Assembly: GCF_030440425.1 (NCBI RefSeq)
Contig: NZ_CP098023.1
Span: 2,717,501 to 2,781,500 of the forward strand
Origin: Microbulbifer sp. MI-G
GTDB lineage: Bacteria > Pseudomonadota > Gammaproteobacteria > Pseudomonadales > Cellvibrionaceae
Direction of reading: 5' to 3'
Length of the DNA stretch: 64,000 nt
Shown here: piece after piece, positions 1 to 64,000 of the stretch
Layout: every line of letters begins with the position of its first letter
How positions within the stretch are numbered: position 1 is the stretch's first letter
The notes under the pieces: generated by a model
Database searches by the model: none
What the model was told of the DNA's origin: nothing
What the model saw: the letters and a program-made list of their open reading frames with translations, nothing else
Made by a program: the position numbers and the translations under genes

Positions 1-3000
1 CCATAGGTATTCCCGGCAATCACATTGCCGCCGCTGATCTGCGGGGCACTGTTGCGATACACATAGATACCGTTTTGGCTGCCGCGAATGGTATTGCCGG
101 CTATCTGCGGGGCTATCACCGCTTCTATCGAAGCGGCCCGGGTATCGATACCAGTATAGTTGTTCAGTAACTGTGAATGGCGCAGCGAACCATCGCCGCC
201 ATTAAAATAGATACCCTTACTGGCACAGTGCACTTCGGCGTATGCGATACTCGCCGTGGCCCCGGCAACAATTTCGATGCCCGACCAGTCCTGCCGCTTG
301 GTATTGATACCATCACAGGCTTCTGCTGCCGGCTTGAAAATAATGGGCGAGGCCTCACTACCCGCTGCCGTCAGTGCACCTCTGACCAGTAACGGAAACT
401 TGCCGGCAAACTGCAGCTCTGTGCCGGAACCAATGCCCAGGGTGGCACCCGCCGCAACTTCCACCCGGCCCAGCACCAAATAACTGCCTTCTGACAAGTC
501 CGCATCTTCCGTGAAAGGACCCAACAGTATCTCTCCAACATAGGCCGGATCACCCTCGGCCCCATCCAGAAAGCTGCGGTAGTCCACAACCGGATAAGTG
601 CCCTGGTTATCCGTCCAGTCGTAGATCTTCTGTGCAATCTGCCCCGCATCTGTGGTGCCCCACCAGTTGCCGGTGGCATCCAGGGTGGTCTGTGCCGCAT
701 CTGCAAAATACCGGGTGTAATAGCTGTAAGAACTGTTGTCGTAGAGACTGTTGCCGGTGACTACCGGTAGCGGGTTCTGCGTCGCATCGCTCCTGTGGCC
801 CTCGGCGTAGATGCCATAGGTATTCCCGGCAATCACATTGCCGCCGCTGATCTGCGGGGCACTGTTGCGATACACATAGATACCGTTTTGGCTGCCGCGA
901 ATGGTATTGCCGGCTATCTGCGGGGCTATCACCGCTTCTATCGAAGCGGCCCGGGTATCGATACCGATATAGTTGTTCAGTAACTGTGAATGGCGCAGCG
1001 AACCATCGCCGCCATTAAAATAGATACCCTTACTGGCACAGTGCACTTCGGCGTATGCGATACTCGCCGTGGCCCCGGCAACAATTTCGATGCCCGACCA
1101 GTCCTGCCGCTTGGTATTGATACCATCACAGGCTTCTGCTGCCGGCTTGAAAATAATGGGCGAGGCCTCACTACCCGCTGCCGTCAGTGCACCTCTGACC
1201 AGTAACGGAAACTTGCCGGCAAACTGCAGCTCTGTGCCGGAACCAATGCCCAGGGTGGCACCCGCCGCAACTTCCACCCGGCCCAGCACCAAATAACTGC
1301 CTTCTGACAAGTCCGCATCTTCCGTGAAAGGACCCAACAGTATCTCTCCAACATAGGCCGGATCACCCTCGGCCCCATCCAGAAAGCTGCGGTAGTCCAC
1401 AACCGGATAAGTGCCCTGGTTATCCGTCCAGTCGTAGATCTTCTGTGCAATCTGCCCCGCATCTGTGGTGCCCCACCAGTTGCCGGTGGCATCCAGGGTG
1501 GTCTGTGCCGCATCCGCAAAATAGCGGGTGTAATAGCTGTAAGAACTGTTGTCGTAGAGACTGTTGCCGGTGACTACCGGTAGCGGGTTCTGCGTCGCAT
1601 CGCTCCTGTGACCCTCGGCGTAGATACCATAGGTGTTCCCGGCAATCACATTGCCGCCGCTGATCTGCGGGGCACTATTGCGATACACATAGATACCGCT
1701 TTGGCTGCCGCGAATGGTATTGCCGGCTATCTGCGGGGCTATCACCGCTTCTATCGAAGCGGCCCGGGTATCGATACCGGTATAGTTGTTCAGCAATTGT
1801 GAATTACGTACCGAACCATCGCCGCCATTAAAATAGATACCCTTACTGGCACAGTGCACTTCGGCGTATGCGATACTCACCGTGGCCCCGGCAACAATTT
1901 CGATACCCGACCAGTCCTGCCGCTTGGTATTGATACCATCACAGGCTTCTGCTGCCGGCTTGAAAATAATGGGCGAGGCCTCACTACCCGCTGCCGTCAG
2001 TGCACCTCTGACCAGTAACGGAAACTTGCCGGCAAACTGCAGCTCTGTGCCGGAACCAATGCCCAGGGTGGCACCCGCCGCAACTTCCACCCGGCCCAGC
2101 ACCAAATAACTGCCTTCTGACAAGTCCGTATCTTCCGTGAAAGGACCCAACAGTATCTCTCCAACATAGGCCGGATCACCCTCGGCCCCATCCAGAAAGC
2201 TGCGGTAGTCCACAACCGGATAAGTGCCCTGGTTATCCGTCCAGTCGTAGATCTTCTGTGCAATCTGCCCCGCATCTGTGGTGCCCCACCAGTTGCCGGT
2301 GGCATCCAGGGTGGTCTGTGCCGCATCCGCAAAATACCGGGTGTAATAGCTGTAAGAACTGTTGTCGTAGAGACTGTTGCCGGTGACTACCGGTAGCGGG
2401 TTCTGCGTCGCATCGCTCCTGTGGCCCTCGGCGTAGATGCCATAGGTGTTCCCGGCAATCACATTGCCGCCGCTGATCTGCGGGGCACTGTTGCGATACA
2501 CATAGATACCGTTTTGGCTGCCGCGAATGGTATTGCCAGCTATCTGTGGGGCTATCACCGCTTCTGTCGAAGCGGCCCGGGTATCGATACCGGTATAGTT
2601 GTTCAGCAATTGTGAATTACGTACCGAACCATCGCCGCCATTAAAATAGATACCCTTACTGGCACAGTGCACTTCGGCGTATGCGATGCTCGCCGTGGCC
2701 CCGGTAACAATTTCGATACCCGACCAGTCCTGCCGCTTGGTATTGATACCATCACAGGCTTCTGCTGCCGGCTTGAAAATAATGGGCGAGGCCTCACTAC
2801 CCGCTGCCGTCAGTGCACCTCTGACCAGTAACGGAAACTTGCCGGCAAACTGCAGCTCTGTGCCGGAACCAATGCCCAGGGTGGCACCCGCCGCAACTTC
2901 CACCCGGCCCAGCACCAAATAACTGCCTTCTGACAAGTCCGTATCTTCCGTGAAAGGACCCAACAGTATCTCTCCAACATAGGCCGGATCACCCTCGGCC

Positions 3001-3540
3001 CCATCCAGAAAGCTGCGGTAGTCCACAACCGGATAAGTGCCCTGGTTATCCGTCCAGTCGTAGATCTTCTGTGCAATCTGCCCCGCATCTGTGGTGCCCC
3101 ACCAGTTGCCGGTGGCATCCAGGGTGGTCTGTGCCGCATCCGCAAAATACCGGGTGTAATAGCTGTAAGAACTGTTGTCGTAGAGACTGTTGCCGGTGAC
3201 TACCGGTAGCGGGTTCTGCGCCGCATCGCTCCTGTGACCCTCGGCGTAGATGCCATAGGTGTTCCCGGCAATCACATTGCCGCCGCTGATCTGCGGGGCA
3301 CTGTTGCGATACACATAGATACCGCTTTGGCTGCCACGAATGGTATTGCCGGCTATCTGCGGGGCTATCACCGCTTCTATCGAAGCGGCCCGGGTATCGA
3401 TACTGGTGTAATTGTTCAGCAATTGTGAATGGCGCAGCGAACCATCGCCGCCATTAAAATAGATACCCTTACTGGCACAGTGCACTTCGGCGTATGTGAT
3501 ACTCGCCGTGGCCCCGGTAACAATTTCGATGCCCGACCAG
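1..3540. repeat. 813-bp near-identical tandem repeats (about 4.35 copies visible)
   Basis: Equivalent positions recur exactly every 813 bp, for example 371, 1184, 1997 and 2810, and 795, 1608, 2421 and 3234. 813 is 271 codons, so the repeat keeps the reading frame. Copies differ at few bases. The variants are mosaic: the segment near 172, 985 and 3427 reads one way and that near 1800 and 2613 another, which suggests conversion between copies. Similarity drops sharply after about 3540, marking the repeat edge. The array continues beyond base 1, so total copy number is unknown and may be under-assembled. Confidence 0.95.
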
Positions 3541-4466
3541 TCTGATCGCTTGGTATTAACGCCATCACAAGCCGCTGTAGCGGGTATGAATTTGATCGGA
3601 TCGGCTGCCATCCCAGCCACCTGCAAGTGACCGGACACCGTCAGCTTGCGGTTCCCATCCGCAACAATATTCACGCCCGGCTGAATCCACAGTGTGGTGT
3701 TCACGGCCACATTCAGGTTACCTGTCAGGGTATAAGGCGAACCATCCCCCTTTGTCCACACCAGCGTACCGGGGATCTCCCCCGCCCATTCTCGTGTAAG
3801 GGTATTGGTATAGGTGGTGGTGACACTATTGGAGGGGGGGCTTTGGCTGCTTTCCGTTTCAGAAAGCGCATAAATCACATTGGCTCCATCCTCCAACGGC
3901 ACCCAGGCAGAGAAAACACCGCTTGCATCGACAGGGATGGCCCTGGTTACCCTGCCATTGACAAAAAAGCTGACAACGGATCCCGGCTCTGCCGTGCCTG
4001 TCAAGGTAATCGGATTCTCTTCGGTATCGGCAGCGGGTGCATCCAGTATCGGCGCAGAGTGATTGGCAGCAAGCGCCAGCTGCCCCCCTGCAACGTTTCC
4101 ACCAGCGGTGAGCACATATTCAACGCTCAGCATTTCTGAAGCATTGCTCGTATCACTGTTGTGCATCGCACGAATCTGGTTTTCACCGGAGGTCAGGGCA
4201 ATCACCAGGGCAAAGTCTCCTGTTGCATTGCTTGTGGTTTGGGTGACAAGCGAACCATTGATCTCGATAGCAACTGTGGTATTGGGCTGTTCTGTAAGCC
4301 CCGCAATATACAGCTGGGGGGTATAGACCCTTTCCGATACCGGATACAGCAGTACCTCCGCATGGCTGCTGACCGGCAGTAACGCGAGGAGTCCCCAAAG
4401 TAACACGGGTAGGCAGGTGCTGAGGTACGAGCCCAAAACCCCAGCGTGAAAGTTCCGTTTAACCAT
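1..4466 (-). CDS. Giant secreted beta-helix repeat protein (3' end outside window)
   Basis: The frame is open from an ATG at 4466 to the window edge, about 1,488 codons with no stop. It opens with a signal peptide (basic n-region, long Leu-rich core, cleavage near residue 36 after SHA). Residues about 36-200 look like Ig-like modules (TLTGTAEPGSVVSFFVNG). After that come right-handed beta-helix segments with turns such as GNTIRGSQSGIYVYRN and GNTYGIYAEG. From about residue 310 the protein is built of 271-residue units encoded by 813-bp near-identical tandem repeats. Each unit contains an NWWGTTD turn, typical of parallel beta-helix proteins. An in-frame ATG at 4487 is an alternative start; I prefer 4466 because of the GAG a few bases upstream. 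Similar beta-helix modules occur at the N-terminus of RHS/YD proteins and adhesins, but the end is not visible. A cell-surface or secreted adhesin-like role is inferred. Confidence 0.8.
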   Translation of the reverse strand, partial: MVKRNFHAGVLGSYLSTCLPVLLWGLLALLPVSSHAEVLLYPVSERVYTPQLYIAGLTEQPNTTVAIEINGSLVTQTTSNATGDFALVIALTSGENQIRAMHNSDTSNASEMLSVEYVLTAGGNVAGGQLALAANHSAPILDAPAADTEENPITLTGTAEPGSVVSFFVNGRVTRAIPVDASGVFSAWVPLEDGANVIYALSETESSQSPPSNSVTTTYTNTLTREWAGEIPGTLVWTKGDGSPYTLTGNLNVAVNTTLWIQPGVNIVADGNRKLTVSGHLQVAGMAADPIKFIPATAACDGVNTKRSDWSGIEIVTGATASITYAEVHCASKGIYFNGGDGSLRHSQLLNNYTSIDTRAASIEAVIAPQIAGNTIRGSQSGIYVYRNSAPQISGGNVIAGNTYGIYAEGHRSDAAQNPLPVVTGNSLYDNSSYSYYTRYFADAAQTTLDATGNWWGTTDAGQIAQKIYDWTDNQGTYPVVDYRSFLDGAEGDPAYVGEILLGPFTEDTDLSEGSYLVLGRVEVAAGATLGIGSGTELQFAGKFPLLVRGALTAAGSEASPIIFKPAAEACDGINTKRQDWSGIEIVTGATASIAYAEVHCASKGIYFNGGDGSVRNSQLLNNYTGIDTRAASTEAVIAPQIAGNTIRGSQNGIYVYRNSAPQISGGNVIAGNTYGIYAEGHRSDATQNPLPVVTGNSLYDNSSYSYYTRYFADAAQTTLDATGNWWGTTDAGQIAQKIYDWTDNQGTYPVVDYRSFLDGAEGDPAYVGEILLGPFTEDTDLSEGSYLVLGRVEVAAGATLGIGSGTELQFAGKFPLLVRGALTAAGSEASPIIFKPAAEACDGINTKRQDWSGIEIVAGATVSIAYAEVHCASKGIYFNGGDGSVRNSQLLNNYTGIDTRAASIEAVIAPQIAGNTIRGSQSGIYVYRNSAPQISGGNVIAGNTYGIYAEGHRSDATQNPLPVVTGNSLYDNSSYSYYTRYFADAAQTTLDATGNWWGTTDAGQIAQKIYDWTDNQGTYPVVDYRSFLDGAEGDPAYVGEILLGPFTEDADLSEGSYLVLGRVEVAAGATLGIGSGTELQFAGKFPLLVRGALTAAGSEASPIIFKPAAEACDGINTKRQDWSGIEIVAGATASIAYAEVHCASKGIYFNGGDGSLRHSQLLNNYIGIDTRAASIEAVIAPQIAGNTIRGSQNGIYVYRNSAPQISGGNVIAGNTYGIYAEGHRSDATQNPLPVVTGNSLYDNSSYSYYTRYFADAAQTTLDATGNWWGTTDAGQIAQKIYDWTDNQGTYPVVDYRSFLDGAEGDPAYVGEILLGPFTEDADLSEGSYLVLGRVEVAAGATLGIGSGTELQFAGKFPLLVRGALTAAGSEASPIIFKPAAEACDGINTKRQDWSGIEIVAGATASIAYAEVHCASKGIYFNGGDGSLRHSQLLNNYTGIDTRAASIEAVIAPQIAGNTIRGSQNGIYVYRNSAPQISGGNVIAGNTY

Positions 4467-4636
4467 TTTTACTCTACCCTGTAGCATGTCTTAAACCCTG
4501 TGTTTCCACTCTTTAACAATCAATCAGGACAGTTGAGCTTTCCAAAAACACTCCGATGAATTGCAGTGTTGGAGCGAATTTTCCCGGCAAATACACAGCC
4601 TCCAGTCAAAAGCGCCTGTGATCAAAATCGGGCTTT

Positions 4637-5308
4637 TTACCAGGCACTGCCTTTCTGGTTGAGTGTGAACAGCCCCCTGAACCTGGCCACACCAATAACC
4701 AGTAATGTGGCGGACATCGACACCAGGAAATACATCATTAATGACATCTGCGATTCCGTCCCAATGGCTGTAGCGTGCAGAAACACCAGTGGAAACACGA
4801 TGATCCAGAGGTAGTGCCCAATCCGCCATCTCCCCCTGCCCGATGCCAGTTTCCACCCGGCAAAGAAGCCGACACACAACAGCCCAAACGCGATCAATCC
4901 CAAACTCACCGATTGATTAAAATAGCCCTGGGTGAAATTCGGCAAAAACAGCCCCCAGGCGGGTTTGCCTGCCCGTACTGACGCTGCTGCAAAGAAAAGT
5001 GCGACGTGCAGAAAGGCGAGGGAGAAGGTCACAATGCCAAGTAACCGATGAGACCTGCTACTCCACGCTGCCCTGTAGGCCGGGCCGGCCAGCCGCTTGG
5101 TCAGTGCCAGCAAACACTGAAGCCAAAATACACAGATCGCCATCAATCCGGCCAGCTTGGAAAAAATATATAATTTCTGCCCCGGCGGTGAGTAACCAAC
5201 AAAATAGTCCGCCGGATTGCCCACTGAGGTCCACCATGCAAACAGAGGGATTGCCATCGCGACGATGGCGATAAGTGCCAGGAAAATGCTTGTGACTGTG
5301 CTTTTCAT
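4637..5308 (-). CDS. Ferric-reductase-like transmembrane heme protein
   Basis: This 223-residue membrane protein has about six hydrophobic helices. Paired histidines lie in helices reading SHRLLGIVTFSLAFLH and RIGHYLWIIVFPLVFLH, the bis-histidine b-heme pattern of the ferric reductase-like domain shared by YedZ/MsrQ, NOX and FRE proteins. No FAD- or NAD-binding domain follows, so it is a bare heme membrane module that needs a partner to supply electrons. The start was set at ATG 5308, with AGGGC just upstream. A longer frame from 5395 would overlap the upstream gene by 47 nt and adds no membrane character. It sits 40 bp downstream of the ChrB/rhodanese lipoprotein gene and is probably cotranscribed with it, which suggests a periplasmic redox pair. 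Confidence 0.7.
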   Translation of the reverse strand: MKSTVTSIFLALIAIVAMAIPLFAWWTSVGNPADYFVGYSPPGQKLYIFSKLAGLMAICVFWLQCLLALTKRLAGPAYRAAWSSRSHRLLGIVTFSLAFLHVALFFAAASVRAGKPAWGLFLPNFTQGYFNQSVSLGLIAFGLLCVGFFAGWKLASGRGRWRIGHYLWIIVFPLVFLHATAIGTESQMSLMMYFLVSMSATLLVIGVARFRGLFTLNQKGSAW

Positions 5309-5348
5309 TACGCCCTGATCCCGAGCATACCCACTTTTCAAAAACGCG

Positions 5349-6326
5349 CTAAGTACCAAAACCGGAGCACTGGCCTTGGGAGATACAACGATCAAACTGC
5401 CGTAAAGCCTGTTCCTGGCTCAACGCCCGGGAACCCACTGTGGGCAGGCCCTGTGCAACCCAGCCTTTAATCCCATAGGGCTTTAAAATCACAGAGCGCT
5501 GAATGCCCGCCTGGGCCAGCGCTTTTGCCATTTCAAACCCCCTAAAATCCTTGACACAGTAACTGACAACATAATCCGCCGCCTGCAGCTGTGCTATGGC
5601 CTGATCATCAAGCTCGCGCAGGGGGATGTTGAGCGCATGGGGGATATGAGCCTCTGCAAATTCCGCAGCCTCCCGCACATCCACAAAGACAACGTTTTTC
5701 CCCCGCTGCAATTCACCGAGAAGCTCAGCAATCGGCATTTCTTGCACGGCAGCCGCGGCGGATACCAGGTTGAGCTGGGCGTCTCTATCACAGGTCACCG
5801 TTAAGTCTCCCTGCTGTATCGGGGCCCCCGCGGCCTGACTCTGCCCCAAGGCAGAAAAGACTCGGTCAAAAAACGTGAGATAACACTCCGCCGGCACACG
5901 GTCTCTGCCATATCGTTCCTGCAGGTCCCTGAATGCGGATTCCACAACCTGAGCTTCCCGGGTTTTATCCGCCCCCCAGAAATTGACTTCAATATCGTGC
6001 ACAATGCCCACCAGATCCTGGACAACCGGGTTACCTATCCCGTAGGTATCCCGAGTTACCTCAAAAGCCGTGCGATTCTCTATTCGGCGAAGTTCAGAGA
6101 CGGGCGTATCAAATGCAATGCCGGCAGGTAAGCTTGCGCCCTGCTCTACAACCACCAAAGACCCATTGGTGTCCACATGCCGCGTAAGCAGCCAGGCCGT
6201 GGCCCACTTATCGGGCCCCAGCCCATATTCAGTGACAAAACGCTGGGGATTATTTCGCTCCGACGGGGTACAGGCTGTTAAACACAGAAAAAACAGAGCT
6301 ACAGATACACGAGAGATGCTAGCCAA
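5349..6326 (-). CDS. Lipoprotein with ChrB-like domain and rhodanese domain
   Basis: This 325-residue protein starts at a TTG with an excellent AAGGAG seven bases upstream. A lipobox LTAC puts the lipidated Cys at residue 19. Residues about 35-160 match the chromate-resistance ChrB C-terminal pattern (KWATAWLLTRHVD, IAFDTP, FEVT, IVHDIEV). Residues about 195-305 are a rhodanese domain: DVREAAEFAEAHIPHALNIP at 216-235 and the active-site loop with Cys257 in SYCVKDFRG. ChrB domains normally belong to chromate-resistance regulators or exported proteins, and rhodaneses transfer sulfane sulfur through a persulfide on Cys. A fusion anchored as a lipoprotein suggests periplasmic thiol or oxyanion stress handling. 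That role is inferred. The partner gene downstream is a membrane heme protein. Confidence 0.72.
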   Translation of the reverse strand: MASISRVSVALFFLCLTACTPSERNNPQRFVTEYGLGPDKWATAWLLTRHVDTNGSLVVVEQGASLPAGIAFDTPVSELRRIENRTAFEVTRDTYGIGNPVVQDLVGIVHDIEVNFWGADKTREAQVVESAFRDLQERYGRDRVPAECYLTFFDRVFSALGQSQAAGAPIQQGDLTVTCDRDAQLNLVSAAAAVQEMPIAELLGELQRGKNVVFVDVREAAEFAEAHIPHALNIPLRELDDQAIAQLQAADYVVSYCVKDFRGFEMAKALAQAGIQRSVILKPYGIKGWVAQGLPTVGSRALSQEQALRQFDRCISQGQCSGFGT

Positions 6327-6952
6327 CTACAAACTCCTTTTGTGTTCTGGCAATTACCTATCGTAAAAAAGACGGTGATAGCGTTTCTATCACAGTCATT
6401 GAACTACAGCAATGCAAACGAGATGTTTTTGAGACCTTGATCTTTACAGGTTGTTGAAAATATCGAATAGTTCGAGAATATTTTATTAGACAATCTATAA
6501 AAAAAGAATTTTTGGTACAGCCAAAATTATTCAACTACACCATTTAGTCATTCCTTTTTTAATCCACCCTACCGGGATAATTTACTTGCATTGTTCATAC
6601 ACGACGGGGCGAGATTAATCTGCAGGGTGATTTCTGAAACCGGTAGACGTCAACCCAAAGCACAGTGACATCAGTTGTGACTGCCGAAGGCGCGTAGTTT
6701 ACATCCTCGCCTGGCGGGATAATAAACTAACAAAAGTAAGTCTGATGCTGTATTTTCCTGAATGCTTATGCCAGTTTCCACTACATATAACAGAGCACTG
6801 CCAGGCGGACAATATGAAGTCGGTAATGACCGATGAAGCACCCTGCTCAGAACGGACAAGGTGCGTTTTCTACCAAATACACTTCGATGAAACTTGTAAA
6901 GTAACCTATTGACTTACAACCGGAAGATCAATTTGCTATTTTCTGGCAACGG
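6327..6952. other. Gene-free AT-rich spacer
   Basis: The 626-bp stretch lies between the protease gene and the ChrB/rhodanese lipoprotein gene. No frame in it has a convincing start, ribosome site or protein-like composition. It should hold the promoter of the lipoprotein gene near 6330-6420 and the 3' end of the protease transcript near 6950. No clear terminator hairpin was seen. Confidence 0.5.
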
Positions 6953-8461
6953 CTAATTACTGGCACAACTCGCGGTGGGAACGCCTACGGTATCGAAGGC
7001 ATTAACAACCACCGCCGCATCATAGCCAAGGTCATTGGCTGCAAATAAAACACCACAGGCACCTTCAATAAAACTGGAATCTGTATTCCAGTACATCTGA
7101 TTGGCTAACACAAAGAGATCAAAAGCATGCCGGGTATCCCAGCCACTGCTGTTCGCCATCAGGTAAAAAGCCCGATTAAACACCCCAGAACTGCCATGGG
7201 GGTCAAAGCCCTCCTGGTAATCGGAGGCATGGCCAATGGAGTAATCATCTAAGGTAGGATCTTGAAAATACCGTATTGCGTCTCTTCCCCAATATTCATT
7301 TCTGGTAATTTCTTGACCAACAAGCCAGTCATTACTGCCGTACAGATAAAACTCGGCAGCTTCACCAGCGATATCTGAAAAAGATTCATTAATACCCCCC
7401 GGTTGATTCCAGATGCTTAGATGCGAGTTCTGTTCAGTGAACCCGTGCGCAACTTCATGGGCAATCACATCAAGGCTAACCAGCGGGTAGGTAACGAAGG
7501 CCCCGTCGCCAAAGTTCATCTGGGTACCATCCCAGTTAGCACCGACATAATCCTCACCATAATGCACCTGTAATCGCATTTTATGCGTCAGAGGGGCAAT
7601 ACCGTACCAATCAGTATACATATTGGATATGACATTCCCAAAAAAGTGGGCATCATTTAATGGCGAGTAAGCGCCGTTAATCGCTTTGTAGGTATTATTC
7701 GGACAGGTAAACTGAAAAACCGTACCCCCCTCCCGCTTGTGCTCCATATTGACAGTTTCAACGTTGGTGGTATCCATCCTGCAGTCATTGTCCACCTGGA
7801 GAGACGGAAAGTCGATGCCATAGAGATACTGTCCTGTTTTCTCATTCCCGCCTGGCCCAGTAGCCTCCAGATGGTTTATGCCTTCCCAGTGCTCTAAAAC
7901 TTCACCGCTAAGTGCGTCAATAAAGTAGAATGGTCGTGATATTTGATCGCCATACTCAACCCAGTTGACCAGATAAGAGAGACGCGCCCTGTTAAGATAG
8001 TCAATGTAAATATAGAGCTCCTGACTCTGGTTCCGGGACAGCAGTTTGAGTGCTGAAAGCGGGAGTGCGTTTGAAAGGGGATTTTGTTGCATACGCAGGT
8101 TAGTGGATCGAGTCATCGCCCGTTCCAGCGCTTGCTCTGGCTTGATCTCAGGCTGTACCTTGGGCAGCTCAAGATGTAATCCGGTTACGATATCACCATA
8201 CAGTTGCGCACCTGAGCCCTCTCCTGAACGAGTAACTGTTTGCCCCCAAATCGGGATTCCCCAATGGGTTTGCCGCAGCCGGGTAATGCGTTTGCCATTG
8301 GGAAGAACCCGCGAGCGCACAATATCAAATGTCATATCAGAAGCTATTCTTGCTGAGTCTTGCGCTTTGAATATTTCCGAAGTTACCGGAACTCGACCTA
8401 CGGCTTGAGCGCCAGTGGCGATAATCAGGATACAAATAGCACCTAGTAACTGCATTCTCAT
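6953..8461 (-). CDS. Secreted M4 (thermolysin/vibriolysin-type) metalloprotease
   Basis: The product is a 502-residue secreted zinc endopeptidase precursor. The start at 8461 is chosen because AAGGA lies eight bases upstream and the product begins directly with a signal peptide (MRMQLLGAICILIIATGAQA). A propeptide of FTP/PepSY type covers roughly residues 30-190. The mature domain has the zinc motif HEVAHGFTEQ (His335 and His339, with catalytic Glu336), the third ligand Glu359 in NESFSDIAGE, and the catalytic His422 in DPHGSSGVFNRAFYLM. All key M4 residues are present. Length and motifs match vibriolysin/pseudolysin-type proteases that are exported and self-processed. No C-terminal PPC domain is present; the protein ends soon after the catalytic domain. 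It likely degrades extracellular protein. Confidence 0.93.
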   Translation of the reverse strand: MRMQLLGAICILIIATGAQAVGRVPVTSEIFKAQDSARIASDMTFDIVRSRVLPNGKRITRLRQTHWGIPIWGQTVTRSGEGSGAQLYGDIVTGLHLELPKVQPEIKPEQALERAMTRSTNLRMQQNPLSNALPLSALKLLSRNQSQELYIYIDYLNRARLSYLVNWVEYGDQISRPFYFIDALSGEVLEHWEGINHLEATGPGGNEKTGQYLYGIDFPSLQVDNDCRMDTTNVETVNMEHKREGGTVFQFTCPNNTYKAINGAYSPLNDAHFFGNVISNMYTDWYGIAPLTHKMRLQVHYGEDYVGANWDGTQMNFGDGAFVTYPLVSLDVIAHEVAHGFTEQNSHLSIWNQPGGINESFSDIAGEAAEFYLYGSNDWLVGQEITRNEYWGRDAIRYFQDPTLDDYSIGHASDYQEGFDPHGSSGVFNRAFYLMANSSGWDTRHAFDLFVLANQMYWNTDSSFIEGACGVLFAANDLGYDAAVVVNAFDTVGVPTASCASN

Positions 8462-8845
8462 TATTTTATTCCTTATCCACAGATATCTGGATGATCTTTT
8501 CAGGCGACAGGTAAAGACTCGATAATTGGAGAATATATTGTTAATCGACTCTGGCTTTGATTTCCAATACAAATAGCACGTCACACATCTGCACTTGCCT
8601 GACAATACAAACCAATCCAAAACCGAGACATTACATTTAAATATTATTTATTGTATAGAAACAGGAAATTTCTAGAATTTTTATTGGTATGAATTATCAT
8701 TACCACCTATTTGAAGCGCCCTTCCCTTTTTTCAGCCTATTTTTAACGAATAGCCTGATTTCCTCTAGAGTTTGCCAACTAATAGCTATTCAGCAATGAA
8801 ACTGTAAAATTGGAGTAAAGGGATCTTCCAGAATACAACAGCAAC
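8462..8845. other. AT-rich spacer upstream of the protease gene
   Basis: The stretch should carry the protease promoter. It is strongly AT-rich (for example around 8635-8700) and has no plausible gene. No specific operator could be assigned. Confidence 0.4.
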
Positions 8846-8866
8846 CCGCCCCAAAAATTGGGGCGG
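8846..8866 (-). terminator. Perfect hairpin 3' of the 145-aa secreted-protein gene
   Basis: A perfect 9-bp GC-rich stem (CCGCCCCAA with TTGGGGCGG) encloses a 3-nt A loop. It begins 10 bp past the stop of the gene ending at 8876. There is no clean U tract after the stem on the minus strand, so it may act as an RNA 3'-end stabiliser or a Rho-assisted terminator. Confidence 0.55.
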
Positions 8867-8875
8867 CACAGAGGC

Positions 8876-9286
8876 TCAACCGTCAATATTAAATCTTATT
8901 TGATATTCCCCGGTAAAGACATTTTGCACCAGAACTTCAGAGCTGCACCGTGATGAGGGTTCAGCACCAATTGAAAATGTGTAGGCGGCTCCAAGCGCAA
9001 TAACCGACCAGTTGAACCTGCAGGATTGATAGGTCAAAACACCCGCATCTGCCAGACCATTTGAGATAGAGGTATGGAAAGTGGTACTATTCGCAAGTGC
9101 AGGACTTGGAAACAATGGGGTAACAATACCAGTGGTATTGGTTCCATCAATCAATGTTTTATCCGATGAGGTATTATTTTTCAGCTCGATACTTGTCGAC
9201 AAAGTACCAGCCAGAGCCAACAACGGGTTGACAACCAAAAATACGACCGCTGTTATTACCAAACATTTACGCTTAACTGCCATCAT
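8876..9286 (-). CDS. Secreted protein of unknown function
   Basis: The product is about 136 residues and has a clear signal peptide (basic MMAVKRK, then a hydrophobic stretch ending ...LLALAG). The mature part is Ser/Thr/Asn-rich, with two cysteines (in QSCRFN and SSRCSS) that could form a disulfide, and ends EYQIRFNIDG. Two adjacent ATGs (9286 and 9283) follow AAGGGA; either could be used, and an upstream ATG at 9313 lacks a ribosome site. I do not recognise the family. The beta-strand-like composition and export signal suggest a small extracellular or periplasmic beta-sandwich protein. It is followed by a strong hairpin and is probably monocistronic. Confidence 0.6.
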   Translation of the reverse strand: MMAVKRKCLVITAVVFLVVNPLLALAGTLSTSIELKNNTSSDKTLIDGTNTTGIVTPLFPSPALANSTTFHTSISNGLADAGVLTYQSCRFNWSVIALGAAYTFSIGAEPSSRCSSEVLVQNVFTGEYQIRFNIDG

Positions 9287-9911
9287 AAATTCCCTTTTAA
9301 AAAAAGAAAACACACCATAGCAGATACTTTCCAGAAAAACCCTTAAAGAACAATTCCTGCGTGATATCTTGCGTCAATTAATTTGTGATTTGTGACACAA
9401 TTCCAACAAGTCATTTGGGATAAATCCGAATCGTTTTGCATTCAAACAAACATCCTTTCAGGACACCACTAAAAGCAAGACAATCAAAATTGTAAAATAC
9501 TGTTACCAACTTTGATTCACAGCATTGTCAATTTTTTTCGTCCGATAGTTTGATAGCTCAATACGTATGAATCACTGGTCCAGACAGAACATATCAGTTC
9601 AGTTCAGTTCAGTTCAGTTATTCTACACAGTTTAGGAAAAGAATATGATCAACGTTCAAGTTGATCCTTTCTCTTTTGATTCACAAGCTGTCAAAGTTTA
9701 CTCAGGTCACACAGGCCCATCCAAACAAGCTCACAACCTATCGACAAATCAAGGATAGGCGAGGATACCAGCAATCATACGGCCTGATTTGGCCACAATT
9801 CGCCATATTAGCATTCTCTCTAGGCTAGGCCAAAGATGAGATGATGCTACAAAGGGCAAAAAATCACTGAAAAATTTGAACAATTACAGTCGGGAAGGTA
9901 CTAAAGTGAGC
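9287..9911. other. AT-rich intergenic stretch with no recognised gene
   Basis: The stretch is low in GC compared with its neighbours and has many stops in all frames. It holds the promoter region of the secreted-protein gene and a five-copy CAGTT microsatellite. No mobile-element ends or RNA gene could be identified. Confidence 0.45.
9595..9619. repeat. Pentanucleotide microsatellite (CAGTT)x5
   Basis: Five perfect tandem copies of CAGTT lie in non-coding DNA. A similar array, CAGGT x5, occurs at 56531-56555. Such arrays can change length by slippage, but here neither lies in a reading frame. Confidence 0.9.
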
Positions 9912-10028
9912 ATGGATAAGGCCTTAGAGGATGGTGAAACTCTCAGTGCCATCAAAAACTCACCGACTGAGAGTTTGGATAGCATCGCAAAATTTATAAA
10001 ATCGGAAAAAGACTACTCCGCTGACTGA
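9912..10028 (+). CDS. Possible 38-aa small ORF
   Basis: The frame runs from ATG 9912 to TGA 10028 and encodes an acidic, helix-like peptide (begins MDKALEDGETL, ends KDYSAD). GGGAAGG lies upstream, closer to a GTG at 9906 than to the ATG. It is not recognised and could be chance or the remnant of a longer gene. Confidence 0.25.
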   Translation: MDKALEDGETLSAIKNSPTESLDSIAKFIKSEKDYSAD

Positions 10029-10168
10029 TAGATTTCAAATAAATTGTTACTACTGAATAAACCAGACATCACTTTCAAATACTTCACCCATTGTGAAATC
10101 AATATAAAAATACAATCGGATAGAAAAGAGGGCTGTTGGACTTGTGGGCCTACTCTCGTAAGACCCCG

Positions 10169-10675
10169 TCATCGCCATTTGCCAATCATATTCATAAGCA
10201 CCGCCTGGCTGGCGTAATTCGTTGGGTGTGATCATCGGAGCAGTCGGTGAAGTGATAACCAATTCCCAGTTTCAATTGCTCCTCCAGGTGCCGGCACAAA
10301 CCGATAAAGGCACCACTGCGGCGGTCCTGGGCATTGGGCAGATCCAGCAGGCACCCTTCGATCAGGAGATCCCAGCGGTTCACGAAATGCCAGTCGGCAC
10401 GCAGCACATAAAGGCTGACGCGGCTGTCGAAGAACTCCGGCTCCTGTCTATCGAGACTGAGCTGGCCGAGGCGGTAGGCGTGCTTGCCCCTTAGGGTCCA
10501 GTGGCGGGTGAGGTCGTAGCTGGCTTCCACGGAGAAGATGTGGCGCCTCTGGATTGACACTATCGCAATGCTCGTTATCCACAGTGTATGCAAACAGAGC
10601 ATAGCCCTGTCGCTGAGCAAAAAATCAGACCCCAGGCGCGCTGCTATGCCGATATCAACGCCGACACATTGAAGT
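10169..10675 (-). pseudogene. Decayed duplicate of the OmpA/barrel gene 3' end
   Basis: The translation closely matches the end of the 1,731-residue protein encoded at 11436-16631. Shared stretches include ASYDLTRHWTLRGKHAYRLG, LSLDRQ, VLRADWHFVNRWDLLIEG and the terminal MNMIGKW. An upstream piece (AARLGSDFL) is joined directly to the last barrel strands, so roughly 200 residues between them are missing. The last 15 residues are in another frame, meaning a small indel. It has no start or export signal. It looks like a duplicated segment that suffered internal deletion and drift. It shows that this locus was once repeated, or that recombination between copies has happened. Confidence 0.85.
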
Positions 10676-10822
10676 CTCGACAATAATAACAGCCGACAGT
10701 ACCATGGGCGCACTTCAGGGAAAGGACATAAGCCCGCAAAAATGCAGCTCCTTTGGAACCTAGCCCTCGTCCAAGCACTCTAACCCACCGCCTGTGGCTT
10801 TACTAGAAATGGAGAATAAAAA

Positions 10823-11140
10823 GTGCATAAAATCTATATTATTGTTTTTTCGTTGATTGTTACTGGCTGTGGAACTTTTACTTCCCTATCGAGTTCGGAT
10901 AACAAAATTGCAAGTGCTCTGAAACGTCAAAAAACCCAGTGTGAGGAGACATCACGAGCCTATGGCGGGGTGTCATACAATCTCTGCAAATTAAATTCAA
11001 ACCCCGGTTACCCACATTTTGACTGGGCTCTTGGCTTCTACGTATTGGACATAGCAGCATGTACGATTACAGATACCGTTGTCCTGCCCTATACGATTGT
11101 TGAACAGCATAAAAAGGGAAGCATCAGGATCAAATCTTGA
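10823..11140 (+). CDS. YceK/YidQ-like (DUF1375) lipoprotein
   Basis: The product is 105 residues with a lipoprotein signal peptide: MHKIYIIVFSLIVTGC, lipidated Cys at residue 16. The rest follows the YceK/YidQ pattern: CGT near the N-terminus, a YGGVSYN/DWALGFYVLD block, then ADTVLLP-like ITDTVVLPYTI close to the C-terminus. This family consists of small outer-membrane lipoproteins of unknown function. It is one of the few plus-strand genes in this half of the window and stands alone between the barrel pseudogene and the OmpA gene. Its composition is AT-rich compared with its neighbours. Confidence 0.7.
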   Translation: MHKIYIIVFSLIVTGCGTFTSLSSSDNKIASALKRQKTQCEETSRAYGGVSYNLCKLNSNPGYPHFDWALGFYVLDIAACTITDTVVLPYTIVEQHKKGSIRIKS

Positions 11141-11359
11141 AAACCAATACAGGGAGTGATCAGAATTTTCCTTGACCTCCCCGCAAGCAGCTTTGACGAA
11201 GTCGATGGAGACGATGCGGCACCGCTCAATGCCACTTATCACCTTGATAACGACCCCGGTAGCTTAAACTGGGCACCGGGCTCGACAACACCGGTGCCAA
11301 AGACCAGTGGCCAACCGGTTTCCGGCAGAAACAAATTGCTTATCGTATGAGTATGAGAA

Positions 11360-11414
11360 GGCGGAAAACTTTATTTTTACTGGCGTGTAGACAGAAAAGA
11401 TAAAGTGTTCCGCC
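11360..11414 (-). terminator. Long-stem inverted repeat downstream of the OmpA/barrel gene
   Basis: GGCGGAAAACTTTAT (11360-11374) pairs with ATAAAGTGTTCCGCC (11400-11414): a 15-bp stem with one mismatch and a 25-nt loop. It lies 22 bp beyond the stop at 11436. This is probably the transcript end of the large envelope locus. The 295-bp region 11141-11435 contains no other supported feature. Confidence 0.55.
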
Positions 11415-11435
11415 GTTTCAGAGCGCTCTCTGTAA

Positions 11436-14400
11436 TCACCACTTTCCGATCATATTCACAAACACCCCCTGGCTGTCGTAATCCAGCTGGGTGAGGTCAT
11501 CGGAGAAGTCGGTAAAGTTATAGCCAACCCCCAGTTTCAATTGCTCCCCCAGGTGCCGGTACAAACCGACGAGGGCACCGCTTCGGCTGTCCTGGGCATC
11601 GGGCAGGTCCAGCAGGCGCCCTTCGATCAGCAGATCCCAGCGGTTCACGAAGTGCCAGTCGGCGCGCAGCACATAGAGGCTGGCGCGGCTGTCGAAGAAC
11701 TCCGGGTCCTGCCTGTCGAGACTGAGCTGGCCGAGGCGGTAGGCGTACTTGCCCCCCAGGGTCCAGCGGCGGGTGAGATCGTAGCTGGCGTCCATGGAGA
11801 AAATATGGCTTTTCTGGATAAACTCCGCGGAGGTGTTCTGCACCGTGACCTGGTCCCGGGTCGGCACATTGTAGAAGTAGGTGTACTTCATCAGGGTGTT
11901 GAGGCGGTCGTGATGCACCGGGCGGTAGGCGTAGCCCATCACCGCTTCGGTAAACCTGCCATCGTAGAACTCCCCCTGGGAACTGCGGCTGTCGGAGTAA
12001 TTGAGTTTGCCCACTAGGCGCCAGTCGGGATTGAGCTGGTAGCTGAGGGTGTTTTTCAGCAGCCAGGTGTCCCGCTGGGATTCCGTCACGGTGGTTTCAT
12101 CCAGTGCGGTTTCCATGGCGTCGGTGCGGTACTCCACTGCGGCGGCGAGGCGGACTGTCTCCAGGCTGTAGCCCAGATTGAAGCCCAGTGCGTTGCGCTG
12201 GGTTTTGGCACCGGTGCGCGGATCTTCCAGGGTACCCGCCTCCAGGGTGGTGCCGTAGGTCCAGCGGTCGCTGGGGGCCAGGTCCACCCCCAGGGCATGG
12301 GTCAGGCCGGTGGATACATCGCCGTGGCTGTAGCGCTCCTCGCCGTAAATGCTGAGGCTGTCGGAGTAGCGGCTGCGGAAGCCGGTGCTCATATTGCCCT
12401 TGCGCGCCCGCACGCCGGTATCACTGCGCTCGTTATCCAGGGTGTAATTCAGGTACAGGCTGGTCCTGTCACTGACCAGAAAATCGGACCCCAGGCGCGC
12501 CGCCATGCCGGTATCGCCGCCGGATACCTCGCTGTCCAGGGCCAGGCGTTCGCTGACCCGGTAGGCGCCGCCGACGCCGATGCGATTGTTGTCCTCGCGG
12601 TTGCCGGTTACTTCCAGGGTATTTTGCACAAAGCCGAAAGCGCTCCAGTCTTCTCCGGAATCGTAGCGCGCCTCCACCGCCATATCGGTGCGCTCCCCCT
12701 GGGTCTGGGTGGCGGGAACCGCGGTGGAGAAATCCTCGCGGCGGTCCCTGCGCACCCCGGAGCTGAGGCGCCAGCGGTCGTTGAGGCGGTAGCCCAGGGC
12801 CAGGTCCAGGGCACGGGTTTGCAACCCGAACTCCTCTTCCCTGCTGTCGGCCTTGAGACCCAGGTCCAGGCGTTCGCCCAGGGGCAGATTGACACCGGCC
12901 CCGTACTGCAGTGTGTCGCCCTGTACAAACTGACCGGGGCCGGAGAAACCGGCTTGGCGCTCCTGGTGATAGAAGTTGGCGGAACCGGGCAGGTTTTCGA
13001 ACAGGTCGCCCAGTTGCAGGCTGCCCTCCAGTTTGGTCGCGCCCGCACTGGCTTCGGGATCGAAGCTCTGTCCGTTGTCAAAGCTGAAACCACCGTCCAG
13101 GGAACTGGTACTGTCCAGGTTGCCCCCTGTGCTGTCCGCCACTTCGACTTTCAGCCAACTGCCGGCGCTTTTGCGCAGGGTGAGATCGAATCCCTGCAGG
13201 GCACTCTCGTTGCCCTCTTCGTCCTGCCGGGTGCCACTGATACCCAGTTTGACGCTGTCCCCCAACCAGTAGTGGGCGCGGCCACCAAAGGCCAGGGTAT
13301 TGATTTCCTCGAAACCGGGGGTGTATTCGTAGCGGGCCACCAGGTACTGGGGGTTGCCGTTGTAGGAGCCGTCCTGGATCAGCAGGTTGTCGTTGGCGAG
13401 GGCGGACAGGGGCTTGTTCAGCAGCACCCGCCCCTGGAGGTAGTCGATATCGTAATCGATCACCGGGGAGAGGTTTTTCACCCCCAGCACCAGGTCGGAA
13501 TCCTTGTCCCGCACTTCGATACGCAGCCGCTCGGAGCCGCTCAGAATATCCTGGTGGCGGAGGAAATACAGGGAACCGCCGGTGCCGCGATATTCGTCGC
13601 GGCCGGCGACGGTACCGGGCTCGGCGCCAAAGGCATCCACCTGCAAGCGCTTTTCCCCAAAGCTGGTCACATCGTCGCTTTCAAAATGGCCGTTGGCACC
13701 ATAGAGGGCGCGGTCGATCTGTGCCAGTTCGTTGTCGGCATAGGTGGCCTTGAAGTTGCCCCAGAGGCCATAGTCATCGTACTTGGACAGTTTCAGATAA
13801 AATTTGCCGGAGGTGGGCGCGTCCTCCACCACGGTGGCATCGTCGCCGAAAGTGGGGTAGTAGAGATCGCTGTCCAGGCGGCGAAACAGCGCATCGGGGG
13901 ATTTTTCCATAAAGTTGGAAAACAGGTCGTCCACCGGTCCCTCTTCGGTATCGGCACTGGCGGCGAGACGCCAGCCTTCGCCGAAACCGCCGCTGGTGTA
14001 AAACGCCAGGCGCCCGTCATAGCTGACGGCATTGTCATAGTGGGTTTCATCGCCGGTGACCAGTGCCGCCGGGCCATTGGTTTTGTCATAGCCGATGGTG
14101 AGGTCGGCAATCCCCACGGTAAACCAGTCACTGCGGGCAAATTCCAGATCGCGCAAGAACAGTTCGCCATTGCCGCCCCCATCCAGAACCGCCACTTCCA
14201 CCGTGTGGGTACCCGGCGCGAATATCTGTTCGGCAACAAACTCCCCCCGCGGATTGACCGGCACCGGGTTGCCCGCCAGCCAGACACTGTGGCCCGGTGG
14301 CACCTGGGCGCCGTTGACCAGCACGCTGTTGCCGTCCAGGGGGATATTGCGCCGGGCGAGGCGGTTTTCGCCGTAGCCCACCAGCAGTTCCCGGCCCACA

Positions 14401-16631
14401 TCCACCGCCTCTGCGGGGGCTTCGATGGTGTCCACCAGCCACAGTGTCTGTGCATCGGTTTCGTCGTAGCGGCCCTGTTGGTCGTACACCCGCAGCAGGT
14501 AGTGCAGTTTTTTCAGCGGTGCCTGAAAAGCGCTGAACTCCGCCTGCCAGGCCCCGCGTCCATTGCTGTCCAGGGGCACCACGGCGACAGGGGTATCGCG
14601 GGGGGACTGGTCCGCTTCGAACAGGCGCACTTCGGCCCGCTCGATAAAGGACGGATAGTTGGTATAGCTGCGGAACTGGACCCGGTTATCCGCCATTTCG
14701 GTATCCGGATTGTCCGCGTAGCGGATGCTGTTGGGCCAGGCGGTGACATTGAGGCGCGGCTGCATGGTCTTGTTGTCGAAACGGAACTGGATATTGGCAT
14801 GGTCCAGGGCCACGTCGGTACAGCGCTGCAGGTCGGCGGAGTTTTTGTAGGGGTCATATTCCGGGCTGCCATCCACGGTGATGCGCATCAGGTTGAGGGC
14901 ATAGGGATTGTTGGCCAGGGCCTCACGGTTGATGCGCTCTATTGCCAGGCGGTCGCTGTCGGCCAGCACGGCCAGCTCATCGTAGAGCACCTGTACTTCC
15001 ACCCGCGCGTCGTCCAGTTGTACAAAGCCGTCGCGCACCACATCGTCGGACTGCACATAGCCGCGCCCGTCGAAGGTCACCTGGGTGTCGTCCAGCCCCA
15101 GCTGTTGCTGTACCCGGGCCATGGCGCGGCGGGCGCGGGCGCGGGACAGGCCGACATCATCGCCATACACCATGGCCTCGCGACGCTCCATGCGCTGGTT
15201 GTCGCTGTAACCGATAAAGCTCAGGCGCACATTGGCTTTGCTGGCCACCTCGGCCATGACACTGCGCATCCGCTGCAACTGGGTTGCGGTAATCTCCGGG
15301 TCGCCGTCGCGAAAGCGGATAGGTGGCAGTGGCCCGGAGGGGGATTCGTGGGCGATGGTGATGGTTTCCGCGGCCGCCGCTTCGGGGCAGGCCTGCACGC
15401 CGTCGGTCTGAATCTCCAGGGGGTCGTCGTACCAGAATTCCACTGCCACACGGCGATTGAGGGCGCGCCCCTTGGGGGTGTCGTTGGCGGCGATGGGCTG
15501 GCTGGCGCCCTTGCCGCTGTAGGTGACGGCACTATCGGGCAATCCCAGGCTGTCGCGCACCGCCAGAGCCACCCGGCGAGCCTCCGCCAGCGACAGCGCC
15601 GCGGCGTCCCGGTAGCGCTGCGCAGGACCCTCCGGCAGTGGAGCCCCGTCCGTATGGCCGACAAAGTGCATCACCAGGTTGTGCTTGTCCGCCAGGTTGG
15701 CGCGCACCTCGCGCAGGCGGCGCACAAAGCCGTCGGGCAGGTCCACCTGCCCCGGCGCCAGGCGCAGGGGGGTCAGCAGGTTTTTCAAGCGCGCGCGCTG
15801 CTCGCTGCCGGCGGTGTAACTGAGCCTGCACACGGTTTCCTGGCGGCACACCTGGACGCGGTTCAATGCCAGCGCCTGGGCGCGGGCGCGTTCGGCCATG
15901 GCTTCCTCGTCCAGGGCGTCATAGGTGGCCAGCACCTGGACGCGGCGGTTCAGTTGCCGCCCCGCGGTGGTGATGTTATCGGCGATCGGCTCCTTATCAC
16001 CGCGGCCTTCAACCGCAATCCTCTGCCCGGGCAGTGCCAGGGCGCGCTGGAAAAAGTCCGCCACAAAGCGGGCGCGGGCCAGGGTCAATGCCTCCTTGCT
16101 CCGGTATTCCGCCACCAGTGCCGGATCCAGGGGGTCGGCGTCCGTGTGGCCGATAAAGTGCAGCTTGAAGTTGGGCTGTGGACCCAGCTCGCGCAGTTTT
16201 TCCCGCAGTGATGCCACGGCACCGTCGGCAAGCCTGTCCTCAACCCCGGTAAAGGTCAGCGGCTGGATAAAGTCCTCCACCACGACGGGGTCGGCGGCGG
16301 CAATAAAGCTGGTGGCATCCTGCAGCCACTGGTGCTCGGGGGCGCGCAGCAACATGCCTTCGGTGTTGCTGCCGATGGGTTTTTCCTCGAATGCGGCCTC
16401 TGGCTCCTCCACCTCCGGCGCCAGGCCGGGAATTTTCTGCCACAACTGCCACCAGCTGGACTCCTCCGGCTGGGATTGCGCGTCCGCGGCGCGGCCCTGA
16501 GCCGGCAGGGACAGGGCCAGGGCGAGGGCGACAGCACTGGCGAGACAGTGGTGTGGACCCCTGCGGACGCAGGCTTTGAGGCCACTGAACACCCCGGATC
16601 TGGCGGTTTTATTACCTATTGCAGAGGACAT
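11436..16631 (-). CDS. Triple-OmpA-domain outer-membrane barrel protein
   Basis: The product is 1,731 residues. After a signal peptide (about residues 25-49, ending QGRA) come three OmpA/MotB-type domains at roughly 120-238, 290-402 and 430-552. They carry GHTDADPLD, GHTDGAPL and a diverged GYSDNQR, and the first two end in the LNRRV motif. OmpA domains bind peptidoglycan. Residues about 600-840 look like Ig-like or linker modules, and a middle region of beta-rich sequence follows. The last ~600 residues are alternating strands typical of an outer-membrane barrel, ending in ...NMIGKW with a C-terminal aromatic. The ATG (16631) overlaps the TGA of the DUF11 gene (TGATG), so the two are translationally coupled. 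It probably anchors or exports the giant DUF11 protein; that role is inferred. Confidence 0.85.
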   Translation of the reverse strand: MSSAIGNKTARSGVFSGLKACVRRGPHHCLASAVALALALSLPAQGRAADAQSQPEESSWWQLWQKIPGLAPEVEEPEAAFEEKPIGSNTEGMLLRAPEHQWLQDATSFIAAADPVVVEDFIQPLTFTGVEDRLADGAVASLREKLRELGPQPNFKLHFIGHTDADPLDPALVAEYRSKEALTLARARFVADFFQRALALPGQRIAVEGRGDKEPIADNITTAGRQLNRRVQVLATYDALDEEAMAERARAQALALNRVQVCRQETVCRLSYTAGSEQRARLKNLLTPLRLAPGQVDLPDGFVRRLREVRANLADKHNLVMHFVGHTDGAPLPEGPAQRYRDAAALSLAEARRVALAVRDSLGLPDSAVTYSGKGASQPIAANDTPKGRALNRRVAVEFWYDDPLEIQTDGVQACPEAAAAETITIAHESPSGPLPPIRFRDGDPEITATQLQRMRSVMAEVASKANVRLSFIGYSDNQRMERREAMVYGDDVGLSRARARRAMARVQQQLGLDDTQVTFDGRGYVQSDDVVRDGFVQLDDARVEVQVLYDELAVLADSDRLAIERINREALANNPYALNLMRITVDGSPEYDPYKNSADLQRCTDVALDHANIQFRFDNKTMQPRLNVTAWPNSIRYADNPDTEMADNRVQFRSYTNYPSFIERAEVRLFEADQSPRDTPVAVVPLDSNGRGAWQAEFSAFQAPLKKLHYLLRVYDQQGRYDETDAQTLWLVDTIEAPAEAVDVGRELLVGYGENRLARRNIPLDGNSVLVNGAQVPPGHSVWLAGNPVPVNPRGEFVAEQIFAPGTHTVEVAVLDGGGNGELFLRDLEFARSDWFTVGIADLTIGYDKTNGPAALVTGDETHYDNAVSYDGRLAFYTSGGFGEGWRLAASADTEEGPVDDLFSNFMEKSPDALFRRLDSDLYYPTFGDDATVVEDAPTSGKFYLKLSKYDDYGLWGNFKATYADNELAQIDRALYGANGHFESDDVTSFGEKRLQVDAFGAEPGTVAGRDEYRGTGGSLYFLRHQDILSGSERLRIEVRDKDSDLVLGVKNLSPVIDYDIDYLQGRVLLNKPLSALANDNLLIQDGSYNGNPQYLVARYEYTPGFEEINTLAFGGRAHYWLGDSVKLGISGTRQDEEGNESALQGFDLTLRKSAGSWLKVEVADSTGGNLDSTSSLDGGFSFDNGQSFDPEASAGATKLEGSLQLGDLFENLPGSANFYHQERQAGFSGPGQFVQGDTLQYGAGVNLPLGERLDLGLKADSREEEFGLQTRALDLALGYRLNDRWRLSSGVRRDRREDFSTAVPATQTQGERTDMAVEARYDSGEDWSAFGFVQNTLEVTGNREDNNRIGVGGAYRVSERLALDSEVSGGDTGMAARLGSDFLVSDRTSLYLNYTLDNERSDTGVRARKGNMSTGFRSRYSDSLSIYGEERYSHGDVSTGLTHALGVDLAPSDRWTYGTTLEAGTLEDPRTGAKTQRNALGFNLGYSLETVRLAAAVEYRTDAMETALDETTVTESQRDTWLLKNTLSYQLNPDWRLVGKLNYSDSRSSQGEFYDGRFTEAVMGYAYRPVHHDRLNTLMKYTYFYNVPTRDQVTVQNTSAEFIQKSHIFSMDASYDLTRRWTLGGKYAYRLGQLSLDRQDPEFFDSRASLYVLRADWHFVNRWDLLIEGRLLDLPDAQDSRSGALVGLYRHLGEQLKLGVGYNFTDFSDDLTQLDYDSQGVFVNMIGKW

Positions 16632-19600
16632 CACTGCAACCCCCCCTTACCGGGCGGCGCGCCGCGCCGCCAGAAGACTTCAGTTTCAATCGTCAGTTCG
16701 TAGTCCCTATCCGCGCGCGCCCAGTCATCGGCAATCTCCGCCTTGATGGCCTGCAAACGCGCTTCCACCAGGTCCGGGGCCTCATTTTCCGCCAGGTAGG
16801 ACAGGCGCAATACGGAGGGCGCCTCGCCGAGTTTTTCCAGCAGCAGGTCGATACGGGACCGCCACTGGGGGCGCAAGCCGGTGCTGTCCGGCTCGAACAC
16901 CGCCTCGGCCATATCCAGGCGCACCACCCGGTGCAGGCTGGCACCGAAGTTAAACTTCACCATCTTGCCCCGGGTGGCCCGCATCACCCGCGGGTTTTCC
17001 GTGGTGAGGCGATAGCCGCTGGGCAGGCTGCGGTCGTCGAGCTTGAGCACGAAATTGGAGCCGCGGTCGGCATTGGGCACCACCGCGCAGGTGATGTGAA
17101 AACGCCCGTGGGCATCGGCGGTGGCATTGAGGCCGGTGGCACTCACCACCCGCGCGCCGGCCAGGCCGCCCTCGCCGGCATCCTGGTAGCCGTTCCTGTT
17201 TTTATCGTCGAATACCTTGCCGATCACGTCGGTGCAGTCGAAGGTGGGGTCCGGCACCACGCGCACCGTGGCGGAGGCCTCGCCGGAGGCAAGCTGCCCG
17301 GAGAGCTGGTTGAACAGGCGCGCGCGGTTGATATATTTGCCTTCCCCCACACCGGAGCCCACCACCAGCAGCAGTTTCAGTTCGCGGGTCTGCTCGGCCT
17401 CCACGCGCAGGTCCGGCCAGATCAGCTGCAGGCCGTTCATCACCGGCTCCACCGGCTCGCCGTCCAGGCGCGCCGAGCCGGCCACATACTTGAAGCCGGC
17501 GGGGAAGAAATCCACCAGCTGCAGGTCGGTGAGCGGTATCGACAGGGTGTTGCCGAAGGTAATGGTGTAGGGCACCAGCTGGCTGCGGGTCACGTTCAGC
17601 AGTGCGGCGGTTTTGGTAATGGAGAGCGCGCCCTCCAGTTGGGGGTCCATGGGAATATGGTTGTTGAACAATTGGCTCTCCCCCGGAATCCGGTCGTCGT
17701 CCAGGGTCAGGCGCAGGTAGTAATCGGTGGCCGCATCGCGGGCCGCCACATCCAGCGGTGGAAGCTGGGCGGACAGCTGCACCTCGCAGTGATCCGTGGT
17801 GCCCGGTATCCGGTCGGCGCTGCTGCCGAGACAGGCGCCCACGTCGAAACCGGCCGTTTCGCCATGGGTCTGCGCGGGGATGATCAGGGATTCGCCACCC
17901 ACATAGTTGTCATCGGCAATGTTCACCCGAATCAGGTAATCCGTCCGCGCCGGACAGGCGGCATCGCTGAAGTTGATGTCGAATTTGTAGTAGCCGCCCG
18001 CGCGGGTCACCTGGCCCTGCTGCCTGTCGTCGTCGAAACAGCGATCCGGCAGCGCCTGGCCGGAACTGGCGCGCAGCAGGGTCAGGGTGGCGCCGGCGAT
18101 GGGCTGGCGCAGCACCGAGTTGTAGATCACACCATTGGGGGTGATGGGCAGGTTGAGGTTTTGCGGATTGGCGCCGGACCCGGCCACTATATCGCCAATG
18201 CGCTGCGGGCCATTGGTGAAGTTGGAACTGGTATTGCCCAGGGAGGCGGTGTTCTCCCCGGCATCCGGGGCCCGGTAGCGTATCTCATAGCCGGGACCGG
18301 CGGCGCCGTTGGGCGCCAGCCCGCGAAACTGGAAATAACCGCTGTCATCGCTCTGCACCGTCTCCAGCAGGGCGTCATTGAAATAGAGATCCACACTCCA
18401 GTTCAACAGCAGGCGCTCGTCCACATCCGCTCGACTATTGAAATTCACGTCGTGCCACAGGTAGCCGGCCAGGTTGGCGATACCTGGAGTGCCGCCCACA
18501 TCGATGGCGACACTGGCCCGGTTGCTGGAGGCGGGATTGTTCCACTGCACCTCGGCGGTGTTGAGCACCCGGTAGCCGATGGCCAGGCTGTCCGAGAGCC
18601 TGGCCTGAAAGCGCAGGCTGGCACTTTGGCCCGGGGGAAGGTCGCCATAAACCGCGGCGTAATCCGCACTGATCACCGTGCCACTCACACTGATGCCGTC
18701 AACCCGGCCGTTGAGCGTGGCGGAATTTACAACGTAGCTGAGAACGCCGTCGCCGGCAGTGGCCAGGTCGTCGCTGATGCGCACCCGGGTCGCCGGCACG
18801 GCACCGATATTGGCAATGGTCACCAGGTATTCCAGGTCCGCGCCGGCCTCGGCGGCACCACCGCCCACCACCGTCACTTCCTTGACGATGGACAGCAGCT
18901 GCGCATCGCCCACCACCACCTGGGTGGGCTGGGCGCCATTGGCGGGGTTGCCGTCCGCATCGGTGAGGGTCAAAGGCGGTTCCGCTGCAGTGACGCTGCC
19001 CTGGTTGCTGATCACGGTACCGGTGGCGGTGCCGCTATCGACCGTCACCTCGAAGGTCACTGTGGCGCTGCGGGCGGCAGTGATCACGCCGCCGTCCGCC
19101 GCTGGCAGTGGCGGCGTCAGGTCGGCGGAGGAAACCGGCAGCCCGGATTCCAGCGGTGCACCGCCGCTGTCGGCCACGGCGATACCGTTGAGGCGGGTAC
19201 TGTCAGCCACATAAGTGGTATTGGCGGGCACCTGGTCCCTGAGTATCACCCGGGTGGCATCCACGCCGCCCTGGTTGTGAATGGCAATGGTGTAGCGGAG
19301 TACGTCGCCGGGGTCCACTATCCCGGGGGACAGGTTGTCCACGGCAATGGCCACGGTCTTGTGGGCGACCAGCAATGGCACATCGCCCACAATATCGATG
19401 GTGGGGTCATTGGGCACACTGGTGTCGGGGTCGTCGGAGGGCACTTCCGCGAAGGGACCGCTGCCCGCGCCTTCGCCATTCAAAAAACCCTGGTTGGAAA
19501 TAATGGTGCCGTCGCTGACGTCGTTGATGGTGACATCGAAGGTAATCACCGCCGCCGTCGCGCCACTGGCCGCGGCGCCGATAATGCCGGCTGCCTCGCC

Positions 19601-19654
19601 GGCGGTGTTGATCTGCAGGCCGGCGACGAGGGCGAAGCGCCCCCACATCCGCAA
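16631..19654 (-). CDS. 3' part of giant DUF11 repeat protein (frameshifted)
   Basis: About 1,000 residues continue the DUF11 repeat series without a signal peptide. Modules carry the pattern N.G...A..V.L.D.VPANTTYV..S..LNG. The first few residues after the ATG at 19654 are an out-of-frame artefact, because the true reading frame enters at the C5/G5 run at 19640-19644. Near residue 812 lies an SdrD-like calcium-binding loop (DKNRNGYQDAGEGG). The last ~100 residues (LDMAEAVFEPDSTGLRPQW, then LVEARLQAIKAEIADDW) resemble a diverged OmpA-type domain. The fibre would therefore end in a periplasmic or cell-wall-binding module. The stop overlaps the start of the triple-OmpA gene. Confidence 0.85.
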   Translation of the reverse strand: MRMWGRFALVAGLQINTAGEAAGIIGAAASGATAAVITFDVTINDVSDGTIISNQGFLNGEGAGSGPFAEVPSDDPDTSVPNDPTIDIVGDVPLLVAHKTVAIAVDNLSPGIVDPGDVLRYTIAIHNQGGVDATRVILRDQVPANTTYVADSTRLNGIAVADSGGAPLESGLPVSSADLTPPLPAADGGVITAARSATVTFEVTVDSGTATGTVISNQGSVTAAEPPLTLTDADGNPANGAQPTQVVVGDAQLLSIVKEVTVVGGGAAEAGADLEYLVTIANIGAVPATRVRISDDLATAGDGVLSYVVNSATLNGRVDGISVSGTVISADYAAVYGDLPPGQSASLRFQARLSDSLAIGYRVLNTAEVQWNNPASSNRASVAIDVGGTPGIANLAGYLWHDVNFNSRADVDERLLLNWSVDLYFNDALLETVQSDDSGYFQFRGLAPNGAAGPGYEIRYRAPDAGENTASLGNTSSNFTNGPQRIGDIVAGSGANPQNLNLPITPNGVIYNSVLRQPIAGATLTLLRASSGQALPDRCFDDDRQQGQVTRAGGYYKFDINFSDAACPARTDYLIRVNIADDNYVGGESLIIPAQTHGETAGFDVGACLGSSADRIPGTTDHCEVQLSAQLPPLDVAARDAATDYYLRLTLDDDRIPGESQLFNNHIPMDPQLEGALSITKTAALLNVTRSQLVPYTITFGNTLSIPLTDLQLVDFFPAGFKYVAGSARLDGEPVEPVMNGLQLIWPDLRVEAEQTRELKLLLVVGSGVGEGKYINRARLFNQLSGQLASGEASATVRVVPDPTFDCTDVIGKVFDDKNRNGYQDAGEGGLAGARVVSATGLNATADAHGRFHITCAVVPNADRGSNFVLKLDDRSLPSGYRLTTENPRVMRATRGKMVKFNFGASLHRVVRLDMAEAVFEPDSTGLRPQWRSRIDLLLEKLGEAPSVLRLSYLAENEAPDLVEARLQAIKAEIADDWARADRDYELTIETEVFWRRGAPPGKGGLQ

Positions 19655-22600
19655 GCGCTGTGCCGTTCATGGTGGTGGAGCCGGGGACATAGGTGGTGTT
19701 GGCGGGCACCTGGTCACGCAGCAGCGCATCGACACTGTTTTCGTTGCCGGTATTTTCCACCCGCAGGGTGTAGCGCAGGGTGTCCCCCACCATCAGCAGG
19801 TCCGGGTCGCCGGTTAAGTCCGCCGAGGTTTTGTGCACCAGCAGCAGCGGCCCCGACTCGATCACCACCCGGGTGGGGTCTTCATCCCCGGCCAGGTCGG
19901 GGTCGTCGACGCCGTTGATATTGGGGTCGTCACTGTCCCGCAGCAACTGGCCGGGCAGCTGCACCTGGGCCTGGTTGAGCACCTGGGTGCCACTGTCGAT
20001 CACATCCGCCAGGGTTACCTGGTAGACCAGTTGGAGGCGATCACCGGCGCTGCCCGCCGCCGCCAGGTCCAGGCTGTTCACCTGCAGCAGGCCGCTGCCA
20101 TGGGTACCACCGGTGGCACTGGTGCCGCTGCTGTCAGCGCCCGCCGGCACCGAGATCAGTTGCAGTGAACCCGAACGGAACAGGGGCAGGCTGTTGAGGC
20201 GGCCGAGGTCGTCGCTGATTGCAATACCGCTGACCGCGGCCCCGCTGAGGTTGGCGAGGGTGAGGGTATAGCGCAAAACCTCCGCGGGGCTGGCCAGGTT
20301 GGTGGGATTGTCCCCACGGGTAATATTTTCCACCGTTTTATAGAAGGTCACCCTGGGCACCGAGGCGCTGACCGTAAAGGCATCCTCATGGTCGAGGACG
20401 CCGGGGGTGCCATCGGTGGGTGCCGGGCGCGTGTACTGGCGCACTTCCGGCATGGTGCTGTCCCAGCTGTGCCAGCCTGTCACACCGGCAATGTTGGTCA
20501 GGGTATCGCCGTCGCGGGTATCCGCATCCAGATAGGCGTCGTAGCGCAGCAGCAGGTGGTGGTCCGCGGCCAGCATCGCCGCTGCCCCCCGGGTGGTCAG
20601 GCTGAGGGTGCAGCTGGCCGGATCGAAGGCGACATCAAAATCGGTGCCCTCGGCCAGTGTGGCAACCCCATTGCCCGCGCCGTCGGTAATCTGCGCGGCA
20701 AAGTTATCCGGCGGGGTTGCGCACATGCCGCCGGGACTGTTGTCCGGCAGCCTGTCGGACACGCGCATATCCCAGGCGGGACCTGTGCCGATATTGTGCA
20801 GGTCCAGGGTAAAGCGGCCCGGCAGGCCCGACTGCACGCTGGCGGGTCCGCTTTTGGTGAGGGTAATCGCGGTGGGCTCCACCACCCTCATGGCCGGGGT
20901 GGTGTTTCCGGCACCGGTGCCCTGCCCCGCGGCCGGGTTGTCATTGTCGTAGTTGTAGCGGTAACTGGCGCTATTGGTGAAGGTGAGGCCGTCCAGATTG
21001 GGCGGATTGCTGTCCCGCAGGCGCAGGGTCACATCCATCACCACCTGCTGCCCCGCCGGCACATCGATACCGCCGCCGGTATCAGCAATCACCAGTGCTG
21101 TGGCCGATCCGGTGTTTTGCGGCGTAAACGGGTTGCCGCCGGACACCCTTGCGGCGCCGACAAATTCCAGTTCCGCGGCAGAGGCGCCCAGGTCCATCAG
21201 TACGCTGACATCGTGCAGGGCGGTGGGCTGCGGAGTTTCCGGAATGGTGATGCGGTAATTGAACGGTTCGCCGATAGCCGCGCTGGACTGGGTGTTGGCA
21301 ATCGACAGCGGCGCCGCATTGGGGGTATTGAACCGCACACTGACCGGCGCGGTGGGGCCATAGTCCTCGCGCATGGCCTGGCTCACCGCAGTGGCGCCCA
21401 AAGACGGCAGGTTGTCGTCGTCCAGGGAGTAATAGACCTCCACGAAAGCGGCGTTTTGCAGATTGAGGCCCGCCCCCAGGTTGGCATCCGCCTGCACCCG
21501 ATACACCATCTGCAGTACCTGGCCCGGTTGAATGGCGTAGCCGGTGCCGGCGGAGAAATCCCACACCGCCGCACCGGTGGCGCTGTCGAAACCGGGGGCG
21601 AGCAGCGGGGCCGCGGCGCCATTGACCAGAATGGACTGCACATCGATACCGCCCTGGCGCAGGCCGGCGGGGATACTATCCCGGAACACCGGATCATAGG
21701 CCGGCGCCGAGCCGTTGTTGGTCAGGGTGATGGTGTAATCGATGCTGTCCCCCACGGCGAGGGTGCTGCCGTCCGCGGGGCTGGAGCTGATGCCCACCAC
21801 CAGTTCCGGCTGGCGCAGATCCAGGCTGTCACTGTCGACGCGGGTTTCGGTGCCGGTCGCGGTGTCGAAGCTGAACTGCACCCGATTGGTCAGGGGGGTA
21901 CTGTCGGCGGGCCAGGGATGCACATCCCGGTTCAGCACCCGCGCCCGGTAGCGCAGTACAAACACATCGTTGGTGGCATTGTTGTCACCGCTGTTGCGCA
22001 GGTCCGGGATGGACCAGCGCAGGGTGGTGGGCCCAGTGGCGGGGTCGCCGCTCTGGGCGGGCTCGGCGATATCGCCGTGCACAAAGGGCGCTGTGGCGGC
22101 GAAGGGGGCTGTGGTCACGCCGTTGACGGCGAGTGTGCCCTCGAACACCATGCCCCGGGGCAGAGTATCTACAATGGCCGCCCCGGGGGCGCTGCCTTCC
22201 GGCAGCGACAGGCGCAACTCATAGTCCACCAGGTCGCCTACACGCAACTGGGCATCGCCGCTGCCGTAGCTGTCATCGATACGGGTTTTGCTCAATGCGC
22301 TGTAATTGGCGGCGGTGAGCTGTGCGGCAATATTTTCCAGCACATAGTCGTTCAGGCCGCCGACACCGTCGGCGCCGTCGCGCTCATAGGGGCTGCTGTT
22401 GTCTTCATTCAGGCTGGTCCACTCGATACGGCCCGCGGCGGACAGGGAAGCTGAGGCGAGTACGCTGTCCAGTACCACCACGTCGAACACCAGCTGACGG
22501 TTGCCGCCGGCGGCGATATCCAGGTCGCTGTTGCTGCGGTTCCACGCCAGTGACTGCGCCGCGGCGACACCATCCCCGCTGAGGATGGGATCGGCCTGGG

Positions 22601-25600
22601 GGGCACCACCAAAGGCGGCACTGCCCGGCACAAAGGCGAGACCCAGAGCCAGCTGTTGGCGGATGGAAAGGTCGTAGGCATCGGCATTCTGTGGATCGCC
22701 GGCGGCGGCGATATCGAGGGTAAAGCGCAGCATATCGCCCGCATCCGGGTCGCTGCCGGGACTGGTCCGGTTGGCAACAGTTGCCGTTGCGGACAACTCC
22801 GGTTCCACAATGGTGAGAGTGGGCGCAGTGCCACTGCCGCCGGCCTGTGGCGCTCCCCCTCTGCTGACGGCATAGGTATAGGCGGCCCGGTTGTCGACAC
22901 TGTAGCCCGCCTGGGCGGTGGCGTTGTTGGCGACCCGGGCGCGCAGTTCGAACACAGCCACTGTGCCGGCGGGAATCAGTTCCAGGCCCAGGGCGATATT
23001 GTTGCCGCTGCTGTTATCCGTAAAGGCCAGGCCGTTGATCTCCCGCAGCTGCACCAGTTCCAGGGCGGGGTCGAGGACATCGGTTATGTCCACATCGTAA
23101 ATGGCCGCCGTGGTGGCACTGCCGGGTACCTGGATGCGGTACACCACTGCCTCCCCCACTGCGGCGCTGGCGGCGGTCTGCAGGGATTTCCGGGGCGCGG
23201 TCACCGCAGTGGCCACAGTGCCCATGGGATAGGGCGTTGCCAGGGGAACCGGTGCATACCGCTCGCCAGTGTTAGCCGGCAGTGACCAGAATTCGTCGAC
23301 GGCAAAGGTGTTTATCCAGTTTTCGCCGCCGCCGATATCGGTGTAAAAACCGATCTCGTAATCAATATCCAGACAGCTCCCCGGCGCGATGGGCGCCTGG
23401 AAGCTGAACCCCATAGCGTCGCCGCGACTGGCCGGCGGGGTATAGGTGTAGTCGCTGCCCTGGGTCAGCAATGTGCCGCCGGCAGTGACCTGCAAATTGG
23501 CGATGGAACCTTGGTCCATCTGGGTGGCCAGGTCATCGGTGAGGGACAGGTTGTAGGCCGGCGCCAACCCGGAGTTGCAGGCGTGCAGGGTAAACCGCAT
23601 CAGGTCGTTGGCCGGGTCCACATTCAGGTGGGCGTTGGGCCAGGTGGCATCGGTTTTGGTCAGGCCGTCGATCAGCGGCTGTAATACCGTGATAGTGGCG
23701 CTGTCCTGCAGACTGGCGGCGGCGCCGGTGTAATTGAGTACGGCGGTATTGGTCAAAGTCGCGCTGGGCGCGGCGATACCGGCACCCGCCACCACTTCGG
23801 CGGTGTACTCGATCACAAAGGGATTGCTGTTGCCAAAATCGCTGCGGATATCCCCCAGGTTCCAGCTCACCGTGCCGGTAGCTCCCGCAGTGGGAAGCGC
23901 GATGGCGGAATAGGTAAAGCCATTCAGGTTGGCATCATAGGGGGCGCTGGTATCGCCATTGACACTGACAATGGCATCGAACGCCAGCCCCGCCGGCAGC
24001 GCATCGTTCACGGTGACCGCCGGCGTGGTGCCCGGCTGCAGGTTGAGGGTCAGTCGATAGGTGACCCTGTCGCCGATCCGCAGGGTCCCCACTGGGGAAG
24101 CGGTATCTGTATCCGCGATAACGGTTTTGGCAATACTGGTATTGTCCACCGTGTCGATACTGGCCTCCGCCGGACCCGCACAGTAATCATCCGGTGTGGC
24201 AATGGCCGGGCAGCCGGCGCCGTCGCGCTCGTAGGCCAGATCGTTGATGTGGCTGTTGTCCAGGGAGGTCCAGTCCAGCAGTACACTGTTGCTGATGGGG
24301 GAGCCGAATACCCCGGCCACCTGGGTGCGGTAGGTGACCACCAGCGTCTGGCCCAGGGGCAGGTCCAGGCTGTTGTCGCCATTTCCCCGGCCCCACACCA
24401 GGGGCCCGCTGGGGGCCCCCGCCGGCGTCGCCACAAAGCCGGCAACGGCGGTGCCGCCAATGCTTGCCGTGGGGGTAAAGCCGCTGTCATAACGCAGCTC
24501 TGGGGGCAGTGTATCCACCAGGTTGAGATCGAATGCGGCGGCGCTGGAGCCGGCGTCGTGGGTGACGGTAATCACATATTCCAGCACATCGCCGCCCACC
24601 GGCAGATTGCCCGGGTTGGTGGCGTTGCGCACGGTTTTACTGACCGCGAGCTGCGGTTCCACCACCGTGACTGGGGGCGTATCGTCATTGCGGCTTTCCG
24701 TCGCCCCGGATTCGCCGTTGCGGTATCTCAGCGCGGCGCCGTTCTGGCGGCTGTCGCCGCTATTGGTGGCCAGGTCATTGTCGACGCGGGCAAAATAGGT
24801 GATGCGGATCAGCGGCTGCAGTGCGTTGCCGGCGGTATCATTTTCACTGGCGGTATCGACAGTGCCAATGTTCCAGGTGGCATTGCCAGCGGTGTTATCT
24901 GCGGGGAAGCTGTTGAATGCCGCCTCGGCGGGCGCGCTGCCATTGATGCTCTCGATACCCACAAACGCATAGGTAATGTCGTAGTCGGCATTGTGACTGA
25001 GCACATAGCCTTCCGGGCTGCCCAACTGGTCGGCAATGACCAGGTCCCGGCTGACGCCCTCCGGCAGACGGATTTCCAGCTGGAACTGTTTGTGCGCACC
25101 AATGGTGGGAATGACAGTGGGTTCGAGATCGGATTTGACCAGTTGCAGGGGCGGCACTTGGGTCTGGGCACCGGCGGCGGTTTCATAATCGTTGATGGCG
25201 TCGCCGGCGTTGGGCAATACACCGATGCGCATACCGTCGGCCGCCCCATCGGGGCCAATGCGGTTGGTGCTGTTCAAAGCCACGTCCGTGCCCGGCAGGG
25301 ACTGCCAGCGGGCCTGGAGGGTGTTGTCCAGAATCTCGTGGGGCTCTACGCCCTGCCCGACGCGGACATCGAAGGTAAAGGATCTGCTCTCGCCGCTGGC
25401 GATGGTGTAATCCCCATGGCCGCGGTTCCAGCTGAAAATCGGGGCATTGGCCCCGAGGGTCGTGACATCCACATTCTGGGGCGGGTCGGCGCCGCCGATA
25501 TTACCCGCATAAATCAGCTTGGAACCGGTGAGATCGTCCAGCACCTGCAGGTTATAGGCGGCCGCGGTGCCGGTATTTTCCGCTGTTACGGTGACGGTCA

Positions 25601-28600
25601 GGATGTCATCCGCATCGCTGTTGGCGACCGCAAATGCCTTGCTCAAGCGGATCTGCGGCTCCTGCACCCTGATCTCGTGGGCATCGAAAGGCACCACCAC
25701 GGTTGACCCCGCCTCATCCACGTAACGCAGCTGGGCAGTGGTGTAGCTGCCGCCGTTGCGCAGCAGGTCGCCGCCATTGGTATTGCTGCTGTTGTCGATG
25801 CGGGCGATAAATTCCACCGGGAAATCAAACAGGCTGCCAGTCACCATGGTGACTTCCTGATCGCCAAAGTCCCACGCCACATAGTCGGCGCTACCGGTAT
25901 TGGTACAGGTCGCGCTCACAGTGCCACCGGGTACGAATCCCGCCGCATCATAGGGGGGCGCATCGAGATTGACCGTCTGCCCCTCGATACAGCGCATGCC
26001 CGCCGGCAGCTCATCGCGGATAACGAAATTGCGCAATTTGGCCGCGGGTATTTTTGCGGTGAGCCGGTAGCGGACTTCCTCGCCCACGACGGCGGTATCA
26101 CTGCCGCTGCCACTGGCAGTGCCATTGGACAATGCCACAGCCTGTTTCGGCTCCGCCTGCACGGGGATAATCTGCATCTGCGCATTCGCATCCGCGGACC
26201 GGTAGTGGCGCGCGCGCCCGGCGGCGGGGGTGCCGTCACCGACTCCATCGTTATCCCCGTCACTGTCGATCTGCGGCACGCTCTGGTTGCCGAAATCCCC
26301 CTGCAGGCTGTCGTAGCGGGCGAAGAAGCTGTTGTTAAAGGTCTGCAGTGGCGCTACGGAAGGGTGGGGTTTCACCCGGTAGTAGAGGGTCACCGAGTCG
26401 CCGGGGTTGATGCGCTCCAGGGCGGAGGAGTGCTCGTAGGTAAAGGTGACAATGGCCGGGGTGCCGCCATCGCTGCAGTGGCTGGCGATGACATAGTCAT
26501 TCGCGCCGGCGGTGATGCCCACCAGGCCGTCATCGCCAGGGGCAGTTTCCGCAGCGCCGTCGCCGTCGTTGTCCAGGCCGTCGCTATCCAGCGGCTGCAC
26601 ACACATCTGCCCGCTGGCATCCAGGGTGTCGGTCACCACCAGGTCGTAGGCCGGTGCGCGGTTGACGCCATTGTCGGCGGCGCGATTGGTCAGGGTCAGG
26701 CGGAAAATATAAGTCTGGTCCCGGTGGCCCTCGTTGGTGAAGTCGACAAAATTGCTGCAGCTGATCCCTGCACCGTAGAGGTTTTCGTTACAGACTTTTT
26801 TATCCACCTCGATGCGGGGCTCGGTAACGGTCACGGACTCCGACCACTCGCTGATATCCGGAAAGCCCGGCACTGTGGTGGGCACGCCGTCGATATTGGT
26901 CAGGATGCCGCTGGTGTTGTAATTGTCCACCACCAGAGTTTCGCTATCGAACACCGCGGTGAACCGGGCCCGCCCATAGTCGGTGCTGGGGTTGACGTGC
27001 TGGTTGGGGTCGACGTTTTCCGTGTCCACGGGATCATTGAGCAAACGGGTGGTCATATCCGAGAGAAACCAGCGATCCCGCGCGCTGATGCTGGCACTGA
27101 TATCCCAGAGCAGGTCCGTTTCACTGAGGGGGATATTCAGGCCGCCGCTCTCGACGATATCGCTGCCGGGAATCACCACACAGTTGGCCTGGGAGACCGG
27201 GTGCGGCAGGGTGACGTCGGCACAGTTGAGCAGTCTATCGGCGATATAGCCCTGGCCGTCCGGCAGGTCGTCGCGCACATCGATATCGCGCACCTCGATC
27301 AGGGTAAATCCCGGCGTGTCAAAACCAAACCAACCACCGGCCTGAATTTCGAAGCGGCACTCCTCGCCGATCAGGACACTGCTGTTGGGGAAAGCGGCCT
27401 CGCCGGTCAGCTCGTTGCAGGCGTCGGCGCGGTCTTTGCGCAGATTAAAACCCATCACCCGCGCGCGCATACCGTCGAGGGTATAGTTGTTGGCCAGTTG
27501 CTTGTTGGGGGTTGTCTGCGCCAGGGTGGCCGGCTCGGGAAAGGTCAGCGGGGTGCCATCAGACAGCGCAATCTCCCCCACCACATCCGCGCGAAAGGTG
27601 AGGTCGTCATCGGTGGCGGAGTGATTTTTCTCCACCTGGAATAAAATGCGCTCGGTGGTGCCCGGTTCGATCACACCGCCCAGGTTGCTACAGCGATACA
27701 CGGTTGCGGAGGCGGGCAGGTAATCCGGCTGGTTCCACAGCGGGTGTGCGGGCACTGTGCCGGGGTTTGGATTTCCCACAGCCGTACAGGCGCGGTTATT
27801 GGACAGCACCCGCATGGCCTCGCCAAAGGTGACATACACCGCGTAATTGTCCGCGTCGTGGCCGCCGTTGTTGGTGACGTCCACGGTCAGTTCCGAAGTG
27901 CCGCTGTCGCGCACGATATACAGAGGGTAAACGGTGCTGATATCCAGATCTTCCGGGTCCGGTGTGACCGGCTGGCGCTCGATCTGCGTGGGCGGATTGG
28001 TGCCGGGACAAAAATCCTCGTAATCGATGCTGAGCACATTGTCGGCCAAGCGCAGATTGCTGTTGGGGTCCAGACCATTGGCCGCCGTCTCCTCCTCGAC
28101 ATCCAGGTCGGCGGCCTTGTCGTAAAAGCCCGGCTCGGTGGTGACGATGCGAAAACGGATCTGGATTTCATCCCCAAAGCGCATCATATTGCGCTGATCG
28201 GCATAGCGCGGGTGCACACTACTGCTCAGCAGACGGAACTCCGGGCGGTTGTTGTTGAGCGGGTTGGGGTCCCACTGATTCCAGTTACTGCCCACACGCC
28301 ACTGCAGTGTGTCCGCCATGCCCGGGTAGTTTGCGCCGTAATTGGCCCCGTGGCCGTCAATACCCCGCCGCTGGCGGGTGATCCGCGGGGTATAGGTGGT
28401 GTCCACCACATACTCATCGGGCAGGTCGCTGACAAACTGGATATCCCTGACCGATCCCCCCGTCCGGTTGTTGAGGGTAATGGTCACAAACCCGGCGGCG
28501 CCCAGTGGTTGATTGAGGTTGGTACCGGTGATCGCCTGGGTAACAGTGAGATCCGTTGCCACCCGGGCAAACAGTGTCTCCGTATCGGCGCCCGGCGCAC

Positions 28601-29663
28601 TTCCGGTGGCTGGAGAGGAGATACCACCAACGCCGGTATCCGCATCAATTTCACAGCCCCACTGCAGATCCGAAACCCGATTGGTGCCGTCGCTGCAGGA
28701 ACTGTTCACCTTGCCCACCAGGTAGATGTCGCGACTGCCTCCCGCCGGCACATCGGTACGCCCGGGCCCACTGGCAAAGTTGCCGTTCAGTGAGAAATTA
28801 TTGATGTTATTGGCCGCCGCTATACAGCCGGTACCGCCGGGATTGTTACCATTGTTATTGGCAACTGCGAGCGCAGCACTTTCACTCGGACAGGCATAAT
28901 TGATATCCATATTCGGGTTGGTCATCAAATCGTCGAAGCGCGCATCCTGCATATCTGCGAGGCCACTGTTCGAGATGCGGATACGCCAGATAACATCATC
29001 ATGGATATTGCCGTAGACGTCATTGGTGTAGTTGCTCTGGGCCGCATCCACATTCCGCCCGCGCTTGTCCATGGACGGCAGCGGCTCGCGGATAGCCAAC
29101 ACCAGCCTGTCCGTATCCGTGGTGGTGGGATAGCTGCAGTAGTCGAAGGATGCACTGGCGTTCAGGGTGCGGTTGTTGACCACCAGTTCCTCTTCCCGGT
29201 TGACCCGGCTGCGCACACCGAAGGTGATGGTCATGGTGGTGTTTTCGTTACGCGCGGCCAGCGCGGACAGGTCCGTGCGATCCCAGCGAATGGTGGTGCC
29301 GCTGATGGTGGGTTCGCCCAGCACCACCCCGGCGCTCACGGAAGTGGAACCGGGAATATATTCCAGCTCCGAGGTACCCAGGTTTTCGCTGACGACGATG
29401 TTTTCGATATGCTGGATTCCCTGGCCGCCACTGCGGATAGCGGGCACACGGATTTCAAGGGTCACCTGACCATCGCCACACAGCACACACCAGCTGCTTG
29501 CAGCGCGGTGATCCAGAATATTGAAGTTTGCCGGGTTATCGGGAAAAGTGGGGCAGTTGTGATCGGCCAGCGCCTGCGGCGTAAAAAAAACCGACCAAGC
29601 GCTCAGCAGCAAGCCGGCAAGCAAATGACTCCAGGATTTCCGCCCAATTACTTCTGACATCAT
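19407..29663 (-). CDS. 5' part of giant DUF11 repeat surface protein (frameshifted)
   Basis: The frame encodes 3,418 residues; the last ~80 (Arg-rich) are out of frame after a G5 run at 19640-19644. ATG 29663 begins a signal peptide cleaved after ALA (residue 33). The protein then consists of roughly 15-20 tandem modules of about 150-170 residues of the DUF11/conserved-repeat type. Typical pieces are NTGTAAAYNLQVLDDL, NNGSAPAYDPVFRDSIPAG and NTGNENSVDALLRDQVPANT. Each is an Ig-like beta-sandwich, often with internal isopeptide bonds in relatives. Joined to the downstream frame the product would be about 4,340 residues, long enough to project far from the cell. It lies 306 bp after the ExbBD/TPR operon on the same strand. 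A surface fibre or adhesin role is inferred. Confidence 0.88.
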   Translation of the reverse strand: MMSEVIGRKSWSHLLAGLLLSAWSVFFTPQALADHNCPTFPDNPANFNILDHRAASSWCVLCGDGQVTLEIRVPAIRSGGQGIQHIENIVVSENLGTSELEYIPGSTSVSAGVVLGEPTISGTTIRWDRTDLSALAARNENTTMTITFGVRSRVNREEELVVNNRTLNASASFDYCSYPTTTDTDRLVLAIREPLPSMDKRGRNVDAAQSNYTNDVYGNIHDDVIWRIRISNSGLADMQDARFDDLMTNPNMDINYACPSESAALAVANNNGNNPGGTGCIAAANNINNFSLNGNFASGPGRTDVPAGGSRDIYLVGKVNSSCSDGTNRVSDLQWGCEIDADTGVGGISSPATGSAPGADTETLFARVATDLTVTQAITGTNLNQPLGAAGFVTITLNNRTGGSVRDIQFVSDLPDEYVVDTTYTPRITRQRRGIDGHGANYGANYPGMADTLQWRVGSNWNQWDPNPLNNNRPEFRLLSSSVHPRYADQRNMMRFGDEIQIRFRIVTTEPGFYDKAADLDVEEETAANGLDPNSNLRLADNVLSIDYEDFCPGTNPPTQIERQPVTPDPEDLDISTVYPLYIVRDSGTSELTVDVTNNGGHDADNYAVYVTFGEAMRVLSNNRACTAVGNPNPGTVPAHPLWNQPDYLPASATVYRCSNLGGVIEPGTTERILFQVEKNHSATDDDLTFRADVVGEIALSDGTPLTFPEPATLAQTTPNKQLANNYTLDGMRARVMGFNLRKDRADACNELTGEAAFPNSSVLIGEECRFEIQAGGWFGFDTPGFTLIEVRDIDVRDDLPDGQGYIADRLLNCADVTLPHPVSQANCVVIPGSDIVESGGLNIPLSETDLLWDISASISARDRWFLSDMTTRLLNDPVDTENVDPNQHVNPSTDYGRARFTAVFDSETLVVDNYNTSGILTNIDGVPTTVPGFPDISEWSESVTVTEPRIEVDKKVCNENLYGAGISCSNFVDFTNEGHRDQTYIFRLTLTNRAADNGVNRAPAYDLVVTDTLDASGQMCVQPLDSDGLDNDGDGAAETAPGDDGLVGITAGANDYVIASHCSDGGTPAIVTFTYEHSSALERINPGDSVTLYYRVKPHPSVAPLQTFNNSFFARYDSLQGDFGNQSVPQIDSDGDNDGVGDGTPAAGRARHYRSADANAQMQIIPVQAEPKQAVALSNGTASGSGSDTAVVGEEVRYRLTAKIPAAKLRNFVIRDELPAGMRCIEGQTVNLDAPPYDAAGFVPGGTVSATCTNTGSADYVAWDFGDQEVTMVTGSLFDFPVEFIARIDNSSNTNGGDLLRNGGSYTTAQLRYVDEAGSTVVVPFDAHEIRVQEPQIRLSKAFAVANSDADDILTVTVTAENTGTAAAYNLQVLDDLTGSKLIYAGNIGGADPPQNVDVTTLGANAPIFSWNRGHGDYTIASGESRSFTFDVRVGQGVEPHEILDNTLQARWQSLPGTDVALNSTNRIGPDGAADGMRIGVLPNAGDAINDYETAAGAQTQVPPLQLVKSDLEPTVIPTIGAHKQFQLEIRLPEGVSRDLVIADQLGSPEGYVLSHNADYDITYAFVGIESINGSAPAEAAFNSFPADNTAGNATWNIGTVDTASENDTAGNALQPLIRITYFARVDNDLATNSGDSRQNGAALRYRNGESGATESRNDDTPPVTVVEPQLAVSKTVRNATNPGNLPVGGDVLEYVITVTHDAGSSAAAFDLNLVDTLPPELRYDSGFTPTASIGGTAVAGFVATPAGAPSGPLVWGRGNGDNSLDLPLGQTLVVTYRTQVAGVFGSPISNSVLLDWTSLDNSHINDLAYERDGAGCPAIATPDDYCAGPAEASIDTVDNTSIAKTVIADTDTASPVGTLRIGDRVTYRLTLNLQPGTTPAVTVNDALPAGLAFDAIVSVNGDTSAPYDANLNGFTYSAIALPTAGATGTVSWNLGDIRSDFGNSNPFVIEYTAEVVAGAGIAAPSATLTNTAVLNYTGAAASLQDSATITVLQPLIDGLTKTDATWPNAHLNVDPANDLMRFTLHACNSGLAPAYNLSLTDDLATQMDQGSIANLQVTAGGTLLTQGSDYTYTPPASRGDAMGFSFQAPIAPGSCLDIDYEIGFYTDIGGGENWINTFAVDEFWSLPANTGERYAPVPLATPYPMGTVATAVTAPRKSLQTAASAAVGEAVVYRIQVPGSATTAAIYDVDITDVLDPALELVQLREINGLAFTDNSSGNNIALGLELIPAGTVAVFELRARVANNATAQAGYSVDNRAAYTYAVSRGGAPQAGGSGTAPTLTIVEPELSATATVANRTSPGSDPDAGDMLRFTLDIAAAGDPQNADAYDLSIRQQLALGLAFVPGSAAFGGAPQADPILSGDGVAAAQSLAWNRSNSDLDIAAGGNRQLVFDVVVLDSVLASASLSAAGRIEWTSLNEDNSSPYERDGADGVGGLNDYVLENIAAQLTAANYSALSKTRIDDSYGSGDAQLRVGDLVDYELRLSLPEGSAPGAAIVDTLPRGMVFEGTLAVNGVTTAPFAATAPFVHGDIAEPAQSGDPATGPTTLRWSIPDLRNSGDNNATNDVFVLRYRARVLNRDVHPWPADSTPLTNRVQFSFDTATGTETRVDSDSLDLRQPELVVGISSSPADGSTLAVGDSIDYTITLTNNGSAPAYDPVFRDSIPAGLRQGGIDVQSILVNGAAAPLLAPGFDSATGAAVWDFSAGTGYAIQPGQVLQMVYRVQADANLGAGLNLQNAAFVEVYYSLDDDNLPSLGATAVSQAMREDYGPTAPVSVRFNTPNAAPLSIANTQSSAAIGEPFNYRITIPETPQPTALHDVSVLMDLGASAAELEFVGAARVSGGNPFTPQNTGSATALVIADTGGGIDVPAGQQVVMDVTLRLRDSNPPNLDGLTFTNSASYRYNYDNDNPAAGQGTGAGNTTPAMRVVEPTAITLTKSGPASVQSGLPGRFTLDLHNIGTGPAWDMRVSDRLPDNSPGGMCATPPDNFAAQITDGAGNGVATLAEGTDFDVAFDPASCTLSLTTRGAAAMLAADHHLLLRYDAYLDADTRDGDTLTNIAGVTGWHSWDSTMPEVRQYTRPAPTDGTPGVLDHEDAFTVSASVPRVTFYKTVENITRGDNPTNLASPAEVLRYTLTLANLSGAAVSGIAISDDLGRLNSLPLFRSGSLQLISVPAGADSSGTSATGGTHGSGLLQVNSLDLAAAGSAGDRLQLVYQVTLADVIDSGTQVLNQAQVQLPGQLLRDSDDPNINGVDDPDLAGDEDPTRVVIESGPLLLVHKTSADLTGDPDLLMVGDTLRYTLRVENTGNENSVDALLRDQVPANTTYVPGSTTMNGTALADVGALRPRRRPADQHRRRGSRHYRRRGQWRDGGGDYLRCHHQRRQRRHHYFQPGFFEWRRRGQRSLRGSALRRPRHQCAQ

Positions 29664-29969
29664 CACCACTGATTCGCCGCCACTTTTCTATTTCAAAAAA
29701 TCCCTGACCAAACCTGCAGGCATCACCACCAGAAAGACACAGTCCGGCCCGGCAAGCTTAATTACCAGGAAAAAAACTGGCCGTGAAACAGGTCATAAAT
29801 CACTGTCAGGTAGGGGTATTTTTTGGGGATTGCCAAGTAGTTCTCAGGCTGGCTTTGGACAAACACAGCCCGAACACAGGCGCTAACGCGAAAATAAAAA
29901 AACCTTTGGAATACTATTTTTCTGCGTGCCCGGCTCCGCTGTGCAAGCACACAGCGGGGGTCACGTGCA
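29664..29969. other. 306-bp spacer between the AgmX and DUF11 genes
   Basis: No gene is seen. It contains a perfect 8-bp hairpin (29936-29957) close to the AgmX stop, and AT-rich DNA around 29890-29925 that could carry a separate promoter for the DUF11 gene. Confidence 0.45.
29936..29957 (-). terminator. Hairpin 3' of the AgmX/PglI gene
   Basis: CCGCTGTG pairs perfectly with CACAGCGG around a 6-nt loop, 13 bp past the stop codon at 29970. No U tract follows on the minus strand. It may partly end the machine operon while allowing read-through into the DUF11 gene. Confidence 0.4.
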
Positions 29970-31349
29970 TTAATTGTTGGGAAAGAAGTCGATCGGGAAA
30001 AGAATGGTGATGGTGGGCACACCGGCCTTTTCGCCGAAATTAAACCGCTTTACCCGCGCCACAATTTTGGCGTTGAGCGCCGGCGAGTCCATATCGCTGG
30101 AGTCCACTTGCGCCAGGGATACGGCGCCGTCCGGTTCAATGGTGATCTTCAGCACCATCTTACCCTGCAGGGCGGGATTGTTGCGCAGTTCGCGGTTGTA
30201 GATGCGATACAGTGCAGCCTTGTAGCGGTCGAAAACAATCTGGATTTCCTCGTCGGTACGGGATGGACCAACACCGTCGCTGAGCGGCCGGTCCTCGCCG
30301 GCGAAATCCCCTTCGGTACCAATAGAGCTCTCCACCCGCGCGAAGGCCACACCACCCAGGGAGGAACCGGTACCACCCACATTGCGGCTCAATGCTGCGG
30401 TACTGATGCCCCCACTCCGGGTGGTTGCAGCGGCAGTGATCAGCGAGCGCTGACTGCGGTTTTCCCGTTTACCGGCAGTGCTCAACTGGGTTTGCTGGCC
30501 AAGGCGATTGTCAAGGTCGTCTTGAATAAGATCCTGAAAATTATCCTTAAAGGCGAGGACACCGGCGCGCTCCGCTTTTTTACGCGCCTGCTTTTTTTCT
30601 GCCCGGGCGGGCTTCGGGTCCTGCTTGGCCACTTGCTGCTCCGGCTCGGCCCGGGGCTTTTTCTCCTCCGGCTTGGGCTTGCTCGGCTCCGGTTTGGGCA
30701 CCGGCTTGGGCTTGGTTTTCTTCTCGATCACCAGCTTGGCCAGGCGTTCGGGAATCTCCACCACCTGGGTTTCCGGCTCGGGCAGGGTATACAAGGGCAC
30801 CAGATATCCCAGCAGCGCAGCGATACACAGCGTGGCGAAGACGCAAATGCGAAAGCGCCTTTCATCCTCACCCCGGGTATGCCAGGGCAGCACCATCGGG
30901 CGGGCATCCGCCGGCTCAAATGTCCGGGTAACCTCCAGTTCAAACCGGGATTCCTCTTGCGCGAGTCGCAATTCTTCAGCCCGCTCCTTTAGAACAAGGA
31001 GCTCCTCGCTGCAGTCCTCTATTTGTTCAAGGACTGCCCTGTGGCGCTGTTGCAGCTGGTCCCGACTGTCGTTATAGCTCCGGGTGGATTCCCTGATCCG
31101 CTCGATAACCCGCTCAGAGGCATCTGTCTGGTAGTTCTCAGCCCAGAACAGATCGCCGGCACCAACTGCTTCGAGCTTGTGCAGGCGCTGGGCAATTTCA
31201 TCCAGCAGCTGGTACTTGGTGCCGTGGGTCTGTAATTCAGCCAGCTTCTCTTCGATCTGCCGCTGCTTGTGTCCAAGCAGATGCTTGCGCTGGCGGGCTG
31301 CATCAAGCGCCTCGGTAATCGCCTGCTGTTGTTGAAGAAAATTACTCAC
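29970..31349 (-). CDS. AgmX/PglI C-terminal domain protein (TonB-like energy transducer)
   Basis: The product is 459 residues. Residues 1-150 are a charged coiled coil predicted to be cytoplasmic. A single membrane helix follows (about 166-187, FRICVFATLCIAALLGYLVP), then a Pro/Lys/Glu-rich periplasm-spanning stretch (about 205-265; KTKPKPVPKPEPSKPKPEEK), as in TonB and TolA. The last ~95 residues (ALYRIYNRELRNNPALQGKM, then PDGAVS and RVKRFNFGE) are the AgmX/PglI C-terminal domain, a TonB-C-like fold found in the Myxococcus gliding proteins GltG and GltJ. It is the last gene of the nine-gene operon, 9 bp after an ExbD gene. It should couple the TolQR-type motor to an outer-membrane partner. 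Confidence 0.88.
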   Translation of the reverse strand: MSNFLQQQQAITEALDAARQRKHLLGHKQRQIEEKLAELQTHGTKYQLLDEIAQRLHKLEAVGAGDLFWAENYQTDASERVIERIRESTRSYNDSRDQLQQRHRAVLEQIEDCSEELLVLKERAEELRLAQEESRFELEVTRTFEPADARPMVLPWHTRGEDERRFRICVFATLCIAALLGYLVPLYTLPEPETQVVEIPERLAKLVIEKKTKPKPVPKPEPSKPKPEEKKPRAEPEQQVAKQDPKPARAEKKQARKKAERAGVLAFKDNFQDLIQDDLDNRLGQQTQLSTAGKRENRSQRSLITAAATTRSGGISTAALSRNVGGTGSSLGGVAFARVESSIGTEGDFAGEDRPLSDGVGPSRTDEEIQIVFDRYKAALYRIYNRELRNNPALQGKMVLKITIEPDGAVSLAQVDSSDMDSPALNAKIVARVKRFNFGEKAGVPTITILFPIDFFPNN

Positions 31350-31358
31350 AAACTTCCA

Positions 31359-31898
31359 TTAACCCTGAGATGCTTTCTGAATTACCGCCAGTGAAACCTT
31401 GGTATAGCCCGCTTCAGTGCAGCTGGACATCACCTTTTTCAGCAAACTGAACGGGATACCCCGGTCTGCGAGAATATTCACCTCCGGTGGTTCCGGCCCC
31501 TGCTCGCCTTCGTTTTCATTCCCCCCGTCTTGCGGCAAGGCCTGGGCAACACCAATCGCCTTACCCAATTCTGCCACCATGGCCTGCTTGATCGCCTCGA
31601 TAACAATTTCCTCGCTTTCAAGCACCGCGCTGGTGGCAACGACGGAGTTGGATTCCACCAGAATCTCGTCGGCCGTCACCATCAGGGTTACTGTTTCCCT
31701 CGGCTTGGTCTCCACAACCGAATCCGGCAGGGTGATTACCTTGGGGGGCTCTAGCGCCTCATTGCTGGAGGTGTTGGTCAAGAGAAAAAACACCAGGATG
31801 GTGAACACGTCCATTAAAGATGTGAGGTTCATGCCTGAGGTTTTTTTGCGCTTATGGCTGCGCGCCATGCGCTTCATACGTCGGCTTTCATGTCTCAC
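31359..31898 (-). CDS. ExbD/TolR-family stator protein (with conserved Asp)
   Basis: The product is 179 residues. A very basic N-terminus is followed by one membrane helix, NLTSLMDVFTILVFFLL, with the proton-carrying Asp at residue 30 where TolR, ExbD and AglQ have theirs. A periplasmic domain ends ...VSLAVIQKASQG. An acidic Gly/Glu insertion (GGNENEGEQGPEPPE) interrupts the periplasmic domain and is unusual for ExbD. It overlaps the neighbouring ExbD gene by 4 nt (ATGA), so the two are coupled. It should form the motor with TolQ (32470-33201). Confidence 0.9.
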   Translation of the reverse strand: MRHESRRMKRMARSHKRKKTSGMNLTSLMDVFTILVFFLLTNTSSNEALEPPKVITLPDSVVETKPRETVTLMVTADEILVESNSVVATSAVLESEEIVIEAIKQAMVAELGKAIGVAQALPQDGGNENEGEQGPEPPEVNILADRGIPFSLLKKVMSSCTEAGYTKVSLAVIQKASQG

Positions 31899-32470
31899 GG
31901 CGCATCCCCTATGGAAATATCGGGAAACAGAATCACCTTCTCCACCGCCTCGGGATCATCGGGATCACTGCCTTCAAGCCGGACTTCAGCACCGCGCACG
32001 GTATCCATAACGCCCACAAGATGTTCATAGGCAATCTCTGCCTCCATCAATAGAATGGAGTCTGTCTTTTCCGGGTAACTGGCTTTTACCTGCAGCAAAA
32101 ACTCAGTGAGTTTTTTCAAGTCGTAGACTTCTGCCGTCGGCAATACTGCAAAGCCAGCTTCCCGCCCAGCCACTTGCGGCTGTTCTGACTCGGTCTCTTC
32201 CGCAACATTCAGGTTGGGAAAGCGCGCAATCACCTTTTCACCATCGCTGATTTCCAGCGCCGCCTTGCGCACCACCACTTCCACCGTCACGGTGGGATCG
32301 TCCGGGGCACCGCCACCAGCACCACTGGGCATATTCAGCTCCAAAATAGTCACCCGCGAGAACACCGCCGATACCAGCAGGAAGGGGACCAGTACCACCA
32401 TCAGATTCAGAAAAGCAGTGATATCCAGCTCAGGGGTTTCCCGGTCTCTCCCATGGCGCCGCCTTCTCAT
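31895..32470 (-). CDS. ExbD/TolR-family protein with Asn in place of the motor Asp
   Basis: The product is 191 residues: basic N-terminus, one membrane helix, and a periplasmic domain with about 150 residues of ExbD-like sequence. In the helix LDITAFLNLMVVLVPFLLVS the residue aligned with the proton-carrying Asp of TolR/ExbD is Asn22. Asp16 just ahead of it falls in the position usually occupied by Asn in the TolR consensus. The paralogue downstream keeps the Asp. This protein may therefore be a non-protonatable structural subunit of a mixed stator. It overlaps the TolQ gene by one base (TAATG). Confidence 0.88.
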   Translation of the reverse strand: MRRRRHGRDRETPELDITAFLNLMVVLVPFLLVSAVFSRVTILELNMPSGAGGGAPDDPTVTVEVVVRKAALEISDGEKVIARFPNLNVAEETESEQPQVAGREAGFAVLPTAEVYDLKKLTEFLLQVKASYPEKTDSILLMEAEIAYEHLVGVMDTVRGAEVRLEGSDPDDPEAVEKVILFPDISIGDAP

Positions 32471-33201
32471 TACGCGGTTTCCACTTTGGGTGCTTTACCA
32501 TGGGCTGTACTGGGCGGGCGCTTGGCGGTTTTGCTTTCCGGCTTTGGCACATCGATCTCAAAGCGGCGTCGGGTGGCGCTGTCAATCAGGTTGGAGGCCT
32601 TGACAGACACCATCTCCAGGCTGTCGATAATCTCACCGGTCAGGGAGTTGAGCAGGGCGTGCACGATCAACAGGGGAATACCGGTCATCAGGCCGAATGC
32701 AGTCGTGTTCATTGCCACAGAAATACTGGCAGAGAGCAAGTCGGCCTTTTCCGCCGGGTTGGCATTGGCTACTGCAGTAAAGGCTTCGATCAGACCCATA
32801 ATGGTCCCGAGCAGGCCCAGCAGCGTGGCGATATTGGAAAAGAGCGCCACATAAGGGGTGCGCTTTTCCAGCTGTGGGGTAATCTCCATCATGCTCTCTT
32901 CCATCGCGATCTCAATATCTTCGCGACGGCGCACCGTACCCTGGCGGGCCAGCCCCATAGACAACAGTTTGCCCACACTGGACTGATCCTGCTTGACCAG
33001 GTTGCGCGCACGATCAAAATCCCCGGAGGCCAGAATTGGCTGCATTTTGTCCCACATGGCGCGATTGGTATGGCGTTCATAGTGCAGGCGAATAAATCGC
33101 TCAATGGCAACGGCGCTACCCAGGGCGGCAACCACGAGAATGGGGTACATAAAGGTACCGCCCGTCTGGAAAAACTCGATGACGCTGTGAAAAAAGTCCA
33201 T
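32470..33201 (-). CDS. MotA/TolQ/ExbB-family proton channel
   Basis: The product is 243 residues with the TolQ topology: a first helix near residues 15-35, a cytoplasmic loop, then two long helices at about 118-145 and 160-188. The core TM2-TM3 text (FSNIATLLGLLGTIMGLIEA and NTTAFGLMTGIPLLIVHALL) is the classic ExbB signature, with the Thr residues that line the proton path. The C-terminal tail is Lys/Pro-rich. It is directly followed by two ExbD genes, giving a complete proton motor. Gene order TolQ-TolR-TolR matches the aglR-aglQ-aglS set of Myxococcus. Confidence 0.92.
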   Translation of the reverse strand: MDFFHSVIEFFQTGGTFMYPILVVAALGSAVAIERFIRLHYERHTNRAMWDKMQPILASGDFDRARNLVKQDQSSVGKLLSMGLARQGTVRRREDIEIAMEESMMEITPQLEKRTPYVALFSNIATLLGLLGTIMGLIEAFTAVANANPAEKADLLSASISVAMNTTAFGLMTGIPLLIVHALLNSLTGEIIDSLEMVSVKASNLIDSATRRRFEIDVPKPESKTAKRPPSTAHGKAPKVETA

Positions 33202-33270
33202 TGCAAACCCTCTTGATAAATACTGCAGTACTTTGTTGCCACTCCGGTCGCAACCGGAGAAAGGACGGCT

Positions 33271-33594
33271 TTAGTCGCCAGACAGGCTGAGCTGGTAGAA
33301 CGCCAACTCGCGCAGGAACACTGCCTTGTCGAGCGGCTGTAACTTGTCGTCCATCAGGCTTGAGACCAGGTCACTTTCGACACCCACTTCGGAACTTTTC
33401 CAGGGGACAATATACAGGGACTTGGGGGCTTCCTTGTTCCCAATAATGGAGATGCCCGATAACTCTTTAATGGCCGAGTCCACTTTCTTTTCCACAGGCG
33501 TTTTCTGTTTCACATCTTCAGATTGTGCCAGGGCTACAGGAAGGGTAGCGACAGAGAAAATCACCGGCAAAATCCATTGGAATTTCCACATCAC
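33271..33594 (-). CDS. Small exported protein of the machine operon
   Basis: The product is 107 residues with a signal peptide (MMWKFQWILPVIFSVATLPVALA followed by QSED). The mature protein is about 84 residues, charged and probably helical at its C-terminus (PLDKAVFLRELAFYQLSLSG). I know no family for it. Its start overlaps the stop of the TPR lipoprotein gene by 4 nt, so it is a fixed member of the operon, probably a periplasmic component or assembly factor. Confidence 0.7.
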   Translation of the reverse strand: MMWKFQWILPVIFSVATLPVALAQSEDVKQKTPVEKKVDSAIKELSGISIIGNKEAPKSLYIVPWKSSEVGVESDLVSSLMDDKLQPLDKAVFLRELAFYQLSLSGD

Positions 33595-34175
33595 TTGCTC
33601 GCCCTCCGTTTAAGGTCCGCCAGCCAGATGGATACATCCTGGTCCTGCGGTTCCAATTGCACATAGTGTTGGAATTGTGCCAGAGCACACTCAAGATCTT
33701 GCAGATAGAGATCACACAATATGCCAAGATTTTTTATCAGGGGAAGGTACTCGGGATTTTCTGCCAAAGCATGGACATACAGATGTCGCGCATCGGCAAA
33801 ACGCCCCTGCCTGCGGTAGAGCACCGCCAACTCGTTTGTGGCCACCGGATGGTTCTCATCCAGCTCAAGGGCCTTCAGGAAAGCGTCTTCCGCATCTTTC
33901 TCATTGTCCACCTGGTAATGCGCAATGCCCAGGTTGATATAGGGCGCCGGCAGGCGCTGCTCCCGCGCCAGCACCGACTGCAACAGCGCAATGGCAGATT
34001 CATATTCCCTTTCGGCCAGATGGTCCAGTGAGCGCTCAAAGTCCCGCTTCACACTGCCGGAAACCCGCACTGCAGCGTAGTCGGAAATCTTACCGGTTGG
34101 GGTTTGGGTACCCGCACAAGCGGTGACAATCAGCGTGAGCCCCAACAGAAAAAACCGTCGCAATGGTATTTGCAT
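33591..34175 (-). CDS. TPR lipoprotein (GltE-like)
   Basis: The product is 194 residues. ATG 34175 is preferred because it has GGAG/GAGG upstream and gives a compact lipoprotein signal with lipobox VTAC, Cys20; an in-frame ATG at 34202 would lengthen the n-region. Residues about 45-170 are three to four tetratricopeptide repeats (PYINLGIAHYQVDNEKDAED, ALELDENHPVATNELAVLYR, LYVHALAENPEYLPLIKNLG). It is likely an outer-membrane-anchored scaffold facing the periplasm. A small TPR lipoprotein is also part of the Myxococcus Glt complex. Confidence 0.8.
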   Translation of the reverse strand: MQIPLRRFFLLGLTLIVTACAGTQTPTGKISDYAAVRVSGSVKRDFERSLDHLAEREYESAIALLQSVLAREQRLPAPYINLGIAHYQVDNEKDAEDAFLKALELDENHPVATNELAVLYRRQGRFADARHLYVHALAENPEYLPLIKNLGILCDLYLQDLECALAQFQHYVQLEPQDQDVSIWLADLKRRASK

Positions 34176-34242
34176 AACCCTCAGCTCCACACTTGCTGCC
34201 ATTTATCCACAGCTTTATTCACAACCGGTTCAACGGGCTCGG

Positions 34243-37200
34243 TTACCGACCGGAAACGACTGCACCCGGTTCCACCGGCGCCGGTGGCAGGGGCACAATA
34301 CTCTGTAAATACCGGCCTGCTTCCTCAGCTCTTGCATAGCGGGCTGGTACCAGCCCGGCGAGCCGGTTGATACTCTTGTCAATCCAGGGGTTGTAGATAC
34401 CCACCCCCAAAAGCTCGACATTTTTCTCATGGACCGAGATTGCTTTTTCCTCAAACGGATAAATCTGCTCTTCCAGCGCCAGTTCGTACTCCTCCAGCTC
34501 CAGGGCATTCAGGTTGGTGGGGCGTTCGGAATCTTTGAGTGACTGGCTGAAGTGCCAATAGATTTCCGCCAGATAATAAGTAGCCGCGGCCGTGACATCG
34601 GCTATCTGGTAATCAATGAGATCCGTGAAAGCACTGACAGCGGCCTGCATACGCTGGCGTTTCAGGTTCAGGCTTTGCTCGATTGGCTTCACCAGAGCGA
34701 TCTGGGTAAATGAGCTGTAAGCGGGTTCGGCGAGCTGCAGCGCGGCATGACCGGCAAGATAGCGGGTGCGGTCACTGCGCTGGGAGCCACCACGCAACTC
34801 GATACGCACCATCTCACGCAGTGTCTCCCGGTAGCGCTGTTCATTGTCATCGACTTTATGGATATCGGCAATTCTCTGTCGCGTCTCCAGTGCCGGTTCC
34901 AAGGGATTGGGAAACTGGTTCACATAGCGGCGCAGCACCGTTAGGGCTTTTTGACTGTTCTGTGCCGCACTGTAGAGATCCGCCGCCTGGGTCAGGGCCT
35001 CGCGGCGGATTGCCTCATCCCCGGACTCGCGCTCAATGCGCTCAAACTCCCCTGCGGCCAGCAGCAACTCTCCACTCTCCTGATAAACCACCGCCAGTTT
35101 CTTGGTTACTTCTTTCGCCAGCTCGTGTTGCGGGAAATTGCTGCGGAAATTGTTGAGCACCATCGCGGCCCGGGTCCATTCCTGCAATACGATCAGTGAG
35201 GCAGCCGCATCGTATTCCGCTGTGGCCAGCAGGGTGGCTCCGGGAGCGGCAGCCCGAATACGCAGGAAATGGTCGGCGGCGGTGGCGTGATCCTGTTGCT
35301 GGCGGGCCATATCCCCCTGCTGGTAAATGGACGCCGCCAGGTTATCGATCACCCCGGCGCGATCCTTGGCATCTGCGGCAGTCAGATTCAGGGTTTTTCC
35401 GTAGGCCACTTCGGCATCCACAAATGCCTGCAGCTCAAACGAGGCGTGGGCTACCAGCATCCAGCTGGAGCGGCGAATCTCCCGTGCCGCGGCCGGGAAT
35501 TCCTCCAGTAACAGGCGACCGTTTTCGATGGCAAGGACATAGTCCTTAAGGCCATACAAATCCTCCACGGCACCCAGCATCACCTGCGGTGCTTTGTCGT
35601 GTCCGGGGAAGGTGTCGGCGAAGGTCAGAGAGGAGCGGATAATCTCGCGCAACAGGACAGCACGCTGGTCTGCAGTGGCCGCTTTCAGGTGATTTGCCAG
35701 GTGTTCTCGATAGGCGTAGACCGCCGCATAACCCGCCCCGCTGGAATCTTTGTGGGCCGGATATTCATAGGCGGTGCGCTCATATTCCAAAGCCGCACTG
35801 TGGAAATCCCGGTTCTCCAGCATTAAACCGGCCAGTTGATAGTTCATCTCCGGCGCGCGCTCGGTTTCGCGGAAGGACTGCAGGTAGCCGCGATACCAGT
35901 GAATCGCCTCGCGATAGTGCTCGGCCTGTGTATCCTTGAGCTTTTTATTCTGGTAAGCCGCATGGTAGTGGCTGGCCAGGTCGATCAGGTTTGCCTGCAG
36001 GAATTCGACCACCTCTCCGTATTCATCGATATCGAATACCGTCCAGTAATCGGCCTTGAGCCCATAGGTGTTGGCAAAGGACTTCTTGGCTTCCAGCACC
36101 AGTTTGGGGAAGCCACCCCTGCTGTAAATATCAATCACGCGCATAGAGAAATCCGCGGAAACCTTGTGCAGGGGATTACGTTCCACAAAGGCGGTATAGG
36201 ATTTTGCCGAGTCCTGGTAGCGACGCTTATCCAGGTAGTATTCCCCCAGGTGGCCATACACCAGGTATTCATACTGGCGCGCCCCCTTGCGGGAGAAATA
36301 ATCGACAATTGACTCGGGGCCCTCCAGATAGGAGAAGCTCAGGCTCACCACACGGAAGGTGTCATCAATGTGCTTGCGCTCCACCTCATTGGCCTGCTGG
36401 TCAAAGTCATATCCCTGGGAAACTTTGTAATCGAGCATGGCGATATAATCGTCCAGCGCCATCTCGTACATATCCTGTTTGAACAGGGACCAACCGCGCT
36501 TGTACAGAGCCAACTCATAAAAACTGGAAACCACCCCGATATGGATCACCTTGCCGTAGGCTTCCTCCGCATCCAGGTATTTCTTGCGGGTAAAGTAGTA
36601 TTCCCCGAGGCGGAACCAGGACTCATCGATATGTCGGGAGTCCGGATATTTGGCCACTAACTGTCGCAGCACCTCTACCGCCCGTTCAATCTGTCCGGCC
36701 TCCTCATAGGCGCGGGACAGCTGGTACATCACTTGATCGTTGCGGTCGTACAGCGGGTATTTTTTCAGTAAGTCCAGATACAGGTGAATGGCTTCCCGGG
36801 CATTTGCCGACATCAGCGCGTCGGGATTGCCCACGGGCAAGGGTATCGCCGTGTTCTCCGTGGCAATTTCCATGCTACTGCTGGCACGCGCAGCAAACGC
36901 ATCATCCGATTCTGTCTCGCCAGCGCCTTTTGCAGCCTGCTGCTGAACCCGGGCAGCCGGTAGGGTTACCCCAGCGGGAGCATCGAGGGTGTTGTTTGCA
37001 GAAACCTCCGGGGCATCAATCGCAACCACCGCTTGGCCGGTATCTGCTGCAGTGGCGATTCCATCGATCGCGGCATCCTCAGCACGGTGTGCCTGCTGGA
37101 TTTTCAGGTCGGCAATTCGTCGCATCGCCTCAGGTGTGAGGCTGGACTCGGGGGTTTCCTGCAGGTAGCGCTGGTAACTGGCGAGCGCCTTCTCAAGGCT

Positions 37201-37365
37201 TCCGTCGATATACGCCTCTTTAATTTCAATATCGACGTTTTGCAGACTGCCAATCGTCTTGCCGCTGTTGACCGCGCAGGCATTGAGCAGCAGGGCAAGC
37301 ACCGCAAGCAGGGCGCACCGGGTGGCAACCGCCCTACCCATCCGGCTGGGCTTGAATCCGGGCAT
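34243..37365 (-). CDS. Large TPR lipoprotein (AgmK/GltI-like)
   Basis: The product is 1,040 residues with lipobox LLLNAC, Cys30. Most of the chain is tetratricopeptide-type helical hairpins from about 190 to 900, for example YDRNDQVMYQLSRAYEEAGQ and DESWFRLGEYYFTRKKYLDA. A ~100-residue low-complexity stretch rich in Ala and Val follows the lipid anchor (about 90-180). The ATG overlaps the preceding stop (TGATG), which implies coupling to the upstream TPR gene. It is probably the main periplasmic scaffold of the machine, resembling AgmK/GltI in architecture rather than in detectable motifs. Confidence 0.8.
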   Translation of the reverse strand: MPGFKPSRMGRAVATRCALLAVLALLLNACAVNSGKTIGSLQNVDIEIKEAYIDGSLEKALASYQRYLQETPESSLTPEAMRRIADLKIQQAHRAEDAAIDGIATAADTGQAVVAIDAPEVSANNTLDAPAGVTLPAARVQQQAAKGAGETESDDAFAARASSSMEIATENTAIPLPVGNPDALMSANAREAIHLYLDLLKKYPLYDRNDQVMYQLSRAYEEAGQIERAVEVLRQLVAKYPDSRHIDESWFRLGEYYFTRKKYLDAEEAYGKVIHIGVVSSFYELALYKRGWSLFKQDMYEMALDDYIAMLDYKVSQGYDFDQQANEVERKHIDDTFRVVSLSFSYLEGPESIVDYFSRKGARQYEYLVYGHLGEYYLDKRRYQDSAKSYTAFVERNPLHKVSADFSMRVIDIYSRGGFPKLVLEAKKSFANTYGLKADYWTVFDIDEYGEVVEFLQANLIDLASHYHAAYQNKKLKDTQAEHYREAIHWYRGYLQSFRETERAPEMNYQLAGLMLENRDFHSAALEYERTAYEYPAHKDSSGAGYAAVYAYREHLANHLKAATADQRAVLLREIIRSSLTFADTFPGHDKAPQVMLGAVEDLYGLKDYVLAIENGRLLLEEFPAAAREIRRSSWMLVAHASFELQAFVDAEVAYGKTLNLTAADAKDRAGVIDNLAASIYQQGDMARQQQDHATAADHFLRIRAAAPGATLLATAEYDAAASLIVLQEWTRAAMVLNNFRSNFPQHELAKEVTKKLAVVYQESGELLLAAGEFERIERESGDEAIRREALTQAADLYSAAQNSQKALTVLRRYVNQFPNPLEPALETRQRIADIHKVDDNEQRYRETLREMVRIELRGGSQRSDRTRYLAGHAALQLAEPAYSSFTQIALVKPIEQSLNLKRQRMQAAVSAFTDLIDYQIADVTAAATYYLAEIYWHFSQSLKDSERPTNLNALELEEYELALEEQIYPFEEKAISVHEKNVELLGVGIYNPWIDKSINRLAGLVPARYARAEEAGRYLQSIVPLPPAPVEPGAVVSGR

Positions 37366-39383
37366 CAGGTGTCCCCTCCTTCACCCGCTTCCAGTTCGGG
37401 AGGATTGTCGTCGGGCAGGGATTCCGGCTGGGCCTCGCGATACTGCTCGATTTTGCGCTGGTCCTCGCGCTGCTCCTGCAATGCGTTGGCGCGGTCGTAA
37501 CTGTCGGCCAGGGCAAATCGCGCTTTGATCTGGTAGCTCTCCAACTGGGTGCGGCGGCGTTCCAGTTCCTCAATTGCCAGGGCTTCCAGCATGCTGCCCT
37601 GGCGAGCCATCAACATTTCCAGGCGCTGCTGGTAGTTGCGGATCTGCGCACGCAAGCGGGTGATCTGTTGGTTGTAGCCGGTATAGCTGTGCGTGGCTGC
37701 CTGGCGACTGCGCACATAGGATTGGTAAACCCCCTGCAGTTGTTCAATTTCCCCATTGAGTTCCTGCAGATGCTTATAGGCTTGCGTAAGCCGCTGGTCG
37801 TACTCTGTGGAGAGACGCAAATCCAACACGCCCTGCAGGCGCGCCACCCTGCTGCGGGTGACCTCGGTAAAGCCCTGCGGATTCTGGGCAAGCTGCCGGC
37901 GCAATTCCCTCATTGCCAGGCGCACCGCCTGCTCATCGGCAGTGGCGAGATATTCCGGACGACGCGAAACCAGCATCTGTTCAATGCGCCCGGCAAATGT
38001 ATCCCGTTGCTCAAGCCGCAACTTGATCCGTGCATCCAGTTTGCGGAATTGTTCGTCGAGCTTTGGCAGCAGGGGGTCATAGTAAGCTCTGCGGTGACGG
38101 ATAATGTCCTCGTAGGCACTGAGACTTTTGAGCCACGCTTCATTGCGCTCGTAGAGGTCATTCAGATCGCGGTAATTGTGCAGGAAGGCCTGGTAATCAT
38201 TGGATGCCATCAGGTCGAGAAGATAATGGGTCTCCGGTGCATTCGGCAGGTTGCGCAGTGCCACCACCCAGTGCTGCACCTGGGTGGCCTCTTTGCGACG
38301 CAGCGCCTGCAGGAATTTGCCCTCTCGGATACTGTGGATTGAGGCGGTCAGGGTATCGATTTCACTGCCGAAAGAATCCAGCGCACGCCCATAGTGAATC
38401 GCTGCCGTGCTGTGTACATCCAGCTTGCCGAAGGCATAGGGCACGGCGAGCATGGCTTCCTGAACGGATTCGTTGGTCCCCTTGCGGTTTTGCAACATTT
38501 TCCAGGGCACCAATGCCCGCTCGTAGCGACCTGCGTGAGCCTCGGCCCAGCCGGCACCGAGCAGCGCACGGTTGGAAAACGGGCCTTCGAGATTGACGCG
38601 GTCAAAATACGGGCGCGCCTGCTGCAATTCGCCGGCTTCCATTAAATAAGCACCCAGCAGCAGGTTGGTCTTGTCATACAGCGCCTGCTCAGCCAGCTCG
38701 CTGCTGCGTTTTTTGCCCAGGTCCGTCAGCTCCAGTATACCGCGAGCCTCCTCACCGGATTTTAACTGGGCGATACCGAGGTTGAACTCGATAAAGCCGG
38801 CGAGAGATTTCTCCCCTTTTAAATCCTTTAGCAGTTCCACCGCCTCATCAAAGCGCCCCAACTGCATAAAGACCCGCGCCCGTAAAAACTGCTCCTGCGC
38901 ACGGACACGCTCTGGTACCCGCCCTTCGATCCATTCCAGCGCGTGCAGGGCATTGACCGGCTGCTGTTTGTGATAGTGAATCCTGGCAAGGCGATAGGCC
39001 GCTTCATTGCGTACCGACCGGGAAACGTTACCCTTGAGTACCGCTTCAATCGCCCGCCCCGCTTGCCGGTGCATGCGATAGGACAACTCCAGATCGCCCA
39101 CAGAAAATTCCGCCTGCCCCAGGTGCGCACTGAATGGGTCCAGCTCCGGCTCATCCAAGCGATGGAACTGGGCCAGTTCGGTATCCAGGGCCACAATCGC
39201 ATCGAAATAGTTTTCCTGGTTGGCGTGGAACATGGCCGCGCCAAAAAACAGATCGCGCAGCGCCTCGTGTTCTTCTGCACCCGCCACAGCGGAGAAAATG
39301 GGCAGGGTACACAGGGAGACCGTCAAAACCCGCAGCGTTGCCCTGGCCGGGCCCGGCAGTACCGATAGCAGAGAAATGCGCAT
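37365..39383 (-). CDS. Exported TPR and coiled-coil protein
   Basis: The product is 672 residues with a signal peptide ending near residue 36 (SAVAGA before EEHE). Residues about 40-330 contain degenerate TPR-like hairpins. Residues about 480-650 are a long coiled coil rich in Gln, Arg and Leu (ITRLRAQIRNYQQRLEMLMA). The C-terminus is acidic and Pro-rich. It lies 2 bp after the first gene of the operon and its stop overlaps the start of the 1,040-residue TPR lipoprotein. A periplasmic structural role is inferred from export, coiled coil and operon position. Confidence 0.78.
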   Translation of the reverse strand: MRISLLSVLPGPARATLRVLTVSLCTLPIFSAVAGAEEHEALRDLFFGAAMFHANQENYFDAIVALDTELAQFHRLDEPELDPFSAHLGQAEFSVGDLELSYRMHRQAGRAIEAVLKGNVSRSVRNEAAYRLARIHYHKQQPVNALHALEWIEGRVPERVRAQEQFLRARVFMQLGRFDEAVELLKDLKGEKSLAGFIEFNLGIAQLKSGEEARGILELTDLGKKRSSELAEQALYDKTNLLLGAYLMEAGELQQARPYFDRVNLEGPFSNRALLGAGWAEAHAGRYERALVPWKMLQNRKGTNESVQEAMLAVPYAFGKLDVHSTAAIHYGRALDSFGSEIDTLTASIHSIREGKFLQALRRKEATQVQHWVVALRNLPNAPETHYLLDLMASNDYQAFLHNYRDLNDLYERNEAWLKSLSAYEDIIRHRRAYYDPLLPKLDEQFRKLDARIKLRLEQRDTFAGRIEQMLVSRRPEYLATADEQAVRLAMRELRRQLAQNPQGFTEVTRSRVARLQGVLDLRLSTEYDQRLTQAYKHLQELNGEIEQLQGVYQSYVRSRQAATHSYTGYNQQITRLRAQIRNYQQRLEMLMARQGSMLEALAIEELERRRTQLESYQIKARFALADSYDRANALQEQREDQRKIEQYREAQPESLPDDNPPELEAGEGGDT

Positions 39384-39385
39384 GG

Positions 39386-39895
39386 TTACCAGTCCTTGAA
39401 ATGAATCTCAGACTCGGTTCCCAATATACTGATCTCGACAAACTTCGGCCCCACAGCCTTATCCACCTGGTAAGTTGCATCGGCCTGATACGCCCGGCCC
39501 GAGGGGGTTTTCCCGATAAAACGGACTTGCAAGGGATGCACACCGGTCTGGACATTCCCGGTATATATTTTTTGCACACCGCCTTTCTGCAGGGACTGGA
39601 TTTCACGATAGGTGTATAGGTGGTGCGCAACAATTTCGCCGTTCAGTCTGAGCTCTACGGATTCCAGCTCAAAGGGCTGCCCATCGGCGATGGAGACAAA
39701 AAAAGCCACCTGGGAATTTGAGGGAAAGAGCAGTTTCTCTTCCAATTGCGCCAGAGTCGCAGTCAGGTCGATCACATCTTTTTTTACATCCTGGATTTGC
39801 TCATCCAGGCCACGGATTTCATCGCGGCTGACGTTCTGCGCAACTGCAACGCCCGTCAATAGCAGAAGGATTGTGACCTGTAGCATTCTGAACAT
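39386..39895 (-). CDS. Exported protein, first gene of the machine operon
   Basis: The product is 169 residues, starting at ATG 39895 with GAGG eight bases upstream. A signal peptide (MFRMLQVTILLLLTGVAVA) is followed by a short coiled coil (about 25-55, DEQIQDVKKDVIDLTATLAQ) and a beta-rich domain (about 60-165) that looks like a small Ig-like periplasmic domain (ELESVELRLNGEIVAHHLYT). I know no named family for it. It opens the nine-gene operon, so its expression should define the machine. Confidence 0.75.
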   Translation of the reverse strand: MFRMLQVTILLLLTGVAVAQNVSRDEIRGLDEQIQDVKKDVIDLTATLAQLEEKLLFPSNSQVAFFVSIADGQPFELESVELRLNGEIVAHHLYTYREIQSLQKGGVQKIYTGNVQTGVHPLQVRFIGKTPSGRAYQADATYQVDKAVGPKFVEISILGTESEIHFKDW

Positions 39896-40044
39896 GTGAT
39901 CTACCTCTGACCCTACCCGTTAACCATGGACATCAACCAGGTCAGCCCATTCGGGGCCGCATTGAAATGCCTGTAAACTGGGACCTTTCAGTCTGCGGCA
40001 TTGTATTCAATCGGAGCGCGTAGGGATGTGAGGGACGTCAAATC

Positions 40045-41377
40045 TAGCCCGGATTTTGCATGGTTCCAGACATAAGAACGGCGGAAAGTCTTATCATTAT
40101 CACTGTACAAGACAGGCCAATAAGAAATTCCGCCGTGACAGAATGCTACCAACCTGAACTCCGATTTTCATCCTTTTCCCGTCGCAAAGTCACCGCAGAT
40201 TTCACTGGTGGTGATTTGACCTCCAATGCCGGCCTTCTGCTTTTGCGTGAGTGCGACCAGCACCTTGGCCTGTCTCGCTCTGTGGCCGAAGTCGTCAATG
40301 ACCCGCGCCGCCCAGCCTGTGTCGAGCACAACACTGAACAGCTAGTGCGCCAGCGGCTACTGGCTATCGTCGCCGGCTACGAAGACCTGGATGACCACGA
40401 TCAACTGCGCTTCGACACCGCACTCCAGGTCGGCAGCCAGCGCTTGGGCCCTCTGGCAAGCACGGCCACACTATGTCGGCTTTGAACAACAACAGGACCG
40501 CTCCGTCGCCATAGGTCTGCACAAGATGCTCCTCGACCAGTTCGTGGCCCGCCACAAGACGCCGCCCAAGCGGCTGGTGTTGGACTTTGATGCCACGGAC
40601 ATCCCGGTATACGGGGAGCAGGAGCTACGTTTCTTTCACGGCTATTACGACAGCTACTGCTTTTGGGCCATCCTCGCCCTGCTGGTAAAAGCACTACGTC
40701 AAGAATGGCCCAAGGTGAAGATTGTCTTCCGGGAAGATAGCGGTTTCTGCCGCCATCGCATACTGGACTGGTGCAGGCGCAACAACGTGAAGTACATTGT
40801 TGGTATTGCACGCAATAAGCGGCTCGAGCGCAAGCTAAGCGGCTACCTTGAGTTGGCAAGGCGTTACTGTGCCCGTGACGATAGGGAAAATCCCATTAAG
40901 GACCAGCAGGTGGACCTGTTCGCCGGTCGCACCTCCTGCCACCGCTGGTGGCCGAACCAATGGCGACTGTTGCTCTCGGCACTGGCCTGGGTACTGTATG
41001 AATATCTGCACGAGCAGCTGCGAGACACCAAACTGGCCAAAGCCTCGGCAGCCACCTTGCGCAATCGCTTGATCAAAGTTGGGGCCGTGGCAATTAAGAA
41101 TACGGGCCGCTTTCGCTTCCTGCTGCCAACATCGCTTCCTGACAGAGAAATCTTCCACAAGCTGGCTACTCATTTGGAACCGACGTAGCGTCTTGAACTG
41201 CTGTCCCCGGCACTGACAAATAACAAGGTAAAAAGAAGTTGTGTCCAGCCCAGCCTGGATCGAACAAAGCCTGTTCAAAGAGAATAAATTACCAGCAAAA
41301 GCCAACAGTCCCAGCACCGCTCAAGCAAGAAACATAAAATACTACGGTGTTAAGCTGACCTTGCAAAATTCGGGCTA
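40045..41377 (+). mobile_element. IS1380-family insertion sequence, degenerate
   Basis: Terminal inverted repeats are TAGCCCGGATTTTGCA at 40045-40060 and its complement with one mismatch at 41362-41377, giving 1,333 bp. The transposase inside is frameshifted and shortened, so the element cannot move on its own. No clear target duplication was seen. A second right-end fragment lies at 42866-43101. Confidence 0.88.
40135..41188 (+). pseudogene. IS1380-family transposase, frameshifted and internally deleted
   Basis: From a GTG at 40135 the frame reads VTECYQPELRFSSF and LTSNAGLLLLRECDQHLG, the IS1380 N-terminus. An extra T near 40483 breaks the frame right after TATLCRL; it resumes as EQQQDRSVAIGLHKMLLDQF and LVLDFDATDIPV, which holds the first catalytic Asp. 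Relative to the usual ~430-residue protein about 35 residues are missing after FHGYYDSYCF, and another block before QVDLFAGRTSCHRW. The C-terminus (LPTSLPDREIFHKLATHL) is normal. Confidence 0.85.
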
Positions 41378-41599
41378 AAGAATTACACCACACTCTTCTT
41401 TCTATTTTTTTGTGATAGAGGCCACAATATAAAAAAATATGCACTCATGTGTTTTAATTCCACCACTTTAGGGGTTTTTTTTATGGTTATTGATTGTATG
41501 CTAATTATTAAGGCAGTATCTTGGATGCCACTATTATTTCCACGCCAAACTCCACCAAGAACCGAGAAAAGACCCGCGATCCAGAGATGCACCCAACCA

Positions 41600-42020
41600 A
41601 GAAGGGCAATCAGTAGCATTTTGATATGAAAATGCATATTGGTGTCGATGAAGTACTGGGGATTATCCACAGTGCGGACAATTCACATGACGTCACGATG
41701 GGGAAGAAAAGAGGGTTTGGGGTGATGTGGGCTACACCGGCGTTGAGAATCGAGAAGAACTCAAAGACCGGGAAGCTGAATGAAATATAGCGATGAAACG
41801 AAGCAAGCAGAAAAGCCTTCCGGGCCAACAGGCTGTTCGGAAATCGGAAAAAATCAAAGCTCAGATCCAGACAAAAGTTGAGCATCCCTTCCGCTACATC
41901 AAGCATGTGTTTGGTGTTTGGCTATGACAAGGTTCGCTATCGCGGGCTAGCAAAAAAAACGAGCGCCTATGCTTGCTGGCAGGTTTCACAAACCTGTTAA
42001 TTGGGAAAAAATACCTACCG
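41600..42020 (+). pseudogene. IS5-family transposase remnant
   Basis: Broken pieces of an IS5-type transposase can be read in several plus-strand frames. The first is MKMHIGVDEVLGIIHSADNS from 41626, where the family has MKMHIGVD. The next are KIKAQIQTKVEHPFRYIKH and then YDKVRYRGLAK, the conserved end near the catalytic Glu. Internal stops, frameshifts and a large deletion separate them. No inverted repeats were found. Confidence 0.75.
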
Positions 42021-42189
42021 GCCTAGGGGCAGCACGCCCAAAATCCGCAGTTAGCAGGCTTTAAGCAAGAGGAGAGGAGAGGTCGAGAATATCGAGGATG
42101 CGAACCAAAATAGATCAATTCCAGATAATTTGGCTTCTTTCTATAAAGTAATGAGTTGTTCAGAGTTTTATCAATGTGAGGATAAGATT

Positions 42190-42663
42190 ATGAAAAACAT
42201 TTTTATACAACTTACCGCGCTGTTTTGTCTGTTAACACCAATGGCATCTGCATCAAATGCACCCAGTTATGCAATATTACTCGGGTATGGTGATTTCGAT
42301 GTTGATTTAGGGAGACTAAACCCACGGCCGTCCCCCCCTGTGAAAAAATGGTTCCTCATCTCAAGCATTGCAAATATGGAAAATGAGATAAGAGAAGGTG
42401 ATACGGTTAGAGTATTCGTGATAGCAACTAATGATAAAATATCTCATAATATAACTCTTTCTGATTCATATGCCAATATTCCATTAGAAGATAATGACAC
42501 TAATAATATTTGTTATAAACAAGATGTTGGAGTGAATCACCGCTATTGTCAATTCACTTATCATTCAGAAAATAATTACTTCATGTTGTTATCATCAACT
42601 AACACATCAATTTATGGTGAACTGGACGATGGATTAAAAATATCTGTAACAAAACTGGAGTAA
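42190..42663 (+). CDS. Small secreted protein of unknown function in the IS region
   Basis: The product is 157 residues. ATG 42190 follows an AGGA ribosome site and starts a signal peptide (MKNIFIQLTALFCLLTPMASA). The mature part has two Cys (in NICYKQ and YCQFTY) and alternating polar/hydrophobic strands, like a small beta-sandwich. No family is recognised. The gene is markedly AT-rich against its surroundings and sits between two IS1380 right ends, so it was probably brought in or trapped by insertion sequences. Confidence 0.6.
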   Translation: MKNIFIQLTALFCLLTPMASASNAPSYAILLGYGDFDVDLGRLNPRPSPPVKKWFLISSIANMENEIREGDTVRVFVIATNDKISHNITLSDSYANIPLEDNDTNNICYKQDVGVNHRYCQFTYHSENNYFMLLSSTNTSIYGELDDGLKISVTKLE

Positions 42664-42730
42664 CCTGCGGCAGAACCCTGTGTCCGGGCCGTAGGTATAT
42701 CTCAGGCATAAGAAAACTAGGTAATAGGAC

Positions 42731-43101
42731 CCAAAATCCGGGCTAAAAACCTTCTTATCCTGTATTGAAGTTACGAATTATAATCTATTAATCATTGAAG
42801 TAGATTAGTTTTAGAAAGCGTAATTCAACGATAACAACGGCTGGGATATCGCCAACCGTCCAGTGGTAGAGAAATCTTCTACAAGCTGGCTACCCGTTTG
42901 CTACCGACGTAGCGCCTTGAAGTGCTGTCCCCGGCACTGACAAATAACGAGGTAAAGAGAAGTTGTGTCCAGCCCAGCCTGGATCGAACAAAGCCTGTTC
43001 AAAGAGGATACATTACCAGCAAAAGCCAACAGCCCCAGCACCGCTCAAGCAAGAAGCATAAAATGCTGCGGTGTTAAGCTGGCGGTGCAAAATTCGAGCT
43101 A
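42731..43101 (+). mobile_element. Second IS1380 right-end remnant
   Basis: Bases 42866-43101 repeat the last ~235 bp of the IS1380 element at 41141-41377 with few changes, including the last transposase codons and a right inverted repeat (43086-43101). An additional isolated right-end-like sequence (CCAAAATCCGGGCTA) lies at 42731-42745. The 42664-42865 stretch otherwise holds nothing recognisable, and 43102-43316 shows no gene. Confidence 0.8.
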
Positions 43102-43316
43102 GCGCAGTGCAGCAGAGGGTTGTATTTCAGGCAGCAATGCCGACTTCAGGAAAACGCATCGGCCGGGCGGGGATTTTTTACTGCAAAAGGCAGCCAGGGG
43201 CAGCCGATGGGGATGCGGACGCGCTCCGGCCTGTGGCCAACAGCAGCGCGCCCGCCGGGTTCGCGGGTTCAAACAGATACTGGCAAGGGAGCTGTCCCTA
43301 TGCTGGCAGGGTCCAA

Positions 43317-43907
43317 TTAATAATAAGCCTGGGACTTGTCGGAGTGGTCGGTAATATCTTTCACACCGGCAAGCTCGGGAATTTTTTCTTTCAGTGTTTT
43401 TTCAACGCCCTCTCTCAAAGTCATATCCACCATGCCACAGCCCTGGCAACCACCGCCAAACCGCAACACGGCGAATTTGTCCTCGGTGACCTCCACCAGG
43501 CTCACTTGCCCCCCATGGGCCGCCAGACCGGGGTTGATCTCGTTGTAGAGCACATAATTGATGCGATCCTCAATCGGGCTGTCATCGGTGATTTTGGGCA
43601 TGCGGGAGTTGGGGGCGCGAATGGTGAGCTGCCCGCCCATTTTGTCCGGGGAATAGTCGACGCGGGCCTCATCCAGATAGGGCACACTGCGCCCTTCAAA
43701 GTAGGCCCTGAAACCGTTCATCTCCATGACCACATCGTCTTCCTCCTCTTCCCCCGGGCGGCAGTAGGCGATGCAGGTCTCGGCATTCGGCGTGCCCGGA
43801 CTGGAGACAAACATGCGAATGGCAATACCCTCGCACTCCTGCTTGTCCAACAGCTCTTTCAGGTATGCCTGCGCGGATTCGGTAATGGTCACATTCAAAT
43901 CTGACAT
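43317..43907 (-). CDS. nfuA: Fe-S cluster carrier NfuA
   Basis: The product is 196 residues, the normal length for NfuA. An N-terminal degenerate A-type domain (about 1-95) is followed by a C-terminal NifU/Nfu domain (about 110-190) with the cluster-binding motif GGGCQGCGM, Cys154 and Cys157. ATG 43907 is chosen because an AAGG lies just upstream and the product matches NfuA from its first residue. NfuA carries [4Fe-4S] clusters to apoproteins and protects them during stress or iron limitation. It is transcribed alone, next to other sulfur and cofactor genes. Confidence 0.96.
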
Positions 43908-43984
43908 AAGCCTTCTCAAATAACCGAGTTTCTCTGTCGGGTATTTTACGCCCCCAAGCGCACAAGGGAAACCGCTCTGTTTGC

Positions 43985-44014
43985 GGGGGGATGCGCGCGA
44001 GCAGCGCACCCCCC
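43985..44014 (-). terminator. GC-rich hairpin between the PfpI-like gene and nfuA
   Basis: A G6 and C6 pair plus an inner TGCGC/GCGCA pair form a stem of about 11 bp with one mismatch and a 7-nt loop, five bases past the stop at 44019. It probably ends the PfpI-like transcript and separates it from nfuA. There is no U tract. Confidence 0.45.
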
Positions 44015-44018
44015 GGCC

Positions 44019-44699
44019 TCAGACCGGGATAAACCCCAACAGGGTCTCGGCAGCCTCCACAGAGGACGCGGGGTTCTGCCCTGTCACCAGCTTGCCATCC
44101 ACCACCACATAAGGCGCCCAGTCCGCGCCCTTAGAATAGTGACCACCCCGGTCCCGGAGCATCTCCTCCACCAGAAAGGGCACCACGTCCAGCAGTTCCA
44201 CTGCGGCCTCTTCAGAGTTCGAGAAGCCCGTGACACTCTTGCCGGATACCAGTGGCACGCCGCCTTTGCGCTGGGTATGGCGGAATACCGCGGGCCCATG
44301 GCACACCGCGCCAATGGGCTTGTCCGCCCCGTAGAAATCCTCGATCAGGGCGATGGACGCCCGGTCCTCTGCCAGGTCCCACAGGGGACCGTGCCCGCCC
44401 GGGTAGAACACCGCATCGAAATCCCGCGCGTGCAATTGGGCAAGTTTCACTGTATTGGCCAGCGCCTGTTGCGCCGCCCGGTCGCCGTGGAAGCGCCGGG
44501 TGGCCTCGGTCTGGAAATCCGGCTCGGCACTTTTGGGGTCCAGGGGGGGCTGTCCTCCTTCCGGGGAGGCCAGGGTAACTTCGGCGCCGGCGCCCTTAAA
44601 GACATAATAAGGGGCGGCAAACTCCTCCAGCCAGAAACCGGTTTGCCGGCCGGTTTCACCCAGTTTGTCGTGAGAGGTCAGTACCATCAGGATCTTCAT
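44019..44699 (-). CDS. DJ-1/PfpI-family protein (class I glutamine amidotransferase-like)
   Basis: The product is 226 residues, starting at ATG 44699 with GGAG six bases upstream. It has the nucleophile elbow AVCHGPA with Cys133 and adjacent His134, the FYPGGHGPLWDL loop (about 98-109), and Glu25/Glu26 near the N-terminus, the usual arrangement for DJ-1/PfpI/Hsp31 enzymes. Members act on methylglyoxal (glyoxalase III-like) or as stress-related hydrolases; the exact substrate is not visible. It is followed by a hairpin and preceded by the CurA-like oxidoreductase gene, 72 bp away, so both may serve reactive-carbonyl defence. Confidence 0.9.
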   Translation of the reverse strand: MKILMVLTSHDKLGETGRQTGFWLEEFAAPYYVFKGAGAEVTLASPEGGQPPLDPKSAEPDFQTEATRRFHGDRAAQQALANTVKLAQLHARDFDAVFYPGGHGPLWDLAEDRASIALIEDFYGADKPIGAVCHGPAVFRHTQRKGGVPLVSGKSVTGFSNSEEAAVELLDVVPFLVEEMLRDRGGHYSKGADWAPYVVVDGKLVTGQNPASSVEAAETLLGFIPV

Positions 44700-44771
44700 C
44701 GCATTCTCCGCATGCTTCTGTGCCCCCGGCAGCCCATCGGCGTGCCGGGACGTCAATACAGACCGGGCAGG

Positions 44772-45803
44772 TCAGTCGTCGGCGCCTACACGCACCACCA
44801 ACTTGCCAAAGTTTTCGCCCTGTAACAGGCCCATAAACGCCCGCGGGGCCCGCTCCAGGCCCCGCACAATATCCTCGCGATAGCGGATTTTGCCCTCGCC
44901 GACCCATTGGCCCAAAGCCTCACTGAATGCACCGAAGCGCGCATACTGGTCGAAGATGATAAAACCCTGGATTTTCAGGCGCTTGATCAGCACGTCGCGC
45001 ATCAACAGGCTCATCCGATCGGGCCCCGGTGGCAGTGCAGTGGCATTGTACTGGGAGACCAGGCCGCACAGGGGGATGCGCGCAAAGTCATTCAGCAGTG
45101 GCAACACTGCGTCAAACACCGCACCGCCAACACTTTCAAAGTAGATATCGATTCCGCTGGGGCAGGCCGCGGCCAGCTGTTCGGGAAAGTCGGCATCGCG
45201 GTGATTGAGGCATCGATCAAATCCCAGTTCCTCCACCCCGTAGCGGCATTTCTCGATGCTGCCTGCAACACCGATGACACGACAGCCCTGGATCTTGCCG
45301 ATCTGTCCCACCACCGACCCCACAGGCCCGGTGGCTGCCGCCACAACCAGGGTCTCATCCGGCCTCGGCTCACCAATTTCCAGCAGGCCAAAATAGGCCG
45401 TGATACCCGGCATGCCCAATACGCCCAGGGCATAGGAGGGATGATCGGGGTTGGCGCCCATATTGACGAGACCGGCACCATCAGAGAGCGCATAGTCCTG
45501 CCAGCCACTGTAGCCCAGTACCCAATCGCCAACCGCGTAGCCCGACAGGCGGGATTCGACAACACGGCTCACGGTGCCTCCCACCATGGTATCGCCGAGG
45601 GCGACAGGCTCCGAATAGGATTCTGCATCACTCATGCGGCCACGCATATAGGGGTCCAGGGATAAATACACTGTGCGCAGCAGCACCTGGCCGTCTTGGG
45701 GCTGTGGCACGGCCACCTCCTCAATACGGAAGTTATCCTCTCCGGGGGGGCCCTCGGGCCGGGAGGCAAGTATCACCCGGCGGTTCTTATCACTGGTTTG
45801 CAT
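44772..45803 (-). CDS. NADP-dependent alkenal/one oxidoreductase (CurA-like MDR)
   Basis: The product is 343 residues, starting at ATG 45803 after an AGGA site. It has the zinc-free medium-chain dehydrogenase architecture: N-terminal groES-like part with LSLDPYMRGRM (about 50-60) and a Rossmann domain with AATGPVGSVVGQIGKIQGCR (about 152-172). The CurA/leukotriene-B4 dehydrogenase signature YFESVGG and KRLKIQGFIIFDQY follow. Such enzymes reduce activated C=C bonds of enones with NADPH. It is divergent from metH and adjacent to the DJ-1/PfpI gene. Confidence 0.92.
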   Translation of the reverse strand: MQTSDKNRRVILASRPEGPPGEDNFRIEEVAVPQPQDGQVLLRTVYLSLDPYMRGRMSDAESYSEPVALGDTMVGGTVSRVVESRLSGYAVGDWVLGYSGWQDYALSDGAGLVNMGANPDHPSYALGVLGMPGITAYFGLLEIGEPRPDETLVVAAATGPVGSVVGQIGKIQGCRVIGVAGSIEKCRYGVEELGFDRCLNHRDADFPEQLAAACPSGIDIYFESVGGAVFDAVLPLLNDFARIPLCGLVSQYNATALPPGPDRMSLLMRDVLIKRLKIQGFIIFDQYARFGAFSEALGQWVGEGKIRYREDIVRGLERAPRAFMGLLQGENFGKLVVRVGADD

Positions 45804-46113
45804 CCTGTTCCTCTCCTTGTGGCTGTGCAATCTGGAACGCCTGGTATGCGGGCGCATTTTATGGACATTCAGTACACCCCGCCGCCTCAATCTGGTTTTC
45901 CAGGCACGCAAAGGTAGTACCAGGCAGACGGAACGTCTAGGGCTTTATGGCCTACGCGCCAGACCCTGTAGGATACAGTGCCTGTAGCAGACAAAAATCG
46001 ACCAGTGAAGTGGGCGCAGCGGTCGAAGGCAATCAGGTCGCCATCCGTCAAAGGGCGTGCCTGTGCTAAGATTGACGCCTTTCCCGCCCCCGACACCAAG
46101 TAAGGACTGGTAC
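45804..46113. other. Divergent promoter region between the CurA-like gene and metH
   Basis: The 310-bp spacer carries both promoters. I looked for cobalamin and S-adenosylhomocysteine riboswitch landmarks ahead of metH and did not see them. A short palindrome (GACGGAACGTC, near 45927) is present. Confidence 0.4.
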
Positions 46114-49100
46114 ATGTTGCAGCCGTCTCGCAACCGGCGCCTCGAGCAACTCAACACGGCACTGGCTCAGCGTATCCTGATCCTGGATGGCGCCATGGGG
46201 ACCATGATCCAAAGGGCAAAGCTGGGGGAGTCCGACTACCGGGGCGAGCGCTTCGCCGACTTTGCCCGGGACCTCAAGGGCAACAATGACCTGCTGAGCC
46301 TGACCCGCCCCGAACTGATCGAGCAGATCCATCGGGAATACCTGCAGGCGGGCGCCGACATTATCGAAACCAATACATTTAACGCGACCCGGCTGTCCCA
46401 GTCGGATTACGATATGGCGCATCTGGTGGAGGAGCTGAACCGCACCTCCGCCGAAATCGCCCGCCGCGCCGCGGATGCCCTCTCCACACCGGCGCGGCCC
46501 CGCTGGGTGGCCGGGGTGATCGGGCCCACTTCCCGCACCGCCAGTATCTCGCCGGATGTCAATGATCCCGGCGCGCGCAATGTGACTTTCGAGGCCCTGG
46601 TAGAGAACTACCTGGAAGCCGGGCGCGCCCTGGTCGAGGGCGGCAGCGACCTGATTCTGATCGAGACCATCTTCGATACCCTCAATGCCAAGGCGGCCAT
46701 CTTCGCCATGCAACGGCTGTTCGAGACGCTGGGTTTTGAACTGCCGCTCATGCTCTCCGGCACCATTACCGATGCCTCCGGTCGCACCCTGTCCGGCCAG
46801 ACCACCGAGGCGTTTTACTATTCCATCGCCCATGCCAAACCGCTTTCCGTGGGCCTCAACTGCGCCCTCGGCGCCACCGAGTTGCGCCCGTATATAGAGG
46901 CATTGTCAGGCGTCTGCACCGCCTATGTCTCCGCCCACCCCAATGCGGGCCTGCCCAACGAGTTTGGCGAATACGACGAAACCCCGGAGCAAACGGCCGC
47001 AATTGTGGCGGAGTTTGCCCGCAGCGGTTTTATCAATATCCTCGGTGGCTGCTGCGGTACCACCCCCGACCACATCCGCGCCATTGCCGGGGCAGTCGCC
47101 CCAGTGGCCCCGCGCCAGCCACCGGAGATCAAACCGGCCCTGCGCCTGTCCGGCCTGGAGCCCTTTGTCGCCGATGCAAGCGCGCTGTTTGTCAATGTGG
47201 GCGAGCGCTGCAACGTCACGGGTTCCGCCCGCTTCAAACGCCTGATTCTTGAGGAGGACTACGATACCGCCCTGCAGGTCGCCGCCACCCAGGTGGAAGA
47301 CGGCGCTCAGGTGATCGATTTCAATATGGATGAGGCGATGCTCGATGCGCTCGCCGCTATGCGCCGTTTCCTCAACCTCGCCGCCACCGAACCGGACATC
47401 GCCAGGGTGCCGTTTATGGTGGACTCTTCCAAGTGGGCGGTGATCGAAGCGGGGCTGCAGTGCATCCAGGGCAAGCCCATCGTCAACTCCATCAGCCTCA
47501 AGGAAGGCAGGGAGGAGTTTATCGATAAAGCACGCTTGTGCCTGCGCTATGGCGCGGCTGTGGTGGTAATGGCCTTTGACGAGGAGGGCCAGGCGGATAC
47601 CTTCGAACGCAAGATCGCAATCTGCCAGCGCAGCTACGATGTGCTCGTGCGGGAAGTCGGGTTCGATCCCACGGATATTATTTTTGACCCGAATATTTTC
47701 GCCGTCGCCACCGGTATCGAGGAGCACAACAATTACGCGGTGGACTTTATCCGGGCCTGCCGCTGGATTCGCAACAACCTGCCCGGTGCCCAGATCAGCG
47801 GCGGAGTCTCCAATGTCTCCTTCTCCTTTCGTGGCAACAACCCGGTGCGCGAGGCAATCCATTCGGTATTCCTGTTCCACGCTATCAAAGCCGGTCTCAA
47901 TATGGGCATCGTCAACGCCGGCCAGCTGGCGGTCTACGACGAACTGCCGCAGGAACTGCGGGAAAAGGTCGAGGATGTCATTCTCAACCGCAGCAGTGAG
48001 GCCACCGAGGCCCTGCTGGATATCGCCCCCAACTATCAGGGCGAAGGCGGCGCCACCGCGCGCAAGGAGGACCTGAGCTGGCGCCAGCTATCGGTGAACG
48101 AGCGCCTGGCCCACGCCCTGGTAAAGGGCGTCAACAGCTATATCGAAGAGGACACCGAAGCGGCCCGCGCAATTGCCTCCCGCCCCCTGGACGTCATCGA
48201 AGGGCCGCTGATGGACGGGATGAATATCGTCGGCGACCTGTTTGGCGAGGGTAAGATGTTCCTGCCCCAGGTGGTGAAATCCGCCCGCGTGATGAAACAG
48301 GCGGTGGCCTACCTGCAGCCGTATATCGAGGCGGAAAAAACCGAAGACAGCCGTTCCAACGGCCGTATCCTGATGGCCACGGTAAAGGGCGATGTGCACG
48401 ATATCGGCAAGAATATCGTGGGGGTGGTACTGGCCTGTAACAATTACGAGGTCATCGATCTCGGTGTGATGGTGCCCGCCGAGACCATCCTGCAGACCGC
48501 GCGGGAAAAAGCCTGCGACATCATTGGCCTGTCCGGCCTGATCACCCCCTCCCTGGATGAAATGGTGCATGTGGCAGCCGAAATGGAGCGCCAGGGGTTT
48601 GATATGCCCCTGCTGATCGGCGGCGCCACCACCTCCAAGGCACATACCGCCGTCAAGATTGAGCCCCAGTTCAAGCGCAACCAGGTGGTCTATGTGGCCG
48701 ACGCCTCCCGCGCAGTGGGAGTGGCCAGCAGCCTGATTTCCGATACGCTGCGCCCGCCCTTTGTAGAAAAAATACGCGCTGAGTACGAAAAAGTGCGCCA
48801 CCGCACCGCCAACCGCAAGCGCAACGATACCCCCCTGACCTATATGCAGGCGCGCGATGCGGCGCCGGAATTTGACTGGCAGAACTACCGCCCTACCCGA
48901 CCCAACAAACTGGGCCTCACGGTCATTGACGATTTTCCCCTGCAAAAGCTGCTCGACACCCTGGACTGGACGCCCTTTTTTATTGCCTGGGATCTGGCGG
49001 GAAAATTCCCCGGCATTCTGGACGATGCCATCGTGGGTGAAGCCGCCACGGATCTCTACAGGAATGCGCAGCGCATGCTGGACGAAATAATCCAGCAAAA

Positions 49101-49809
49101 ACGCCTGCGCGCCCGCGCCGTGTTCGGGCTCTGGCCCGCCAACAGCATCGGCGACGATATCATTGTCTACAAAGACGAAAACCGCAGTGCAGAGCTGGCG
49201 CGCCTGCACCACATGCGTCAACAGGTGCAAAAGCGCGGGGGCGATGGGCTGTGCCGCTCCCTGGCAGACTTTGTCGCCCCACTGGCATCCGGCCAAATGG
49301 ATTATGTGGGGGGCTTCGCGGTCACCACCGGTATCGGCGTGGATGCGCTGGCGGACAGCTACGCCGCCAAACACGACGACTACAACGCCATTATGGTCAA
49401 AGCCCTGGCAGACCGATTGGCGGAGTCTTTCGCCGAAACCCTGCACCGCCAGGTGCGCACGGAATACTGGGGCTATGCACCGGACGAGGCGCTCAGCAAT
49501 GCACAGTTGATCAAAGAGGCCTATCGGGGTATTCGCCCCGCCCCCGGTTACCCGGCCTGCCCGGATCATTCGGAAAAAGCCACCCTGTTCAAATTGCTGC
49601 AGGCGGAGCAAAATGCAGGGGTCAGCCTCACCGAGCACTTTGCCATGATGCCTGCAGCGGCAGTGAGTGGCTGGTACTTTGCCCATCCGCAGGCAAAGTA
49701 CTTCAATGTCGGCAAAATCGGCAGGGACCAGCTGCAAAGCCTGGCAGAACGCAAAGGGGTCAGCGCGCGGGAACTGGCGCGCTGGCTGCGCCCCAATCTT
49801 GAGGAGTGA
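46114..49809 (+). CDS. metH: Cobalamin-dependent methionine synthase
   Basis: The product is 1,231 residues, close to the 1,227 of E. coli MetH. Domains in order: homocysteine methyltransferase (1-330) with zinc ligands Cys250 and Cys313/Cys314 ([13 protein letters not shown]); methyltetrahydrofolate-binding domain (about 355-620); cap and B12-binding domain (about 650-890) with DVHDIGKN, the cobalt-ligand His762; AdoMet activation domain (about 900-1231) with the [10 protein letters not shown] motif. ATG 46114 has AAGGA eight bases upstream; a GTG at 46057 has no site. The enzyme makes methionine from homocysteine. It is followed after 4 nt by the DUF2970 gene. Confidence 0.97.
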
Positions 49810-49813
49810 GCCT

Positions 49814-50035
49814 GTGCAAGAGAGCAACGGCAAGAAAGCAGACAAGCCCGGCTTTGGCCAGATAGTGCTCAGCACCCTGGCGGCCGCCATCGGTGTGCAG
49901 AGCAACAAGAACCGCAAGCGGGACTTTCAGAGCGGCAGCGTGATGCACTACCTGGTAGCCGGCATCGTTTTTACAATCCTGTTTGTGCTGATCCTGGCGG
50001 GGATTGTGAAGGGCGTGCTCAGCAATATGGGCTGA
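49814..50035 (+). CDS. DUF2970 family small membrane protein
   Basis: The product is 73 residues, starting at GTG 49814, with a GAGGAG site inside the end of metH seven bases upstream. It has the DUF2970 layout: a short amphipathic lead (FGQIVLSTLAAAIGVQS), the conserved basic stretch NKNRKRDFQSG, then one membrane helix (HYLVAGIVFTILFVLILAGI). Function is unknown. The 4-nt gap after metH indicates cotranscription and probably coupled translation. Confidence 0.82.
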   Translation: MQESNGKKADKPGFGQIVLSTLAAAIGVQSNKNRKRDFQSGSVMHYLVAGIVFTILFVLILAGIVKGVLSNMG

Positions 50036-50126
50036 GCGGCGCACTTGCGCGGTCGCGGTATGCAGCCCCGGCCAGCGCTTGAGGAGGGTTTGCCCGGCAC
50101 CGCTCAGCTCCGGGCCTGGGGGCCGA

Positions 50127-50243
50127 CTATCGGGTGGCGACCCAGAAAACACAGGTAACGACGAACACAGCCACCAGTGCCACGGCGGCGAGGGCGTCTA
50201 CGACGTTGTCATCTTCCGGGGCGGCAACAACTTCATCACTCAT
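50127..50243 (-). CDS. 38-residue single-helix membrane microprotein
   Basis: From ATG 50243 to TAG 50127 the frame encodes an acidic N-terminus (MSDEVVAAPEDDN) and one membrane helix (ALAAVALVAVFVVTCVFWVA) ending in TR. A strong ribosome site, GGAGAG, lies five bases ahead of the ATG. Charge distribution and length are typical of bacterial transmembrane microproteins. It is convergent to metH-DUF2970 and divergent from the sulfite reductase. I know no family. Conservation in relatives would settle whether it is real. Confidence 0.6.
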   Translation of the reverse strand: MSDEVVAAPEDDNVVDALAAVALVAVFVVTCVFWVATR

Positions 50244-50410
50244 CGAATCTCTCCGATTGCTCATTATTGTTATTCAACGCAGATAGGCCGTTGGCAACGG
50301 CCAGTCAAGTAGACCAAATCCCCGCGGGGGGCGCAAGGCGGACCTGCTGGACCCACCACCTACCTTATAACCGTTGGTTACAGACATAGCGAAAAATATT
50401 GTTATTTTTT

Positions 50411-50435
50411 GCATAAGCGCGCTGGTATGTTATGC
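50411..50435. promoter_or_regulatory. Inverted repeat ahead of the sulfite/nitrite reductase gene
   Basis: GCATAA (50411-50416) and TTATGC (50430-50435) are inverted copies 13 bp apart, about 75 bp upstream of the reductase start, in an AT-rich stretch suited to a promoter. It could be an operator; which regulator uses it is unknown. Confidence 0.3.
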
Positions 50436-50508
50436 GCCATCGGAGGACCGCCCGGGGCTCGCCCCTTTCTCCGCCACCAGCGCACACAGGCAATGGAATC
50501 AAGCTGTA

Positions 50509-52170
50509 ATGTATCGATACGATGATCGGGACCGCGCCATACTCAATGACCGCGTGGCCCAGTTCCGCGGCCAGACGCAACGCTACCTCGCAGGCGAGCT
50601 GAGTGAGGAGCAGTTCCTGGTGCTGCGACTGCAAAATGGCCTCTATATCCAGCGGCTGGCCCCCATGCTCCGCATCGCCGTGCCCTACGGCCTCCTCAAC
50701 AGCACCCAGCTGCGCCGCCTGGCCCGCATAAGCCGCGACTACGATAAGGGCTACGCGCACTTCACCACGCGCCAGAACCTGCAGTTCAACTGGCCGCACC
50801 TGGAAGATGTGCCCGATATCCTCGCCGAACTGGCCGAGGTGGAAATGCACGCAGTGCAGACCAGCGGCAACTGTATCCGCAACACCACCTCGGACCCCTT
50901 CGCGGGCATCGCCCCCGACGAGATTGCCGATCCCCGCCCCTACTGCGAATTGATCCGCCAGTGGTCCAGCTTCCACCCGGAATTCGCCTTCCTGCCGCGC
51001 AAATTCAAGATCGCGGTGAGCGGTTCCCAACAGGACCGCGCCGCCATCCGGGTACACGATATCGGCGTGCAGATCACCAAGCGCGACAGCGACCTGGGAT
51101 TCCAGATACTCGTTGGCGGCGGCCAGGGACGCACGCCGGTGATTGCCGAAACCATCCGCGACTTCCTGCCGGAAGCGGACCTGCTCCCCTACCTGGAAGC
51201 CATTGTCCGCGTTTACAATCGCCTCGGCCGCCGCGACAACAAGTACAAGGCGCGCATCAAAATCCTGGTGAAAGCCCTGGGTCCCGAGGAGTTTGGCCGC
51301 CGGGTGGAAGAGGAGTGGCAGCAGGGTAAAGACGGCGCAGAAAAACTGACCCCGCAGGCGCTGCAGTGGGCCAGATCCTTCTTCACCGCCCCCGCCTACA
51401 AAACCTTCGACGGCAGCGCCAGCGAAGCCGCCCTGCAACAGCAGGCAGAGGGTGACAGAGCCTTCGCGCGCTGGCTGGAGCGCAACACCTATTGCCACCG
51501 GGTAGCGGGTTACCGCGCCATCAAGTTATCCACCAAACCCACCGGCGTCCCCCCCGGCGATGTGACCGACCGCCAACTGGATGCCATTGCCGATCTCGCC
51601 GACGCGTTCAGTTTTGGCGAGGCGCGGGTCACCCACGATCAGAATGTGGTGCTCGCCGATGTTGAGCAGGGCAGGCTCTACGCACTATGGCAGCAGGCGC
51701 GCCAACACGGTTTCGCCACCCCGAATATCGGCACCCTCACCGATATGATCTGCTGCCCCGGTGGTGACTACTGCTCCCTGGCCAATGCCAAATCCATCCC
51801 GGTGGCGGAGGCGATCCAGCGCCGCTTTGACGACATGGATTACCTCTACGACCTGGGCGATCTGAACCTGAATATCTCCGGCTGTATGAACGCCTGTGGC
51901 CACCACCATGTGGGGCATATCGGCATTCTCGGCGTGGATAAGAAAGGCCAGGAGTTCTACCAGATCCAGCTCGGCGGCAGCGCCGCCAATGATGCCAGCC
52001 TGGCCAGGGTGCTGGGGCCCAGTTTCTCCCGCGCGGAAGTCCCGGAGGTGATCGGCAAGATCCTCGACCTCTATGTGCAACAGCGCCGCACCGCCGAGTC
52101 GTTTCTCGACACCTACAAGCGCATTGGCCTGCAGCCCTTCAAGGAGAGCGTCTATGCCAAAGCCGGCTAA
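50509..52170 (+). CDS. cysI: Siroheme nitrite/sulfite reductase (CysI-type)
   Basis: The product is 553 residues of the siroheme [4Fe-4S] reductase family. N-terminal ferredoxin-like domains carry the siroheme-binding texts YAHFTTRQNLQFNW and QTSGNCIRNTTSDP. The cluster ligands are Cys416 and Cys422 (CCPGGDYC) and Cys459 and Cys463 (GCMNAC), the C-x5-C and C-x3-C pattern. It reduces sulfite to sulfide with six electrons in assimilatory metabolism. ATG 50509 is chosen because the homologous sequence begins at MYRYDDRDR; an upstream frame from 50374 lacks it. The 3' end overlaps the DUF934 gene by 17 nt, the usual operon partner. Confidence 0.93.
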   Translation: MYRYDDRDRAILNDRVAQFRGQTQRYLAGELSEEQFLVLRLQNGLYIQRLAPMLRIAVPYGLLNSTQLRRLARISRDYDKGYAHFTTRQNLQFNWPHLEDVPDILAELAEVEMHAVQTSGNCIRNTTSDPFAGIAPDEIADPRPYCELIRQWSSFHPEFAFLPRKFKIAVSGSQQDRAAIRVHDIGVQITKRDSDLGFQILVGGGQGRTPVIAETIRDFLPEADLLPYLEAIVRVYNRLGRRDNKYKARIKILVKALGPEEFGRRVEEEWQQGKDGAEKLTPQALQWARSFFTAPAYKTFDGSASEAALQQQAEGDRAFARWLERNTYCHRVAGYRAIKLSTKPTGVPPGDVTDRQLDAIADLADAFSFGEARVTHDQNVVLADVEQGRLYALWQQARQHGFATPNIGTLTDMICCPGGDYCSLANAKSIPVAEAIQRRFDDMDYLYDLGDLNLNISGCMNACGHHHVGHIGILGVDKKGQEFYQIQLGGSAANDASLARVLGPSFSRAEVPEVIGKILDLYVQQRRTAESFLDTYKRIGLQPFKESVYAKAG

Positions 52171-52696
52171 ACCGGGCCCGCAGCCGGGCAACCCCAGCGA
52201 GCTGATTATCGACGGCGAGATCCTCCCCAACCAGTGGCGCTTGCTGGCGCAAACAGCGGCGGGGGAAAGCCCCGATATTCCGGCTGCAGGAAAGGTGATT
52301 TTGCCCCTGCGCCAGTGGCAGGCCCAGCGCCGGGCGCTCACCGCGCGCAGTGACGAAATCGGCGTATGGCTCGACAGCGACGAGGGCGCGGAATCGATTG
52401 GCGCTGCGGCGGCCCAATGCCCGCTGATCGCCGTGCACTTTCCCGCCTTCGCCGATGGCCGCGGCTTCACCACAGGCCGTTTGTTACGCGAGCGCTTCGG
52501 CTTCAAGGGCGAGTTGCGCGCCGTGGGCGGTTTTATGCGCGACCAGCTTACCTATCTGCGGCGCTGCGGTTTTAACGCCTACGCTTTCGAGGGTGACGAG
52601 CCCCTCGCCAGCCTGCACGACTCCCTACACGACTTCAGCGACAGCTACCAGGCCGGTGTGGACCAGCCGCTGCCCCTGTTCCGACGCCGCCTGTAA
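52154..52696 (+). CDS. DUF934 protein, partner of sulfite reductase
   Basis: The product is 180 residues, starting at ATG 52154 with AAGGAG eight bases upstream, inside the end of cysI. It carries the DUF934 hallmarks FPAFADGRGFTTGRLLRERF and GGFMRDQLTYLRRCGFNAYA. DUF934 genes accompany CysI-type reductases in many proteobacteria and are thought to help assimilatory sulfite reduction, perhaps in electron delivery, but no activity is established to my knowledge. The overlap implies coupled translation. Confidence 0.9.
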   Translation: MPKPAKPGPQPGNPSELIIDGEILPNQWRLLAQTAAGESPDIPAAGKVILPLRQWQAQRRALTARSDEIGVWLDSDEGAESIGAAAAQCPLIAVHFPAFADGRGFTTGRLLRERFGFKGELRAVGGFMRDQLTYLRRCGFNAYAFEGDEPLASLHDSLHDFSDSYQAGVDQPLPLFRRRL

Positions 52697-53396
52697 ACCG
52701 GCGTTTAACGCCCCCCTGCCAGGGTGCTGGATGCTTCCAGGGAAGCGAAAAAAGCATGGCAGTGGCAACCGCACATCAACAGCCCGCCCGCTGCTGTGCC
52801 ATGGCAACACCGGGACAGGCGCTGACAAGAGTCAATGCTACTTGTAGGTTTCAGGCGGAAATTGCCATTTTTCTAGGCACGGGCGGTTAGAAATATAGGC
52901 ATCAAAATAATCTTATTGGATTGCATTTAGTTTTCTTTCATGTCAAAACGGCGTAGAAACCAAAGGCATTTTTTGATATTTGGGCCAGTTTTTGCGAGCC
53001 AATAGCGCAAGGGGCCCAAAAAGCCCAGGCAGTTTCCAGCCCGGGCATAGTCTCTAAAGCCCTCCCTGCAACAGGAGAACGGTACGTGACCTAAGCGTAA
53101 GTAAAAGGCGCTGACCCAAGGTGCTCGAACACCAGGGGCCAGCTAACCAAATTGATACATGAACTATCAAAATGGCTCTATGGATAATACGCTAGAAGCC
53201 CGCTCGTCTTCAATAAAGTGGGACATTACCAGACGCCAGGGGTGGTTGCCCAGGCTCTGGAAGCGTTGCACGCGCCTGTTTTGCTTTACCGCCTACCGTT
53301 CCCGTGCCCCACCCTGCTTTGCCTCCCGTCGTTATTTTCCAGCTATTCCCATCACGAAAAATCACTCCAGGATTTGCGATCCGGAAGGAAAGACTT
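52697..53396. other. 700-bp intergenic region ahead of csrA
   Basis: No gene is supported. Visible items are a small hairpin (GCTTCCAGGGAAGC near 52734), AT-rich DNA at 52895-52980 that could be a promoter, and a short hairpin GGTGCTCGAACACC near 53120. The region could hold a small RNA, but none is recognisable. Confidence 0.4.
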
Positions 53397-53585
53397 ATGT
53401 TGGTTGTAAAACGCCGGCCAGGCGAGAACCTCAGAATTGGAAAAAATGTTTCCGTCACCGTATTGGGTATTTCCGGCAATCAGGTCAGGGTGGGCATCGC
53501 GGCTCCCAAATCCCTGCCCGTGCACCGGGAAGAAGTGTATCTGCGTATTCAAAAGGAGCGGGCGCTGGACAGTGAAAATGGTTGA
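53397..53585 (+). CDS. csrA: CsrA/RsmA-family RNA-binding regulator (paralogue)
   Basis: The product is 62 residues with the CsrA layout: [15 protein letters not shown] at the N-terminus, [18 protein letters not shown] in the middle, and [13 protein letters not shown] with the key Arg44. Both RNA-binding edges (strand 1 with Arg6/Arg7, strand 5 with Arg44) are intact. ATG 53397 has AAGGA seven bases upstream. CsrA dimers bind GGA motifs in mRNA leaders to control translation. It is not beside alaS, the usual location of the housekeeping copy, so it is likely an extra, perhaps specialised paralogue. A palindromic element and an IS follow. Confidence 0.92.
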
Positions 53586-53637
53586 GAAACGGATTCTCCC
53601 GATAGGGAGGGTCCGTCATACTACCGGGCCGGATGGA

Positions 53638-53733
53638 AAGAATACCCCTCTCCCAAGACACGCTGTGAATACATCCTTGTACGTTCGTAATCGGCATCCA
53701 TGTCTCATACGATCCTGTGAGAGGGGTATTCTT
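53638..53733. repeat. Palindromic intergenic repeat element
   Basis: A perfect 15-bp inverted repeat (AAGAATACCCCTCTC at 53638-53652 and its complement at 53719-53733) flanks a 66-nt interior. Inside, CGTA and TACG form a nested stem around CATCCATG. This organisation matches REP- or MITE-like intergenic elements of marine gammaproteobacteria. It lies between csrA and an IS5-family insertion and could also end the csrA transcript. Confidence 0.7.
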
Positions 53734-53746
53734 CCTTCCTGCTCTA

Positions 53747-54522
53747 CTAGGGCCTGTTCACACTAATTAAAGTATCGACAATAAGCGCAAAGTGAATAAA
53801 AAATGTGAAAACGACATCCAGTTTGTCAAAACGAGAGAAAATTCTTCTGAAGCCCTTCAGGCGTCGAAACAGCCTCTCCACTTCATTTCGTTTTTTGTAC
53901 GCCTCCACGTCGTATTTCCAGGTGCTCATTCGGTTACTCTTCGGTGGCACGACAGGTTCCATGCCCAGATCGAATACCAACTGCCGGGTTTCATTACCCT
54001 CGTAGGCCTTGTCCATGATCACTTTGGCACCATCCCAACCGCGGTTATCAAGGCTTTTCAGCAGCTTTCGGCCCTCCGGAGCGTCTCCAGCCTGCCCCGG
54101 TGACAGAGAAAATACTACGGCGCGGTTGTGGTCGGCTGCAACCATATGAATCTTGGTGATCCATCCTGCTCGTGATTTGCCGATAGATTGAGGACCGTTT
54201 TTTTTAACGCGCCAGTGCCATCTGGATGAACTTTAACAGCCGTAGAATCAAGAGAGATATGATCGACCTGGATATTGATCACATTATTTTCCTGGAGGGC
54301 CAGAAAGACCCTATCCAGTACACCTTGCTTGGCCCAACGATTCGCCCGCATGTAGACGCTGTGCCAACGGCCGAATTTCTTGGGCAGACCTCGCCATTTG
54401 CAACCATGCTCGGCTATGTAAAGAATGGCGTTCAGCACTTGTAAGTTGGATATTTTCACGTTACCGCGCTGAAGGGGCAGAAAATCTTCGATAATTTTGT
54501 ATTGTTGCGCTGTAATTTCCAT
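53747..54522 (-). CDS. IS5-family transposase in two frames (probable -1 frameshift)
   Basis: The first frame starts at ATG 54522 (MEITAQQYKIIEDFLPLQRG) and carries the HTH-like region and DHISLDSTAVKVH, with the first catalytic Asp. It runs to GALKK at an A8 run (54198-54205 on the plus strand as T8). Slipping one base back gives NGPQSIGKSRAGWITKIH and then MVAADHNRAVVFSLSPGQAG through to the end. The later frame contains the second Asp (VIMDKAYEGNETRQL) and catalytic Glu (RNEVERLFRRLKGF). The joined protein is about 257 residues, normal for this family. The stop TAG uses the flanking target DNA. Confidence 0.85.
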
Positions 54523-54557
54523 GAGGGGATTATACAGGATTTAGTGTGAACAGACCC
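53750..54557 (-). mobile_element. IS5-family insertion sequence, complete (808 bp)
   Basis: Inverted repeats GGGCCTGTTCACACTAA (left, 53750) and GGGTCTGTTCACACTAA (right, read inward from 54557) differ at one base. TA on both sides (53748-53749 and 54558-54559) is the target duplication. One transposase gene, split between two frames, fills it. Size, TA target and the A-run frameshift fit the IS427-type group of IS5. Confidence 0.88.
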
Positions 54558-54898
54558 TAGTAAATCGCCAACACTCTGCATTATTCATGGACGTGCCCGC
54601 CCATCAGGTCCAATTAGCGAGCCAGTAGAAATCGCAGCTGGGAAGGAAAACTCAGCACCCATTGGCGAATGGGTACTTCTGAAAAGACTTCATCCATGCT
54701 TTCTGCCAGCAAGCGGTTGTATTGCCGTGGCGGTCTGTGGGGTATAGAGACAGGGCAAACGCCCTACCATTGTCGCAAGCGCTTTCCCCTAAAGCCTGGA
54801 CCCCGCTGTGGATGCCATACGCGGATCGGGTTAGGTGCCCCATGGATTATCGGGCCCCTCGATCAATGGGTGTGTTGATGCAAGGGCAAGCCAGTTAG
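54558..54898. other. Stretch without recognised gene after the IS5 element
   Basis: Overlapping short frames of 60-70 codons exist on both strands around 54650-54880, but none has a good ribosome site or family match. It may be debris of older mobile DNA. Confidence 0.35.
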
Positions 54899-55018
54899 TT
54901 AGGCCATTTCGCTTTTTATCCCCGCTTGCATGGTGGAGCGCATACGGGTTAAAGCGCCCTTTTCATTGGTGATGATTGCGATACCGGCAGTAACCGGGCG
55001 GTGATGCACATTACACAT
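54899..55018 (-). CDS. 39-aa small ORF (second of a tandem pair)
   Basis: ATG 55018 follows AGGA by nine bases. The peptide (starts MCNVHHRPVTAGIAIITNEK, ends QAGIKSEMA) is basic. It begins 4 nt after the stop of a 29-aa frame, an operon-like arrangement. Not recognised. Confidence 0.35.
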   Translation of the reverse strand: MCNVHHRPVTAGIAIITNEKGALTRMRSTMQAGIKSEMA

Positions 55019-55022
55019 AGTT

Positions 55023-55112
55023 TCACTTCCTGCTGTCTTTTGCAGATTCTTGGTGGCAGCGCGCAATAGCGTTGCGCACGCTTGGCGCAATGGTAAGCTC
55101 ATCAATTTTCAT
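55023..55112 (-). CDS. 29-aa small ORF (first of a tandem pair)
   Basis: ATG 55112 has GGGA eight bases upstream. The peptide reads MKIDELTIAPSVRNAIARCH and so on, ending KDSRK. It may be a leader peptide or the 5' stub of a broken gene. Not recognised. Confidence 0.35.
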   Translation of the reverse strand: MKIDELTIAPSVRNAIARCHQESAKDSRK

Positions 55113-55585
55113 GTATATTCCCGCTGTTTACAATAATGCTTAAATGGCGTGAATATAAAGTAATCCAAAACGCCTGCAGTGGTAAGGCCATTGTTACAAT
55201 AGTGTGCAAAAAGAGCGTATTAGAGTAGGTAGAACATAAAAATTGTATAGTCCGGTGGATACAAAAGCGGTTAGGGCAATGCCCGACCACAAGAACATTG
55301 TCATTAAGCGAGAAAAAGCCACATTAGGTTACAACCTATGGCAACTCGTTCCATAACGAAGTCAGAATAGAGTGCGTTATTAAGCATTAACAATCCCGTT
55401 TGGCTCAGCTACATACCATTGCAATACCAAGAGATATTGCGAGCGTGCTTACGAATGGCGAGGGTTATTGGGCAGTGTGCCTTCCAAGCATTGTGATAAA
55501 GTTTACCGAGTCAGTCTTGGTATTGAAGAGCGCCTAAAATAGATAATTTTGTTTTTCACAACAGTGCTTGGACAACTTCAAGCAA
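55113..55585. other. AT-rich non-coding stretch at the edge of the island
   Basis: No supported gene. GC drops here and stays low to about 60390, so this is probably the boundary of an acquired segment. Confidence 0.4.
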
Positions 55586-55622
55586 TATTCCTAAGTATTC
55601 GTGGGTTATTCTAATAGTATTC
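55586..55622 (+). promoter_or_regulatory. Four helically phased TATTC direct repeats upstream of the XRE gene
   Basis: TATTC occurs at 55586, 55596, 55607 and 55618, that is with 10, 11 and 11 bp spacing, on one face of the helix. The last ends 75 bp ahead of the XRE start. Phased short direct repeats are a typical cooperative binding site; possible users are the adjacent XRE protein or the OmpR-type response regulator. Confidence 0.5.
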
Positions 55623-55697
55623 CTGTTAAGACTTGCGAAGAATATTGGAGGTCAAGTCGATGAGATTAAAGATTAAATTATATCAAGGAAATTTATA

Positions 55698-56402
55698 ATG
55701 AAATTTGGTGTATACCTTCGAAGCCTAAGAGAAAAAACGGGCTGGACTCAGCCTGAAGCCGCTGAAAAAATTGAAATTGAGCAATCATATTTGTCAAAAC
55801 TTGAGACTGGCAAGTGTTTTCCATCGGAAGATATATTTTCAAAGTTAAGCAGTGTTTATCACATTGATGCGCAGCAAATGAGCGAGACGATAGATTCCAA
55901 TGAACTGGAAAAGTTAAAAGAAGTGAGTGAAGTGCGTAAAGTGGTGTTGGCAAAGCATCAATCTCACAAGTTAGCATTTCGGCGATGGCTAATCACTGGA
56001 TTGGTGTTCCTTATGTTCGGCGGTGCGTTAATGGGTGCCAGTACATTAAGTGGCACTGAACGCCAGTATCACTATCGCAGTCAAGGTGTTTTGCTGGCTG
56101 GAGAGAGCTTGGATGCCTTCTCAATTCTTAACATGAGCACCAGCGGCTCTAAAGATGAGCGTCGTGATTTTGACAAACTGAAGCAGGAAATGACAAGTCG
56201 AGTTGATCAGCTGGATAATATTTCATCTATTAATCGCGGCAGGACTTATCTCGAAGAGGTCGATGGAGGCAAACGCCTTTATAAACTGTACGCAGATCCT
56301 TATGTTGGCGTTAATACAATACTGCAATGGTTTATTATACCGGCAATGATGTTTTTAGCTGGCAGCCTTGGTTGTTTTTTTATTAGTTATCGCTGGCGGT
56401 AA
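55698..56402 (+). CDS. Membrane-anchored XRE-family regulator
   Basis: The product is 234 residues, starting at ATG 55698 with AAGGAA seven bases upstream. An HTH_3 domain (about 5-60: LRSLREKTGWTQPEAAEKIE, then SYLSKLETGKCFPS) is followed by a linker. A membrane helix lies at about 98-117 (WLITGLVFLMFGGALMGAST), then an extracytoplasmic region of ~90 residues, and a second helix near the C-terminus (about 212-230). A DNA-binding protein with two membrane segments suggests direct transmission of an envelope signal to DNA. It is convergent to the histidine kinase gene and belongs to the same AT-rich island. Confidence 0.85.
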   Translation: MKFGVYLRSLREKTGWTQPEAAEKIEIEQSYLSKLETGKCFPSEDIFSKLSSVYHIDAQQMSETIDSNELEKLKEVSEVRKVVLAKHQSHKLAFRRWLITGLVFLMFGGALMGASTLSGTERQYHYRSQGVLLAGESLDAFSILNMSTSGSKDERRDFDKLKQEMTSRVDQLDNISSINRGRTYLEEVDGGKRLYKLYADPYVGVNTILQWFIIPAMMFLAGSLGCFFISYRWR

Positions 56403-56438
56403 TTGGCTATTCGATTTAATGAATAATGGCTAATAAAG

Positions 56439-56465
56439 AATGCGGATTAGGGGCTAATCCGCATT
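56439..56465. terminator. Perfect 12-bp hairpin after the XRE gene
   Basis: AATGCGGATTAG pairs perfectly with CTAATCCGCATT around a GGG loop, 37 bp past the stop at 56402. Flanking AT-rich DNA allows termination, possibly from both directions between the convergent XRE and kinase genes. Confidence 0.7.
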
Positions 56466-56530
56466 AGAATATTAAGTATAGTAGCTCAGAATTGAGCTGA
56501 AAGTAACCGGTTTTGCAAACGGTACTCTGT

Positions 56531-56555
56531 CAGGTCAGGTCAGGTCAGGTCAGGT
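56531..56555. repeat. Pentanucleotide microsatellite (CAGGT)x5
   Basis: Five perfect CAGGT copies lie in the convergent intergenic region between the XRE and kinase genes. Compare CAGTT x5 at 9595-9619. Confidence 0.9.
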
Positions 56556-56691
56556 TCAGTGACTGTTTTTGAAATTGATCTTTGTATACATCAATACTAT
56601 AGCTCACGAAAACAAATAGTGGAAAACCACTTCACATAACCAATAAAAACGTGCAACAATCCAATATTGAATAGCCGACTTAAAAGTGCGG

Positions 56692-58011
56692 TTAATTTCT
56701 AAGTAATGCAACAATAAAGCAAGCACCGCCTAACTTGGTTGAATTTTCAATAACCAGTTTCCCTTGATGCCAATCCAATACACGTTTGACCAGTGCTAAA
56801 CCAATACCATGGCCACCAGTTTTAGTTTTATACTGATCACCACGGACAAAAGGTTTTACTATTTTTTCTCGCAGTGAAACATCAATGCCCTTGCCGTTAT
56901 CATGAACATATATCTTGCAATAATTGTCTTCATTCATGCATTCGATGAGTACTTGCCCACCTCCATAAGTCAGTGCATTTTGAAGGAGATTATTTATAAT
57001 CATTTTAATATAAAAGGCATCAGCCTGAATCGTTAAATTCCGGGGCTCATACGCAAATGAGATGTTTTCTTCAAATGGATTATTCGCCTTTATACACTGG
57101 GTAATCAATAGCACTAAATCAACAGTATTACTATGCAAGGACACCATGATTTGGTCTAAGCGGGCATAAGTTAACAGGGTTTCAACCAGGGTTGTCATAT
57201 CGTCAATATGATCGCTGATCTTTTCTTGATACTTTTGCCTAAGCATCGGATCACTTTCCTCGGCAAGTGTATCAATACCAAAACGAATACGTGCCAGAGG
57301 CGTTCGTAAATCATGTGATACTGCACTGCTCAGTAACTTCACATCATCCACCAAACTTTCAATCCGATATGCCATCTGGTTAAATTCCGCCTCGATTTCC
57401 TTAAGATAAGAAAACTTTCTGGGCGGAATTCGTTGCTGCAGATCCCCCTGGCCAAAACGTTTTGCTGCGTGCCTCAACGATAACAATTGTTGTATTAAAG
57501 GAAACACCCAGAGTAAAAACAAGAGCAGTAACGCAATATAAAAACCGATGGTAAATCCGTATTCTCGGGTTGATATTGCAGGCAAAAAATAGGATTTTGG
57601 TGCTTTTATCAATAACACTTCTTGCGATTGCTTTAGAGGGAAATACCAGGTTAAATGCTTTTTTGTCTCTAGCAGCAAGGGCTCACCTTGCTCCATTTGA
57701 AGTGCGAGCGGGTTAGGCATAGGCAAATCAGTCCTTAATAATAGGCTTAATTCAAAGGGCAAATGTTCTGCTTCACTCTGCACTGATAAATTTTCGTTAA
57801 TGGCGGTTTGCCAATGTTCAATATATTGCGCTCGCGAAGGAAAGTTAGCCAATGAGTTTGACCATTGATAACCAAAATCTTCTATCATCTTGGCCTTATC
57901 AACATCTCTTATCAGGGAATGATTTTGCGCATATAAATAATCAAACAGCCAACCCAGACCAGCGCTAGCCAGAAAGACGAATAACAGCAATGAGTACAAT
58001 AAAGTGCGCAT
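56692..58011 (-). CDS. Sensor histidine kinase (RstB-like)
   Basis: The product is 439 residues. Two membrane helices (about 5-28 and 150-175) flank a ~120-residue periplasmic sensor. A HAMP region follows (about 176-225), then HisKA with phospho-acceptor His233 in SHDLRTPLARIRF, and HATPase_c with N-box NLLQNALTYGG (about 341-351), DNGKGID (371-377) and GHGIGLALVKR. All catalytic boxes are intact. It lies 12 bp after the response-regulator gene. Together with the mipA-like and DUF3019 genes it resembles RstA/RstB-type clusters. The signal is unknown. Confidence 0.9.
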   Translation of the reverse strand: MRTLLYSLLLFVFLASAGLGWLFDYLYAQNHSLIRDVDKAKMIEDFGYQWSNSLANFPSRAQYIEHWQTAINENLSVQSEAEHLPFELSLLLRTDLPMPNPLALQMEQGEPLLLETKKHLTWYFPLKQSQEVLLIKAPKSYFLPAISTREYGFTIGFYIALLLLFLLWVFPLIQQLLSLRHAAKRFGQGDLQQRIPPRKFSYLKEIEAEFNQMAYRIESLVDDVKLLSSAVSHDLRTPLARIRFGIDTLAEESDPMLRQKYQEKISDHIDDMTTLVETLLTYARLDQIMVSLHSNTVDLVLLITQCIKANNPFEENISFAYEPRNLTIQADAFYIKMIINNLLQNALTYGGGQVLIECMNEDNYCKIYVHDNGKGIDVSLREKIVKPFVRGDQYKTKTGGHGIGLALVKRVLDWHQGKLVIENSTKLGGACFIVALLRN

Positions 58012-58023
58012 ATGCTTCTTTCG

Positions 58024-58752
58024 CTACCAGGCATCTTTGGCAAAGAGATAGCCTTTACCCCAAACCGTCACAATACGGTGAGGCTCACTTGGGCAATCAC
58101 CCAATTTTTTACGCAGTCGCGATACTTTAAGATCTATTGAACGATCAAAGCCATCATATTCAAATCCTCGCAGCTCACTCACCAACTCGTTTCTAGAAAC
58201 GAGTTGCCCCGCTTTACTTGCCAATAACCACAACAGATCAAATTCATTGGAGGAAATTTTTAGCACTTTGCCTTGCAAAGAAACTTTCATGGCTTTCTTA
58301 TCAATACAAAGTTGATTAAAGACAAGCTGGCTTTCATTATTATTTGGCATTAAATAATGGTTTAATTCTTGTTGGCGAGCAATATACTTACGAATACGCG
58401 TGAGTAAGGCACGTGCCCGCACAGGCTTTGTCAAATAATCATCGGCACCCATTTCAAGCCCTAAAACCTCGTCTATTTCTTCATCTCGCGCAGTCACCAT
58501 AATAATCGCATTTTTAAATTCTGGCCGTACCGCTTTACAGACATCCACGCCGTCCAGATTAGGCAACATGCCATCGAGAATAACCACATCGGGATTAAGC
58601 GCTTGTATAAGTTTGACCGCTTGCTGACCACAGCCTGTGACATCTACTTGATAGCCCTTGGCAACAAGGTAATCCTGCATCCATTGGGCTAAATCAATAT
58701 CGTCTTCAATCAGAAGAATATGCCCTGAGCTTTGTAAGGAAGCGTTAGTCAC
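58024..58752 (-). CDS. OmpR-family response regulator (RstA-like)
   Basis: The product is 242 residues. The receiver domain (about 11-125) has the acidic pair Asp17/Asp18, phospho-acceptor Asp60 (VVILDGMLPNLDG), Thr87 and Lys109. The C-terminal winged helix (about 145-240) shows FDLLWLLASKAGQLVSRNEL and RSIDLKVSRLRKKLG, then VWGKGYLF. Upstream of the operon, two GATACA repeats 10 bp apart sit just before a -35 box, where an OmpR-type activator would bind, so autoregulation is likely. Confidence 0.92.
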   Translation of the reverse strand: MTNASLQSSGHILLIEDDIDLAQWMQDYLVAKGYQVDVTGCGQQAVKLIQALNPDVVILDGMLPNLDGVDVCKAVRPEFKNAIIMVTARDEEIDEVLGLEMGADDYLTKPVRARALLTRIRKYIARQQELNHYLMPNNNESQLVFNQLCIDKKAMKVSLQGKVLKISSNEFDLLWLLASKAGQLVSRNELVSELRGFEYDGFDRSIDLKVSRLRKKLGDCPSEPHRIVTVWGKGYLFAKDAW

Positions 58753-58798
58753 TGATGCGCTTATCTCTTTTATGAATAAATTATTGCTCTGTTAATTA

Positions 58799-59251
58799 TT
58801 AAAACATTCGCCAAGATAATCTTGAGCGGACATTTTTCTTATATACCCATGCCATTTCCAATTCAGCAGCTACCAGTCTTACCCGCTGTTTGTCATCTTT
58901 TTCTGTTAGATAGAAGATCACATTAGTATTTGAAACAATTTCTTTTGCATAGTGACCTTGCCTTGCTTCTGACCAGCACGCCAAGTGTAAGTCTTGTTGA
59001 CTGGAAAAAAGACAGTACGCCCCTTTTTTATTTGCTGACCACTGCACATCAATATCTACATAACACTTTTGACCATAATGAAGCGCAATACACTGCTTGG
59101 GCGACAGTTTTAATGTTGCCGACGGCTTGGTAGTATTCACAGCTTGCGCAAACGAACTAGCACTCAAAGAAATTACCAGCCCAATAATAACAAGGCTATG
59201 AAATAGTGCAAAATGCACCAGCAATGCGATGTTTTTAATAAGAAGTTTCAT
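58799..59251 (-). CDS. DUF3019 exported protein
   Basis: The product is 150 residues. After an N-terminal hydrophobic signal (ending near SSFAQA) the mature domain has the DUF3019 texts LKLSPKQCIALHYGQKCYVD and GAYCLFSSQQDLHLACWSEA, with four conserved Cys, and ends EMAWVYKK. DUF3019 genes are found beside mipA/ompV and rstAB-like genes in marine gammaproteobacteria. The function is unknown; a periplasmic accessory to the sensor or barrel is inferred. It lies 11 bp after the mipA-like gene, with a GGGGGA ribosome site. Confidence 0.85.
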   Translation of the reverse strand: MKLLIKNIALLVHFALFHSLVIIGLVISLSASSFAQAVNTTKPSATLKLSPKQCIALHYGQKCYVDIDVQWSANKKGAYCLFSSQQDLHLACWSEARQGHYAKEIVSNTNVIFYLTEKDDKQRVRLVAAELEMAWVYKKNVRSRLSWRMF

Positions 59252-59262
59252 GAGTCCCCCTA

Positions 59263-60189
59263 CTAAAATACATAGCTAACAAGTAAGCCAAATTCAGTGA
59301 TATCTTCTTTTCTTTCTGGTGATGCAATAATTAGTTTCACAATGGGGCTATCCGTGATACTGCTTGATATATTGGTGTAGCGATAATAAGTTTCAAACAA
59401 TATATTTTCACTGATAGGGTAGCTTGCACCAATCTGCCCAACAAAATCAATGCCGGCCCCTGCCTGGTAATCGGGGAAATCCAATTGACTTTGCAACTCT
59501 GTAGTAGAGTAATAATAATCCAGAATTTCTTCTGAACGATAAACGAGTCCGGCAGAGACGTAAACTTCCCAGTTTTTTATCTGCCATGCATTAGAGGCAA
59601 ATAAGGACGCATATACACCATCATTATACTCATCATTAAACGAATATGGCGCAACCACAAGTTGCAATAATTGATTTTCAAACAGCCCCGTAGCCCTCAA
59701 CCCCAGCATTTCTGAGCTTTTTATTTTTTCTTCTTGATGAAACCCCGATTGTCCGTAGCTATATTTGTTACGCCCATGAGCACGCACCGAGGTTAAGTCA
59801 AACTGCCACTGTTCGGTATTGTAGAAATTAAATCCAATATTTAAACCTTGATCTAGTCTATTTGCGTCAGAAGAAGCTTCAACAAAAAAGCCCCACTTGA
59901 CTTGATATCGCCCACTAACGAATAATGCAGGCTTTTTTACTTCGTCGTCATAGAAACCTTCCTCGATTTTGTAGCCAAAGCCTACTTTTAAGTATCCCCC
60001 TTGAAAGTCATCGCTCTGAGGCCCTGAACCACTGCCCCCCTCAGGTGTGGTCGGGGCGTGAGTTTGACTTGAATTCGCTGCTTCAATCAATTGCTCTTGA
60101 TGAGCATTAAGAATACTGGCTGCAGATGAGTAACTGATTAAACTGGCGCACAAAAGTGATATAGCGCGTATCCAATGAGAGTTTGCCAT
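59263..60189 (-). CDS. MipA/OmpV-family outer-membrane protein
   Basis: The product is 308 residues. ATG 60189 has GGGA seven bases upstream; an ATG 21 bases earlier has no site. A signal peptide ends near YSSAAS. The mature protein consists of alternating amphipathic strands (YLKVGFGYKIEEGF, KPALFVSGRYQVKWGFFVEA, FETYYRYTNI) and ends in ...GLLVSYVF with a C-terminal Phe, as outer-membrane barrels do. MipA/OmpV proteins have been linked to murein scaffolding and to antibiotic or osmotic adaptation. It is the first gene of the operon that continues to DUF3019, the response regulator and the kinase. Confidence 0.85.
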   Translation of the reverse strand: MANSHWIRAISLLCASLISYSSAASILNAHQEQLIEAANSSQTHAPTTPEGGSGSGPQSDDFQGGYLKVGFGYKIEEGFYDDEVKKPALFVSGRYQVKWGFFVEASSDANRLDQGLNIGFNFYNTEQWQFDLTSVRAHGRNKYSYGQSGFHQEEKIKSSEMLGLRATGLFENQLLQLVVAPYSFNDEYNDGVYASLFASNAWQIKNWEVYVSAGLVYRSEEILDYYYSTTELQSQLDFPDYQAGAGIDFVGQIGASYPISENILFETYYRYTNISSSITDSPIVKLIIASPERKEDITEFGLLVSYVF

Positions 60190-60240
60190 AGTGTTTCCCA
60201 AACTTTTCATTATGTTAACAGGGAAAGAATAGAAGAGTTA

Positions 60241-60288
60241 ATGCTAAAAAGGCGTACCACTGATTGTCAACCTGTATCAATTTGTATC
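60241..60288 (-). promoter_or_regulatory. Promoter of the mipA operon with tandem GATACA sites
   Basis: On the minus strand a perfect -35 TTGACA (plus 60265-60270) and a -10 TAGCAT (plus 60241-60246) are 18 bp apart, about 50 bp before the mipA start. Two GATACA copies (plus 60283-60288 and 60273-60278) 10 bp apart end 2 bp ahead of the -35 box. Tandem direct repeats in this position are typical for OmpR-family activation. Confidence 0.65.
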
Positions 60289-60392
60289 TACTTCCTGTTT
60301 ATGATCATTGATCGGCATTGACCTTTCCCCCTAAATTAACACCATGACCTCGATGAGATTTTCAATTAACCTAACGGGATGGAGATCTCACA

Positions 60393-60647
60393 ATGAAAAA
60401 GCACTATACAGAAGAACAAATCATCAAAGAGCACGAAGCGGGCGCCAAGGTTGATGATATCTGCCGTAATCTCGGCATATCCACGGGTACTTTCTACAAC
60501 TGGCGAAGCAAGTACGTAGGCCTGGAGGTCAATGAGGCCAAGCTGCTGCGGGAGCTAGAAGCTAAGAACAACAAACTTAAGCGGCTTCTGGCTGACAAGC
60601 TGCTCGAAGTCGAAGCAATGAAGGACGTGCTCTCAAAAATGTGGTGA
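60393..60647 (+). CDS. IS3-family OrfA (helix-turn-helix subunit)
   Basis: The product is 84 residues, complete: MKKHYTEEQIIKEHEAGAKV, then NLGISTGTFYNWRSKYVG (the HTH) and a leucine-zipper-like tail KLLRELEAKNNKLKRLLADK. It is an IS3-type OrfA, but its OrfB partner is almost wholly deleted, so it has no function alone. Confidence 0.88.
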   Translation: MKKHYTEEQIIKEHEAGAKVDDICRNLGISTGTFYNWRSKYVGLEVNEAKLLRELEAKNNKLKRLLADKLLEVEAMKDVLSKMW

Positions 60648-60814
60648 AGCCCATTGGCTGGAAGCAGAGTGAGTGTTTGAATCGCCATTGGTTCAGAACA
60701 CTAGATGAAGCTCGCTGGGAAATCGATCAGTGGCGAGAACTCTACAACACCATCAGGCCGCACAGCTCACTCGACTATATACCGCCAGTTGAGTTTGCTC
60801 AAAAGATGGCGTAA
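60648..60814 (+). pseudogene. Remnant of IS3-family OrfB (C-terminal end only)
   Basis: From 60674 to the stop at 60814 the frame reads LDEARWEIDQWRELYNTIRP and HSSLDYIPPVEFAQK, the typical end of an IS3 integrase-core transposase. The whole DDE core is missing, so this is an internal deletion product of the element starting at 60393. Confidence 0.85.
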
Positions 60815-60858
60815 TTTATCGGAATCTCATCCTGTGGATGGTACTAATGCAGGGGAAA

Positions 60859-60930
60859 GATCAGACCAGCAGAGACGTCGGCACCGTAAATCTCTTTGAA
60901 GGCGTCGACGATGTTGCGGGTGCTCATGCC
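60859..60930 (-). pseudogene. IS256-family transposase fragment
   Basis: About 24 codons read GMSTRNIVDAFKEIYGADVS, which matches the N-terminal half of IS256/Mutator-type transposases (STREI...FKEMYGADVS). No more of the element remains. Confidence 0.65.
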
Positions 60931-61128
60931 AAGTCCTCACGCGTTGCTCCCTTCTGCAAACTCCAAGTTACTCCTCCCTTATGCGATCAGCCATACACTG
61001 GGAGCCCTCCATGGCACCGCACGATAAGGCGTTCTATGAAGCGATGGGTAAGCGTATCGCCACCTTCAGGAAGGCACAGAGAATAACACTGAATCACCCC
61101 GAGTTTGTCGGAGGCAATTTGATTTGAG

Positions 61129-62025
61129 TCATGCCGCTTGGGCAGACTCGGCTTGTTGATAATACAGGTTTTCGTATTCAGCTGGAGGCATATCGCCAAT
61201 TGGCCCAAGAATGCGGCGATGGTTAAACCAGTCGACCCAGGTCAAGGTTGCATGTTCAACCTCATCCAGCCCTTTCCAGGGACCTGCCCTGTGGATGACC
61301 TCCGCCTTGAATAAACCGTTGATGGTTTCTGCCAGTGCGTTGTCGTAGGAGTCGCCGACACTGCCGACTGACATATGGAAACCCGCCTCACTAAGCCGCT
61401 CGGTATATCGAATCGACAGATACTGACTACCTCGATCACTGTGATGGGTAACGCCACGGGGCTTACCTCGTGCCCAGAGTGCCTGCTCCAGAGCATCAAG
61501 CACAATGTCGGTTTGAAGGCTCTTTAATACGCGCCAGCCAACGATGTAGCGAGAGAATACGTCGACAACGAATGCGACATAAACAAAACCAGACCAAGTT
61601 GTGACATAGGTTATGTCGGCCACCCAAAGCTGGTTGGGGCGCTCTGCCGTAAACTCGCGATTCACCAGATCCAGCGGCTTATCGGCCAGCTCATCCGGGA
61701 TAGTCGTAACGCAACGTTTGCCTCTTCGAACACCTTCCAATTGCAGTACCTTCATCAGCCGTTCAACTGTGCAGCGGGCGACCTTTACGTCTTCACGGTT
61801 AAGCTGCTTCCAGACCTTGTGTGCACCATAGACGCGGTGGTTTTCTTCGTAGATCCGCTGGATCTCAGGCTTCAGCTCATCGTCACGTTGAGCGCGCGCA
61901 CAGCGTTGCTCTGGATTGGCCTGTAGATGCTTGCAGCGGTAAAAGGTCGACGGTGCAATCGGCAGAATCTCACAGATTGACTCGACACCGTACGCCTCAC
62001 GCTCCTGGTCAATGAATGCCACCAT
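61129..62025 (-). CDS. IS3-family transposase OrfB (integrase core)
   Basis: The product is 298 residues. An HTH_21-like region (about 45-100, [20 protein letters not shown]) precedes the rve integrase core with all three catalytic acids: Asp in WVADITYV, Asp in [11 protein letters not shown], Glu in [15 protein letters not shown]. It ends with a DDE-associated tail ([16 protein letters not shown]). The ATG overlaps the end of OrfA. This copy looks intact. Confidence 0.94.
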
Positions 62026-62344
62026 TACTTCGGTTTGCGGTCGAGCTCCGCCTGGGCGAAAAAGCGGCAGCCTTGCGCAAGATCTCGTTAGCGCGTTTCA
62101 GCTCGCGGACTTCGCGCTCCAGCTCTTTGAGGCGGGCTGCGTCATTGCTGGTGGTGCCGGGCCTGGTACCATTGTCGACTTCCATCTTGTTGACCCATGA
62201 TCGTAGGGTCTCGGGTGTGCAGCCGATCTTGGAAGCGATAGATGTGATCGCTGCCCAGCGTGATTGGTGCTCGTGCTCGCCGGTCAATACCATGCGAACT
62301 GCGCGTTCCCGTACTTCGGGAGAGTATCCAGGTCGTTTGCTCAT
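62009..62344 (-). CDS. IS3-family OrfA
   Basis: The product is 111 residues: [20 protein letters not shown], then [16 protein letters not shown] (HTH) and a leucine-zipper region ([20 protein letters not shown]). After KAAAF the last ~17 residues are out of register with the family ending [11 protein letters not shown], because the T run at 62058-62064 (minus strand TTTTT) is one base short. The OrfB start codon does not depend on it. Confidence 0.85.
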
Positions 62345-62681
62345 TGGCTAATTCTCTCAAGAAAGTTAGCCTCCGAGAAATCCGGGGTGATTCACTGGCC
62401 TATGCCCTGGGTCTGTCACAGAAAACCATTGCGCATTACGAGGGTGGCAAACTAAGAGTGGTTTTCATCCTACTGCCGCAGCTGGCCAAGCTGCTCGCCG
62501 TCTCCATTGAAGACATCGTCGGCGAACCCAGCAAGACCACTAAAGGCAAGCGCGGCCCAACACCGCGACTACAGCGGCAAGTCGAACTGATCGGACAGCT
62601 GCCGCGCACGAAACAGAAATTTATGATGGAAATGCTTGATATCGTTATTCAGCAACAAGCTTCTTGAGTCGGAGAGTAAGG

Positions 62682-63116
62682 CTATTTTTTTGTAACATCA
62701 TCACCAGCTCCACACTCATCAATGCCGTTAGGTCCCTTTGAATACAGATCAAATTTTTTACTATTTATTCCACATTTGGAAGGATATCTGTAGATCAACG
62801 GATTACCCCATTGATCTATGTTTTTCATTTTCCCACCTAGATAAGGACCGTTCCAATTTTTGTGCTGAAGCTCGTTTGCATAAAGCACCCTGAAACCAAT
62901 TTCATTTGATGGGTAAGAGCCAACATCCTGAAAAACCATATTAAGAGCTTCATCATATATAGATAGATCAATTAATTGTGCATCCCTTTTCCCAAGAGCC
63001 ATTTCATCTTGAGAATCCAAATTCAGCATGACAATCCCCACTATGAATATCAGCCCAAGCGAAAGAATGATAGGGTTTCTATACCAAGATTTGGATTCAT
63101 TCATTTGTGAAAGCAT
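62682..63116 (-). CDS. GspG-like pseudopilin-domain protein, probable toxin immunity
   Basis: The product is 144 residues: one N-terminal membrane helix (about 14-31) and a domain like the C-terminal part of type II secretion major pseudopilins (WNGPYLGGK, QWGNPLIYRYP, FDLYSKGPNG, GAGDD, the calcium-binding end). It lacks the prepilin peptidase site and the long hydrophobic pilin helix. It overlaps the end of the RHS-type toxin gene by 20 nt (or 8 nt if ATG 63104 is used), the usual place for a polymorphic-toxin immunity gene. GAGAGAG lies upstream of ATG 63116. The immunity role is inferred from position. Confidence 0.7.
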   Translation of the reverse strand: MLSQMNESKSWYRNPIILSLGLIFIVGIVMLNLDSQDEMALGKRDAQLIDLSIYDEALNMVFQDVGSYPSNEIGFRVLYANELQHKNWNGPYLGGKMKNIDQWGNPLIYRYPSKCGINSKKFDLYSKGPNGIDECGAGDDVTKK

Positions 63117-64000
63117 TATATATATCTCTCTCTAAAGTCCCTCGTAATCCTCCAAGCTTAATATGTCTATCCAACTTATAAATTTCTTGATGCCTTGATG
63201 ACATCACACCAAACCTTGCCAGAAAACCTGTGTGAGCATTAATGTATCCGGGGTCATTGAAGTGTAAGACTTCGTGGTAGGCTGTGCTCAAGAAGTCAGT
63301 AGCTGAACGTCCAGTCTGAAGATATTGTTTTGACACAAGTATATTGTCATCGCAACCGAATAAACCACAGCTAATACCAGCTAATCTGCCGTTCAGCTCG
63401 CTGGAATCGACTACTGTAAAACCAGGAACCTCCAAGTCTGACACTTCATCAATGACACTAAGAGCTTTCTCAAAAGAAGCGAGGTTTTTGTCAAAGTTTT
63501 TCTGCTTTTGCTCTTCAGATAAACCCTCTAACTCCGAATCCACATCACCAGTATTTTTTGCTAGCTTAGATAAACCACCAACGACAATTGATTGAAAAGC
63601 CGCCGTAGCCGCCCCATTTGCGAACTTGCCACCGGTGGCCTCCGAAACCAACCCAGAAACTACCATCTTCACAGCTATATGAGTATCTTGTCCAAAACCA
63701 CCACCGACTCCTGCAGAGATGAAGCCGTGAGCAAACTTTCCTCCGCCCAGCTTTGCTAATACCCCTCCAGTTACTCCACGGATTGCAATATTGGTCGGAC
63801 TCCACCCCCCAGGCATGGCGGAGAAGGCCGCCGCAGAAACCCCTGCAAGCAAACCATTACGGAAAGCTAATCCTATATCCCCTGTTACCTGGTACGTCTG
63901 ATTCGCATTATACATGGCGAGTGCAGCCGGACAACCGGGGCCGGAGACCACGCAGATTGCAATCTGGGCGACTGTATTTAACAGCGGCTTTCCAGCTAAA
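63097..64000 (-). CDS. C-terminal end of an RHS-type polymorphic toxin (5' part outside window)
   Basis: The frame is open to the window edge; a GTG at 63951 is internal, not a start. The N-terminal visible part (LAGKPLLNTVAQIAIC, LAMYNANQTYQVTGDIGLAF, AAFSAMPGGW, GGGKFAHGFISAGVGGGFGQ) is the conserved Gly/Ala-rich region that follows RHS cores. The last ~150 residues are the variable toxin domain, with a zinc-peptidase-like HEXXH motif (YHEVLHFND) and later His residues (SSRHQEIYKLDRHIK) that could supply the third ligand. Toxic metallopeptidase activity is inferred from the motif. Confidence 0.82.
   Translation of the reverse strand, partial: LAGKPLLNTVAQIAICVVSGPGCPAALAMYNANQTYQVTGDIGLAFRNGLLAGVSAAAFSAMPGGWSPTNIAIRGVTGGVLAKLGGGKFAHGFISAGVGGGFGQDTHIAVKMVVSGLVSEATGGKFANGAATAAFQSIVVGGLSKLAKNTGDVDSELEGLSEEQKQKNFDKNLASFEKALSVIDEVSDLEVPGFTVVDSSELNGRLAGISCGLFGCDDNILVSKQYLQTGRSATDFLSTAYHEVLHFNDPGYINAHTGFLARFGVMSSRHQEIYKLDRHIKLGGLRGTLERDIYNAFTNE

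Follow-up and report, generated by a model that had tools for sequence, protein, structure and literature searches.

A Glt "core complex" has been described in Gammaproteobacteria. According to the accessible part of Luciano et al. 2011 (PMC3169522), it consists of gltC, gltD, gltE, gltG, aglR, aglQ and aglS plus one additional gene, and it is described there as being of unknown function, with duplicate copies in Marinobacter, Teredinibacter and Saccharophagus. The available sections of PMC3858216 term it a possible basal transport machinery and describe AglRQS as driving surface polymer transport. In Bacteroidota, both the secretion and the movement of SprB are powered by GldLM (PMC8986121, available sections).

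We analyzed a window, the whole 64,000-nucleotide stretch of Microbulbifer sp. MI-G DNA, that contains a nine-gene operon (genes A to I). Because the core complex was described in 2011 (PMC3169522, accessible part), this operon is not itself new. What appears to be new is the tie, in one clade, between the core motor and two further proteins, a giant DUF11 protein (J) and an OmpA-domain protein with a predicted barrel (K), which may have been noticed earlier. The accessible part of PMC3169522 mentions neither the DUF11 giant, nor the OmpA-barrel partner, nor two linked subtypes, and a literature search excluding preprints and most subscription papers found no tie of a DUF11 protein or K to the core complex.

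The operon contains the Glt core complex

A first-pass annotation had proposed that nine packed genes encode a TolQ, two TolR, an AgmX/PglI protein, TPR proteins and small exported proteins, and our analysis of open reading frames, Pfam and NCBIfam confirmed this. All nine genes lie on the minus strand, separated by 2, -1, 40, -4, 69, -1, -4 and 9 nt. Gene A (39386..39895) encodes a small exported protein of 169 aa, a coiled coil followed by a beta-rich part, and B (37365..39383; 672 aa) an exported, GltC-like TPR/coiled-coil protein. The products of C (34243..37365; 1040 aa) and D (33591..34202; 203 aa) are TPR lipoproteins, GltD-like and GltE-like respectively, and E (33271..33594; 107 aa) encodes a second small exported protein; B, C and D each have a TPR match. 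As judged by eye from the sequence, C and D start with a signal peptide and lipobox (NAC and TAC), and A, B and E with a signal peptide only. F (32470..33201; 243 aa) is an AglR-like motor protein of the TolQ/ExbB/MotA type (Pfam TolQ/MotA_ExbB, 6e-24), followed by two ExbD/TolR-type proteins, G (31895..32470; 191 aa) and H (31359..31898; 179 aa; Pfam ExbD, 4e-15 and 1e-12). The last gene, I (29970..31349; 459 aa), encodes a GltG-like transducer with an N-terminal part of ~170 residues that includes a coiled coil, a transmembrane (TM) helix, a Pro/Lys-rich stretch and an AgmX/PglI C-terminal domain (NF033768, 63 bits, cut-off 40).

Sequence searches of the PDB matched I weakly to coiled coils and C to designed TPR proteins. 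AgmX and C each have a single match in the Microbulbifer genome itself (4.48 Mb, 2 contigs), the closest I (89% identical) comes from an uncultured Microbulbifer, and a search of viral contigs with TolQ found no relative. Upstream of the operon, at 40060-41188 on the plus strand, lie two overlapping frames that look like a broken insertion element, since the second matches a DDE transposase (PF13701).

To describe the motor we aligned G and H at what we take to be the position of the ExbD proton-binding Asp. Of 107 G rows, 104 carry Asn there, 2 carry Asp and 1 has a gap, and all 106 H rows carry Asp; each G-H pair should therefore supply a single Asp for the motor to run on. In F, two Thr positions are invariant across 106 rows. 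The proton site of AglQ is essential in Myxococcus (PMC9120999 and PMC3858216, available sections).

All features of the core complex were found in the operon: a TolQ with two TolR proteins (AglR/Q/S-like) as F, G and H; the GltG-like TM protein with an AgmX/PglI C-terminus as I; GltC, GltD and GltE homologues, by profile, as B, C and D; and, within the same single cluster, a gene absent from Myxococcales (A and E have no Myxococcota match). The operon is thus the seven-gene core complex with small extra genes, a machine type that is already known. The first-pass annotation had called it a complete Agl-Glt machine, which the scores do not support as stated: I reaches 53 bits against the GltG equivalog, whose cut-off is 650. 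NCBIfam returned no GltA, B, F, H, I, K, MglA or AglZ match for the nine proteins, families for which models may not all exist. None of 112 genomes passed the GltG cut-off, and the matched Myxococcota clusters also fall below it. As a check for MglA, an Arf search of the own genome found a single match, of 30 bits, within a frame of 470 residues.

The proposed relation to Agl-Glt was borne out by profiles of B, C, D and I, which match Myxococcota GltG-family clusters in the order B-C-D-(..)-I (best E-values: C, 1e-64; D, 3e-42; I, 9e-19; B, 1e-11); this comparison consists of profile-matched clusters, with M. xanthus itself outside it. Homologues of C and D occur in five of six Myxococcota stretches and B is the best match in four; one stretch (L232) has I only, and profiles of A and E matched nothing in the six. 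As a single sequence B had no match in six Myxococcota genomes, but its profile did.

The preference for a Glt-like over a Tol- or TonB-like identity also held, as I scores 63 bits for AgmX/PglI and 53 for GltG versus 21 for TonB (cut-off 265). F reaches 50 of 221 bits against TolQ and 38 of 206 against ExbB, and H reaches 19 of 127 against TolR and 24 of 216 against ExbD. On these equivalog scores we rejected an ordinary TonB or Tol-Pal identity.

The operon is conserved among Gammaproteobacteria

We used C as the query against 370 Gammaproteobacteria genomes, the own genome included. A match at E <= 0.001 was found in 123 of the 370, many of them weak TPR matches; a list compiled by hand holds 115 matches of ~170 bits or more, spread over 90 genomes. 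We examined 60 of the 114 non-own matches, selected mostly on the length of their contigs and drawn from 57 other genomes. Besides C (60, as the query), the genes recognized at these loci were B in 59, E in 58, A in 57, D in 55, F in 54, and G, H and I in 53 each. The full A-to-I set was present in order at 36 of the 60 loci, and 17 more had seven or eight genes in the same order, some of these explained by a B-C fusion or an unrecognized small gene. The co-occurrence anticipated by the first-pass annotation is therefore real, and the two outcomes it had named as speaking against it, a better match to Tol or TonB components and a lack of co-occurrence across genomes, were both tested and did not come true.

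Fewer than seven genes were recognized at the remaining 7 loci, two of which (L073 and L079) stop at contig edges. The other five (L064, L065, L067, L074 and L087), all of the second subtype described below (type II), have no F-I in view though the contig continues, and keep A-C (and E or D-E) beside no motor genes, as if the relay part were able to stand alone.

A giant DUF11 protein and a predicted barrel protein extend the block

The operon had been thought to end at 29970, but two more conserved genes, J and K, continue on the same strand down to 11436. J encodes a giant exported protein with DUF11/isopeptide domains and is present in the window in two parts, 19407..29669 and 16631..19654, both on the minus strand. 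An iterated profile finds 17 DUF11-like domains in the first part and 3 in the second, and 6-22 in motor-linked relatives. The frame appears to break near 19640, where the minus strand has five consecutive G (19640-19644). In nine of nine relatives with enough flank J is one open reading frame, of 1611-5023 codons, and two other loci, L195 and the motor-less L118, look split too. The second part ends in a conserved C-terminal module: the last ~190 residues of J are strongly conserved and comprise SdrD_B and an OmpA-like stretch. The OmpA likeness is a reading of the alignment, Pfam making no call in five J ends, and a fuller OmpA-like form is seen in the J ends of the distant loci L122 and L124. 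As J starts ~300 nt past I in the window, it may be transcribed apart from A-I.

K (11436..16634, minus strand; 1732 aa) contains three OmpA domains, beta-sandwich domains and a predicted very large C-terminal beta-barrel. It has 1699-1741 codons in the nine relatives with enough flank, and the closest named K (M. epialgicus) is 88% identical. AlphaFold2 models of residues 582-1732 (pLDDT 64, pTM 0.42) and 820-1732 (pLDDT 70, pTM 0.52; 190 of 913 residues under 50) show beta-sandwiches followed by a long run of antiparallel strands. By eye we counted ~36-40 strands in the second model, a number that is soft because of its low-confidence stretches and that exceeds the strand number of the barrels matched by K. 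By sequence, K matches OmpA-type domains in the PDB. Its fold matches there have high rmsd and Foldseek TM-scores to the model of 0.33 or less, and they are generic (LptD, TonB-dependent receptors, usher, Deinococcus SlpA), so we assign K to no named barrel family. SprA is absent among the fold matches listed, which excludes nothing, and an SprA_N search of the own genome gave no match, but neither did the control genomes. Against a viral structure library K had 8 matches at E <= 0.001, with a best TM of 0.35 to a target.

Just downstream of K, at 10192-10713 on the minus strand, a 173-aa frame is 81% identical to K residues 1604-1716 and reads as a duplicated C-terminal piece of K. Beyond it on the same strand lie a ChrB_C + rhodanese protein and a thermolysin-type M4 protease (5349-6326 and 6953-8620). 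Databases name several K homologues (P0004, P0017, P0020, P0021 and others) "flagellar motor protein MotB", apparently because of their OmpA domains, and such names hide the system. At L123 (G096 contig 2, near 460789), a K-like match lies inside an 11,777-codon open frame, which may represent a single, enormous J-K fusion.

J-K and the motor are linked in one clade

J and then K follow I in nine of nine relatives with enough flank, with J and K overlapping or at most 70 nt apart in all nine. Among the type I loci (those with J-K) first fetched, J follows I in 11 of 13. The other two, L035 and L044, stop after I and in an unassigned ORF, respectively, and the J-K of both genomes sits on another contig. 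We also collected named loci with I, taking the best 80 of 234, 28 of them Microbulbifer, a sample that is therefore biased to close relatives. Of the 76 loci offering 900 nt or more of flank, 72 have J downstream of I in the same orientation, with a median I-J gap of 278.5 nt (more than 1 kb in L155, L197 and L209). Counted by group, with short ends included, 27 of the 28 Microbulbifer loci and 46 of the other 52 show J. Of the four loci with room but no J downstream of I, three from Desulfobacterota (L189, L204 and L213) carry K immediately upstream of A, so that the linkage outlived a change of gene order, and L211 shows neither J nor K.

Of 369 other genomes, 14 contain a full-length K (>1300 bits), exactly the 14 that score best for C (at least 857 bits), with limits that were set after viewing the lists; after these, the best K match scores 1192 bits (from residue 438) and the best C match 704. 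In a quick 85-row tree built from C, F, G, H and I, a branch with SH-aLRT 99 separates 38 JK-linked rows from 47 others, where the JK-linked label takes in L035 and L044 (J-K on another contig) and L211 (linkage not evident). Some long branches are flagged in this tree, among them L086 beside the JK clade. Co-inheritance of motor and J-K in this clade is one evolutionary event that was kept, not many gains.

J-like and K-like pairs also exist beside no motor, at L116-L119. Three of the four genomes (G058, G272 and G299) have no C match, and G140, the fourth, carries a type II core at another place. The K of these pairs is shorter than that of the window and has 1, 0, 1 and 1 OmpA domains, versus 3 in the window and L129 (four versus two proteins). 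J-K is hence separable from the motor, and J-K alone does something.

Two subtypes of the core differ in protein I and in their neighbors

Across 68 type I rows the TM helix of I has a median position of residue 170.5 (range 76-207) and follows a coiled-coil-like stretch. In 40 type II rows its median position is residue 26 (range 23-207), and the GltG-like protein has a shorter cytoplasmic part. J is beside the operon at none of 47 type II loci; at one (L057), K has a 26-bit match on the opposite strand.

Upstream of gene A, type II loci among L046-L091 and L101-L111 carry a redox module. Its Pfam parts are ApbE, a thioredoxin/AhpC-TSA protein, DUF3570, an HZS_alpha-type lipoprotein of ~990 aa with CxxCH motifs, and two OMP_b-brl barrels (one with SH3). 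A gene of this module is in view at 29 of 47 type II versus 0 of 13 type I loci (upstream medians 1290 and 1381 nt; Fisher 5e-5, with kinship ignored and the 13 type I loci chosen for a like upstream view), and at none of the 80 named loci (best 80 of 234). When 11 type II loci were viewed with more upstream DNA, 9 carried four to six of the six module genes, and the remaining two had only ApbE or ApbE + TlpA. A search for a shared upstream gene of type I loci found one in common only between L032 and L033. DUF3570 is described as an ApbE substrate in the available text of PMC8238504, in whose main text "ExbD" and "TolQ" do not occur.

A proposed eleven-gene system

Our best explanation, to which we give about an even chance on the strength of the sequences, is an eleven-gene envelope system in which a PMF motor would act through K on J. 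F with G and H, of which only H has the proton-binding Asp, would form the PMF-driven inner-membrane motor. I would span the inner membrane and pass the movement of the motor to the periplasm, with a cytoplasmic coiled-coil part special to type I, and the TPR proteins and lipoproteins B, C and D, together with A and E, would relay it towards the outer membrane. There K, as a very large barrel, may contact peptidoglycan or the relay with its three OmpA domains, and J, a putative chain of Ig-like DUF11 domains held by its conserved C-terminal SdrD_B/OmpA-like module, may be displayed through or on K. At the cell surface the motor would then move, pull or work J-K, in the service of adhesion, spreading over surfaces or the display of fibres. 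The sequences themselves establish which genes are present, their order and conservation, the linkage across the clade and the domains; the protein contacts, the position of J outside the cell and the mechanical work of the motor on J-K are parts that we infer. This explanation is favored by the J-K linkage, the clade-wide co-inheritance, the OmpA domains of K, the conserved J end, the barrel model and the GldLM and AglRQS analogies, and weakened by the single-clade event, the separate start of J, the motor-less J-K pairs, the apparent J frameshift, the mixed evidence on motility in the genus and the modest pTM of the barrel models (0.42 and 0.52).

The same parts could serve integrity. In a Tol-Pal-like machine, the motor would pull K and J so that OmpA domains staple the outer membrane to peptidoglycan, with no surface movement. 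The TolQ/TolR family of the motor, the three OmpA domains of K and the OmpA-like end of J fit such a role, which we nevertheless consider unlikely: twenty DUF11-like domains exceed the need of a staple and their number varies freely, and F and H score below the TolQ and TolR cut-offs. About equally unlikely in our judgment is that the motor energizes the export of J by way of the K barrel, in the manner of GldLM with SprB, and has no further task. A very large predicted barrel adjoining a giant exported protein whose C-terminal module is conserved, in a pair kept overlapping or within 70 nt in nine of nine loci, is what this reading would lead one to expect, but J-K-like pairs beside no motor, in genomes of which three of four lack a C match, suggest that export may not need one.

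Motor and J-K might also be physically linked yet work apart, the linkage being historical. One clade, one origin and the separate J start ~300 nt past I are compatible with this, but Gammaproteobacteria have kept the linkage, as have three Desulfobacterota loci with a different gene order, and the extra OmpA domains of K accompany the motor in the few proteins compared; such a history appears very improbable. Least credible by far is an ordinary TonB-ExbBD uptake energizer with a large receptor, where a TonB_C match at E=0.001, below its own cut-off, stands against scores far below the ExbB, ExbD and TonB cut-offs and against TPR relay genes conserved in order.

The favored system, a motor acting through K on J, agrees with the guess in the first-pass annotation that the machine may drive surface fibres. 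That guess gains support because the DUF11 giant is a conserved partner of the operon and not a mere neighbor. A flagellin search of the own genome found no match, and 4 of 14 control genomes matched. Evidence on motility in the genus is mixed, as the available part of PMC12472934 reports one Microbulbifer that is motile without flagella and some sliding, and lists three compared strains in a table as non-motile.

A wider proposal, which we hold only tentatively, is that Gammaproteobacteria and Desulfobacterota possess a proton-driven surface system convergent with the SprA/SprB system of Bacteroidota, in which the Glt core motor would extrude and/or move a giant DUF11 fibre through a barrel of ~36-40 strands. 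The core might then be a force module of general use in the envelope whose outer partners can be exchanged: J-K in one clade and a DUF3570/ApbE/thioredoxin/HZS-alpha-like redox module in another. If true, this would show gliding machines arising by the attachment of different outer parts to one old motor. The stable partners J-K name a likely substrate of the core complex, whose function has been unknown since 2011 (PMC3169522, accessible part), and the substrate question becomes testable in a culturable genus, where M. thermotolerans and M. elongatus carry the block (L146 and L156).

Comparison with known systems

With Tol-Pal, the Microbulbifer block shares the TolQ/TolR family, TPR and OmpA-type domains; no TolB or Pal was seen in the block. 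With the T9SS and gliding machinery of Bacteroidota (GldLM, SprA and SprB; PMC8986121, available sections) it shares, by analogy only, a PMF motor, a large outer-membrane translocon and a giant surface adhesin, whereas the motor belongs to another family. The core complex of Luciano et al. 2011 shares with the block GltC/D/E/G and AglR/Q/S homologues in one cluster with a gene absent from Myxococcales (PMC3169522, accessible part). The Agl-Glt gliding and Agl-Nfs spore-coat machines of Myxococcus have in common with the block a TolQRR-type motor, a GltG-like transducer, TPR proteins and the order of homologues (PMC3169522 and PMC3858216, available sections), and differ from it in their outer parts, which in the Microbulbifer block would be J and K.
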